The position numbers and the translations under genes are program-made. The notes beneath the pieces were generated by a model. It made no database searches. It was given only the letters and a program-made list of their open reading frames with translations, and was not told where the DNA came from. Shown here piece by piece: positions 1 to 64,000 of a DNA stretch of 64,000 nucleotides (within the stretch, counting starts at the first letter, position 1; each line of letters begins with the position of its first letter). The DNA is from Henricia sp. BOLD:AAB3569 (taxonomy: Eukaryota > Echinodermata > Asteroidea > Spinulosida > Echinasteridae), in NCBI GenBank assembly GCA_037783545.1, contig JBBELK010000480.1:1683001-1747000 (forward strand), written 5' to 3'.

Positions 1-94
1 TTTCAAATATGGCGCAGCACATAGTTGCATTAGTTGCAGAGTTTATCATCAAAATTAATTGTGTTGCCGACGTTGAAAACAAGATTCTCATGAA

Positions 95-345
95 GGTTTC
101 TGCACCGGACAAGTGCAAACAAGTGTTGTCCCTTCCTTTAACAACAGGATTCTCCCCAAAACAGGAAATGTCATATTTTATTACTGTGAAAATCTTTGTT
201 CAAACATGTCCTTTTGGACCTGGAGGAAATCACTGAAGCAGAACAGTCTTGAAAGTGATTCCAAAGTGATTGGTCGATCAGTTCCTTGTTTTCCACAAGA
301 TCACTGTATTCAACAAATGTCTGCTCTGATCAAGAAATTATAACT
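95..345 (+). mobile_element. Tc1/mariner-family relic, copy 1
   Basis: The block around CCTGGAGGAAATCACTGAAG and the CAAAGTGATTGGTCGATCAG segment also occurs at 7790-8010 and, inverted, at 44170-44360. Those two copies are linked to a Tc1-like transposase C-terminus, so this is the same element with that end missing. No intact reading frame remains. Confidence 0.6.
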
Positions 346-346
346 A

Positions 347-775
347 AGTCTTTCCACAGTAAAGGGGGCATTTTGGCAACACAGACCATATTTTCAAGGA
401 AATACGTTTGTCTGGTCTCAAAATAAAAGAAATAAGTTTCAGTTGTTCTGAAGAGATAACTTGGGCCCAAAAAGGGTTACAAATAGTGTGACAACATGCC
501 TTTTTAAAAACCCTGTGTACATATTTCCAATATACACTTGTAACCGGGATGGACACTTGTTACGTTTTAGCCAGTCCCGGTTACGAGCATATATTGGAAA
601 TTTGTACACGGGTTTTTAAAAAAGGCATGTTGTCACACTATTGGTAATCCTTTTTGGGCCTAAGTTATCTCTTCAGAACAACTGATTTTTTTCCTTTATT
701 TTGAGACCAGACAAAGGTATTTCCTCACAAATATGGTCTGTGCTGCCAAAATGCCCCCTTTACTGTGGAAAGACT
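347..775. mobile_element. 430-bp fold-back element (near-complete palindrome)
   Basis: AGTCTTTCCACAGTAAAGGG at the left returns as its reverse complement at the right end, and the two arms pair along almost all of their ~200 bp around a centre near 555-575. It has no coding capacity. The arms have diverged by scattered substitutions, so the insertion is old. Confidence 0.8.
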
Positions 776-861
776 GATTTTTTCCCTTTTTTGGAGTATA
801 GTTCTCCTTCACATCTTTGCCTATTAAACTGAGGATTTGACTCCAATTCCTTGACTTTCAG

Positions 862-966
862 CTGGAAATTCGGAAGAAATTGACAGATATTATCCAAGAG
901 GAGTTTCTGTCGTTGAGGGCCAGGGCCGAGTCTCTTCACAAGGCAAGATTATCCTCAGATAGTTAA
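862..966 (+). CDS. Possible last coding exon of an unidentified upstream gene
   Basis: After TGACTTTCAG a frame opens with LEIRKKLTDIIQEEFLSLRA and runs 34 residues to TAA at 964-966. It is highly charged and helical, like the end of a coiled coil. A second frame is also open for 32 codons, so the reading is uncertain. The rest of the gene would lie upstream of the window or between repeats. I do not recognise the family. Confidence 0.35.
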   Translation: MEIRKKLTDIIQEEFLSLRARAESLHKARLSSDS

Positions 967-1125
967 CAAACATTTTAACCCTAACCCTATCAAATCCATC
1001 AGGGCCGAGTACGGTCGAACCTCATTAATAGGTCTTTGTTTTATCAGGAATGAAAACAATGAAGAATTGGGACCTGACATTTGCCTCGTTATAAACAGAA
1101 TGTTGTATTAACAGTGCTTTTATAG

Positions 1126-1517
1126 GGGTCATTCCACGAGGTTGGGTACAAAAAGTGTGACATACCAGATCTTAAATATGAGTAACATTCCAGCCCAGCT
1201 ACTTTAGTAAGTATATTCATTTCATAAAGAAACACATACAATAGAAGTATTTACATCACATTGTAACAAAACTACAAACCTCCAAAATGTACTCTAGTGT
1301 TAAACATATGTGGTGTCCATGTTGCAAGACAAATATTTTATGATCTGTGAGAGATTGGTTAGTGAAAACAACATGATTATATTGGGACACCTAGCCATAT
1401 TCAGTACAACAAATATTTCACCAGATAAATAATTATCCAGTCTTTAAATAAAAACTTGTACCAACGCAACATGGACACTGCTTTTTATAATATATACCCT
1501 ACCTCATGGAACGACCC
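1126..1517. mobile_element. MITE with GGGTCATTCCA-type terminal repeats
   Basis: The left end GGGTCATTCCACGAGGTTGG is mirrored on the right by CCTCATGGAACGACCC. Related ends occur at 13772-14408 and 34761-35015. Noncoding. Confidence 0.75.
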
Positions 1518-1519
1518 AT

Positions 1520-2027
1520 AGACGAATCCCAAATTAACCAATTTGAGATCGATCTGCACACTTACGTTGCTTAACACGAAGAGCCTCTTTAATCTAACCC
1601 ACAATTGAACTAATGTACGCACGTGAATGCACAATAAGTCCTACATGCCACGCAGAATTAGCCTTTTAGACGTATGGCGGAACAAAAGGAGAGGGCGCAA
1701 TTTCATTTGGGTATGAATTTTTTTTATCAATTGTATTTCTTTCCAAAAACTTGATTTACATGTTGTAATTATAATACATAGACAGAATTATAAATAAAAT
1801 TAATAAGTGTAAAGTGAAAAACTTAGTTATTTTGCATTTTAGTCCATTTTATACCCACTGCAAAGTGCGCCCTCCTATTGTGTCCGCCATACTTCAAAAA
1901 GGCTAATAGCACACGTACACACTCAGTCACTGTACAATACTGTAGCGCAAGTGTACTGCCGACTTGACACGAAGACCCTCTGTTTCAATGCGGAAGTGCG
2001 CAGAACGGGCTAATTTGGGATTCGTCC
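1520..2027. mobile_element. MITE that contains a second, nested MITE
   Basis: Outer inverted repeats are GACGAATCCCAAATTA and TAATTTGGGATTCGTC. Inside, at 1657-1907, a second pair starts ATTAGCCTTTTAGACGTATG and ends with its imperfect complement, with the shared GGCGGA...GAGGGCGCA block. The inner element thus inserted into the outer one. Confidence 0.75.
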
Positions 2028-2239
2028 GTTATCGAGGTTCCACTTATAATTTTCATTGCCTTTTGGGGCAGATTGCAAACGGTCTTTGCACTAGCACGAA
2101 TCTATTGACTTGATGAATATGTATTAGGGCTGCCTTGAAGATCATGTTTTGTATTGAAATATAAAAATATATTTGAGATTTCCCTTCAATGCAAGGAGTA
2201 ATTTCAGTCATATTAACTAAAGTTAAAAAATGTGTCTAC

Positions 2240-2812
2240 GCTATGAAGTTTTACAATAATGTCTCGGGAAAGCACTGAGTATACAGTGTTAATAATTACA
2301 TCAGGTTAGGGCAAAATGAACCCTAATTAACATTCAGTCTCCCTGATGCAAGCTAAATAAATTTCTGATTTATTGCAATCCCCCGGCCATTCAACACCGG
2401 CTAGCTCGGTGGTCGAGTGGTTAAGACGTCTGCCTTGTTTGTAGCCGGTTGTGGGTTCGAGTCCCACCCGAGTACGCTATAAAGTTTTTCATAGTGTCTC
2501 GGGAAAGCACTGAGTATACAGTGTTAATAATTACGTCGGGTAAGGGCAAAACGAACCCTAATTAACATTTAGTTTCCCCGATGCAAGCTAAATAAATTTC
2601 AGATTAATTGCGATCCCTGTTGCCAAATTATTTAAACCAGCCATTCAACACCGGCTTGCTCGGTGGTCGAGACGTCTGCCTTGTTTGCAGCCGGTCGTGG
2701 GGTCGAGTCCCACCCGAGTACGCTATCAAGTTTGTCTTAGTGTCTCGGGAAAGCACTGAGTATACAGTGTTAATAATTACGTCGGGTAAGGGCAAAACAA
2801 ACCCTAATTAAC
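2240..2812 (+). mobile_element. Cluster of tRNA-derived SINE copies
   Basis: Heads with A-box-like TGGTCGAGTGGTTAAG and B-box GGTTCGAGTCC lie at about 2400 and 2655. Each is followed by the same tail (TGTCTCGGGAAAGCACTGAG ... AAGGGCAAAACGAACCCTAA); a third tail alone lies at 2255-2330. The head looks like a tRNA with a decayed acceptor stem. A minus-strand fragment of the same family is at 21236-21300. Confidence 0.75.
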
Positions 2813-3101
2813 AGTATGTCTACCTTAATCACTAAATCACCAAAATCGGTTTGTTTAAATCATTACAAATGACATTGTTTTCATAAATCTGCTGTGCAGA
2901 GCTCTTTTTTAACACAGTATTTTGTTTTTACTTAACAGGGTAGGCTAATGCCAGTTTAATTAAACTTCAGTGTAGTTCTCCCTTAATTTGTTTGTTAAAT
3001 GTAGATATGTTGGGATCATTTGGCAATAGCTTAATTAATACACTATTTTAATAAGAAAACATCAAGATGGTTGGCACGGTGTAGGGGAAGGATAGTTCCC
3101 A

Positions 3102-3235
3102 ATAGACCCTTTGCACGGGCGGCCATGACAGGGGGTAGTCACATTGTCGCACTGCGTCATGCACAAGTAGATCTATTATCACATTTAAATATGAAAACCT
3201 GCCCCCTGTCATGGCCGTCGGTGCAAATGGTCTAT
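3102..3235. mobile_element. Short MITE, family also at 38180
   Basis: Inverted ends ATAGACCCTTTGCACGGGCG and the complement ending GTGCAAATGGTCTAT, with GCCATGACAGGGG/CCCCTGTCATGGC in both arms. A second copy with the same termini lies at 38180-38322. Confidence 0.8.
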
Positions 3236-3501
3236 AATGCCATTTTTTTAAAACTTGCACAACAAGAATTACCCCTAATATTTTTAACCTAGAAAGAACT
3301 GATATGTAAATGTGTATATTTGATAAAATACAATGCACTTTATTTTTCGGTGATAAATGTCAGGCACAATGCACGGATTGTCTGAAGTTGGTTTATTTAT
3401 GACAATTTGAAAGTGACCTACAGCATTTCAACTTGAAACCACATGGGAAAAGGTTTTTAAAAAAACATGATAGCCTTTAAACACGATAGCCTTTGCTAAT
3501 A

Positions 3502-4222
3502 CCCCCGTCATACTCTCCTGCGATCACGCTGGCGCTCCCACTGCGACCTGAAAGTATGAGGCAAAGCGCAGTAAGGTCTATGAGAACAATTTGGTGACGC
3601 AGTGGAAACTGTCAAGGACGGGAGAGGGTCGCCATGAGCTACCTTGAGCGCCAAACCTCGGCGGTTGTTTTGTGCATGCACAAAACAAGCGCAGCGGGTC
3701 GGCGTTCTGACGAGAGAGATGTAATGACACGGTACAGTCGCCATGCCAGCGCAAAGTGAACTACATGAGCGTATCGTGGACAAAGCAATAATGCATTGAA
3801 GCGACTGTATGCGACTGCTGTACGCTTATTGGCCTCTCAATACGTACCTCTCCCTTTCGTATTGCGCTGTTACTGCGCTTCTACTACACTTCTACTACGC
3901 TTTATGGTTCTTAAAGGCATGGTGCACACACACCGGCTGAAAGTAGAGTGATGCCATCAGGTCGCAGGAGGCTCTATTTATACATGCCGCGCATGCGCAG
4001 TGAGCGAGATGCAAACGTATTGAGAGCGTGGTGAGAGTGCAACAAGTGTGACTTGGACGCACTGAGAGCGCACACTGATGATCAAACTGGAAATGCATAG
4101 GGTCGCAGTAAGAGCGTAATAAGCGAGTCAAGAGCGTACTGTAAGCTGGTGTCACTGCGCTTTGGTTAAAAGTCCTGTAGCGCAAAGCGTTTTCCGGCTG
4201 ATCGCAGTTGAGTGTAACAGGG
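3502..4222. mobile_element. Diverged ~720-bp inverted-repeat element
   Basis: The left end (CCCCGTCATACTCTCCTGCG) matches the complement of the right end (CGCAGTTGAGTGTAACAGGG) at about three quarters of positions. The interior is GC-richer than its surroundings and rich in GCGC-type words. I see no convincing protein. Confidence 0.5.
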
Positions 4223-4659
4223 CTTTTAAGGCACCAACAGTTTGTCAAATTCTTTATCTGCCAAGACAACAATAATATGGCTTTAACTCTCTGGTGCACA
4301 GATTATTTGTTCGTTCGGGCGGTCTGTTCTTGACACGCGAATAATGATCTCGCGCCCGAACGACGACCCGATAACACAGCACTCAACCTAGGTGTTCTAC
4401 AGGCTCCAGGAATATTCTATAATTAGTAGTGTAGCAGTGGAACTTTACAGCTTCAATTTTATGCATAAATTTGAGTAAATTCCTCCAGGCCAAGTTGTGA
4501 GAAAGAAGGTAAGGCTTTAATTTTCTTATATTTATGACCCTATAAAATGAGTTGGATGTGGTGAAGTGTGGGCCAAGTTTTTGCAACCATAAAAAAAATC
4601 TGTGGATCATTTTAGGTAGTACATAAGTATTGCCAGGAATATCCATTACATTTTTGCAT

Positions 4660-4665
4660 TTTAAT
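4660..4665 (-). promoter_or_regulatory. Candidate ANKRD16 poly(A) signal (ATTAAA)
   Basis: On the minus strand ATTAAA lies about 70 nt after the ANKRD16 stop codon, the usual spacing for the commonest variant poly(A) hexamer. No transcript evidence is available. Confidence 0.35.
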
Positions 4666-4734
4666 GGGTCTGGTTATGGTCACGGCCCAGACAAATCTGG
4701 CTTGTCAAATTTGGCTCCAACATGTCGTCATATT

Positions 4735-9649
<4,915 letters not shown>

Positions 9650-9956
9650 CTCTGTTCATGAACAAAACACGATGTGCCAGATTTGCCGAAATGCCAAAAT
9701 CATAACAAATGAAGAGCGCCACCAATCGCCAAATCTCATCAATAGAGGATAAGTGGTCAACAGAGGGCGTCCTTTTTCGGGAATTCCCCTGGCGTGCCTG
9801 GGCTGCTTTCGGGCGCGGCACCAGGGATCCCTGGTGCTCCATGGTGCTCGCCCGAAAGCGCGTTGGTGCACCAGATGGTGGCACCAACTGCTCCCGACCT
9901 CTGAGTCGTCGGGACAACTGGGAGACATGCGCAGTATTCGTCTGCATCTGGCAAAG
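9650..9956. promoter_or_regulatory. Putative divergent promoter of ANKRD16 and a + strand gene
   Basis: The 307 bp between the ANKRD16 start codon (minus) and a strong-context ATG at 9957 (AAAGATGGCGG, plus) are clearly more GC- and CpG-rich than the surroundings. The segment contains an imperfect inverted repeat at 9805-9859 built on GCTTTCGGGC and CCCTGGTGCTCC. I recall that human ANKRD16 and FBH1 share a head-to-head promoter region. Transcription start sites cannot be seen. Confidence 0.4.
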
Positions 9957-10702
9957 ATGGCGGATGGGCCGGCTGCTGATGATTTGGGCATGGACAACCG
10001 GTTTGTTGCATACATTTTTGTTCATGCAATTACTATATTTAAAGCTGTTTAACATAGGTATAAATAACATACACGTTCGCCACGAAATCTTCCTAATCTG
10101 ACATGTTCAAAATGTTGAAAACCCTTAAGTTAAGCCAAGGCAGCTTCGCTGGGGCCTCTAGGCTCTACTGCTCTAGCATCATGTGTCTAGTCTTGCTTGA
10201 AAATCAACGCTGTAGGCCTAAATGTTGATCGTGTCACCGTGTATAAACAATAAAAATTGCTAGGCTCGAAACAGTTCCAATCGTCTCCTGGACCTAGTCA
10301 AGTCATCCCCCCCCCCCCCCCCCCCCCCTCCCCCACCCCCCCCCCCCTCCCCCACCCCCTGAGTCCAGTCGTCACGGTTCAAAGAATTGACACATTTTTG
10401 CTAGAGCGAAACTTGCACCGATATTTCGATATAGGCCATGATCTTCAAAAAGTATTGAAATAATAACTGGGAAAATGAGTAAAAAACAACACATTTCGTG
10501 CTTAAACATTTCACGCACCGCCCCCCATCCACCCTCCTAATTAACGCTTATTTTTTGGAATACCCTCCACATTTTCCCTTAAATTCATTGCTATTTTGTT
10601 TCATGTGCTTATTTTTCAGAGTAAGGGTGGAAATTATCAGGCAGGGAATAACATACGTGGCTCAAGTCCAAAAGTCCGTCTGGACAACTCTAGAAACTTC
10701 AG
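9957..10702 (+). CDS. Candidate upstream exons of the Myb/SANT-like gene
   Basis: Two possible exons. The first starts at ATG 9957 (MADGPAADDLGMDN) and could end at a weak CCG|GTTTGT donor at 10000. The second, 10620-10702, lies between TATTTTTCAG and TTCAG|GTAAGT and encodes VRVEIIRQGITYVAQVQK and onward. The second exon ends one base into a codon and joins in phase to the acceptor at 12393, giving ...TLETSDDATKNII. The phases also fit the first junction, but that donor is poor. I do not recognise the protein segment. Alternatively exon 9957 is the missing FBH1 5' exon. Confidence 0.35.
10306..10362. repeat. Poly-C tract with CCCCCACCCCC interruptions
   Basis: About 55 bp almost entirely of C, interrupted by T and A. 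The complementary G-rich strand could form a quadruplex. It lies about 350 bp downstream of the putative divergent promoter. Confidence 0.9.
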
Positions 10703-10864
10703 GTAAGTAAAGGTAGTGTGCATGTTTTATTCATGTAACGACTTGACATTTCAAAGTGTAAAGTAGGTGTTCAAAGTTCAAAGATTGCGCAGCAATTAGA
10801 CTGGTTCCCGTCCACATATGAATATAAGTCTAAAAGACGTCTAGAGACTATCCGGTATGCATAC

Positions 10865-11898
10865 GCGGCATTAGACTGATCCCCTGTGATGAATTTAATT
10901 TAAAGGTTTAGTAAAGTGAAAATTATTAACTATTTGTTTTTATTTACGAATCAGAATATCAAAGTGTTGCAAACAAAGGGGCAAACTAAAGTGACATTTT
11001 CTCTGTACTTCAAAATGTTCTTGACAGACGAGGGCGCTGTTTTTTGCTAGTCATGGAGGGAACCCATAGTTGAAAAACAAAGAAAGAACATTACATTTTA
11101 AACAGTAACAGTAGCCCACTGATCAATTTTTTACCCAAACAAACTCGATGGGATTGTTGCAAATGACATACTAAATAAACTCAGTAAACTGTTAGTTACA
11201 GATCACAACACCAAGAAGTCACTGTAAATGACAAACTTTTGTATATAAGTCAAAGGAGATTTCCTTAGTTGTCCTGAGGTAACATCACGCATTTGCTCAT
11301 GAACATGGAAATTCTCATTAGCATAAAACTTGCAATTACACCAAAACAGAACAATCAAATTTTCTGCAATTGACCGAAATGTGTAAAACACACCCTCTAC
11401 CATTATTATATTTAATAGAAACCCTAATTCACACGTCCTTTAATATGTTCTTGTTTGCACTGCACTTGACCATAAGAGATCGAGTTTGATTAAGAATTTT
11501 TACTGGACTATAGGCTAGACCCAGTAACTGAGTCTTGGCCCCATTTTTGACGATTTTGGGATTTTTGGGGGGGCGGGGGGGGGGGGGGGGCGGGGGGGTG
11601 CCTACAGAAAACAAACCAAAATCGTCTAAAATGGGGCCAACGACTCAGTTACTGGGTCTAGGACTAGGCCAAACCATAGAGCTATAACAAGGATGGCCAA
11701 ACAAAGAGAAATTGGGTTTGCTTTTTAACATAATTCTAATTTTTTATGGGTTTCCTCACGGCGCTTGCGAGTGACAGTGCAATGAGCACTATTGAGGAAT
11801 CCTTGATATGAATATCAGAAAGAAATAATAAATAAACCATTCAAACCATACGACGAAGGGAAAATAAATATGAGGACAGGGGACCAGTCTAACGCGGC
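10865..11898. mobile_element. ~1.03-kb inverted-repeat element carrying a dispersed repeat
   Basis: Left GCGGCATTAGACTGATCCCC is mirrored by right GGGGACCAGTCTAACGCGGC with one small difference, and the arms extend about 38 bp. The interior starts with the dispersed repeat (about 10904-11444) that is also present at 27226-27775, and ends with a G-loop fold-back (11509-11665). It would lie in an intron of the candidate Myb-like gene. Confidence 0.65.
11509..11665. mobile_element. Fold-back element with a G-tract loop
   Basis: Arms begin CTAGACCCAGTAACTGAGTC and end GACTCAGTTACTGGGTCTAG, and continue through the CCCCATTTTTGACGATTTTG block. The loop at about 11567-11598 is almost pure G. Confidence 0.8.
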
Positions 11899-12069
11899 AT
11901 AGAGCACGTGACAAAAGCAAATGCCCAAGCGCAGTTTTAATTTCAGTGCGCAATCCGATTCAGTACCTCTAGCTCAAAATTTGCACGTGCAGGTTTTAAA
12001 TCTGCTTGCGCAAATTCAAAATTTGCGTGAGCATGAAGATTGCGCCTAACACTGGCCTACTTGTATGAT

Positions 12070-12351
12070 TAGTCTTGGCCCAAAACTATTCTATTCGATA
12101 TTGGTTTGTGTACGCGTTGGCCATTCCCGGTAGTGTGCCCTCTTGCAGCACATACCAGCCCTTTGCTTGACTAGAATAGTCTTGGGAATCTCTCCCGGAA
12201 GGTTCAACTTTTTCTTTGTTTTTGCCTAGGCTTTCCTAGGGAACCAATCGGCGAGTGACCCAAATACAGCAGTGCATCGGAATGCAGCGCGTGACCCAAA
12301 TACGCGTACACAAACCAAATATCGACTAGAATAGTTTTGGGCCAAGACTAT
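12070..12351. mobile_element. MITE abutting the Myb-like open frame
   Basis: TAGTCTTGGCCCAAAACTAT at the left is mirrored by ATAGTTTTGGGCCAAGACTA at the right; the arms pair over about 48 bp including GGTTTGTGTACGCG. The right end coincides with the ATG at 12351, so that ATG may be fortuitous and the splice acceptor at 12393 the real exon start. Confidence 0.85.
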
Positions 12352-13334
12352 TGTATAATATGAAGTTTGATTTATCATTTTATACTTTTGCAGACGATGC
12401 CACCAAAAACATAATAATTGATGGTATTTTGGCTCGGGCTTCAGCACCTGCCTTTGCACCAGCGCCAACTAAAGTGCCTACTTCAGCAAAAGCCTCTGCA
12501 CAAACCTCTTCACCAGCTACAGTACCATCTTCAGCACTAGCCTCTGCACCAGCCTCAGCTGCAGTACCATCTTCAGCACTAGCCTCTGCACCAGCCTCAG
12601 CTGCAGTACCATCTTCAGCACTAGCCTCTGCACCAGCCTCAGCTGCAGTACCATCTTCAGCACTAGCCTCTGCATCAGCCTCAGCTGCAGTACCATCTTC
12701 AGCACTAGCCTCTGCACCAGCCTTAGCTACAGCCCCATCTTCAGCACTAGCCTCCGCACCAGCATCAACTGATGAAAACAGCATATGGTCGGTAAACAAT
12801 ACAAAGCTTTTTTTAAGCATCCGTATGTCCATGGAAACACAGTTTCAATCAGGAAGGGTGCGCCATGATAAATTGTGGGGGCAGATCAAAGAAAAATTAT
12901 CAGAACAGGGATTCGTCGGAAAAAATGAGGGCCAACTCCAAAACAAGTGGAATGACCTGAAGAAAAGGTACAAAAAAATAAGAGACCAAAATAGGGCAAC
13001 TGGAGGAGAAAGAAAAACATGGGAATACCTCGACACATTTGACAACTTCATTGGGGAAAAAGCCTCTACCAGTCCCAAGACTACATTTGACACCACAGTG
13101 AAAGTACCTTTGGTGTCAAATGCAACCTCACAGCAGAAAGAAAATCAAACTGCCATAAAGAGGAAAATTGAAAACAAAAATGAGCCCGTGTCAAAAAAAA
13201 CAGTGCTTGAGCAGGTAATCCAGACAACCAAGTCATTCAAGGAAACGGTCTCACAAAATCACCAAGAAAAAATGGAAAGGTTCGACCGCTTTCTTCAAAT
13301 ATTTGAAAGAAGTCTTCCAGATAAAAACAAATAA
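12351..13334 (+). CDS. Myb/SANT-like (trihelix-type) protein, Harbinger partner type
   Basis: An open frame of 327 codons from ATG 12351; the true exon may instead start at 12394 after TACTTTTGCAG. Residues 59-140 are an Ala/Ser/Pro-rich tract coded by a 42-bp minisatellite. Residues about 145-234 form a Myb/SANT-like DNA-binding domain with tryptophans at W146, W176, W200 and W224 and the KKRYKKIRDQN helix. The C-terminus (LEQVIQTTKSFKETV to FLQIFERSL) is a likely coiled coil. Proteins of this shape are the second gene of PIF/Harbinger transposons, where they bind the terminal repeats and import the transposase; a domesticated vertebrate relative is NAIF1. It converges on the Harbinger transposase at 16.5-18.7 kb. 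It could be a transposon gene or a captured one. Confidence 0.75.
   Translation: MYNMKFDLSFYTFADDATKNIIIDGILARASAPAFAPAPTKVPTSAKASAQTSSPATVPSSALASAPASAAVPSSALASAPASAAVPSSALASAPASAAVPSSALASASASAAVPSSALASAPALATAPSSALASAPASTDENSIWSVNNTKLFLSIRMSMETQFQSGRVRHDKLWGQIKEKLSEQGFVGKNEGQLQNKWNDLKKRYKKIRDQNRATGGERKTWEYLDTFDNFIGEKASTSPKTTFDTTVKVPLVSNATSQQKENQTAIKRKIENKNEPVSKKTVLEQVIQTTKSFKETVSQNHQEKMERFDRFLQIFERSLPDKNK
12525..12770 (+). repeat. In-frame 42-bp minisatellite (Ala/Ser/Pro tract)
   Basis: Five to six copies of a 42-bp unit that encode the 14-residue repeat SALASAPASAAVPS. The central copies differ by only one or two bases, and the 42-bp period keeps the frame open. The end copies are more diverged. 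Confidence 0.9.
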
Positions 13335-13394
13335 TAACATCAGTAGTGCACTGCATGTGGTTTATGGCCAAGCTCACCATTAAAATTTGTAAAA

Positions 13395-15190
13395 GGTTTT
13401 CATGTTTTACTGAAGTTGGTTTTTAAATCCGCTGTTGATATTTATCTTTGCCTTAGTCTCATGCCCATATTGACCCCTTTCGAACACGTGCGAATATGCC
13501 ATTTTGGGAGTCAAATAATGCCGAGTCATTGTGGAAGCGATGTGAGTGCGCGTTGTCTCTCTCTGGTGGGCGCAACGCGGTTTAGTTCACCAATGGGAGC
13601 CTCAGCATAGCGCGTTACGCGCGCTATGGACATGCACAACACGCACGCACATTGCTTCCACAACGACGCGGCATTGTTTTTCTCCCAAAATGACGTCATT
13701 GGCACGAGCTCAATATATTTACATTATAAACTTAATTAAAATTCAAAATATATTGTTGCAAGTCACGCCGAGGGGTCATTCGATGAAGTTGAGGAACAAA
13801 GTGTGACATTTCTTCATTTCCACAAAAATGGTAAACAATGAATCACCATTTATATAACAATGTTGCATGATGTGGCTTACACTGTTAGGGGGTCTTTAGT
13901 ATTGACAAAGCGCCGCCATTTTGAATTATTTAACAAAGTAGTGGTTGTGGATGTAACCAATACAGTTCAACTGCTTTCACTCTAACTACAAATGTTTTCA
14001 TGTTGAAATTTAAATTAACATAGTTCTTAAAAGGCACATCAGCAATGCGTGCCACGAATTACGCATCTCCATGCCTTTGCTATGGAGCTGCGTATTTCGT
14101 GGCACCAATTTGGAGCGTGCGCATTGCTGACGAGCTTGTGCCTTTAAACTAAACAATCCTTTTTAATTCGAATTTGGAGGATTCTAGCTTAAATTTCTTT
14201 GTGATTCACGAAAATCTGCTAAAAAGCACCAAATGTCACACCTACATTTGAACAAAATTCTATTTAGTTGACATCTAAATTTAAATTCATGAGGATTTTG
14301 TTACAAGTAATGAATGTTTTGAATTTCTGAATAGTATTAATTCATTGGGGTTATCAAGGGCAAAAAAAAAAGTAAAAATGGTGTTCCTCAACTTCATGGA
14401 ATGACCCATACATGTAGGTATTTAGCATGTTCTTAAAGGACAATAAATTACGGAGTACATGTATTTTAGTCTGGTTAAAATGACAATTTGGACTTATATT
14501 GCATATTAGGGGTAACCCCTATCGTTTTGGGTAGAGATTTTCATGTTTTACTGAAATTGGTTTTTGAATCCGCTGTTGATATGTATCTTTGCCTTAGTCT
14601 TATGACCAAACTGGCCAGGGGCCAATTTCATGAAGCTCTTTACCAGAAAAAAATGCTTCTAGTCTAAAACCTTTCTGTTATGTTCGATTTTCAGAGTTTC
14701 ATAACCTAAATAAATTGTCTCTTTCCCGGAATAAACTATCATACGGGGCTGTACGGCTGGAAATAAAACAAGTCCAATAACACAGGCCTATGGGGCTTAT
14801 GCCATTTTTAAAAGTTGTGAAATCGGCTGCAGGCATGGCATTGGGGGTACTAAAACAGTGGCTTTAAATTTAGACAGTGTGCACAAACGAACTCCAAAGC
14901 TGTATTTGACACATATATACATAATATTTACATAGTAATATATAATTTTAATTAAAATATATTGTTGCAAGTCACGCCTAGGTTTTTAGCATGTTCTTAA
15001 AGGACAATAAATCACAGCGGACATGTATTTTAGTCTGGTTACTTAAAATGACAATTTGGACTTATATTGCATATTATGGAAAAACCCCATCGTTTTGGGT
15101 AGAGCTGCAAAACAACAAGCTATTTTGGTGTTTGACCAATTTACACAAAAAAGTATTTATGAATGGTAGGTTTTGCCAGTCTTAAACAAT
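13395..15190. repeat. Locally duplicated flank between the two Harbinger genes
   Basis: Segments recur within this stretch: GGTTTTTAAATCCGCTGTTG (13419) returns near 14559; ATATTGTTGCAAGTCACGCC (13749) returns near 14958; TTAGCATGTTCTTAAAGGAC (14421) returns near 14985. A tandem duplication later split by a MITE at 13772-14408 would explain this. No protein is seen. Confidence 0.6.
13772..14408. mobile_element. ~640-bp MITE with GGGTCATTC ends
   Basis: Left GGGTCATTCGATGAAGTTGA and right TCAACTTCATGGAATGACCC are complementary save for one base. Related to the ends at 1126-1517 and 34761-35015. Confidence 0.8.
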
Positions 15191-15667
15191 CAGTTTAAAA
15201 TCAGCTAGGGTCCTGGGCATTGATAATGGCCCTCCTACTGGCCAAACCTACTTTTAATCACTAATTAATAGCAAGTTTCTGAACAAATTTATAATTTACT
15301 GATTGTACATGTATATTTATTTAAGGAATGACCAAACCTATTTAAAATACCATGTTTATTGTATTTCAAAAGGTTAAATAAAATTAATTTATCTGAATTT
15401 GTAAATTTAGTATCTCTATCTAGTCAAATGGAATTTTAGCAGTGTGAATTAATTAGCTGAAATAAAATTTCTTGTTTGGATTTATTCAATCTTCATTCAT
15501 GTAGTTTCCAATTTTTTTTCAGTTTTGCCTCTACATGTAGTTAAAAAATCGAGTGATTTCAACCACCCCCTTCAGTTTTAGTTATTCCTTTCTAAATGAG
15601 GAGATGGATAGTGTGTGTACACCAAAAAAGACATCAAATATTAAAGGAGTAAACATGTGGGTGGCTA

Positions 15668-15957
15668 GTCTTAGGCCCACTTTAAAAGTCGCGCTTATGC
15701 CGTGTCGATTTAACGTTGTGAAAATTGCGGAACAACTTCGAACTGGAATTAAATTTGACACGGCAGAAGCACAACGTTTGAAGCCGAGCCGTGCTTGTGC
15801 CGCACTAAATTGAGTTAGCATGGTAGACCCTGTCGAGCTAATTTTTTCTGCCGTGTCAAATTCATTTTGTCAAAAAACTTCAAATGTCGAATTAACAAAA
15901 TTAAGTTGAATTTAATTTGACACGGCATAAGCGCGACGTTTGAAGCAGGGCCTTAGG
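15668..15957. mobile_element. Palindromic element with GACACGGCATAAGCGCGAC arms
   Basis: CTTAGGCCC and GGGCCTTAG close the ends; GCGCTTATGCCGTGTC and GACACGGCATAAGCGC lie just inside. A piece of the same family is at about 24460-24540. The open frames across it are chance. Confidence 0.7.
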
Positions 15958-16125
15958 GACCAGGATGCTGATAATAGCCCGCTCGGCCACATTATCAGTG
16001 TGTATTTTCCTGCATGTCAGGTTGTTTTCCATTGATTGTATATTGCTGATTTATTTTCCATGGTGATAATGCACCCCTCCAAATACATGTACACGTATTG
16101 TGTTCTTTACTTTGCATCCATCCAT

Positions 16126-16488
16126 TTAAAGGAGTGTGACCAGATCACTTTTTTTTACCCATAACTCCCCGGGACTTTTCTTATGGGTCATGAGATTTTT
16201 ATATCATAACATCCGTTATATTTTTCTGATTACGAAACTGAAACTCCTGCGCTTCTAGGCCGCATATTTCCGAGGATATCGTCGAAAATCCACCGATTAT
16301 TTGTAAACTAATTTTCCAGTATCAACGTTTATCACTGAAGGCCGACGATAGTTTTGTTCAATTTTTTACTGGAAATCGCGAATGTTTTCGGGTTTTTGGG
16401 ACATGGGAGGTGTGTATGGGAGTTACTTGATAATATTGGTAAGTTACATCGAAAACTATTTTCCAGAAACTCTGGTCATGCTCCTTTA
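16126..16488. mobile_element. TTAA-flanked (piggyBac-type) MITE
   Basis: TTAA|AGGAGTGTGACCAGA at the left and TCTGGTCATGCTCCT|TTAA at the right. Relatives with the same ends and TTAA lie at 34090-34385 (complete), about 17390-17583 (right part) and 6233 (left part). The right TTAA contains the transposase stop codon. Confidence 0.85.
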
Positions 16489-18668
16489 ACGGTTATGGTT
16501 AGCAACCCAGTGCCTTAGCACTTCATCCCGCAGTGCAAATCCATCTCTGTGGTTGCCAAACCAATTTTCGAATTGGTTTGGATCATGGTCATCATCACGA
16601 TCGATGAAATCGTCCAGATCATCCAACTCGATGCACAGATTGTGCAGAATACATGCACATATTATAACCTTCACGATATGTTCTATCTTGAAGAGATATA
16701 ATTCGCGTAGACGTCTGAAACGGCACTTTAAGTGGCCAATAGCACGCTCAACAGCCTGCCGTATGGAAGACAGTTCTGTGTTGAATGCTCTTTGTTCCTG
16801 TGTTAGTCTTCCATTATCCTTGTACAGAGTGACAAGCCACCTTAGGTTTGGATAGGCAGAATCGCCAAGGATATAAAATCCATCAGCCAGATTACCACCT
16901 GCCTCCGCCTGTCTGAAAAACTGGCTGTTTCTCAAAATCCGTGCATCGTGCGCACATCCAGGCCAGCCAGTGTAGGCTACACGTATGCGAAGGTTGATGT
17001 CAACAATTACCTGAAAGAATGAATATTAAAGGCCATGAAATAGCACCCTATTTCTGTAAGTTTTTAAAGAAATTTTGTTGGAAAATGCTACATTTTATAA
17101 TAAAACGAACAGTAATGTCCTCCTAAACCAAACAATTCCTCATATACAGCAAAAACAGTGAAAGTATTGAAGGTTGATAATGCAGTCAGGAAAGGCTGCT
17201 TGATCAATATTTCTGAAATTTTCCTACTGCTAATTTCAGGTTTCCTCACAAAATTTACACTTCCTGAGACATTATCATGTCATATTAGGAGGAACGGGTT
17301 ACTGGGGTGGAAGTGTCAACAATAGACCGATCCAGTAAGCTCCGCCCATTTTGGAATTGACCAATCACAGCCTCAGTCTGTATATTTCCAGGGAAATAAA
17401 AAAATCCACCAAAGCTTTCCGGTTAAATAACAACCTTGATTACACCAACCTTTTTGCTTCCACATACAAATTTGGGATTGCAATTGTTCTCTTCTCATGG
17501 ATAGTAATTTGTGGGGTTATTTTTACAAGTCTGGTTGGAATGAAATCCAGTTTTTGAAAAAAATCTGGTCACGCTCCTTTAAAGGCCCCTGAAATGTATG
17601 TAAATTACTAATGTACATTGTGTGTAAATACCATTAGTTGCACTGAGGGAAACCCTTTCCGGTTTATGTAGTCATTATCCTCTTTTAATCTGTGTGGTAG
17701 CCTGCAATGTGTTCCGTCTATTAGTGCCGTGACACCAGGGATACCATGCTTAAGCTCAGTTTGGCGGGCAAGATGGCGCTGCTCTTCATGGCTGGGCCAC
17801 TTTATATACTGTATAATGAAAAAACAACACTTTGTACATCACTTTTAGTGTAATAATGCATTTAAAACAGGTAATGCATTACAATAGTAGAACATTTTTA
17901 AAGCTTTTGTTGGGACAGTACCAAACTGATGTGGACTTTACATCTACAGAGCACAATACCGTACGGTGCTCTGGAAATAAAGGCAATCTGATATAAAATG
18001 TCATCTTGAGGTTGAAACTTACATGCAGAAAACGACACAGTGATGTGCATGTTTAGTTATTCTCTGGTGACTAAAACAAACTGCATTTAAAAAAATTTTA
18101 ACCACTCAAGACAGTGTAGGCAAATCTGACAATTTATAAAGGGTCATTCTAAGAATCAATCAAAACGTTTATAAATGTAAACTTTTTTCAGGAGGCTCTC
18201 TATATTTTATCTCGTTTAAACAAGCAAATCTCACCTGGCCAACCTTGTTAAGTAATGCATCAGACACTCTGCTTATAACCTCCTCAACAGTTGAAATGGC
18301 CACATCGAATTGATGACCAATTTCACGAAAAGAGTCTTGGTTGGCCATGTACCATACAAACATTAATAACTGTTTTTCAGGGTGGACTCCATTGGCATCT
18401 TGAGGGGTGACATCCTGTCCAATGTCATTCATCAGATGAATGAACATTTCTCTTGATATGCGGTAATGTGTTCTGAACTGGTCAGGAGTGTACAGCAATA
18501 CAGTGTTTTCATAGTAGCCGACTATTTTTACCACATCATCTCTTAGATCATTGCTCCTAGCAACAATTTCATTGAGCAAATTGATGGCTTGCCCAACTTC
18601 AACATCATCATCATCTTCAAAGAAGAAAAGAATCCAGGGAAATAGAGGATTTTCCATTGCAGATTACC
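16486..18668 (-). CDS. HARBI1-like PIF/Harbinger transposase, intact three exons
   Basis: Minus-strand coding exons 18235-18657, 17632-17808 and 16486-17010 are all phase 0 and total 374 residues; an acceptor (TTCTAG) at 18669-18670 leaves an 11-nt leader before the ATG. The N-terminal part (FREIGHQFDVAISTVEEVISRV) is the helix-turn-helix region of HARBI1-type proteins. The DDE_Tnp_4 nuclease follows: first Asp D172 in ALIDGTHCRL, second Asp D250 in ILGDSAYPN, Glu E288 in QAVERAIGHLKCRFRRL, plus the GWPGCAHDARIL block. Human HARBI1 is 349 residues. I see no stop or frameshift, so the gene is recently active or conserved. The TAA stop sits in a TTAA that is also the target site of a MITE. Confidence 0.88.
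17390..17583. mobile_element. TTAA-type MITE, right part, in transposase intron 2
   Basis: Shares CACCAACCTTTTTGCTTCCA and the CTGGTCACGCTCCTTTAA terminus with the copy at 34090-34385 (inverted there). The left terminus is not recognisable. Confidence 0.65.
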
Positions 18669-18872
18669 CTAGAATGCAATGAAGGAAACAAAACAAAAAT
18701 TAATTATAAAACTTAAATTGTACAAAAGGAAAACTACCGTACGTGTTTGTTAGTCGCAACTCCGTGCACTTCGTCCATGGGGCATGTCATAAAAATCCTC
18801 AGTGTTTTCAAATGAAAACTTTTCTCAGTGCTAAAATCATTCCTCACTAAATTATTATTTGTGTTTTTGTCA

Positions 18873-19027
18873 TAAGCCGGCCTCCCACTGTGCGATTTTT
18901 GCCACGAATTTCTTACGAATTGGTACGATTATCGAAAACTGCCTATAGACTCTACACACAATCGTAAACAATCGTACCCAATCGTAGCTAATTTGTGACA
19001 AAAATCGCACAGTGGGAGGCCCGCTTA
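18873..19027. mobile_element. Short MITE with CCTCCCACTGTGCGATTT ends
   Basis: Nearly perfect inverted arms: CCTCCCACTGTGCGATTTTT and AAAAATCGCACAGTGGGAGG. It lies about 200 bp 5' of the transposase gene. A second copy is at 33409-33557. Confidence 0.88.
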
Positions 19028-19116
19028 ACAGTTGTAAGTGATATTAGGAAGAATAGTTACTGGCGAACGTGTATGGTATTTACATACATATAGGGCACTT
19101 TCACAGGGGTTTAAAA

Positions 19117-19260
19117 GGTCACGGGTCACTATTGCCTGTCCTCCAGAATGGGAGAGAACAATAGAGCCAGGTGGGGAAACACACGTGGCTGCTAGCAGAA
19201 AAGCACTCGGCGCTATTGTTCTCTCCCATTCTTAAAGACAATCAATAGTGACCCGTAACC
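19117..19260. mobile_element. Palindromic element GGTCACGGGTCACTATTG
   Basis: The left arm GGTCACGGGTCACTATTG and the GAATGGGAGAGAACAATAG block are mirrored by CTATTGTTCTCTCCCATTC and CAATAGTGACCCGTAACC at the right. Noncoding. Confidence 0.85.
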
Positions 19261-19423
19261 GGTTGCTAAGGACCCCTTCCCTGCACATCCGCCATTACTG
19301 GGGGCCATCCACTGCCAGGGCACGCACAATCTAAAAAACCACAGTTCATGGCACAGGATGGACCCAGTTATGGCGGATGTACGTACACGGAACAGGACTT
19401 CAAAAGGATTTAAAAGAGGTTAT

Positions 19424-20010
19424 TTCTTACCTGTTGGGAGCATCAACCATCTAGTGTTTGGGGGCAAGGCAGGGGGGAAGCAGCATTGGGTCGGCTAAGC
19501 AGTCCCAGTCAATACAACACACTGTATACAAAAAAATGAAATTGATCACTTTTGATAAAGATTTAATGAGTGACATTTTCAGGCTAAGGAAAAAAAAGAT
19601 TTGTTTTTTATACAGTATGTACCGTTGTCTTGACGGAATCAAACAATGACATTTCTTACCTGTGGGGGGCATCAACCATCTAGTGTTTGGGGGTGGGGCA
19701 GGGGGAGCAGCATTGAGTCAGCCAAGCAGTCCCAGTCACCAGAACACACTGTATATACAGAAAAATGAAATGGATCACTTTTGATACATTTTGATAAAGA
19801 TTTAAAAACTGACATTTTCAGGCTAAGGGAAGAAAGGAGGTTCGGTTTTTTAGGGTACATGTTTCGTTGTCTTGACTGAATCAAACAATGACATTTCTTA
19901 CCTGTGGGGGCGCATCAACCAACTTGTGTTGGAGCGAGGCAGGGGGGAGCAGCCTTGGGTCGGCCAAGCAGTCCCAGTCACAACACACTACAGAAAAAAT
20001 GAAATTTACC
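19424..20010 (-). repeat. Triplicated ~235-bp unit with repeated splice-donor-like sites
   Basis: Three tandem copies, the last shortened, starting near 19424, 19650 and 19890. On the minus strand each contains a stretch ending in a strong donor-like site (CAACAG, CCCACAG or similar followed by GTAAGAAAT) after GTTGATGC. The unit lies upstream of the HARBI1-like transposase, whose first coding exon has an acceptor just before the ATG, so these may be alternative noncoding 5' exons. No terminal repeats were recognised. Confidence 0.6.
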
Positions 20011-20806
20011 ACTTTTGATACATTGATAAATAATAAAAAATCAAGAAAAATGCACTTTGCATCATATCACAATTTTTTGAAGTTGCTGTCTATTCATTTT
20101 CATTGACGATTCTGCACGTAAATTTGACAAATTTTAACAAGCATAATAAAAATACTAGGCCTATAGAAACCGCTTGATGAATTTTTGCAACAAAAGTATT
20201 TTTGATATCTGTCGCAACTTGTCTGTTGTGTGAAAATGGTTTTAGGCCTAACTCAAAATAGAAAGTTTGTTTTTCCCAAGTCGCTAGTCGGCAAGTCGCG
20301 AGTTGGCAAACGGTCGAGTTGACCTGCACCCCTGGGCTGAGGCCAGCCAAGGCCAAGGGCATATGTTACGTACTTGTCTATCGTATCAATAGCATAGGCT
20401 ATTTTTGTATGTGCATTATGATTCGTTTTTAGAAATTAATTAAAAAATAGTGGCGTCTGAGTAGTAATTATTACCTGTCATGTTCCTGTTTTGGTTTGTC
20501 GTTGGGCATACTGATCAAAGCTTCACATTTTGCCTAAGATAGCTAATTTTAGAATGGTAAGAAGAACAATTTTTGTATACACACACGCGGTCCACACAAT
20601 GACACATCGTACCCGATATATCATATCACGTACCACGCAAATGGTGCACTATGGGATCTAAAACACTTTCGAGCAATGTACATTGTGCGCATGTGTGTGA
20701 CGTAACGTTTCCACCACCTGGGAGCACCAGGGACGAGTGCTCGAAAGCAGCCCGGGTACTGGTGCCTGGTGAGAAACATTTTGCACGTGCTTATGTACCG
20801 CTGAAA
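20011..20806. other. Intergenic, no gene seen
   Basis: I see no coding exon. Near 20716-20775 lies an inverted relative of the GCTTTCGGGC/CCCTGGTGCTCC stem found in the putative promoter at 9805-9859. Confidence 0.5.
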
Positions 20807-20943
20807 CTAAGGCTGGATCCGGCTTTGGCTGTGGCTATGGCTGTTGCTATGCTGTTGCTATGGGCGGACAATGAAAGTCCTTAGAAACAGCATAGCAACA
20901 GCCGCAGCCACAGCCAAAGCCACTATTTCGGATCCAGCCTAAG
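20807..20943. mobile_element. Palindromic element GCTGGATCCGGCTTTGGCTG
   Basis: The arms GGCTGGATCC and GGATCCAGCC enclose complementary GGCTTTGGCTGTGGCT and AGCCACAGCCAAAGCC runs. Noncoding. Confidence 0.85.
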
Positions 20944-21235
20944 TTATGGGAAGAATTGAGTAACGCTAGTTACGTTAGATGAGCGTGGCTTTGGACCTTG
21001 TGTTTGTGTGAGGCGTGCTGCTTTTTTTTGCTGTTGAAAAAAAAGTCACTGTCGGCTGTCGGTGACGGTGTCAACATGTTACCATCATGGTTACATGCCA
21101 TGACATGCCAACGTCCCATGGGCAAGCATGTCAAGTGTTTTCTAAAGATAAGAATATCTTATTAAAACAACGTAATTTGTCTATGCATGATGCGGTAGGC
21201 ATAGTCCGCACTGCACTGTCACTGACTGTATACTA

Positions 21236-21690
21236 AATGTACGCTAAAAACTTGTAGCGTGCTCGGGTGGGACTCTAGTCTTTACCAAAGACGTTAACTA
21301 TCCGTGTTTGTCACATGTTTATCATGTTTATGTGAGCACACACACTTGCATGCCTATAAATAGACTTATAGAGGGCGCAATACAAGTGCATGTATTTTGC
21401 CCATCGTGTGGACTCCAGTCGAGAATCGAAGGCACCACTGGTATCGATACCAGTGCAACGAATACGTACTAGTACTACAGCTACGAAATACACATCAAAT
21501 AATCTATTAAAATGTACAAAAAACACCCTCATTCCTTTCGCGCACTGTTCATTGAGCGCTGTGGGAATTGTCTCGCAACAATAAAAACAAACACAAAGGT
21601 CTTGGAGCCAAGACTAGTGGGACTCGAACCCACTTCACCGGTGCCGAATGGCGGATTCGATGGTCCTACAGCGGGAAACCGTAATTACGA
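21236..21690 (-). mobile_element. Two minus-strand tRNA-like SINE fragments
   Basis: 21236-21300 contains GGGTGGGACTCTAGTCTTTA and the tail of the SINE seen at 2400-2812. 21603-21680 contains GTGGGACTCGAACCCAC, the complement of a tRNA T-arm with a B box. Neither folds into an intact tRNA. Confidence 0.55.
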
Positions 21691-22126
21691 TAAGGGAATT
21701 ATTGCATTGGTCCATTGTTAAATGATGTTAAATATGCACTAGTCCGAGTAACTAGGACGCCTACAAATATCACTTTTTTAACATAATGATAATGTATTAT
21801 ACAAACAAATTTTGCCGCAAATAAAGGGGTAATTCTTTCAAATTGGCCACAACTAAAATTGAAGGATTTCTAAATATATCCTTTAGTTACTTACCGGTAT
21901 ATGAACATGAGTGTAACAGTTGTTAGTAGCATTAGCACTTACATTTTTTTCACAATTAACTGTAATATTTTGAGAGGAAAATTCTTGAGTCTTTTTCATT
22001 TGATCTGTTCACATTGCTAAAATTCAAGTCAAAAAAAGCTATGAAATCCAGAAAATTTCTAAATTTTTTGATGTTAAAAACTGTGCAAGTGACTTATATA
22101 TAATTTGTTTGTGTGTCTTTGTGCAG
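21691..22126. other. Region 5' of the first FBH1 coding exon
   Basis: AT-rich, ending in a pyrimidine-rich tract and TTGTGCAG. I see no gene, and no exon that would supply the FBH1 5' end. Confidence 0.5.
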
Positions 22127-23969
22127 ATCACGTTGACAAAGAAAATTAAAGCAGTGAATAAGTCCCAGAACGTGGAACTGAAGGGTTCAAATTGTCCCAG
22201 TTGACTGGTACTCGTTATTTATCTTGCCATGATTTGATGACACAATGGCTGAGCGTACACCAGCTAAAAATCCGAAAGACGTTGAACAAGAAAGTACCAG
22301 TAGCTACCAGAATGAGCCATCCGACGCCCCTCAGACTGGTAACAACAACACAGTTAAGATTGAACCACATGATGCTACGCAGGGTACCGAGGAAAGTTTA
22401 CAAATGGCTACTTTAGGACAAAATGCTGAGCAGAGTTTTCAAAATAACGGGAGACAGCAATCTGAAATGGCTACAAAGCCAGTACATGAAGCAAGGCAAG
22501 AAAACACACCTTCGGCGAGTACGTCCAACGTAAAGCGTAAATACGTGCACTTGGATGCTCTTGACTGCTCAGATTTGGCTCAGACTGGAGCGGGGGCTTT
22601 AGCATTAAAGAACCCTTCGTTGGTGCGAACATCGAGCAAAGACTCAAATAGAGGGCTGTATCCGCGCTCTCCGAAGACGACACACATGGCTTCTGATGTC
22701 TACTCGAGATTGTCACCTAAGACTCAAAACCGTAGTCCGAGTAAGGTCAAGCTCACTATGGAACAAATGAAAAACCAACGAAAGATGGAAGAGTTTTTCA
22801 CCGTTTCTCCCAACAAGCGATCAAAATCGGAAGTCTCACCCAACAGAAGCTCTCAGGAGTGCAGTACTCCTCCATCTGGTGGGCAAATCATGGCTACCTT
22901 TCCGAGAAGCACTTCTTCGCCTTTCCCAAAGAAAAGCTTAAACTCCCAGTTTGCCACCATGGGGGTGCCACATTCATTGCCCAGTCAGGCAGGGATCAGT
23001 TCAAACACCGTCCCGCAAAGCGGCAGCCAGCAGTCGGCTCTTGTCAAAGCACAAAATTCCGACGACAGATCAGATCATCGTCCAGCTTCAACATCAGCCA
23101 AAAAGAATGCAGATCCTAGTCAAAGTCTAGGCCCTTCCGGATCTGTAAAGTCAGTTGATGCTGATATTGAAAACTTCCAGAATGATGATTCTTGGGATGC
23201 ATTCGACCTAGATGTTGACGTATCAACTCCGCAACACAAGGTAAAGATTCTCCATTCCTTCAGTCCAAAATCACAAAAGACTACCCCAACTAAAATATTT
23301 CCCAGGCCATGCCAAAGTCCGAGTCCTTCAAAGTCCGTCAAAAGCACGGTAGAATCGGACATCGAAGACTTTCTGAATGACGATTCTTGGAATGCCTGCC
23401 AGCCGAAAATTGAAAACGATCTTGCATCACCTTTAAAAGTCAAGTCCGACCGGTGTTCCCAAAAGAACACTCCAACTAAATGGTTTCTCAAACCAAACCA
23501 AAGTCCCGGTCCGAGTCCGTCAAAATCTGTGAAGAGCACAGTTGAGTCTGACATCGAAGACTTTCATAATGACGACTCCTGGGATGGAATTCAGGAAGAA
23601 ATGGAAGTAAGTCTGCCAAATGACGTCAAGTCTGTCCAAAACAAAACCAACCCAGACAGTAACTCGACAAAAGTAGATGTCAAGAATTCAGTTGACAACA
23701 TTGAAGCCTTTGAAACTGACAACTCCTTCGACAACATTGATCCAAGAATTCTCGATTCTGACATACACCCTGATTGTTCCTCTTCCCAGCCGGATACCTT
23801 CGGTCTGCTTGGGGAGGGTTCATCGAGTTATTCGGACGAGGACGTGCCAGGATTTGACCAACTCCCTGTGGAGGTTCTAGAAAGGATCTTCTGTTTTGTG
23901 CCGATGAGTGCCTGCCTCAACCTTAGCCTAGTCTGCAAAGCCTGGAATGGGATCATTTCTAAGAAAGAC
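22127..23969 (+). CDS. FBH1: FBH1 first coding exon: disordered N-terminus plus F-box
   Basis: The exon opens after a TTGTGCAG acceptor and closes at AAAGAC|GTGAGT. The ATG at 22245 is the first in frame after an in-frame TGA at 22230, so 22127-22244 is read as 5' UTR and at least one noncoding exon must lie upstream (not identified). The 575 residues are rich in Ser, Pro, Asn, Gln and Lys and contain many SP/TP sites, which suggests a phosphorylated disordered tail. Residues 97-108 (KRKYVHLDALDC) and 137-140 (GLYP) resemble the start of vertebrate FBH1 as I remember it, which supports the frame and the start region. The F-box, with LPVEVLERIFCF and LSLVCKAWNGI, occupies the last 40 residues. 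Confidence 0.9.
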
Positions 23970-26900
23970 GTGAGTAGTAACAATAATGCACGTATCAATT
24001 GTTCCCCCGCCCCCTAGAACAATCATGCTTTTGTTTTATGCTTTTGTTTTACTTTCGCAGTTCATGCCCTGGAAGAAGACATACCATCGGATGAGGATGA
24101 ATTCTCTCGATGAGGTAGCCGAGGAGTTGACGGCCATCACACATGACCAAGAGGAGACTGAGGAATCTTGCCTTCTGCTTCTTGTCAGGTCTGCAGCTGA
24201 TGATATCCCTGAATCCTCATTTTTTCATTTTTTCTCACGTTAAAGCCCCTTGCTCACTATTGGTATCTCGCAAATCAGAAATGTTCACAGATTTACACAT
24301 AACTTACACAATATAAACATGAGGACGGGAGAAAACCTCCCATGAAATTGTTTTGTCTAAAGTGCTATAGTCTTTGAGAAATGAGTACGACAATTAATTT
24401 TCGTCCCATGAGATGAAAATTCACTTTGCACCAAAACCACTTTGCCCTTCACCACTTCGTGCTTGTGCCGTGTCAAATTTAAAAAAATCAAGTTGAATTT
24501 AATTCGACATGGCACAAGCATGACATTTGAAATGGGCCTTAGGTTAGAACGAGATCCATTTTCTGGAAAAATCTACAAAAACTCTCTTAATAATTATATT
24601 TTTTCTGAAATTGACCTCAGGAATATGCCCAAGTTCAAAGCTCGCTTTGGTTCTACCATGGACAAGGATCTGAAGAGACATCCAAAGTATGATCTCGCCA
24701 GAGACATCATGAAGACTCGAGCACCGGAGCTGTTACTTAGTGAGGTAATATTGGATTCGCACAACCATTTGTTCTCCTGTTAACTCGGGTAAATTTGACG
24801 CGGGTCGCCTCGAGAAAATGCGGCATTGAGGTAAAGTGCAAATTTTTTTACCATTCACTTTAAGCAAAAGTTATGCATGGATTTTGAAGGTTTTCTGAAA
24901 AATGTCTGCAGGCTAGTTTACCAACTTTTTGTTTAAGAACACAATATTTAAAAAAAAACAACCGAATTTGTTGATTTGCACATCCATGCATTATCAAGAG
25001 AAAAATTAGGTCCTTGGGGAAAACTTGAGAGAGAGTATAATACCAACTGTACCTTATAGCTCAGCTGGTAGAGCGTCTGCCAGGTGTGTCAGAGGTCTTG
25101 GGGGTGGGGAAACCTGAGGGAGTATACCACTGTGCCTCAGCTCAGCTGGTAGAGCATCTGCCCGGTGTGTCAGAGGTCTTGGGGGTGGGGAAACCTGAGG
25201 GAGTATACCACTGTGCCTCATAGCTCAGCTGGTAGAGCATCTGCCAGGTGTGTCAGAGGTCTTGGGGGTGGGGAAACCTGAGGGAGTATACCACTGTGCC
25301 TCATAGCTCAACGCTAAGGGAGTATACCACTGTGCCTCATAGCTCAGCTGATAGAGCATCTGTCTGGTGTGTCAGAGGTCTTCGGGAAAACCTGAAGTAG
25401 TATACCATTGTGCGTCATAGCTCAGCTGGTAGAGCGTCTGCCCGGTGTGTCAGAAGTTATGGTGGAAACCTGAGGGAATGTACCACTGTGCTTTATAGCT
25501 CAACTCCAGTAGAGCATCTGTCCGGTGAATCGGAGGTCTAGGGTTCGAATCCCATGTGATTTGTTTCCTTTCATTTCACCTTTGGGTACTTCTTTATGTA
25601 TGTTCTGTCCTTAATGTATTCCAGGAATCTTTATAAAAAAATCATTTTGCAAATGATATATTGGGCCTTTAAGATTGTCTGTGGTCAGGGCCATTTTACT
25701 ATCTCAGAATTTGAGCTGATACCTATGGCATATTGCAATTTAACGTTTTATTCTCAAAATGCGGCATTTTGTATGTTTCTAATCAGATACCCAACCCATG
25801 GTCCACAGTCTGTCTTCTCATCATCTTGTCGGAGACGGTTCAAGACGTACTCCGCACCTTAGACTGCCTCCTTCATGCAACGGCCTCGTGCACCACGATG
25901 GAAGTACTGGAATGTCTGTACTGCATTGCTGCATATATGTGGAAGTACAAACTTCGTTTTGGCCTCAATGGCGGGTAAATTATTATTTTTATTTTTTTAT
26001 TCTAAGTTTTCTCACTCGAGTTCATCAGAAGTGCTTTCGTATTCAGGTGAGTTTGATAAGGACGCTATTTCTCTGGCTCATTTTTATGCTGTTCAATATC
26101 ATTTAAAGACATTCACATTTGCTCGCCAAAACAGCCAGATTAGAATTTGCGTCAATCAAATACAAAGCATTGAATCTTCATTAAATTTGGCACAAGCTCA
26201 GGGCTTGGGCGAATTTGAATGATTTTCGCTGGTATTTCTAAATTAAATGAGACTGTAGTTTTGAATTTGATTACAGAATTTTCTCGATTGCGTGCTCGAA
26301 AATCCAAATTGAATGCTATATCTGAATAATTGAACAATGTTCCCAAACTGCATTTTATGCAAATACATGTCTCTTTTTAAATTCCATTTTACAGATGTCA
26401 CTACCGTGTCTACCATGCATTGTACCTGTTCGAAAACAGCCATGCTTCTGTTCCAATGGAAAACTCAGGACAAAGTGCAATGCCAAGACGTGGGTCAGCT
26501 CTACAGAAATACAGGTGTGAAAGCATGTAATGGTGAAAAGGGGTGCGTTTAGATTGGGTTCTGTGTGGGATTAGAATGGGATCAGTCCGGGATCAGATTG
26601 AGATTTGTCTGGGATCAGATTGGATTTATATTGGGATTGGGATCAGTCTGGGTTAAATTGTGTTGAGTCTTGGATTATATTGGGTTCGGTCAGGGATTAT
26701 ATTGGGATCAGATGGGGATCAGATTTGGTTCAGTCTGGGATCAGATTGGGTTCAGTCTGGGATCAGAATAGGATCAAAATAGGATCAGTCTGGGATCAGA
26801 TTGGGTTCAGTCTGGGATCAGATTGGGTTCAGTGTGAGATCAGTCTGGGATCATATTGGATTCATTCCGAGTTCACCTTGGCCTCGGGAAAAGAATGTAA

Positions 26901-29900
26901 TTGAGCTTAAATTGGGTTTGCATAAAACTCGTTCCAGTCTGATTTTTTTGCTGACAGTATTTCCTTCCCAATTACAGAATGGACCCTACCCATGAGCAGT
27001 CTCAGATCATCAACTACGACATCGCTCCAGGAAAAGTGGTCAAGGTTGTGGCATTTGCGGGTGAGTCTTGAATTGAACAAACAGTTTGTTCTTTTTGACT
27101 GTTGAATAAAAAGACTTTAAGACACAACGACGTTGCAGCTCATTTACATGTGTGATTACCTGTGGGCTCTACAAACTGTTTCTGTAGATTCCCATTTATG
27201 TAGTTTTGATTGCAAGCGTTGGCTTAGAGGTTTAGTGAAGTGAAAATTATCAACCAGCTGTTTTTATACACAAATCAAAAAATCAAAGTGTTGCAGACAA
27301 AAAGGCAAACTCAAATTTGTTTTCACTTTAGAAAGAAGTGACCTTTTCTTTACTTCAAAATTTTCTTGACAGACGAGGGCGCTGTTTATTGCTAGTCATA
27401 GAGGGAACCCACAGTTAAAAAACAAAGAAAGAACATTACATTTCAAACAGTAGCAGTAGCCCACTGATCCATTTTTGACCCAAACAAACTGTTGGGATTG
27501 TTGCAAATGACATACTAAACAAACTCAGTAAACTGTTACAGATCATAACACCAAGAAGTCACTGAAAATGACAACAACTTTTGTACACAAGTCAATGGAG
27601 ATTTCCTCTGTTGTCCTGAGATGACATCATGGAAATTTCATTAGCATAAAAATAGAAAACTTGCAATTACACCAAATCGGAACAATCAAATTTTCTGAAA
27701 TTGACCGAAATGTGTAAAACACACCCTCTACTATTATTATAATTAATAAAAACCCTATTTCACACGTCTTTTGAGCCTGTCGCACACCTTTGTGGTTTAC
27801 CATTGTATCGGCCCACTTACCAAAAAAGAGTGCACAGCTGCTGAAACATTGGTCTGACAGTACAGGAACAACCAGGACAAATCAAACTTTGATTTTTCTT
27901 CATCCGATGGTCCGGTGTCCGGATGGCTGGTATATCACGAAAGGCGTGCAGCGGGCTTTATGTGTACAGACTCCGTACACTCATTCCTTTATTTCTTTGT
28001 TCATTTTGATGATGATCTAATGTAAGTTGTACATTTATCCTTACCTGTTTTGTAATTTGTTGATTTCAAAATAAACAAAATAAATATGTAAATGAATTGA
28101 ATTTAGGGATTAAAAGTGGGTTTGGATGGTCTTAAACATATGTTTAAAACCGGATAGGGACCTGGACGCTGATAATGGCGCAAGCGGAAGGCGCGGGCCA
28201 TTATCACCGTCCAGGCCCCTATCCGGTTTTAAACAGATTGTTTAAGACCTGCCAAACCCACTTTTAATCCCATTCATAAATACCTTTTTTGTGTAAATCG
28301 GTAAAACTCACCAAAATAAGCTTGTCGTTGCATTCATTTTTTCGCTTTATCTTGTTGTTTGTACGTTCAAACTGCTAGCTGTGCGTTAAGTTGTTTGTTC
28401 TATCGCACGCGTTACGCGTATAATGCAGATGTGTTGTGTACGCGCACGCAGACGACCAGGTAAATGTCACATGCACAGTGCACATTTTGCTGTCAAGAGC
28501 GTGCAGTTTCTGCGCTGCGTATGTGTGCGAGTTCCATACGCTTACTAGGGCGCAGGCAGAAACGCGAGCCAGCTGGTTCTAAACACTGGTTATTATCATT
28601 CGTTTAAAACAGCCCACGTGATGTGTTCTCAGCCAATGAGGATGTGTAAACTGTCTAAGGTATTTATGACTGAAAATTAAACTCTTGTTACTCTTTAAAT
28701 ATCGCAAGGAACTGGCAAGACAATGACTCTGGTCAAGTACGCTGAGCGCAGACCCAACATGTCGTTTCTCTACGTGGCATTCAACAAGTAAGACCATTGG
28801 ACATAAATTCTCTAGCTACTAGGAGAAAGAAAACATCCCTAACTTTGATTATTTTTATGTAAGTGCTCTTAAAGAAAAGAAAAGAAACTTGATGCAGGTG
28901 AAAATAAGATACTGTCATTTTGGGGTCACTGGTCATTGGTTCATTCTGGGATCAGATTGGGTTCAGTCCTGGATCACACTGGGTTCAGTCTGGGATCAGA
29001 TTGGGTAGTATGGGATCAAAGTGGGTTTAGTGTGGAATCACATTGGGTTCAGTATGCGATTGGATTAGGTTCAGTCGAAGATCAGATTGGGCTCAGTCAA
29101 TAATCAGATTGGTTCAATCTGGGATTAGATTGAATCACATTGGGATCACATTACGATGGAATTAGGCTCAGTTTGAGATCAAATTGAGTTCAATCTTGGA
29201 TCAGTTTAGGAGCGAATTAGGCCGAGTGTTGGATCACAACAGGTAACTATTCCATAAAACTGTGCAATCCAAACTAAATCTTGTGTGTACAGGTCAGTCA
29301 TGGAACGTGCCAAGGATATCTTCCCAGACAACGTGACCAGCAAGACAACCCACTCTCTGGCTATGGCAGGTGTCGGCTGGAGGTAAGTTGGTTGAAGTGC
29401 CTTCTGAAGCTTGTTGAAGGTGCTTCTTGTAAACATGCACCTGTCCTAAGAGCATTTTGAAATTGAAGGAGCTTGAACTTTCGCCTGATGGAATCTCTTT
29501 AACAGTCTTCTGATTTGTATATTGTTAAGAAGTTAAATTTAATGTTTTTGCTAAGATCCACTTCAGATTAAAATGACTCTTTCCGACTCCCACATTCAGA
29601 GCCCCAGGTGACTACGTAGGCACTTAATGCCGATGACGAGATTTTCACCAGACAAACATATACATCCATTCATTCATGAATTTTTAAAAAAAATTCATTA
29701 CCAACCTCCTTTAGTATAAACATTATATTTGGGGAAAAAATGCGTTCTCTGGTACCATAATGTATTTTGGGTATTTTTAAACAAAGTTTCAGCTAAACCT
29801 GACAGGGGTCGTGTACATGGGTGGTTGAGTTGACATAGAATGACCCACCAAAATGCATGTGACCTTGTTGGGTCTGCCAGACATGTTACGTAACTTTTAC

Positions 29901-32900
29901 GAAAAAGAAATTGGTATGACAGTAGATGTGAATTTTGTTTGTATTTCTTGTAGGTACAGGTCAAAGCTAGATTCCTCCCTGAATCCATTCTACCTTCATA
30001 AGTTGCTACCCGCCGGAGAACGCAAGGAACTGCCCTGGCTTCGCTATGCCAGCTTGGTCTGCAAGACGCTGGAACGATTCTGCGCGGATGACATGGATTA
30101 CATAACAACGCAACACGTGCCTCAAGATTACTGCACGCACACTGTGAAGAATGATCAGATTGTTGCAGAGAGGCATGTATTGGAGCACCCGCTGCGAATG
30201 GTAAGCTCAGATTTCGTGAAAATAAGGATCGTTTTTTTAACTTTGAACTTTGCTGTTAAATGACACAGCTTTTTATTAGTGGTTTGGTTTTTTTGTGTGA
30301 ATTTGGAGCATTTTGTTAACGCTGCAATGCATACTTCCGAGATTGCCCAGTTAACCCCGCCCCTACTGTTGCTATGTGCTCACAAGCCATTGCAAAAAAT
30401 GGCGACACACAACGTACAAAGCAACAGGACTCGGCATGGAAAGCACAGATTCATTGGAGAAAACTCAAAGGTATTTATGTTTTAGGGTCGACGGGTACCG
30501 TAGCACACACTGAGCGAAGGGCTAGTAATGCAGGGATGACATATATTCATAAAAAATGCGCTTTCTAGCTACCTTTGAACAGCGAATCGCCCGACATTGA
30601 AACCAAAATTCACTCGGATCACCGCATACAACATACAAACTGTATGGGCAGAAAATCGCGTGATTGTGTGATGATTGCATCACTTTGACCTATGTGAGCG
30701 CTGTCTGCTAGCTCTGTTGTGATTGGTTAGCAGGTTCGGCTTGATTGACCGGTCGGAACTATGCATTAGAAAACTGACAAAATTTGATTTTTTTGTTTTT
30801 AATGTCCAGATACCAGTAAATATTTTGAAAGTTAACCAGTGCTGTATCCAGGCTAGATATGATATACTAGGGTTGTAGTCGAGTCCATTACATCTTCACA
30901 AGTAGTCACAAGTCCCTGGGTCTTAATTCAAGTCACAAGCTATTCAAATAAACTCCAACAAAAGTATTCTTTTGTGCGTGTTCATCCTTTGCTTCTTGTT
31001 ACTGGACTTGTGACAGACTTGTGCGGGACTTGTCATGGACTTGTGATGTTATCGGCTCTGGACTTGTGTACTTGTGATTGACTAGACTACTACAGTGTGA
31101 CATTCGGTGGTAATCTGAAATGTCCATTGCTAAAGCGCAGGGAAACAGTTTTAGTGTAGACCCAGTAACCTTGGCAGCACAAAGGGTGACGTCTTCACTT
31201 TAGTTCTCTATAACTAAATTTGGAAGAGACAAATTGTATTGTCCTCATACGGATTCAAACCCGAGACCTCTGACACACCAGGCAGATGCTTGATTTTTGA
31301 CACTGGACTTATTCGAACTTTGTAGAAAATTTCCAGCGATGCAGAATCTGTGTGGAAAAAGATGATCAACCCAAAGAACAAAGATGCTCGCATCATTCAT
31401 GACGGTAAAAAAAAATGTTTTTCTATAAATTTTCATTATCAGAAATTAATTCTGTGATAATTATACAAATTATGAAAATGGGATTTCTTTTAGGGATAAT
31501 GACCACAAAAAAAAAATTCCAATTGAAGTGATTGCACAACGCAAGTAACCCAAAGCACAAGCTTGCACTTTGCGCAAGTTGGCGTACTTCATCAGATTCA
31601 GATTCTGATGACTTGTCATCTTAATGCAAGTAAGTTTTTTGTAAGCGCAAGTTAATTCCAATGCCAACTTGCGCAAGGCGCAAGTAATTTTTGGAGGAAA
31701 TTTCTACCCCTGCTATTCACACTTAATAATCTGGGCAAGCTGGGCAGGGGTTTGGGGCATATCTTCAGTGATCTCTGGGAGGGGTGGTTATCTCATTGAA
31801 GGGTTTATCCCTCTGTAGGGCTTGCTGAGCTCACGTGATAGCCAATCCCAATCAGTGAGAAACAACTGCACTACCGTGATTCGAGACCACCAGTTGGCTT
31901 CATAGCTCAATTGGTAGGTAGTCTGCACGTTAAGCAGAAGGTCCGCGGTTCAAATCCCGGTGGAGCTAAGTTGTTTTTTACTGAATCCAGATTTCCCAAA
32001 CTCATGGACATTTGCCCCTACTTCTACATAATTTTTTTTTTAAATGTGAGGGTTATTCTTGAGTCAGCACTGTTTTCATTGAATAAAACAAGTAATTTTC
32101 TCTGTCATTCTGTAGTCTACCTGAAGCTGTACCAACTGAATAAACCTGAACTATCTCGGTATGACTGCTTGTTGATTGATGAAGCTCAGGACTTGACGCC
32201 AGGTATCTAGTATAATTCCCTTTTCAGTTGTAAACGACAAAGGAGTAACATGTAGTCTGACAATAATACCTTTCTGAAACCTCCCTGTGCAATTTTCCCA
32301 TGTAACGTAACAGGAGAGATATAAACCCTGTTCTCACTAGAGAAATCGCTTCGTTTGACGAAGATTAGTTAATCATCGTTAATGAAGCATGCGTTCACAT
32401 ATCACTTAACGAAGATCGAACGAAGATCGAATGAAGCGCGGTACCATACACATTATAACGAAGATCAAATATAGCTGTGGAAGGTCGTACATGCGCGTCG
32501 CGCATCTAGATGCACATCAAAAACAACGCTTGCTGGGCGCTTGACACACAATGCGCTTGTGCAACCAGGCCTGCCAAATTGCTTCGTCGAATGAAGTAAA
32601 GGGAGCGTTCTCATTACAAATTTGCTTTATCGAATGAAGCGATTTCTTCATCGAATAAAGCGATATCTTCGTCGAATGAAGCTATTCGCTTCATTCGATG
32701 AAGTGATTCTAATCATCGTCGAATGAAGAGGCGTGCGTTCACATCAGGAAATCTCTTCGTCGAATCATAGTCAAATGAAGCGATTTTTCTAGTATGAACG
32801 GGTAAAAAATGTCACACGTGTCTGTCGAGTGGTCGATTTTAGAAAGAAATAATTTGCGACGTTTCATAACAACTGAAGAACCCGTCGCAAAGTTACGACA

Positions 32901-35900
32901 ACCAAATACGTAATTGCAATTTTGTGAAGGGTTCTGCCCAAAGATTTTATAATGCTATGAAGCAATTCTGCTTACAGCTTGCGACATATACCCGTCGCAA
33001 GTGTTTTGTGAAATACAACTATAAAACCCGTTGTAAACTTACAAAGGGTTCGGTGAGTTGCGATGAATTTGAGCACTTACGATGCACTTGTTATGTAAAT
33101 TAGGGGCTGTCTAAGGTTCTCAACATTTTCACGATTCTACAAAGTGTAAGAAGGTGGAAGAGGGATCGAGGGCCGTGTAGGACACTTCATGGTTCCGACA
33201 GAAAAATGTTGATAAGTGGAGGGAGGGAGAGTCTTGAAAAATACTGCTCTCTGTAGAATGTTTAAAATATTGATAACTTTGCACTGCCTTTTTATAAATG
33301 AATGTTTTTGAAATTGTTACTCAGTTGGGTTTAAAAAAAACATTTTGAAACAAGTAAATTTACTACTTATATTTTGAGAAAAGCTAGAGAAAAGTATATC
33401 ATTTGCCAAAGCGGGGCTCCCACTGTGCGATTTATTCACACGATTTGGTACGATTTGGTACGATTTGGTACGATTGTGTGTAGAGTCTATATACAGTCTC
33501 TGGTAATCGTACCTAATTGTACCTAAATCGTGGCCAAAATCGCACAGTGCCCGCTTTAACCATATAATTAACCATACAAAATGAAACTTGATTTTTCTTT
33601 TCTCTTAAACCCCCACAGCTCAGCAGGACATCTTTCTAAACCAGCGAGGTGCCAAAATTCTGGTCGGCGATCCTCGGCAGCAGATCTACAGCTTCCGCGG
33701 TGCCAACGACGCGATGAACAGGGTGACAAGCCAGAAGACGTTTCATCTTACGCAGGTATGAAGGAAGAAAAGGATGGGGGCATACGCGGTTTCCTGCATT
33801 TTTTTATAGGCTACCCGGCCAGCGACAGAGCAAACTACTGCTAGGGTCTGCAGTTTCCTTCCCCAGTGCAAGCACCAGGTACCCATTTTACCCCTGGGTG
33901 GAGAGAAGCAATGCATGACAAAGTACCTTGCTCAAGGGTACATGCACCATGGATGGGCCGGACCGGGATTCGAACCCACAACCTTGGAACTAACCCAGAT
34001 TTTTAATACAATCCACTAGACCATTTCGCCATAGTACTCCACACACAGGTATGGTGGGAAATTAAACACAAATCGTTTACCTTATTCATGGCTTTAAGGA
34101 GCGCAACAAGATTTTTCAAAAAAAAATTTGTTCTAACCTAACAATCATATAAAATACCTCCCCAAAATACTATCTTCAATTTGGATGTGGAAGCAAAAAG
34201 GTTGGTGTAATTACTGCACTAGCTAATGTAACGCGATAAACTAACTTTGATGGATTTTTGACGATATCCCTGTGGTGCAAAATTTCAGATTGGTGATGAG
34301 ACTAATATGACAAATGATATGGTATCAAAAAACCATGGGGAAAAATGGGGGTCAACAACATGATCTGGACGCGCTCCTTTAAAGGCCCATTCCATCATTT
34401 ACAAAACCCAAAATTATACTTCATGAGTAAAACAGTAGAACAGCCGTGTTAGTCTGTAGATTAACAAAATAATTCAAGAGGTAGCACTTTAAAGACTAAT
34501 GAGTATGCGCATAATCTTTCGTACCAATAGCTACTTCATCAGATGCAGTTGATAAGAAAAAACGTTACTCAAAGTGTTGATAGCAATGGTAACAAACCCC
34601 TCATGAATTTTTTTCTGTTCAAGGTGGTATTTTCTGTAGGAAATTAAGAACTGAAGGTGTTTTTATTTTTTTAAATGTGTGTGCAAACACGTTTTTACTA
34701 ATCACTTAAAGCAAAAAACATGTATGGATTTTATAGGTTTTTCTGAAGCATTGATGCATCTGGGTCATTCTAAAATTTTGGGGTCCAATTGTTCTGTCCC
34801 CGTTACATCTGACATCTTGTAAAATGTTGTAGTTTGTAAATTCAGGACATATTCTTTAAATGCTCTCTATTTCAAAGAGTGATTACTTAAAGTACAATTC
34901 ATAAAAACATGTTTTGAAGGCATTTTTAATGATATTTGTATGGCAAATAGTATGTCAGGTGTAACGGGGACAGAAAAATGTCACACATTGGACCCCAAAT
35001 TTATAGAATGACCCATCTACATTTCCTTACGCCTACAGTCATTCCGCTTTGGTACTGAGATTGCTTACCTGGCCAACTGCTTACTGGAGCAAGGAACTAG
35101 CAACAATCAAATGAGACGGATGTTGATCGGCAAGAGAGAACCAGGTATGTTTAAAGACAGATTATACATAATTAACAAACTTTTAAAAACAGGGACAACA
35201 GCACTACATAACTAAAGAATAATGTTGATAAACTGCCTTGTAGAAGTTTCAGCCACATACAGCCTTAGAAAAAAATTATTGAACCACTGACAAACTGACA
35301 AAAATAATGTACAGTGAAACTTGTCTATACTGGCCACTATAAAGAGGTGGCCTCTTTATAGAGGTTTCTTAGGCATTATATACATGGCATTTGGGACCAA
35401 AGGTGGGTGGCCACTATATGCGCGTGGCCACTATATGCAGGTTTCACTGTACATACAATTTTTTTAAAGGAATGTCTTACAAAAGTTAAGACAAGTTCTA
35501 TGCGTCCTAATTCCCATACCAATGTCCCAAGCGCTTTGTCTTAGCGCTTTGTGAAATTGTCCCCTGTTCATGTATTGAAATCATGCAACAGGTCTCGCCA
35601 GTTAGTACAAATTATCAACTGGACACTGAGACCCTGGATTGATTTCACAAAAGTTAAGTCGAGTTCAATGCATCCTAATTCCCATACCAACGTCCCAAGA
35701 TGAGAAGAATGATCCTTCTTAAGACGCGTATTAGTGATTTGTGAAATCGGCCCCAGGAATAGAACCCGATACGCCAGAGGCGGGGAAAGAACCACAACGC
35801 AGTGACCTTGTATCTGGCTTTTTGTTTTAATTTCTCCAGGTCGCATTGACGGCGAGACAGTTGGCAAAAAAGCCATCATAACACGGACCAATGTTTCCCT

Positions 35901-38900
35901 GTTCACTGAAGCAGTCAAGATTGTGGAAAAGGACTCTAAGACGACGCTGGCGTTTGTTGGGGTAAACTTTAGAATTTTTGTGAGATCAAAGTTTGTTGGG
36001 GAAATTTCTTTAACTACATAGATGGTATCAAATAGCTGTCAATTTGAACAGCGTTCGAATTAGCACTGGTCCGTTGACAGTGGAAATCGTCTCGGGCCAG
36101 CTAGAAAGCCACTCCAAATGGTCCGGCTGTCCAGTTGAATTAAAACAGACCCATGCCGTACATGTTAAATTTTCGCGTTTCTGCAGTTTTCTGAATTTTT
36201 TATTTCTTTAATGCACTTTTATTTGCATGTTTTCACTTTTTTGTTGAGCGAGGCAGATTTTATTTTCTGCTTTTTTCTACGCACGCATGGGCGATCTTGT
36301 CTTTACCAAGCAAGAAAACAGTGACCTCCATTGACAGTAAATAGACTTGTCCAAGACTATGACGCTTCCGTCCGCGCCAAGACACTTCTGTGCGTGCGTG
36401 ATTGCATGTAAACTGGGCGCGCGTGCAGACCGCGACAGCAACGAGTCGCGATTTAGACTTGTGCAATCTAGTTACTACGATGGCGCCATGAAACTTCCGT
36501 GTAGTGTGTGGTATGCGTGCAGGTTTTTGCATGAACTGGCTGCCCCCTGCGCCTAGAGTTGACCGGCCGCTCTTGCTGGCAGGTTTTATTAATCAATCTT
36601 ATTACAAGTATCTTTTGTAAAGTGGACCACGTAAAGGACTGATGAAAATAACTTCTTCTTCAGACTGCCATGCTTGGCCATAAATACCGCTTTCGATACG
36701 GTCCTCCGCCAGCACGGCCCGCCCCGGCCTGAAGTCCCTGCCCCGTCCATCAACCATCAACCGAAAATCATAACACTGTTAAGTTGTGTAGTAGGTAGTA
36801 CGTCTGCAGGAAGTAATTTACGAATATTACACGCGGCTGAACCATGTTTTAGACTCGCGTCACGGCTTTCGTCATTTGTTGTTCAAAAGTTTGTGCGGTG
36901 CATTTGCACGAAATTATAACTTTAATCGCCAAAATAGGCTCAAGACCTGAAAATTAACTTATTATTAATAATGATTTTAATTCTTTTCAGGGTATTGATC
37001 GCTATGGGTTTGACGTCATTCTGGATATTTATCAACTCATGCAGCCAGAACACAGTAGGTTGTGCTTTATTCAGAAATTCTGGAATGTTTTATTAGGATA
37101 AAAACATCCATTATTTCATTTGGTAAATTTCTATTAACCCCTCAAGTCCCAAAAAAGTTTAGTGTAAAAATAACTTGGGTATGAGAGGGTCAAATGCTTA
37201 AAACTCTAGCATAATATATATTTTTTACCATAAAATATGTCTTTTCAAAGTTTCTGTTTCGGTAAGGCCCCTTAATCGCACACAGATTCGTACACAGTAA
37301 GGCCTATAGTAAACTTGCAGAGCCGTCACAACACTGAATGTTCCGAGAGTTTTCACTCCACAAACAATGGACACGGAAATAAGTGGCATATTTCAGTATT
37401 CAGCTCAGACACGCTCTAATTCACAATCGCAATTCCTTGTTGTGTCACGTGAGAACTAGCTGCCATTGTTGCAGCTGATTAAACAGCCTCATACTCGCTA
37501 TCATTCATTCTCATTCGATATCAGCATCGCCCGAATCTATTGCCCCGAGTACGAGGTCGAGCTGCCTGGGAAAAAATACATAGACTTATTTCCATTCCCT
37601 ACGTAGTCTACAGGATCGGCGATCAGTCTAGAAAATGTGAGGCAGTGCGGCAATAGAGGGCGCTGTTTTAATCTGCCGCAGGAAAACAAAAAGATTGACG
37701 CGCATGCTTAAAATCGACGCGCGCGCAGGCCAGAACCAGAACAGCCTCTTTTTTTTGGGCCTAATCCAAAACGTTCTTTGCCAAAACACATAGGAACAGT
37801 TCACTGGTTTTAGTGTAAACCCAATAACTTTAAGCAACACACAAAGGGTGACAATTTCATTTTAGTACTCTATTGCATTCAAAACTTGTCCTTTTTCTGC
37901 CCGTTTGTTGACATTGACAGAAAGGGAACGGATAAACAACCGTTACATCTTTGTTCACAAGAGCTATGGTGCACTCAAGGTTTACGTCAACGAAACTGAC
38001 AACGTTGAACTTGTGAATAAGATCCGAATCGTGGACATGTACAACATCAGAATACCAGAACTCGTCAAGAAAATCAAGAAGAGAACGCGACGGGAAAGTA
38101 TGGCAGGTAGGAACCCAATAATATATTTTTATCACGGTGCGGCCATCTTCCGTGTTCCTCTATTAAAACCAATGTAACCAATAGAGCCTTTGCACGGCGG
38201 CCATGACAGGGGACAGTCCCATTGTTACCACGTGTCAAGCACCTAGCTTTGTGGTTCTATTGTTACATAATTTAAATAGAAAACCTGCCCCCTGTCATGG
38301 CTGCCGGTGCAGAAGATCTATTAGAGATTGGAGCAAAAACGTTTGGCCTCGTATTAAATTTGTTGCATGTACAACAGAACGACATATTCGTGGTGTGATT
38401 GAACATACAGTAAAATCTTGTTAAGCCGAAACTCAAGGGATTGGGTAAAAATTTTCGAGGTATCCATAGTTCGAGATAAGCGGAGGTCACGATTTGCTCT
38501 GTTCAATGCACTAAAAGTGCCCACTGTAACTCGCTAGCCCCATGTGTATGGTGTGGACTCGTATTTAACCCATTTTGTAAGCCTTTTTTCCCATCTACAA
38601 ATCATTGTTTTGGAAAGACTTTTGTTGTTACTCGAAAGTCTATTTCATGTACAGTATTTTGCAGTGTTGTAGTACTAGAGTCCAGGACTCGGACTAGAGT
38701 CCGACTCAAGTCAGATTTTTCGTGACTCGGACTCAACTCAAGTCATATTGGAAAATGACTCGGACTCGACTATGATGACTCTGACTCGGCCATGGTGACT
38801 CAAGTTGCATATATTTCAAAACAAATGCAAGATTCTTGACACAGTACGACGAGTGAATATGTACACTGCCCCAGAGGCAGATTCAGTTTCATTTTAGGAA

Positions 38901-41900
38901 ATAATTGACAGACTTGATGAAAGTGACTCGTGACTCGGACTCGAGGCTGATGACTCGATACTCGGACTCGGACTTGATATTGGTGACTTGACTACTGGTA
39001 TTTTGCGGATATCTAATTACAAAAGAAATTCTCAGATTTTCATTAAACTACAAAATGTTTCTCTTGCTGCTCAGTATATTAACCTGCAGAAATTTCAGCT
39101 ACATGATGTGCTCTGAAAAGTAATGCACTTTCGTCTTGGTTTTTTAGACATCATCCTGAGCACAGCCCACAAGTCCAAGGGCCTAGAATTTGACACAGTA
39201 AAGATTACGGACGACTTTGGGATATGTGAAACCAGACTTGGTAAGTTTAGTTCGATACAAATGTGGATAAATGTCCATGAGTTTACTCATAGCTTGACTC
39301 ATCCTCTTTCTAATCTTGTGTTCAGTATGGGTGGCTTCTATTGGATAATCTCGGTTATTGTAAGAACTCTGGATGCCGCAATAGGGCGACATTTCGGGAA
39401 GACTCTTCCCGGGGACCACCAAAATTTCGGCAAAAAGGTCACTCAAAATGACACCTTATTTTTTACCCAAAGCTTCCAAAAATGGTTCCAGACCAAAGAG
39501 AAACAGCTGTAGTCCTAATAAAATAGTTTTTGACCTTAAACAAATGGTTTTTGACCTTAAAAAAAATGATTTTAAAAAATATATATATTAGGGAACACCA
39601 AAATGTCGCCCTATTAAGCATGTCGCCCTAATATAGCTTTTTTACACACAAAATGTCGCCCTATCCTAGCATTCATAGTTTTTGATCTTAACAAGAAACA
39701 TTACTTAACATTACCAAAACACTCTAAGGAGTAACTAGAATGTGGGTTCGATTCCGGGCCGTGACGGGTTGTGGCACTTGTGCTCTTGAGCAAGGCACTT
39801 AATCACACTTGTTCCGTCCTTCGGAAGGGATGTAAAGCCGTTGGTCCAGTGTGCTAGGTTTCGGTAACGCACTTTAAAGATCCCAGAGCATTCTTTCGTG
39901 AAGAGCAAGGGGAGGGATTCCCCGGTGTCTCTGGCAGTTTCAAATTCAACTTAGAAGTTGATAGTTATTCAAATATCTATGTTAATTGATCCCATTCCTG
40001 TAATTGGCGGTCCTTCCGCTGTTGGATGTGGTGAATAAATAAATAAACAATAATTAAATAAATAAATAAATAAATAAGACGCACTACTTGTTACCAATGA
40101 GTGTTATTGGGTTAAAAGAATTCAACTTTTTAAAGAGGTACCACTTTCATGCACTTGAACTTGTGGGGTGTTATGGCCGAGCGGTCTAGTGCGTCGAACT
40201 TAAGTTCCTGTGCCAGTACTAGAATGTAGGTTCGATTCCGGGCCGCGACGGGTTGTGGCACCTGTGCCCTTGAGCAAGGCACTCGACCACACTTGCTCCC
40301 ATTCCTGTAATTGGCGGTCCCTCCGCTGTTGGATGTGGTAAATAAATAAATATAGACATGTATTGTGGTATATGTTAGGATATCTGTACATTTCCTTGTT
40401 ATATAGAGACCACCTGATTTATTCTGGCCACTTTCTTGGGTCTGCATTTGGCTTGTTTTTCTCACAGACATTTTCAGGGTCCTTGAGAAAGATGAATTGA
40501 ACCTGGTCTACGTGGCAGTCACAAGGGCAAAGAAGAGCCTTATTCTCACGCACAGTCTGATGAAGTTCATTGGTAACCATCCTACGCTGGTAAGCTTTTA
40601 CTAACCCTGGGTACCGGGGTTATTCATTCAACACAAAAACCATGCATGGATTTTTGAGGTTTTCTGAAGTATTACTGCATCTATGTGGCTGAAATTTATA
40701 CAAGGCAGTTTATCAACGTCATTCTTTAGTTATGTAATGCTGTTGTTCCTGTTTTTAAAAGTTGTGTAATCTGTCTTTAACCGTCCAACATGCACCGCAC
40801 ATAAAATTACACCGGGACTCGAAGGAGAGACTCCAGTTGGGGCTATTTCCCTGTCAGGCCATTGGTTGCAAATATCTGTTGTTTACATTGTGTCACTGGG
40901 CCATTGTGTCACTATTAGCAGGGTACACAAATGAGTGGAGCTTGGCCAGAGGTCCATATTTTCAGGGTCGGCCTGACTGGTGAGTGAACTCAACATTAAA
41001 GGTGACAAAGGATACAAACTCCAAGAGTCTCTTTACAATACGAGTGGGGCTGGAAAGAATACCTAGACCGCACCAAGACAACCAATTAAGCATGCCTCTG
41101 CATATAGCAAGCATGGTAAAGTGCCTTGCTCAAGGGTACAAGTGCCACAACCTGTCACGGCCAGGATTTAAACTCAGCTTGAATTCAGTGCACTACACCA
41201 TAAAGCCACACGCCAGAATGTATTCGTTACTTCTTGATTTTTTTTAATCTCAGGAAAAGTTTGCGTATCCAGCTGCACCCTGCCTTTCCAATGACCAGAA
41301 TGTTGTTTGTGCGGAGTGCAAGAAGGCTATTCCGAGTGGTTACGTTGTACTCCTCAGCAAAAAAGCACTTCAACTGGTAAAACTCTTTCTTTCTTTCTAA
41401 CAAATTTGACATTAAAACATTGTATTTGAGCACATGAGCAAACACAGGAAATGCAGGCACGTGAAATCTTTTTGGGGATGGATTTTCTGCCTTTTTCCCC
41501 TCCGATTTTCCCCTGCTCTTTTTGTGTTCGTTATTTTGCTCACCCATGCATCCCCGACAAAACAAATTGGGTTCATAAGAAAAATCCGAGGGAGTATACC
41601 ACTGTGCCTCATAGCTCAACTGTTAGAGCATCTGCCCGGTGTGTCAGAGGTCTTGGGGAAACCTGAGGGAGTATACCACTGTGCCTCATAGCTCAGCTGG
41701 TAGAGCATCTGCCCGGTGTGTCGGAGGTAAAACCTGAGGGAGTATGCCACTGTGCCTCATAGCTCAGCTGGTAGAGCATCTGCCCAGTGTGTCAGAGGTC
41801 TTGGAAAAACCTGAGGGAGTATACCACTGTGCCTCATAGCTCAGCTTGTAGAGCATCTGCCCGGTGTGTCGGAGGTCTTGGTGGAAACCTGAGGGAGTAT

Positions 41901-42407
41901 ACCACTGGGACTCATAGCTCAGCCAACTTTGTTCCAAATGTCCACAGACACGAGCATTTTGCAACAAGTGGGACTCGAACCCACAATCTCTCAATTATGA
42001 ACACGGCTGTGTACCCACTAGACCACACACTCTTCACGCCATTTAATTTGTTCACACCTTACACATAATCTAACAGCGCAGGCACAGTAGCCTACTCCCT
42101 GCTGTTGCCAGCTGACCAATCAGCGCATAGCATTCTGATTATGTCATCACCGCTCTTCAGCTTTTTATTTACACCGATAGCGTACCCACGCCATTTAATT
42201 TGCTTCCAGATTTGCACAATACCCAGGCTTTGACATTAACCTTGATATAAATGTGTCCAAAGTTGTAAACATTTTCAGTTGTCATATTTTTCGAACCCCC
42301 TTCCCTTCCATTCCCTCCCCCTGAAATTCTACTTATCAACATTTTTTTGTCAATGCCATGAAATTTCAACATTTTCACCGTATCAACGTATGCAGCCCTC
42401 GACCCCC

Positions 42408-42438
<31 letters not shown>

Positions 42439-42658
42439 TGTACCCCTTCCTACGCTTTGTAGAACCGTGAAAATGTCGATAATTTTGGATGGGCCCTAAA
42501 GAAGTAATACTTACTCATTCTGTTTTTCTTTGTAGACTTACCCAGAGGTCCAACGAGAAGGTGGAATCCTGTGTCCCCAGTGTTCGCTTAAGGTGTATCC
42601 ATCGTTCAATTGTTTCTTCCCAACAGAGGACCACGATGAATCTCAAAACAGCCCGTAG
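22127..42658 (+). CDS. FBH1: F-box DNA helicase 1, complete 20-coding-exon gene
   Basis: Superfamily 1 (UvrD/Rep-like) 3'-5' DNA helicase with an F-box; in vertebrates it is the substrate receptor of an SCF ubiquitin ligase and removes RAD51 at stressed forks. I assembled the coding exons from splice sites with agreeing phases: 22245-23969, 24061-24188, 24621-24744, 25787-25974, 26395-26514, 26978-27060, 28709-28787, 29293-29382, 29954-30200, 31326-31404, 32116-32202, 33619-33755, 35039-35144, 35840-35961, 36991-37054, 37921-38106, 39148-39240, 40468-40589, 41254-41376, 42536-42658. They sum to 4,026 nt, or 1,341 residues and a stop. Motifs: PIP box 178-185, F-box about 539-573, Walker A AFAGTGKT 787-794, Walker B LLIDEAQD 973-980, motif III GDPRQQIYSFRG from 1000, motif V TAHKSKGLEFDTV from 1194, motif VI VAVTRAKK from 1235, and a CxxC pair at 1279/1282 and 1314/1317. 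The human protein is about 1,040-1,090 residues; the extra length lies in the disordered N-terminus. Identity is very secure; small exon-edge errors are possible. Confidence 0.95.
22776..22799 (+). other. FBH1: PIP box (PCNA-interacting peptide) in FBH1
   Basis: Residues 178-185 read QRKMEEFF, an exact fit to the PIP consensus Q-x-x-[ILM]-x-x-[FY]-[FY]. Basic residues follow (NKRSK at 190-194). Human FBH1 has a PIP box at the equivalent place after the same GLYP-type conserved block and binds PCNA through it. The Thr-Asp pair at consensus positions 5-6 typical of a CRL4-Cdt2 degron is absent here (Glu-Glu instead), so PCNA binding is more likely than PIP-degron turnover. Confidence 0.8.
23142..23732 (+). 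repeat. FBH1: Four acidic/aromatic DIExF-DDSW repeats in FBH1 N-terminus
   Basis: Within the coding exon a motif of about 18-20 residues recurs at 300-318, 364-383 and 428-447, with a weaker fourth copy at 482-496. The core is DIE[ND]F-x-NDDSW preceded by SVKS; copy four reads NIEAFETDNSF. Copies two and three are also preceded by a shared TPTK...SPSKSVKST block, so the duplicated protein unit is about 64 residues. The motif is acidic with spaced Ile, Phe and Trp, the composition of short helical peptides that bind replication and repair hubs such as the RPA70 N-domain. That function is inference. Confidence 0.75.
24061..24188 (+). CDS. FBH1: FBH1 exon: post-F-box helical region
   Basis: It follows CTTTCGCAG and begins FMPWKKTYHRMRMN, the continuation of the F-box into the W-K-x-x-Y-H-R block conserved in FBH1. 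It ends with two bases of an Arg codon at a weak TCAG|GTCTGC donor, in phase with the next exon. Confidence 0.85.
24245..24620. other. FBH1 intron between exons at 24188 and 24621
   Basis: Holds a fragment of the GACACGGCA palindromic family near 24460-24540; otherwise nothing. Confidence 0.5.
24621..24744 (+). CDS. FBH1: FBH1 exon: linker between F-box and helicase
   Basis: Bounded by GACCTCAG and GAG|GTAATA. It encodes 41 residues starting NMPKFKARFG and ending TRAPELLLSE, which fills the poorly conserved linker of the family. Phase 2 in, phase 0 out. Confidence 0.8.
25045..25565 (+). repeat. Tandem array of tRNA-like units in an FBH1 intron
   Basis: About six copies of an ~85-bp unit containing TAGCTCAGCTGGTAGAGC (A-box-like), TCTGCCNGGTGTGTCAGAGG and CTGAGGGAGTATACCACTG. 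Only the last copy keeps a B box (GGTTCGAATCCC, about 25542-25553). The units therefore derive from a tRNA-headed SINE that has become a short satellite. A second array is at 41585-41925. Confidence 0.85.
25787..26514 (+). CDS. FBH1: FBH1 exons: pre-helicase helical domain (two exons)
   Basis: Exons 25787-25974 and 26395-26514 flank a 420-bp intron. Recognisable family blocks are ECLYCIAAYMW and HYRVYHALYLFENS, which match the human segments around TLYCIAVLLYA and HYNIFYCLYLQENS as I recall them. Donors are GGCGG|GTAAAT and ACAG|GTGTGA; the acceptor of the second exon is TTTTACAG. Confidence 0.88.
26540..26890 (+). repeat. ~22-bp GATCAGATTGGGTTCAGTCT minisatellite, intron 6
   Basis: Degenerate tandem copies of a unit like TCTGGGATCAGATTGGGTTC lie just after an FBH1 exon. 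The same unit recurs in the intron at 28930-29230. Confidence 0.8.
26978..28787 (+). CDS. FBH1: FBH1 exons carrying the split Walker A / helicase motif I
   Basis: Exon 26978-27060 encodes the Q-motif region (THEQSQIIN) and ends VVAFAG; exon 28709-28787 continues with GTGKTMTLVKYAE and ends in motif Ia (FLYVAFNK). The P-loop is therefore interrupted by a 1,648-bp phase-1 intron, which holds a 550-bp dispersed repeat and a 166-bp fold-back element. The acceptor of the second exon (CGCAAG) is weaker than its neighbours, but the phase and the protein fit exactly. Confidence 0.92.
27226..27775 (+). repeat. 550-bp dispersed repeat, copy 2
   Basis: Matches about 10904-11444 over its length, including GACAGACGAGGGCGCTGTTT, CAGTAGCCCACTGATC and CACACCCTCTAC. 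Here it has no flanking inverted repeats. It lies in the intron that splits the FBH1 P-loop. Confidence 0.85.
28106..28271. mobile_element. 166-bp fold-back element
   Basis: GGGATTAAAAGTGGGTTTGG and its complement TTGGCAGGTC... close as CCAAACCCACTTTTAATCCC. The inner arms carry ATAGGGACCTGGACG and CGTCCAGGCCCCTAT. Partial relatives lie near 15180-15290 and 15955. Confidence 0.85.
28930..29230 (+). repeat. ~22-bp minisatellite, second intronic array
   Basis: Degenerate units of the GATCAGATTGGGTTCAGT type, as at 26540-26890, end about 60 bp before the FBH1 motif Ib exon. Confidence 0.75.
29293..30200 (+). CDS. FBH1: FBH1 exons: helicase motif Ib and subdomain 1B
   Basis: Exon 29293-29382 encodes SVMERAKDIFPDNV and the TTHSLA motif; exon 29954-30200 encodes 82 residues including LVCKTLERFCAD, a conserved FBH1 block. 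Splice signals are GTACAG, AG|GTAAGT, TTGTAG and ATG|GTAAGC. Confidence 0.92.
29383..29953. other. FBH1 intron, no distinct element
   Basis: TAGAATGACCCA at 29837-29848 resembles one end of the GGGTCATTC MITE family; no partner end was found. Confidence 0.45.
30201..30880. other. FBH1 intron, first part
   Basis: I see no exon and no clear repeat. Confidence 0.4.
30880..31095. repeat. Dispersed GACTTGTGAC-rich repeat, copy 1
   Basis: AAGTCCCTGGGTCTTAATTC, CAAGCTATTCAAAT and TTGCTTCTTGTTACTGGACT are shared with 43735-43975. Repeated ACTTGTGA/TCACAAGT words sit at both ends. Confidence 0.8.
31130..31300 (-). mobile_element. Minus-strand tRNA-headed SINE
   Basis: On the minus strand GCATCTGCCTGGTGTGTCAG and GGTCTCGGGTTTGAATCC form the same head as the tandem units at 25.0 and 41.6 kb, here with a B box. 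Its tail (around ACAAAGGGTGACGTCTTC on the plus strand) recurs alone at 37809-37872. Confidence 0.65.
31326..32202 (+). CDS. FBH1: FBH1 exons: up to and including Walker B
   Basis: Exon 31326-31404 starts after TTTGTAG (KISSDAESVWKKM) and ends GAC G|GTAAAA. Exon 32116-32202 starts after TCTGTAG and encodes VYLKLYQLNKP followed by the DExx-type Walker B, LLIDEAQD. The acidic pair needed for ATP hydrolysis (D976, E977) is present. Confidence 0.92.
31897..31966 (+). pseudogene. tRNA-like sequence, anticodon GTT position, decayed
   Basis: GCTTCAT pairs with GTGGAGC as a seven-base acceptor stem with two wobbles, and TCTGC/GCAGA is a perfect anticodon stem around ACGTTAA. The anticodon would be GTT, but position 33 is C instead of the universal T, the T-stem has two mismatches and the D-stem is incomplete. 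A run of six T from 31972 could terminate Pol III. Probably a tRNA pseudogene or SINE head. Confidence 0.45.
32325..32802. mobile_element. ~480-bp inverted-repeat element rich in TCGTCGAATGAAGCG
   Basis: CCCTGTTCTCACTAGAGAAA at the left mirrors TTTTTCTAGTATGAACGGG at the right; the interior repeats GAATGAAGC/GCTTCATTC words. A related piece lies at about 45836-45985, next to the satellite array. Confidence 0.75.
33103..33290. mobile_element. MITE of the CCAAAGTTGTCAACATTTT family, copy 1
   Basis: A diverged copy (TCTCAACATTTTCACGATTC ... AAAATATTGATAACTTTG) of the element that is complete at 42955-43172. Confidence 0.7.
33409..33557. mobile_element. Short MITE, second CCCACTGTGCGATTT copy
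   Basis: Same ends as 18873-19027, with an internal triplet of ACGATTTGGT. It lies in an FBH1 intron about 60 bp before the motif III exon. Confidence 0.85.
33619..35144 (+). CDS. FBH1: FBH1 exons: helicase motifs III and IV
   Basis: Exon 33619-33755 encodes ILVGDPRQQIYSFRGAND, motif III with the UvrD-type GD-x-x-Q-x-IY-x-FRGA signature. Exon 35039-35144 continues SFRFGTEIAYLANCLL, motif IV. The 1.3-kb intron between them contains a minus-strand SINE and two MITEs, one of which ends only about 23 bp before the second exon. Confidence 0.92.
33845..34040 (-). mobile_element. Minus-strand tRNA-derived SINE
   Basis: On the minus strand it reads a tRNA-like head (TGGCGAAATGGTCTAGTGG, GGTTGTGGGTTCGAATCCCG) and then the TACCCTTGAGCAAGGTACTT central domain. 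Same core as at 39735-40078 and 41104-41215. Confidence 0.75.
34090..34385. mobile_element. TTAA-type MITE, complete copy in FBH1 intron
   Basis: TTTAAGGAGCGCAACAAGAT at the left and GATCTGGACGCGCTCCTTTAA at the right. Same family as 16126-16488. Confidence 0.75.
34761..35015. mobile_element. MITE ending 23 bp before an FBH1 exon
   Basis: TGGGTCATTCTAAAATTTTG and GGGGTCCAA are mirrored by TTGGACCCC and AATTTATAGAATGACCCA; AACGGGGACAG blocks pair internally. The next exon acceptor is at 35038. Confidence 0.85.
35145..35839. other. FBH1 intron with small repeats
   Basis: A fragment of the 8398 repeat family lies at about 35170-35280. At 35320-35450 are CCACTATA.../GGCCACTATATG repeats. The block CACAAAAGTTAAGTCGAGTT (35648) resembles TACAAAAGTTAAGACAAGTT (35479), a local duplication of about 170 bp. 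Confidence 0.5.
35840..38106 (+). CDS. FBH1: FBH1 exons: helicase domain 2A/2B segment
   Basis: Three exons: 35840-35961 (GRIDGETVGKKAIITRTN, a motif IVa-like ITRTN), 36991-37054 (GIDRYGFDVILDIYQLM) and 37921-38106 (ERINNRYIFVHKSYG and YNIRIPELVKKI, the latter nearly identical to the vertebrate block). Introns of 1,029 and 866 bp separate them, and all phases agree. Confidence 0.9.
35962..36990. other. FBH1 intron, 1.03 kb
   Basis: I see no exon, repeat pair or inverted ends here. Confidence 0.4.
37055..37920. other. FBH1 intron, 0.87 kb
   Basis: The last ~60 bp of the recognisable repeat (37809-37872) match the tail of the SINE at 31130-31300 and lie just before the acceptor tract; otherwise nothing is recognised. 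Confidence 0.45.
38180..38322. mobile_element. Short MITE, second copy of the 3102 family
   Basis: GCCTTTGCACGGCGGCCATG and its complement CATGGCTGCCGGTGCA, in an FBH1 intron. Confidence 0.8.
38665..39000. repeat. GACTCGGACTCG-rich dispersed element
   Basis: Both ends are made of repeated ACTCGGACT/GAGTCC words (TAGAGTCCAGGACTCGGACT ... GACTCGATACTCGGACTCGG) around an AT-rich middle. Noncoding. Confidence 0.7.
39148..40589 (+). CDS. FBH1: FBH1 exons: helicase motifs V and VI
   Basis: Exon 39148-39240 encodes ILSTAHKSKGLEFDTVKI (motif V) and exon 40468-40589 encodes LNLVYVAVTRAKKSLIL (motif VI, with the arginine finger of VTRAKK). The intervening 1.2-kb intron holds two SINE copies of one tRNA-Leu-derived family. 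Confidence 0.93.
39735..40078 (+). mobile_element. tRNA-derived SINE with (AAAT)n tail, longer copy
   Basis: Starts within the head (TGGGTTCGATTCCGGGCC), then TTGTGCTCTTGAGCAAGGCA, a 200-bp body ending GTAATTGGCGGTCC, and a tail of AAAT repeats. Confidence 0.8.
40165..40352 (+). mobile_element. tRNA-Leu(TAA)-like SINE with AAAT tail
   Basis: The head ATGGCCGAGCGGTCTAGTGC and the loop CTTAAGT resemble tRNA-Leu with anticodon TAA and a class II variable arm, then GGTTCGATTCCGGGCC and the GCCCTTGAGCAAGGCACT core. The body is shorter than that of its neighbour at 39735, so it is an internally deleted copy. Confidence 0.8.
40620..41253. other. FBH1 intron with dispersed repeat and SINE piece
   Basis: 40620-40785 is a copy of the 8398 repeat. 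41104-41215 is a minus-strand SINE core (GTGCCTTGCTCAAGGGTAC). Confidence 0.6.
41254..42658 (+). CDS. FBH1: FBH1 last two coding exons with C-terminal CxxC pair
   Basis: Exon 41254-41376 encodes VVCAECKKAIPSGY and exon 42536-42658 encodes GILCPQCSLKVYP and then the TAG at 42656. Two CxxC pairs about 32 residues apart suggest a small zinc ribbon at the extreme C-terminus; human FBH1 carries a comparable Cys-rich tail. The intron between them contains a tandem tRNA-like array and a MITE ending about 36 bp before the last exon. Confidence 0.9.
41585..41925 (+). repeat. Second tandem array of tRNA-like units
   Basis: Four to five ~75-85-bp units with CTGAGGGAGTATACCACTG, CATAGCTCAGCTGGTAGAGC and CATCTGCCCGGTGTGTC, nearly the same unit as at 25045-25565. 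Followed at 41940-42030 by a minus-strand tRNA-like T-arm (GTGGGACTCGAACCCAC). Confidence 0.85.
42250..42500. mobile_element. CCAAAGTTG MITE upstream of the last FBH1 exon, poly-C inside
   Basis: GTCCAAAGTTGTAAACATTT at the left and AAAATGTCGATAATTTTGGA at the right. The interior has a C tract at about 42404-42438. It is in inverse orientation to the copy at 42955-43172. Confidence 0.75.
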
Positions 42659-42954
42659 TTGGTTAGTATCGACCAAGTTTGGTCTAAAGACGAACGTTGA
42701 TTCTGGTACATGTAGTTTATGTAAGGCTAGATTCACACTCGTAAAGGCCCTATGTATCAATTGCAAGATAAAACTTTTTACAGATTCGTGGAATAAGAGT
42801 GTAACATATCTAAGGAAGAATGTTGGTAAACTAGCCTGAAGAAATTTATTCATGTGGTGTTTGTTACCATTGCTATCAACACCTTGAGTAGGGTTTTTCT
42901 TGTGAACTCATGAAAAACAAAATTGGGTAATTGCAAATGATACAATGGGCCTTT

Positions 42955-43172
42955 AAAGGGCCCGTCCAAAGTTGTCAACATTTTAACAGTTCTACAAAGG
43001 GGAGAGGGGGTTAAGGGTCGCGTAGGACTTTACATGCATTGTAAAATGATGACATTTCATGGTAGTGACAACAAATGTTGATAAGCAGTATTTTAGGGGA
43101 GGGAGGAGGGTCTTGAAAAATACTACGCTCTGTAGAACTGTGAAAATGTTGACAACTTTGGACGGCCCCTAA
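42955..43172. mobile_element. CCAAAGTTG MITE downstream of the last FBH1 coding exon
   Basis: GGGCCCGTCCAAAGTTGTCA and AACTTTGGACGGCCCC close ~45-bp terminal repeats that are nearly perfect. It lies in the presumed 3' UTR or just after it. Confidence 0.88.
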
Positions 43173-43175
43173 ATT

Positions 43176-43328
43176 TGACGTAGCGTAGAGGGAATTTGGA
43201 GTGAAACGCACTGCAACCACAGAGTCAACTTGTGTGGAAAGTGTTTTTGTAATTATGTGATTTTCAGTGCGTCGATTCACAGAAAATTCCCTCCAAATCA
43301 CTTTTTCGCAAAGCGTCATGCGTCAAAT
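43176..43328. mobile_element. Loose ~150-bp inverted-repeat element
   Basis: TTTGACGTAGCG and GGGAATTTGGAGTG at the left; the CACTG core, then AATTCCCTCCAAATCACT and GCATGACGC... (as GCGTCATGCGTCAAA) at the right. Confidence 0.55.
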
Positions 43329-43734
43329 TTATGCTCAGTGTGAATCCATTAAACTATTTGACGCTGTCGTACCATTTTGAAGAACTATTTGCCCAATTTA
43401 CATTTTGTAAACCTGGGAAAATAAACAAGATGACCTTTAGAGTTTTAAAAAGGAAACCATTGCCAAATTCAGCTGTAATCATGTACATGTTATAATATAA
43501 ACATAATCTATTGGTGCTAATCAGTGTTCTGTATGAGTCAGATTTTGGGCAGGGAAACATCTAAAATGAGCGGCATTGCGGTATATGTCATTTTTGCCAC
43601 ATGAGGGCGCTCTCTACGACTCACCAGTACTGCCATTGACTGTATTCATGTTTGCACATTAACAATCCATTATGCCTGATGTGGTATTTAAGGATTGCAC
43701 ATCACAAACTTGGTTGGAAAAATAATGATTAAAA

Positions 43735-43975
43735 AACAAAATTTCACAGGTCCATCACAAGCCTTCACAAGTCCACCACAAGTCCCTGGGTCTTAATTCA
43801 AGTCACAAGCTATTCAAATGAACTCCAACAAAGGCATTCTTTTGTTCATGTTCATCCTTTGCTTCTTGTTACTGGACTTGTGACGGACTTATGCGGGACT
43901 TGTCACGGACTTGTGATTTTCTCGGCTCTGGATTTGTGATGGACTTGTGATGGACTCGACTACAACCCAGCAGTG
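43735..43975. repeat. Dispersed GACTTGTGAC-rich repeat, copy 2
   Basis: Near-identical to 30880-31095 over AAGTCCCTGGGTCTTAATTC and onward, in the same orientation. Confidence 0.8.
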
Positions 43976-44169
43976 GGGCAGCATGCAATTGTAAAAGGTC
44001 AGCCTAAAAATGGCTTTGGAGAACACTGATTTGTATATATTAATCTGTTTTTGAATCTTAAAATCAAAGAAGACGATTGCAAGATTAACGGTCACTTATA
44101 TTTTTTAAATATATTTTTTATAAAAAGTAACAGATAAGTCGAATATATACTCTCCCAGAAAGAATTTTC

Positions 44170-44571
44170 TTAAAATATCCATTCTTGATCAGAAGTTTGT
44201 TGAATACAGTGAATTTATGGATAACGAGGCACTGATCGACCAATCACTTTGGAATCGCTTTCAAGACCGTTCCCCTTCAGTGATTTTCTCCAGGTCCAAG
44301 AGGACCTGTTTGAACAAAGTGATTCCCACAGCAATGAAATGTGACATTTCCTGTTTCTGGGAGAATCCTGTAGTTATGGGCTCCCAGAAAACCAATTTTG
44401 TTGGGTGTTTGAACTGATTAAAACCTGCATGGGATGAGCTGATCTTCCAAACAGCCCTAGAAGTGCAGGAGCTGAGGGAGGCGCTTCAGGCAGAGTGGCG
44501 CACCCTGCCTCAGCAGCTCGTATGGAGGCTGGTGCAGTCAGCCTTGCCTCAAGAGGTAACATAAGCTACAT
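44170..44571 (+). pseudogene. Tc1-like transposase C-terminal relic, copy 3
   Basis: A frame at about 44428-44571 reads AWDELIFQTALEVQELREAL and then QAEWRTLPQQLVWRLVQS. This has the W-DEL ... LQELR-ALQ-EW--IPQ ... LV-S arrangement at the C-terminus of Tc1/mariner transposases. The upstream 44170-44420 is the inverted counterpart of the sequence at 95-345. Only about 45 residues survive. Confidence 0.6.
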
Positions 44572-44699
44572 CTCTAGCTCTCGGCCTCCTCAATCTTTCT
44601 GTCGGAGTATTTTTTGTATTTCTTTTTTTTTTAACTGTGTATGTTTATTAATTATTTATATTTCAAGCTTTCAGAAAAAATTAATAGATGTTCCTTGGC

Positions 44700-44925
44700 C
44701 ATAGAGTTATATATAGTAAACTAGACTGCGCACTCCCAATACACGATGTGCTGATATGGACGCCGCCATTTTGGCTTAACGCTATGGGTGCTTGGTGGGC
44801 AAAGCTGTGTTGCCCACTTTGCACTCATAGTGTTAAGCAAACATGGAGCCTCCCGCATCGGCGCGGTCCACACACGTGGCTTGAATAGCCAGTGCACACT
44901 CTAGTTTACTATATATAACTCTATG
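44700..44925. mobile_element. 226-bp MITE with perfect 26-bp ends
   Basis: CATAGAGTTATATATAGTAA plus CTAGA at the left is exactly mirrored at the right. Perfect ends imply a recent insertion. The interior pairs loosely. Confidence 0.9.
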
Positions 44926-46009
44926 TCCTTAGCTAATCTTGAGTAATATATTTGCAAACATTCAACCAATCACAACTTTGCTTTCATTATGTAACTTCTA
45001 AGGCACCTTCTGATTGGACCATAGTAAGCCGCTGTAATTTTTACAATCTTTGGCTTTGACGTACAGTAAATTTAAGTTGATTTTGCCAGTATCAAATAAA
45101 CAGGAACTCATTATTTTGTCTTAAGACACAACACTGTCCTATAGAAATCCTGTAGGCATCGTATAGGACACAACACAGTCCTATAGGGTTCTTGGAGATC
45201 CTATAGGACTTTTTTGTAAGCGTTTCCTTCTTTAAAGATAGTCTACTTGTGTGGTAATTAGGTCTACCTTCCAACAAAATTTCTGAATTATTATCTTTAA
45301 GCTTACTTGTTATCTAGATGGTAATGGTAGTAATCATGTGAAATTATTTCGTCTGAAATGCCCCCATTCATGAGAAAAATTACAAAATTATTTGAATCTC
45401 CAAAGGCCATTAATTAATTCAACTTGAATTTTTCAGGTGTTACTGCATCTGTGTGGCTGAAATTTCTAAAAAGTAGTTTTCTCGACCTCTGCTTTCAATT
45501 ACAAGTGGAAATCATGCTGTTTTTAACAGTTTACCAAACAAGTATACTACCTTTAAATAATACTAACTCGTGTTGTATCTTATTATCAATGCCAAATTGT
45601 TGGCACCTCAAACGCCTCAAGCGGTTTTTTTGTGGATTATATTTAGATGGCAATGTTTAAAAATTATACACATTTTATACCATTTGTTTGATCAAACCAG
45701 TCCATACAGTTTGGTGTTTTGTTTTCTTTGTTTTTAATTCTTCTTAACACAACATTAAACCTTAGTCTTTTATATAAACTTGTATTGATAGCCTCATTTT
45801 ATTGGTACATAGTTTGATATGATCCACACATACCCCGTGCATACTAGGGAAATCGCTTCTTTCGGCGAAGATTCTACGAGGAGATTTCCTGATGTGAATA
45901 ACTCTTTATTCGAAGACAATTAGAATTGTTTAATTTGATGAAGCAAAAGACTTCATTTGACAAAGAGATCGGTTCATTCGTCGAAGTAAAATTGTAATGA
46001 AATTTTCAA
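44926..46009. other. Spacer between FBH1 repeats and the satellite
   Basis: Holds a short local repeat of CACAACAC-GTCCTATAG (45127-45190), a piece of the 8398 repeat near 45435 and a fragment of the GAATGAAGC element at 45836-45985. No gene seen. Confidence 0.5.
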
Positions 46010-49000
46010 AAGTTCATATTTTTATTCCCTGGGTCAGCAGTCAAGGTCAAATTCAGGGAATATAATCTCTGGGCTCTAAGCAGCATTTTCTGCAATTTTG
46101 AAAGAAATCTGAATCGTAAAATTTTTGGTTATAATTAAAAACAAATCATAAGGCGTTTGTTCAAAAACTTTTCCAAAAATTGTCTTTTTTTTAAATGTCT
46201 CAAAAATTACTCCTAACAAAATTTACCTCGTTTGAAACCCATTTGGTGCAGTTTTCCATGCTAATTTCTAAGAAAAATGGATATTTATAATTTTTTTCCT
46301 GAAAATATGAAACTTTCCCTGGGTCAGCAGTCAAGGTCAAATTCAGGGAATATCATCTCTGGGCTCTAAGCAGCATTTTCTGCAATTTTAAAAGAAATCT
46401 GAATCGTAAAATATTTGGTCAAAATTTCAAAAAATCATAAGGGGTTAGTCCAGCGTTTTTTCCCAAAAATGGCCAAAAATTTTCTTTTTTGAAAATGTCT
46501 CAAAAATTATTCCTAACAAAATTTACCTCGTTTGAAACCCATTCAGGGCAGATTTCCATGCTAATTTCTAATAAAAATGGAAATTTATAATTTTTTTTCT
46601 GAAAATATGAAATTTTTCCTGGGTCAGCAGTCAAGGTCAAATTCAGGGAATATCATCTCTGGGCTCTAAGCAGCATTTTCTGCAATTTTAAAAGAAATCT
46701 GAATCGTAAAATATTTGGTCAAAATTTCAAAAAATCATAAGGGGTTAGTCCAGCGTTTTTTCCCCAAAATGGCCAAAAATTGTCTTTTTTGAAAATGTCG
46801 TAAAAATTACTCCTAACAAAATTTACCTCGTTTGAAACCCATTCAGGGCAGATTTCCATGCTAATATCTAATAAAAATGGAAATTTATAATTTTTTTTCT
46901 GAAAATATGAAATTTTCCCTGGGTCAGCAGTCAAGGTCAAATTCAGGGAATATCATCTCTGGGCTCTAAGCAGCATTTTTTGCAATTTTAAAAGAAATCT
47001 GAATCGTAAAATATTTGGTCAAAATTTCAAAAAATCATAAGGGGTTAGTCCAGCGTTTTTTCCCAAAAATGTCCAAAAAAATTCTTTTTTGAAAATGTCT
47101 CAAAAATTACTCCTAACAAAATTTACCTCGTTTGAAACCCATTCAGGGCAGATTTCCATGCTAATTTCTAATAAAAATAGAAATTTATAATTTTTTTTCT
47201 GAAAATATGAAATTTTCCCTGGGTCAGCAGTCAAGGTCAAATTCAGGGAATATCAACTCTGGGCTCTAAGCAGCATTTTCTGCAATTTTAAAAGAAATCT
47301 GAATCGTAAAATATTTGGTCAAAATTTCAAAAAATCATAAGGGGTTGGTCCAGCGTTTTTTCCCAAAAATGGCCAAAAATTGTCTTTTTTGAAAATGTCG
47401 TAAAAATTACTCCTAACAAAATTTACCTCGTTTGAAACCCATTCAGGGCAGATTTCCATGCTAATTTCTAATAAAAATGGAAATTTATATATTTTTTTCT
47501 AAAAATATGAAATTTTCCCTGGGTCAGCAGTCAAGGTCAAATTCAGTGAATATCATCTCTGGGCTCTAAGCAGCATTTTCTACAATTTTAAAAGAAATCT
47601 GAATCGTAAAATATTTGGTCAAAATTTCAAAAAATCATAAGGGGTTAGTCCAGCGTTTTTTCCCAAAAATGTCCAAAAATTTTCTTTTTTGAAAATGTCT
47701 CAAAAATTACTCCTAACAAAATTTACCTTGTTTGAAACCCATTCAGGGCAGATTTCCATGCTAATTTCTAATAAAAATGGAAATTTATAATTTTTTTCTG
47801 AAAATATGAAATTTTCCCTGGGTCAGCAGTCAAGGTCAAATTCAGGGAAAATCATCTCTGGGCTCTAAGCAGAATTTTCTGCAATTTTGAAAGAAATCTG
47901 AATCGTAAAATATTTGGTCAAAATTTCAAAAAATCATAAGGGGTTAGTCCAGCGTTTTTTCCCAAAAATGTCCAAAAATTTTCTTTTTTGAAAATGTCTC
48001 AAAAATTACTCCTAACAAAATTTACCTTGTTTGAAACCCATTCAGGGCAGATTTCCATGCTAATTTCTAATAAAAATGGAAATTTATAATTTTTTTTCTG
48101 AAAATATGAAATTTTCCCTGGGTCAGCAGTCAAGGTCAAATTCAGGGAATATCATCTCTGGGCTCTAAGCAGAATTTTCTGCAATTTTGAAAGAAATCTG
48201 AATCGTAAAATATTTGGTCAAAATTTCAAAAAATCATAGGGGTTAGTCCAGCGTTTTTTCCCAAAAATGGCCAAAAATTGTCTTTTTTGAAAATGTAAAA
48301 ATTACTCCTAACAAAATTTACCTCGTTTGAAACCCATTCAGGGCAGATTTCCATGCTAATTTCTAATAAAAATGGAAATTTATAAATTTTTTTCTAAAAA
48401 TATGAAATTTTCCCTGGGTCAGCAGTCAAGGTCAAATTCAGGGAAAATCATCTCTGGGCTCTAAGCAGAATTTTCTGCAATTTTGAAAGAAATCTGAATC
48501 GTAAAATATTTGGTCAAAATTTCAAAAAATCATAAGGGGTTAGTCCAGCGTTTTTTCCCAAAAATGTCCAAAAATTTTCTTTTTTGAAAATGTCTCAAAA
48601 ATTACTCCTAACAAAATTCACCTTGTTTGAAACCCATTCAGGGCAGATTTCCATGCTAATTTCTAATAAAAATGGAAATTTATAATTTTTTTTCTGAAAA
48701 TATGAAATTTTCCCTGGGTCAGCAGTCAAGGTCAAATTCAGGGAATATCATCTCTGGGCTCTAAGCAGCATTTTCTGCAAATTTAAAAGAAATCTGAATC
48801 GTAAAATATTTGGTCAAAATTTCAAAAAATCATAAGGGGTTAGTCCAGCGTTTTTTCCCAAAAATGGCCAAAAATTGTCTTTTTTGAAAATGTCGTAAAA
48901 ATTACTCCTAACAAAATTTACCTCGTTTGAAACCCATTCAGGGCAGATTTCCATGCTAATTTCTAATAAAAATGGAAATTTATAAATTTTTTTCTGAAAA

Positions 49001-52000
49001 TATGAAATTTTCCCTGGGTGAGCAGTCAAGGTCAAATTCAGGGAATATCATCTCTGGGCTCTAAGCAGCATTTTTTGCAATTTTAAAAGAAATCTGAATC
49101 GTAAAATATTTGGTCAAAATTTCAAAAAATCATAAGGGGTTAGTCCAGCGTTTTTTTCTGAAAATATGAAATTTTCCCTGGGTGAGCAGTCAAGGTCAAA
49201 TTCAGGGAATATCATCTCTGGGCTCTAAGCAGCATTTTCTGCAATTTTGAAAGAAATCTGAATCGTAAAATATTTGGTCAAAATTTCAAAAAATCATAAG
49301 GGGTTAGTCCAGCGTTTTTTTCCCAAAAATGGCCAAAAATTGTCTTTTTGGAAAATGTCGTAAAAATTACTCCTAACAAAATTTACCTCGTTTGAAACCC
49401 ATTCAGGGCAGATTTCCATGCTAATTTCTAATAAAAATGGAAATTTTTTATTTTTTTCTGAAAATATGAAATTTTCCCTGGGTCAGCAGTCAAGGTCAAA
49501 TTCAGGGAAAATCATCTCTGGGCTCTGAGCAGAATTTTCTGCAATTTTGAAAGAAATCTGAATCGTAAAATATTTGGTCAAAATTTCAAAAAATCATAAG
49601 GGGTTAGTCCAGCGTTTTTTTCTGAAAATATGAAATTTTCCCTGGGTGAGCAGTCAAGGTCAAATTCAGGGAATATCATCTCTGGGCTCTAAGCAGCATT
49701 TTCTGCAATTTTGAAAGAAATCTGAATCGTAAAATATTTGGTCAAAATTTCAAAAAATCATAAGGGGTTAGTCCAGCGTTTTTTTCCCAAAAATGGCCAA
49801 AAATTGTCTTTTTGGAAAATGTCGTAAAAATTACTCCTAACAAAATTTACCTCGTTTGAAACCCATTCAGGGCAGATTTCCATGCTAATTTCTAATAAAA
49901 ATGGAAATTTATAATTTTTTTTCTAAAAATATGAAATTTTCCCTGGGTCAGCAGTCAAGGTCAAATTCAGGGAAAATCTTCTCTGGGCTCTAAGCAGAAT
50001 TTTCTGCAATTTTGAAAGAAATCTGAATCGTAAAATATTTGGTCAAAATTTCAAAAAATCATAAGGGGTTAGTCCAGCGTTTTTTTCCCAAAAATGGCCA
50101 AAAATTGTCTTTTTGGAAAATGTCGTAAAAATTACTCCTAACAAAATTTACCTCGTTTGAAACCCATTCAGGGCAGATTTCCATGCTAATTTCTGATAAA
50201 AATTGAAATTTATAATTTTTTTTCTAAAAATATGAAATTTTCCCTGGGTCAGCAGTCAAGGTCAAATTCAGGGAAAATCATCTCTGGGCTCTGAGCAGAA
50301 TTTTCTGCAATTTTGAAAGAAATCTGAATCGTAAAATATTTGGTCAAAATTTCAAAAAATCATAAGGGGTTAGTCCAGCGTTTTTTCCCAAAAATGTCCA
50401 AAAATTTTCTTTTTTGAAAATGTCTCAAAAATTACTACTAACAAAATTTACCTTGTTTGAAACCCATTCAGGGCAGATTTCCATGCTAATTTCTAATAAA
50501 AATGGAAATTTATAATTTTTTTCTGAAAATATGAAATTTTCCCTGGGTCAGCAGTCAAGGTCAAATTCAGGGAAAATCATCTCTGGGCTCTAAGCAGAAT
50601 TTTTTGCAATTTTGAAAGAAATCTGAATCGTAAAATATTTGGTCAAAATTTCAAAAAATCATAAGGGGTTAGTCCAGCGTTTTTTTCTGAAAATATGAAA
50701 TTTTCCCTGGGTCAGCAGTCAAGGTCAAATTCAGGGAAAATCATCTCTGGGCTCTAAGCAGAATTTTCTGCAATTTTGAAAGAAATCTGAATCGTAAAAT
50801 ATTTGGTCAAAATTTCAAAAAATCATAAGGGGTTAGTCCAGCGTTTTTTCCCAAAAATGGCCAAAAATTGTCTTTTTTGAAAATGTCGTAAAATTACTCC
50901 TAACAAAATTTACCTCGTTTGAAACCCATTCAGGGCAGATTTCCATGCTAATTTCTAATAAAAATGGAAATTTATATTTTTTTTTCTGAAAATATGAAAT
51001 TTTCCCTGGGTGAGCAGTCAAGGTCAAATTCAGGGAATATCATCTCTGGGCTCTAAGCAGCATTTTCTCAAATTTTAAAAGAAATCTGAATCGTAAAATA
51101 TTTGGTCAAAATTTCAAAAAATCATAAGGGGTTAGTCCAGCGTTTTTTCCCAAAAATGGCCAAAAATTGTCTTTTTTGAAAATGTCGTAAAAATTACTCC
51201 TAACAAAATTTACCTCGTTTGAAACCCATTCAGGGCAGATTTCCATGCTAATTTCTAATAAAAATGGAAATTTATAAAAAAAATTCTGAAAATATGAAAT
51301 TTTCCCTGGGTCAGCAGTCAAGGTCAAATTCAAACAAGAAAAAATCATAGGGGTTAGTCCAGCGTTTTTTCCCACAAATGGCCAAAAATTGTCTTTTTTG
51401 AAAATGTAAAAATTACTCCTAACAAAATTTACCTCGTTTGAAACCCATTCAGGGCAGATTTCCATGCTAATTTCTAATAAAAATGGAAATTTATAAAATT
51501 TTTTATAAAAATATGAAATTTTCCCTGGGTCAGCAGTCAAGGTCAAATTCAGGGAAAATCATCTCTGGGCTCTAAGCAGAATTTTCTGCAATTTTGAAAG
51601 AAATCTGAATCGTAAAATATTTGGTCAAAATTTCAAAAAATCATAAGGGGTTAGTCCAGCGTTTTTTCCCAAAAATGTCCAAAAATTGTCTTTTTTGAAA
51701 ATGTCGTAAAATTACTCCTAACAAAATTTACCTCGTTTGAAACCCATTCAGGGCAGATTTCCATGCTAATTTCTAATAAAAATGGAAATTTATATTTTTT
51801 TTTCTGAAAATATGAAATTTTCCCTGGGTGAGCAGTCAAGGTCAAATTCAGGGAATATCATCTCTGGGCTCTAAGCAGCATTTTCTCAAATTTTAAAAGA
51901 AATCGGAATCGTAAAATATTTGGTCAAAATTTCAAAAAATCATAAGGGGTTAGTCCAGCGTTTTTTCCCAAAAATGGCCAAAAATTGTCTTTTTTGAAAA

Positions 52001-55000
52001 TGTCGTAAAAATTACTCCTAACAAAATTTACCTCGTTTGAAACCCATTCAGGGCAGATTTCCATGCTAATTTCTAATAAAAATGGAAATTTATAAAAAAA
52101 ATTCTGAAAATATGAAATTTTCCCTGGGTCAGCAGTCAAGGTCAAATTCAAACAAGAAAAAATCATAGGGGTTAGTCCAGCGTTTTTTCCCACAAATGGC
52201 CAAAAATTGTCTTTTTTGAAAATGTAAAAATTACTCCTAACAAAATTTACCTCGTTTGAAACCCATTCAGGGCAGATTTCCATGCTAATTTCTAATAAAA
52301 ATGGAAATTTATAAAATTTTTTATAAAAATATGAAATTTTCCCTGGGTCAGCAGTCAAGGTCAAATTCAGGGAAAATCATCTCTGGGCTCTAAGCAGAAT
52401 TTTCTGCAATTTTGAAAGAAATCTGAATCGTAAAATATTTGGTCAAAATTTCAAAAAATCATAAGGGGTTAGTCCAGCGTTTTTTCCCAAAAATGTCCAA
52501 AAATTTTCTTTTTTGAAAATGTCTCAAAAATTACTCCTAACAAAATTCACCTTGTTTGAAACCCATTCAGGGCAGATTTCCATGCTAATTTCTAATAAAA
52601 ATGGAAATTTATAATTTTTTTTCTGAAAATATGAAATTTTCCCTGGGTCAGCAGTCAAGGTCAAATTCAGGGAATATCATCTCTGGGCTCTAAGCAGCAT
52701 TTTCTGCAATTTTAAAAGAAATCTGAATCGTAAAATATTTGGTCAAAATTTCAAAAAATCATAAGGGGTTAGTCCAGCGTTTTTTCCCAAAAATGTCCAA
52801 AAATTTTCTTTTTTGAAAATGTCTCAAAAATTACTCCTAACAAAATTTACCTTGTTTGAAACCCATTCAGGGCAGATTTCCATGCTAATTTCTAATAAAA
52901 ATGGAAATTTATAATTTTTTTTCTGAAAATATGAAATTTTCCCTGGGTCAGCAGTCGAGGTCAAATTCAGGGAATATCATCTCTGGGCTCTAAGCAGAAT
53001 TTTCTGCAATTTTGAAAGAAATCTGAATCGTAAAATATTTGGTCAAAATTTCAAAAAATCATAGGGGTTAGTCCAGCGTTTTTTCCCAAAAATGGCCAAA
53101 AATTGTCTTTTTTGAAAATGTAAAAATTACTCCTAACAAAATTTACCTCGTTTGAAACCCATTCAGGGCAGATTTCCATGCTAATTTCTAATAAAAATGG
53201 AAATTTATAATTTTTTTTCTAAAAATATGAAATTTTCCCTGGGTCAGCAGTCAAGGTCAAATTCAGGGAAAATCATCTCTGGGCTCTAAGCAGAATTTTC
53301 TGCAATTTTGAAAGAAATCTGAATCGTAAAATATTTGGTCAAAATTTCAAAAAATCATAAGGGGTTAGTCCAGCGTTTTTTCCCAAAAATGGCCAAAAAT
53401 TGTCTTTTTTGAAAATGTCGTAAAAATTACTCCTAACAAAATTTACCTCGTTTGAAACCCATTCAGGGCAGATTTCCATGCTAATTTCTAATAAAAATGG
53501 AAATTTATAAATTTTTTTCTGAAAATATGAAATTTTCCCTGGGTGAGCAGTCAAGGTCAAATTCAGGGAATATCATCTCTGGGCTCTAAGCAGCATTTTC
53601 TCAAATTTTAAAAGAAATCTGAATCGTTTTGGTCAAAATTTCAAAAAATCATAAGGGGTTAGTCCAGCGTTTTTTCCCAAAAATGTCCAAAATTTTTCAT
53701 TTTTGAAAATGTCTCAAAAATTACTCCTAACAAAATTCACCTTGTTTGAAACCCATTCAGGGCAGATTTTCATGCTAATTTCTAATAAAAATGGAAATTT
53801 ATAATTTTTTTTCTGAAAATATGAAATTTTCCCTGGGTCAGCAGTCAAGGTCAAATTCAGGGAATATCATCTCTGGGCTCTAAGCAGCATTTTCTGCAAT
53901 TTTAAAAGAAATCTGAATCGTAAAATATTTGGTCAAAATTTCAAAAAATCATAAGGGGTTAGTCCAGCGTTTTTTTCAAAAAAATGGCCAAAAATTGTCT
54001 TTTTTGAAAATGTCGTAAAAATTACTCCTAACAAAATTTACCTCGTTTGAAACCCATTCAGGGCAGATTTCCATGCTAATTTCTAATAATAATGGAAATT
54101 TATAAAAAAAAATCTGAAAATATGAAATTTTCCCTGGGTGAGCAGTCAAGGTCAAATTCAGGGAATATCATCTCTGGGCTCTAAGCAGCATTTTCTCAAA
54201 TTTTAAAAGAAATCTGAATCGTTTTGGTCAAAATTTCAAAAAATCATAAGGGGTTAGTCCAGCGTTTTTTCCCAAAAATGGCCAAAAATTGTCTTTTTTG
54301 AAAATGTCGTAAAAATTACTCCTAACAAAATTTACCTCGTTTGAAACCCATTCAGGGCAGATTTCCATGCTAATTTCTAATAAAAATGGAAATTTTTTAT
54401 TTTTTTCTGAAAATATGAAATTTTCCCTGGGTCAGCAGTCAAGGTCAAATTCAGGGAAAATCATCTCTGGGCTCTGAGCAGAATTTTCTGCAATTTTGAA
54501 AGAAATCTGAATCGTAAAATATTTGGTCAAAATTTCAAAAAATCATAAGGGGTTAGTCCAGCGTTTTTTTCTGAAAATATGAAATTTTCCCTGGGTGAGC
54601 AGTCAAGGTCAAATTCAGGGAATATCATCTCTGGGCTCTAAGCAGCATTTTCTGCAATTTTGAAAGAAATCTGAATCGTAAAATATTTGGTCAAAATTTC
54701 AAAAAATCATAAGGGGTTAGTCCAGCGTTTTTTTCCCAAAAATGGCCAAAAATTGTCTTTTTGGAAAATGTCGTAAAAATTACTCCTAACAAAATTTACC
54801 TCGTTTGAAACCCATTCAGGGCAGATTTCCATGCTAATTTCTAATAAAAATGGAAATTTATAATTTTTTTTCTAAAAATATGAAATTTTCCCTGGGTCAG
54901 CAGTCAAGGTCAAATTCAGGGAAAATCTTCTCTGGGCTCTAAGCAGAATTTTCTGCAATTTTGAAAGAAATCTGAATCGTAAAATATTTGGTCAAAATTT

Positions 55001-58000
55001 CAAAAAATCATAAGGGGTTAGTCCAGCGTTTTTTTCCCAAAAATGGCCAAAAATTGTCTTTTTGGAAAATGTCGTAAAAATTACTCCTAACAAAATTTAC
55101 CTCGTTTGAAACCCATTCAGGGCAGATTTCCATGCTAATTTCTAATAAAAATTGAAATTTATAATTTTTTTTCTAAAAATATGAAATTTTCCCTGGGTCA
55201 GCAGTCAAGGTCAAATTCAGGGAAAATCATCTCTGGGCTCTGAGCAGAATTTTCTGCAATTTTGAAAGAAATCTGAAACGTAAAATATTTGGTCAAAATT
55301 TCAAAAAATCATAAGGGGTTAGTCCAGCGTTTTTTTCTGAAAATATGAAATTTTCCCTGGGTCAGCAGTCAAGGTCAAATTCAGGGAAAATCATCTCTGG
55401 GCTCTGAGCAGAATTTTCTGCAATTTTGAAAGAAATCTGAATCGTAAAATATTTGGTCAAAATTTCAAAAAATCATAAGGGGTTAGTCCAGCGTTTTTTT
55501 CTGAAAATATGAAATTTTCCCTGGGTGAGCAGTCAAGGTCAAATTCAGGGAATATCATCTCTGGGCTCTAAGCAGCATTTTCTGCAATTTTGAAAGAAAT
55601 CTGAATCGTAAAATATTTGGTCAAAATTTCAAAAAATCATAAGGGGTTAGTCCAGCGTTTTTTTCCCAAAAATGGCCAAAAATTGTCTTTTTGGAAAATG
55701 TCGTAAAAATTACTCCTAACAAAATTTACCTCGTTTGAAACCCATTCAGGGCAGATTTCCATGCTAATTTCTAATAAAAATGGAAATTTATAATTTTTTT
55801 TCTAAAAATATGAAATTTTCCCTGGGTCAGCAGTCAAGGTCAAATTCAGGGAAAATCTTCTCTGGGCTCTAAGCAGAATTTTCTGCAATTGTGAAAGAAA
55901 TATGAATCGTAAAATTTTTGGTCAAAATTTCAAAAAATCATAAGGGGTTAGTCCAGCGTTTTTTTCCCAAAAATGGCCAAAAATTGTCTTTTTGGAAAAT
56001 GTCGTAAAAATTACTCCTAACAAAATTTACCTCGTTTGAAACCCATTCAGGGCAGATTTCCATGCTAATTTCTAATAAAAATTGAAATTTATAATTTTTT
56101 TTCTAAAAATATGAAATTTTCCCTGGGTCAGCAGTCAAGGTCAAATTCAGGGAAAATCATCTCTGGGCTCTGAACAGAATTTTCTGCAATTTTGAAAGAA
56201 ATCTGAAACGTAAAATATTTGGTCAAAATTTCAAAAAATCATAAGGGGTTAGTCCAGCGTTTTTTTCCCAAAAATGGCCAAAAATTGTCTTTTTGGAAAA
56301 TGTCGTAAAAATTACTCCTAACAAAATTTACCTCGTTTGAAACCCATTCAGGGCAGATTTCCATGCTAATTTCTAATAAAAATGGAAATTTATAATTTTT
56401 TTTCTAAAAATATGAAATTTTCCCTGGGTCAGCAGTCAAGGTCAAATTCAGGGAAAATCTTCTCTGGGCTCTAAGCAGAATTTTCTGCAATTTTGAAAGA
56501 AATCTGAATCGTAAAATATTTGGTCAAAATTTCAAAAAATCATAAGGGGTTAGTCCAGCGTTTTTTTCCCAAAAATGGCCAAAAATTGTCTTTTTGGAAA
56601 ATGTCGTAAAAATTACTCCTAACAAAATTTACCTCGTTTGAAACCCATTCAGGGCAGATTTCCATGCTAATTTCTAATAAAAATTGAAATTTATAATTTT
56701 TTTTCTAAAAATATGAAATTTTCCCTGGGTCAGCAGTCAAGGTCAAATTCAGGGAAAATCATCTCTGGGCTCTGAGCAGAATTTTCTGCAATTTTGAAAG
56801 AAATCTGAAACGTAAAATATTTGGTCAAAATTTCAAAAAATCATAAGGGGTTAGTCCAGCGTTTTTTTCTGAAAATATGAAATTTTCCCTGGGTCAGCAG
56901 TCAAGGTCAAATTCAGGGAAAATCATCTCTGGGCTCTAAGCAGAATTTTCTGCAATTTTGAAAGAAATCTGAATCGTAAAATATTTGGTCAAAATTTCAA
57001 AAAATCATGAGGGGTTAGTCCAGCGTTTTTTCCCAAAAATGGCCAAAAATTGTCTTTTTTGAAAATGTCGTAAAATTACTCCTAACAAAATTTACCTCGT
57101 TTGAAACCCATTCAGGGCAGATTTCCATGCTAATTTCTAATAAAAATGGAAATTTATATTTTTTTTTCTGAAAATATGAAATTTTCCCTGGGTGAGCAGT
57201 CAAGGTCAAATTCAGGGAATATCATCTCTGGGCTCTAAGCAGCATTTTCTCAAATTTTAAAAGAAATCTGAATCGTAAAATATTTGGTCAAAATTTCAAA
57301 AAATCATAAGGGGTTAGTCCAGCGTTTTTTCCCAAAAATGGCCAAAAATTGTCTTTTTTGAAAATGTCGTAAAAATTACTCCTAACAAAATTTACCTCGT
57401 TTGAAACCCATTCAGGGCAGATTTCCATGCTAATTTCTAATAAAAATGGAAATTTATAAAAAAAATTCTGAAAATATGAAATTTTCCCTGGGTCAGCAGT
57501 CAAGGTCAAATTCAAACAAGAAAAAATCATAGGGGTTAGTCCAGCGTTTTTTCCCACAAATGGCCAAAAATTGTCTTTTTTGAAAATGTAAAAATTACTC
57601 CTAACAAAATTTACCTCGTTTGAAACCCATTCAGGGCAGATTTCCATGCTAATTTCTAATAAAAATGGAAATTTATAAATTTTTTTATAAAAATATGAAA
57701 TTTTCCCTGGGTCAGCAGTCAAGGTCAAATTCAGGGAAAATCATCTCTGGGCTCTAAGCAGAATTTTCTGCAATTTTGAAAGAAATCTGAATCGTAAAAT
57801 ATTTGGTCAAAATTTCAAAAAATCATAAGGGGTTAGTCCAGCGTTTTTTCCCAAAAATGTCCAAAAATTTTCTTTTTTGAAAATGTCTCAAAAATTACTA
57901 CTAACAAAATTTACCTTGTTTGAAACCCATTCAGGGCAGATTTCCATGCTAATTTCTAATAAAAATGGAAATTTATAATTTTTTTCTGAAAATATGAAAT

Positions 58001-61000
58001 TTTCCCTGGGTCAGCAGTCAAGGTCAAATTCAGGGAAAATCATCTCTGGGCTCTAAGCAGAATTTTCTGCAATTTTGAAAGAAATCTGAATCGTAAAATA
58101 TTTGGTCAAAATTTCAAAAAATCATAAGGGGTTAGTCCAGCGTTTTTTTCTGAAAATATGAAATTTTCCCTGGGTCAGCAGTCAAGGTCAAATTCAGGGA
58201 AAATCATCTCTGGGCTCTAAGCAGAATTTTCTGCAATTTTGAAAGAAATCTGAATCGTAAAATATTTGGTCAAAATTTCAAAAAATCATAAGGGGTTAGT
58301 CCAGCGTTTTTTCCCAAAAATGTCCAAAAATTTTCTTTTTTGAAAATGTCTCAAAAATTACTACTAACAAAATTTACCTTGTTTGAAACCCATTCAGGGC
58401 AGATTTCCATGCTAATTTCTAATAAAAATGGAAATTTATAATTTTTTTCTGAAAATATGAAATTTTCCCTGGGTCAGCAGTCAAGGTCAAATTCAGGGAA
58501 AATCATCTCTGGGCTCTAAGCAGAATTTTCTGCAATTTTGAAAGAAATCTGAATCGTAAAATATTTGGTCAAAATTTCAAAAAATCATAAGGGGTTAGTC
58601 CAGCGTTTTTTTCTGAAAATATGAAATTTTCCCTGGGTCAGCAGTCAAGGTCAAATTCAGGGAAAATCATCTCTGGGCTCTAAGCAGAATTTTCTGCAAT
58701 TTTGAAAGAAATCTGAATCGTAAAATATTTGGTCAAAATTTCAAAAAATCATGAGGGGTTAGTCCAGCGTTTTTTCCCAAAAATGTCCAAAAATTTTCTT
58801 TTTTGAAAATGTCTCAAAAATTACTCCTAACAAAATTCACCTTGTTTGAAACCCATTCAGGGCAGATTTCCATGCTAATTTCTAATAAAAATGGAAATTT
58901 ATAATTTTTTTTCTGAAAATATGAAATTTTCCCTGGGTCAGCAGTCAAGGTCAAATTCAGGGAATATCATCTCTGGGCTCTAAGCAGCATTTTCTCAAAT
59001 TTTAAAAGAAATCTGAATCGTAAAATATTTGGTCAAAATTTCAAAAAATCATAAGGGGTTAGTCCAGCGTTTTTTCCCAAAAATGGCCAAAAATTGTCTT
59101 TTTTGAAAATGTCGTAAAAATTACTCCTAACAAAATTTACCTCGTTTGAAACCCATTCAGGGCAGATTTCCATGCTAATTTCTAATAAAAATGGAAATTT
59201 ATAAAAAAATTTCTGAAAATATGAAATTTTCCCTGGGTCAGCAGTCAAGGTCAAATTCAAACAAGAAAAAATCATAGGGGTTAGTCCAGCGTTTTTTCCC
59301 ACAAATGGCCAAAAATTGTCTTTTTTGAAAATGTAAAAATTACTCCTAACAAAATTTACCTCGTTTGAAACCCATTCAGGGCAGATTTCCATGCTAATTT
59401 CTAATAAAAATGGAAATTTATAAATTTTTTTATAAAAATATGAAATTTTCCCTGGGTCAGCAGTCAAGGTCAAATTCAGGGAAAATCATCTCTGGGCTCT
59501 AAGCAGAATTTTCTGCAATTTTGAAAGAAATCTGAATCGTAAAATATTTGGTCAAAATTTCAAAAAATCATAGGGGTTAGTCCAGCGTTTTTTCCCAAAA
59601 ATGTCCAAAAATTTTCTTTTTTGAAAATGTTTCAAAAATTACTCCTAACAAAATTCACCTTGTTTGAAACCCATTCAGGGCAGATTTCCATGCTAATTTC
59701 TAATAAAAATGGAAATTTATAATTTTTTTTCTGAAAATATGAAATTTTCCCTGGGTCAGCAGTCAAGGTCAAATTCAGGGAAAATCATCTCTGGGCTCTA
59801 AGCAGAATTTTCTGCAATTTTGAAAGAAATCTGAATCGTAAAATATTTGGTCAAAATTTCAAAAAATCATAAGGGGTTAGTCCAGCGTTTTTTCCCAAAA
59901 ATGTCCAAAAATTTTCTTTTTTGAAAATGTCTCAAAAATTACTACTAACAAAATTTACCTTGTTTGAAACCCATTCAGGGCAGATTTCCATGCTAATTTC
60001 TAATAAAAATGGAAATTTATAATTTTTTTCTGAAAATATGAAATTTTCCCTGGGTCAGCAGTCAAGGTCAAATTCAGGGAAAATCATCTCTGGGCTCTAA
60101 GCAGAATTTTCTGCAATTTTGAAAGAAATCTGAATCGTAAAATATTTGGTCAAAATTTCAAAAAATCATAAGGGGTTAGTCCAGCGTTTTTTTCTGAAAA
60201 TATGAAATTTTCCCTGGGTCAGCAGTCAAGGTCAAATTCAGGGAAAATCATCTCTGGGCTCTAAGCAGAATTTTCTGCAATTTTGAAAGAAATCTGAATC
60301 GTAAAATATTTGGTCAAAATTTCAAAAAATCATGAGGGGTTAGTCCAGCGTTTTTTCCCAAAAATGTCCAAAAATTTTCTTTTTTGAAAATGTCTCAAAA
60401 ATTACTCCTAACAAAATTCACCTTGTTTGAAACCCATTCAGGGCAGATTTCCATGCTAATTTCTAATAAAAATGGAAATTTATAAAAAAAATTCTGAAAA
60501 TATGAAATTTTCCCTGGGTGAGCAGTCAAGGTCAAATTCAGGGAATATCATCTCTGGGCTCTAAGCAGCATTTTCTCAAATTTTAAAAGAAATCTGAATC
60601 GTAAAATATTTGGTCAAAATTTCAAAAAATCATAAGGGGTTAGTCCAGCGTTTTTTCCCAAAAATGGCCAAAAATTTTCTTTTTTGAAAATGTCGTAAAA
60701 ATTACTCCTAACAAAATTTACCTCGTTTGAAACCCATTCAGGGCAGATTTCCATGCTAATTTCTAATAAAAATGGAAATTTATAATTTTTTTTCTGAAAA
60801 TATGAAATTTTCCCTGGGTGAGCAGTCAAGGTCAAATTCAGGGAATATCATCTCTGGGCTCTAAGCAGCATTTTCTCAAATTTTAAAAGAAATCTGAATC
60901 GTTTTGGTCAAACTTTCAAAAAATCATAAGGGGTTAGTCCAGCGTTTTTTCCCAAAAATGGCCAAAAATTGTCTTTTTTGAAAATGTCGTAAAAATTACT

Positions 61001-64000
61001 CCTAACAAAATTTACCTCGTTTGAAACCCATTCAGGGCAGATTTCCATGCTAATTTCTAATAAAAATGGAAATTTATAAAAAAAATTCTGAAAATATGAA
61101 ATTTTCCCTGGGTCAGCAGTCAAGGTCAAATTCAAACAAGAAAAAATCATAGGGGTTAGTCCAGCGTTTTTTCCCACAAATGGCCAAAAATTGTCTTTTT
61201 TGAAAATGTAAAAATTACTCCTAACAAAATTTACCTCGTTTGAAACCCATTCAGGGCAGATTTCCATGCTAATTTCTAATAAAAATGGAAATTTATAAAT
61301 TTTTTTATAAAAATATGAAATTTTCCCTGGGTCAGCAGTCAAGGTCAAATTCAGGGAAAATCATCTCTGGGCTCTAAGCAGAATTTTCTGCAATTTTGAA
61401 AGAAATCTGAATCGTAAAATATTTGGTCAAAATTTCAAAAAATCATAAGGGGTTAGTCCAGCGTTTTTTCCCAAAAATGTCCAAAAATTTTCTTTTTTGA
61501 AAATGTCTCAAAAATTACTACTAACAAAATTTACCTTGTTTGAAACCCATTCAGGGCAGATTTCCATGCTAATTTCTAATAAAAATGGAAATTTATAATT
61601 TTTTTCTGAAAATATGAAATTTTCCCTGGGTCAGCAGTCAAGGTCAAATTCAGGGAAAATCATCTCTGGGCTCTAAGCAGAATTTTCTGCAATTTTGAAA
61701 GAAATCTGAATCGTAAAATATTTGGTCAAAATTTCAAAAAATCATAAGGGGTTAGTCCAGCGTTTTTTTCTGAAAATATGAAATTTTCCCTGGGTCAGCA
61801 GTCAAGGTCAAATTCAGGGAAAATCATCTCTGGGCTCTAAGCAGAATTTTCTGCAATTTTGAAAGAAATCTGAATCGTAAAATATTTGGTCAAAATTTCA
61901 AAAAATCATGAGGGGTTAGTCCAGCGTTTTTTCCCAAAAATGTCCAAAAATTTTCTTTTTTGAAAATGTCTCAAAAATTACTCCTAACAAAATTCACCTT
62001 GTTTGAAACCCATTCAGGGCAGATTTCCATGCTAATTTCTAATAAAAATGGAAATTTATAATTTTTTTTCTGAAAATATGAAATTTTCCCTGGGTCAGCA
62101 GTCAAGGTCAAATTCAGGGAATATCATCTCTGGGCTCTAAGCAGCATTTTCTCAAATTTTAAAAGAAATCTGAATCGTAAAATATTTGGTCAAAATTTCA
62201 AAAAATCATAAGGGGTTAGTCCAGCGTTTTTTCCCAAAAATGGCCAAAAATTGTCTTTTTTGAAAATGTCGTAAAAATTACTCCTAACAAAATTTACCTC
62301 GTTTGAAACCCATTCAGGGCAGATTTCCATGCTAATTTCTAATAAAAATGGAAATTTATAAAAAAATTTCTGAAAATATGAAATTTTCCCTGGGTCAGCA
62401 GTCAAGGTCAAATTCAAACAAGAAAAAATCATAGGGGTTAGTCCAGCGTTTTTTCCCACAAATGGCCAAAAATTGTCTTTTTTGAAAATGTAAAAATTAC
62501 TCCTAACAAAATTTACCTCGTTTGAAACCCATTCAGGGCAGATTTCCATGCTAATTTCTAATAAAAATGGAAATTTATAAATTTTTTTATAAAAATATGA
62601 AATTTTCCCTGGGTCAGCAGTCAAGGTCAAATTCAGGGAAAATCATCTCTGGGCTCTAAGCAGAATTTTCTGCAATTTTGAAAGAAATCTGAATCGTAAA
62701 ATATTTGGTCAAAATTTCAAAAAATCATAGGGGTTAGTCCAGCGTTTTTTCCCAAAAATGTCCAAAAATTTTCTTTTTTGAAAATGTCTCAAAAATTACT
62801 CCTAACAAAATTCACCTTGTTTGAAACCCATTCAGGGCAGATTTCCATGCTAATTTCTAATAAAAATGGAAATTTATAATTTTTTTTCTGAAAATATGAA
62901 ATTTTCCCTGGGTCAGCAGTCAAGGTCAAATTCAGGGAATATCATCTCTGGGCTCTAAGCAGCATTTTCTGCAATTTTAAAAGAAATCTGAATCGTAAAA
63001 TATTTGGTCAAAATTTCAAAAAATCATAAGGGGTTAGTCCAGCGTTTTTTCCCAAAAATGGCCAAAAATTGTCTTTTTTGAAAATGTCGTAAAAATTACT
63101 CCTAACAAAATTTACCTCGTTTGAAACCCATTCAGGGCAGATTTCCATGCTAATTTCTAATAAAAATGGAAATTTATAAAAAAAATTCTGAAAATATGAA
63201 ATTTTCCCTGGGTGAGCAGTCAAGGTCAAATTCAGGGAATATCATCTCTGGGCTCTAAGCAGCATTTTCTCAAATTTTAAAAGAAATCTGAATCGTAAAA
63301 TATTTGGTCAAAATTTCAAAAAATCATAAGGGGTTAGTCCAGCGTTTTTTCCCAAAAATGGCCAAAAATTTTCTTTTTTGAAAATGTCGTAAAAATTACT
63401 CCTAACAAAATTTACCTCGTTTGAAACCCATTCAGGGCAGATTTCCATGCTAATTTCTAATAAAAATGGAAATTTATAATTTTTTTTCTGAAAATATGAA
63501 ATTTTCCCTGGGTGAGCAGTCAAGGTCAAATTCAGGGAATATCATCTCTGGGCTCTAAGCAGCATTTTCTCAAATTTTAAAAGAAATCTGAATCGTTTTG
63601 GTCAAACTTTCAAAAAATCATAAGGGGTTAGTCCAGCGTTTTTTCCCAAAAATGGCCAAAAATTGTCTTTTTTGAAAATGTCGTAAAAATTACTCCTAAC
63701 AAAATTTACCTCGTTTGAAACCCATTCAGGGCAGATTTCCATGCTAATTTCTAATAAAAATGGAAATTTTTAATTTTTTACTGAAAATATGAAATTTTCC
63801 CTGGGTCAGCAGTCAAGGTCAAATTCAGAGAAAATCATCTCTGGGCTCTGAGCAGAATTTTCTGCAATTTTGAAAGAAATCTGAATCGTAAAATATTTGG
63901 TCAAAATTTCAAAAAATCATAAGGGGTTAGTCCAGCGTTTTTTTCTGAAAATATGAAATTTTCCCTGGGTGAGCAGTCAAGGTCAAATTCAGGGAATATC
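46010..64000. repeat. Satellite DNA array, 300-bp monomer, continues past the window
   Basis: About 18 kb of head-to-tail monomers with a landmark TTTTCCCTGGGTCAGCAGTC repeating every 300 bp (for example 46617, 46917, 47217, 47517). The first unit is 290 bp and most diverged, the pattern expected at an array edge. Two sequence types alternate: one with AATATCATC, GGCCAAAAATTGTC and CGTAAAAATT, the other with AAAATCATC, GTCCAAAAATTTTC and CTCAAAAATT. Two deletion forms recur, ~164 bp (junction CAGCGTTTTTTTCTGAAAAT) and ~219 bp (junction CAAATTCAAACAAGAAAAAA). Blocks of several monomers are duplicated, for example an exact-looking 818-bp shift between 50833-51546 and 51651-52364. Open frames of 73 and 146 codons on the minus strand follow from the period being a multiple of three and are not called as genes. 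Confidence 0.98.

Follow-up and report, generated by a model that had tools for sequence, protein, structure and literature searches.

An old, constrained four-copy acidic-aromatic motif in the N-terminal region of a sea star FBH1: a candidate RPA70N-docking array

The FBH1 gene of the sea star Henricia sp. BOLD:AAB3569 carries a repeated acidic, aromatic peptide in its first coding exon, and the question raised by this locus is what such a repeat might serve to bind. We analyzed a window of 64,000 nucleotides (contig C480, positions 1683001–1747000, of a 740-Mb genome), in which all features of the gene given below lie on the + strand. An open frame of 575 codons with a GT donor after it (22245–23969) represents the first coding exon and encodes an F-box at aa 537–572 (23853–23960; Pfam PF12937, E 1.3e-8). 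Downstream exons with UvrD-type helicase stretches (GTGKT, DEAQD and VAVTRAKK) extend over 24061–40559, as judged by ordered tblastn pieces that do not mark exon borders. The query was a human FBH1 sequence, which agrees with the compared stretch of PDB 9xzj. Its residues 252–935 were covered by + strand pieces with gaps (299–334 and 578–626 among them), and no match beyond residue 935 was found in the window. Several blocks were shared with human FBH1 (FBXO18): the block KRKYVHLDALDC at 22533–22568, which tblastn aligned to KRKHLTAIDC (KRK..IDC); NxGLYP; a PIP-box-like QRKMEEFF at aa 178–185 (22776–22799), found by pattern and aligned with human QRCIPEFF; and PDTFGLLG at 23790–23813, directly 5′ of the F-box, which corresponds to human PDSYYGLLG (PD-[ST]-[FY]..GLLG) in an alignment with PDB chain 9xzj_F that was weak overall (E 0.013). 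With an F-box followed by a UvrD-type helicase, and with N-terminal blocks common to human FBH1, the gene is by its sequence FBH1. The PDTFGLLG/PDSYYGLLG peptide might be a second conserved linear motif of FBH1. A 2025 review restricts FBH1 homologues with both activities to S. pombe and vertebrates, a statement that the window gene, with both domains predicted in it, does not fit.

A preliminary description of this locus had noticed four copies of the motif, three strong and one weak, had placed them in a unit of about 64 residues duplicated at least once, and knew of no such motif in vertebrate FBH1. The description of the repeats held. Exon 1 gave four matches to the strict pattern [DN]IE.F..D[DN]S[WF], which start at aa 307, 372, 436 and 485 and correspond to copy 1 DADIENFQNDDSWDA at 23157–23201, copy 2 ESDIEDFLNDDSWNA at 23352–23396, copy 3 ESDIEDFHNDDSWDG at 23544–23588 and the weak copy 4 VDNIEAFETDNSFDN at 23691–23735, in which the pattern reads NIEAFETDNSF. 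Alignment of the surrounding units showed that unit 1 (aa 300–363; 23142–23333) and unit 2 (aa 364–427; 23334–23525), of 64 aa each, match end to end, with 14 of 19 residues identical inside the motif block and 15 of 42 aligned residues outside. Unit 3 is partial (50 aa, aa 428–477; 23526–23675) and keeps the motif with little likeness past it, and unit 4 is a remnant (aa 478–506; 23676–23762) that comprises barely more than the motif. A looser pattern, [ILVM]..[FWY].....[FWY], likewise matched exon 1 four times, every match being a motif copy. Shuffled versions of aa 1–535 gave a mean of 0.16 such matches (0.006 with a net acidity of at least 3), and four acidic matches were obtained in 0 of 20,000 shuffles, although the four matches are not independent, since copies 1–3 arose by duplication. 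Human FBH1 differs in this respect: the N-terminal region of its sequence is devoid of the I-x2-F-x5-W pattern, and the only match to the spacing, at residue 809, lies in the helicase part. Our literature searches, which did not target repeats in particular, brought up no description of repeats of this kind in FBH1. The N-terminal region that carries the motifs is probably disordered. Three known binding motifs were tried and rejected as readings of the repeats: the sole exon 1 match to a PCNA-binding PIP box (Q-x2-[ILMV]-x2 and two aromatics) lies outside the repeats, RAD51-binding FxxA had zero matches in exon 1, and the one SIM-like match is located in a linker, outside the motifs.

Further copies of the gene allowed the motif to be compared. 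Contig C70 harbors a collinear copy, presumed to be the other allele, whose blocks match window positions 116–9705 and 20939 onward with 79–95% identity among the matches listed. The same contig (1589342–1657789) bears an inverted FBH1 copy 66–68 kb from the allelic FBH1, beyond a satellite array like that of the window; on contig C480, only the window copy appeared among the matches listed. The PIP box QRKMEEFF is present in the window gene and the presumed allele. In the inverted paralogue it is altered to QQKMEEFS, and exon 1 has a break in its frame at the 5′ end; the four motifs and the matchable helicase pieces are present. I-x2-F-x5-[WF] was kept in 12 of 12 motifs of the three genes. 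A 26-residue motif query against this genome yielded nine matches (E up to 10), three in each of the FBH1 genes and none outside them, which is no proof that the motif is absent elsewhere in the genome, as the query missed the weak fourth copy in all three genes.

Comparison of the repeats with each other revealed a motif maintained at the protein level. Between units 1 and 2, synonymous change was saturated over the 19 codons of the motif block (pS 0.93), with a pN of 0.16 and a dN of 0.17, whereas 26 aligned linker codons, the alignment of which is itself uncertain, gave a pN of 0.65 and a dN of 1.49. Rounded nonsynonymous counts of motif block and linker differed with a Fisher p of 2e-7, subject to the same uncertain linker alignment. 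The TPTK..SPSK block of these units showed a dN of 0.32 and a dS of 0.87, and copies 2 and 3 were separated by 9.5 synonymous and 2.5 nonsynonymous changes over 20 codons. Across nine core codons, which were picked for their conservation, copies 1–3 exhibited 0 nonsynonymous and 2–6 synonymous changes, and the comparison with copy 4 showed five nonsynonymous ones. By contrast, the dS of the window gene over exon 1 was 0.046 against the presumed allele and 0.149 against the inverted copy. The repeats are thus much older than the gene copies. The preliminary description would have taken neutral substitution patterns, together with a lack of conservation among close relatives, as an argument against its reading; between the repeats, as far as this is testable, we found constraint on the motif instead. 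Exon 1 therefore contains a real, old four-copy linear motif that is constrained between repeats.

A neutral expansion, i.e., a repetitive disordered region without specific function, would agree with the Pfam search, which assigned no family to the repeat region, and with allele-to-allele dN/dS ratios of 0.75 for exon 1 as a whole and 1.01 for its stretch upstream of the repeats. The three gene copies also displayed no extra constraint on the motif: with gapped columns dropped, 7 of 60 motif columns were variable, compared with 80 of the 461 remaining columns upstream of the F-box (Fisher p 0.36) and with 19 of 164 other columns within the repeats (p 1.0), three of the seven variable motif columns being the free position after Phe. 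We nevertheless regard a neutral origin as very improbable, given the few amino-acid changes in the motif against saturated synonymous change, a linker that is near-random between repeats, and the location of three of the four Trp residues of aa 1–535 at the motif position.

For a possible partner of the motif we turned to peptides that bind the N-terminal domain of RPA70, a style of peptide to which the preliminary description had likened it. Among six peptides of the BTR complex, motifs 1 and 3 (BLM) and 5 (RMI1) pulled down RPA via the N-terminal cleft of RPA1, an interaction that was lost with R41E/Y42F, and motifs 2, 4 and 6 were reported without an RPA pull-down (PMC7838300). BLM motif 3 (DIDDFDDDDDWE; peptide bait DIDNFDIDDFDDDDDWE, PMC7838300) aligned without gaps to copies 1–3 with scores of 44–49 and shuffle p values of 0.0043 (DIENFQNDDSWD), 0.0030 (DIEDFLNDDSW) and 0.0013 (DIEDFHNDDSWD), respectively, in a set of 24 comparisons. 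Copy 4 showed no resemblance to this peptide beyond chance (p 0.42), BLM motif 1 failed to score significantly against any of the four (p 0.27–0.93), and the best non-binder, RMI1 motif 6, reached p values of 0.09–0.19 with copies 1–3. The shared features amount to D-I-D/E-D-F...D-D-x-W-D/E, BLM motif 3 being more acidic than the FBH1 motifs. This specific match to BLM lends weight to the earlier comparison with RPA70N-binding peptides. The spacing I-x2-[FW]-x5-[FW] was found in both BLM binders but not in the RMI1 binder or the three non-binders (sequences from PMC7838300), nor in the Pol32 motif. It is therefore no defining rule for RPA70N binders.

Structural data from other helicases are consistent with this likeness. 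Crystal structures and mutants place I151, W154 and F160 of BLM motif 1 (BLMp1) and F556, I558 and F561 of motif 3 (BLMp2) at the interface with RPA70N, F160 reaching into the side pocket of another RPA70N molecule (PMC10479964). In motif 3, the Trp that corresponds to the FBH1 Trp (residue 567 by count) lies past residues 550–564, which are those visible in the crystal (PMC10479964). The acidic helix envisaged in the preliminary description did not gain support: a single-sequence AlphaFold prediction of aa 276–575 without alignment gave no helix in the repeats (mean pLDDT 43, uninformative), and BLMp1 and BLMp2, the closest peptides, bind RPA70N in kinked forms (PMC10479964), so that a straight helix is not needed. 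Some other RPA-binding motifs do adopt an amphipathic helix in the bound state. In yeast, W75 of Pif1 L66/L69/W75 and F993 of Mph1 L987/F993 were modelled in the side pocket, and Mph1 F993A phenocopied loss of the RPA-binding tail (PMC13237216). The +3/+6 spacing of the FBH1 motif equals that of the Pif1 residues, and Mph1 exhibits the same +6. These RPA-binding motifs thus share with the FBH1 motif groove residues followed six residues on by a side-pocket aromatic, in the case of Mph1 in a protein that dissociates D-loops, but there is one motif each in the section of PMC13237216 on them, and the groove is occupied by leucines or isoleucine where FBH1 has Ile and Phe. BLM resembles FBH1 in that both of its motifs have the I-x2-[FW]-x5-[FW] spacing and in that a repair helicase here, too, bears more than one copy in a disordered N-terminal region; it is a RecQ helicase, whereas FBH1 is of the UvrD type, and its motifs (146–165 and 550–570) are about 400 residues apart and not tandem repeats. 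WRN, also a helicase, has an RPA-binding unit twice in tandem, but its two identical-sequence copies bind as a continuous helix (PMC10479964), unlike the four diverged copies and long linkers of FBH1.

We consider it somewhat more probable than not that the four motifs are RPA70N-docking peptides, forming a candidate array of RPA-binding motifs like those of BLM, Pif1 and Mph1. Another acidic-peptide hub, such as the PH domain of TFIIH p62/Tfb1 or a TAZ-type domain, could be served instead, as the four motifs carry a net charge of −5 to −7 per 15 residues and acidic-aromatic peptides of this kind are known to bind several hubs. The second activation domain of p53 (DIEQWF) docks on such hubs in addition to RPA70N. 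We judge this alternative rather unlikely, in view of the +3/+6 spacing, which matches the BLM and Pif1 RPA motifs, and because a review describes FBH1 at stalled forks and RAD51 filaments, not in TFIIH repair. In a further reading, the target of the motifs is RAD51, a partner specific to FBH1, or FBH1 itself through folding back, and the RAD51 filament would be held at several points at once. A review states that FBH1 binds RAD51 directly and removes it, and that a mutant lacking only RAD51 removal or interaction is still needed; repeats would suit a filament. As exon 1 has no FxxA and the motif is acidic and resembles the RPA motif of BLM, this reading appears unlikely as well.

The proposed partner was also searched for directly. 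A PDB sequence search with one motif gave 0 matches, RPA70N fusions not being recovered, and a search with the nine-row motif alignment returned no RPA entry and a single unrelated PqqD match (E 0.06). No credible match to RPA1/RPA70 was obtained in this genome with family searches (PF04057, PF16900 and PF08646) or with human RPA70 as a protein query; one sub-threshold PF08646 match (E 0.885) looked by eye unlike RPA1. These searches were possibly insensitive, because each exon was read by itself and because, of the three families searched, two had no match in any control genome. Human FBH1 is listed in a review table as contacting RPA32, not RPA70N (PMC10888239).

If the motifs dock on RPA70N, the Ile and the Phe three residues on would occupy its basic-hydrophobic groove, flanking Asp/Glu would pair with its Arg/Lys, and the Trp/Phe six residues after the Phe would insert into a side pocket, either of that RPA70N or of an adjacent one. 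Each site would be weak on its own and engage one RPA70N per motif; affinities compiled here for unphosphorylated single RPA-binding motifs are about 0.3 to 23 µM. Four such sites, some 50–64 residues apart, could then provide avidity for ssDNA covered by multiple RPA molecules. Multivalency has precedents in the three motifs of BTR (PMC7838300) and the two tandem motifs of WRN (PMC10479964). A preference for ssDNA with several RPA molecules has been put forward for the three-motif BTR complex (PMC7838300) and for multivalent RPA partners in general. Such an array might bring the FBH1 helicase, together with its SCF ubiquitin ligase, to sites at which RPA gives way to RAD51, beside a PCNA contact, with CDK-type sites in the linkers allowing cell-cycle control and the separate PIP box allowing control by PCNA.

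Such sites are enriched in the N-terminal region. The SP/TP sites mentioned in the preliminary description are both enriched and located between the copies, as there are 18 in aa 1–535 against 10.2 expected (18 reached in 94 of 20,000 shuffles), and full CDK sites number nine against 1.1 expected (nine reached in 0 of 20,000 shuffles). Five of the nine were mapped by the CDK-site scan to units 1 and 2: TPTK at aa 347 (23283–23294) and SPSK at aa 360 (23322–23333) in unit 1, and SPLK at aa 395 (23427–23438), TPTK at aa 409 (23469–23480) and SPSK at aa 424 (23514–23525) in unit 2, TPTK and SPSK thus recurring in both units. This excess, together with SDIE of copies 2 and 3, which fits a CK2 site, would also suit a degron or phospho-switch array, in which the acidic motif and CDK/CK2-type sites recruit a ligase, a phosphatase or a CKS protein. 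However, copies 1 and 4 lack the CK2-type Ser before DIE, having Ala and Asp there, respectively, and in nine distinct aligned copies Ile, Glu, Phe, Asp and Ser are among the invariant positions, with the Trp/Phe position always aromatic; we hold this explanation to be quite improbable.

Taking RPA70N docking a step further, we tentatively suggest, with considerably more doubt than for the docking itself, that FBH1 of this lineage is a four-site sensor of RPA arrays with CDK-tunable linkers, in which a helicase and ubiquitin ligase would engage only multi-RPA stretches through a BLM/Pif1-type side-pocket motif absent from human FBH1. If so, different helicase families would have converged on one docking grammar, and the recruitment of vertebrate FBH1 would rest on other contacts. 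Which interaction separates the removal of RAD51 by FBH1 from its other functions is named as an open question in the 2025 review.

The surroundings of the gene exhibited several additional features. Downstream of FBH1, window positions 46025–63943 consist of about 18 kb of 300-bp satellite, with 164-, 219- and 463-bp periods present too. Tandem units of 77–83 bp with a tRNA A-box-like stretch (AGCTCAGCTGGTAGAGC) were found at 25040–25539, in an FBH1 intron, and at 41581–41923, and two FBH1 introns contain similar 22-bp minisatellites (GGGATCAGATTGGGTTCAGTCT-like) at 26551–26864 and 28938–29132. A tRNA-family match lies inside the FBH1 gene (31896–31968; 39.8 bits) and another at 2403–2475. 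On the minus strand, an open frame of 164 aa at 18169–18663 encodes what we take to be a fragment resembling a HARBI1/PIF-Harbinger-type transposase. Elsewhere in the assembly, contig C955 bears three COX1 copies 16221 bp apart, and the mitochondrial genome was seemingly assembled as a concatemer. The COX1 of contig C2104, read against residues that we assume to be conserved, made best sense if AAA stands for Asn, ATA for Ile and AGA/AGG for Ser (as in DDQIYNV and NFITTIINM), which corresponds to code 9 of echinoderms and flatworms.
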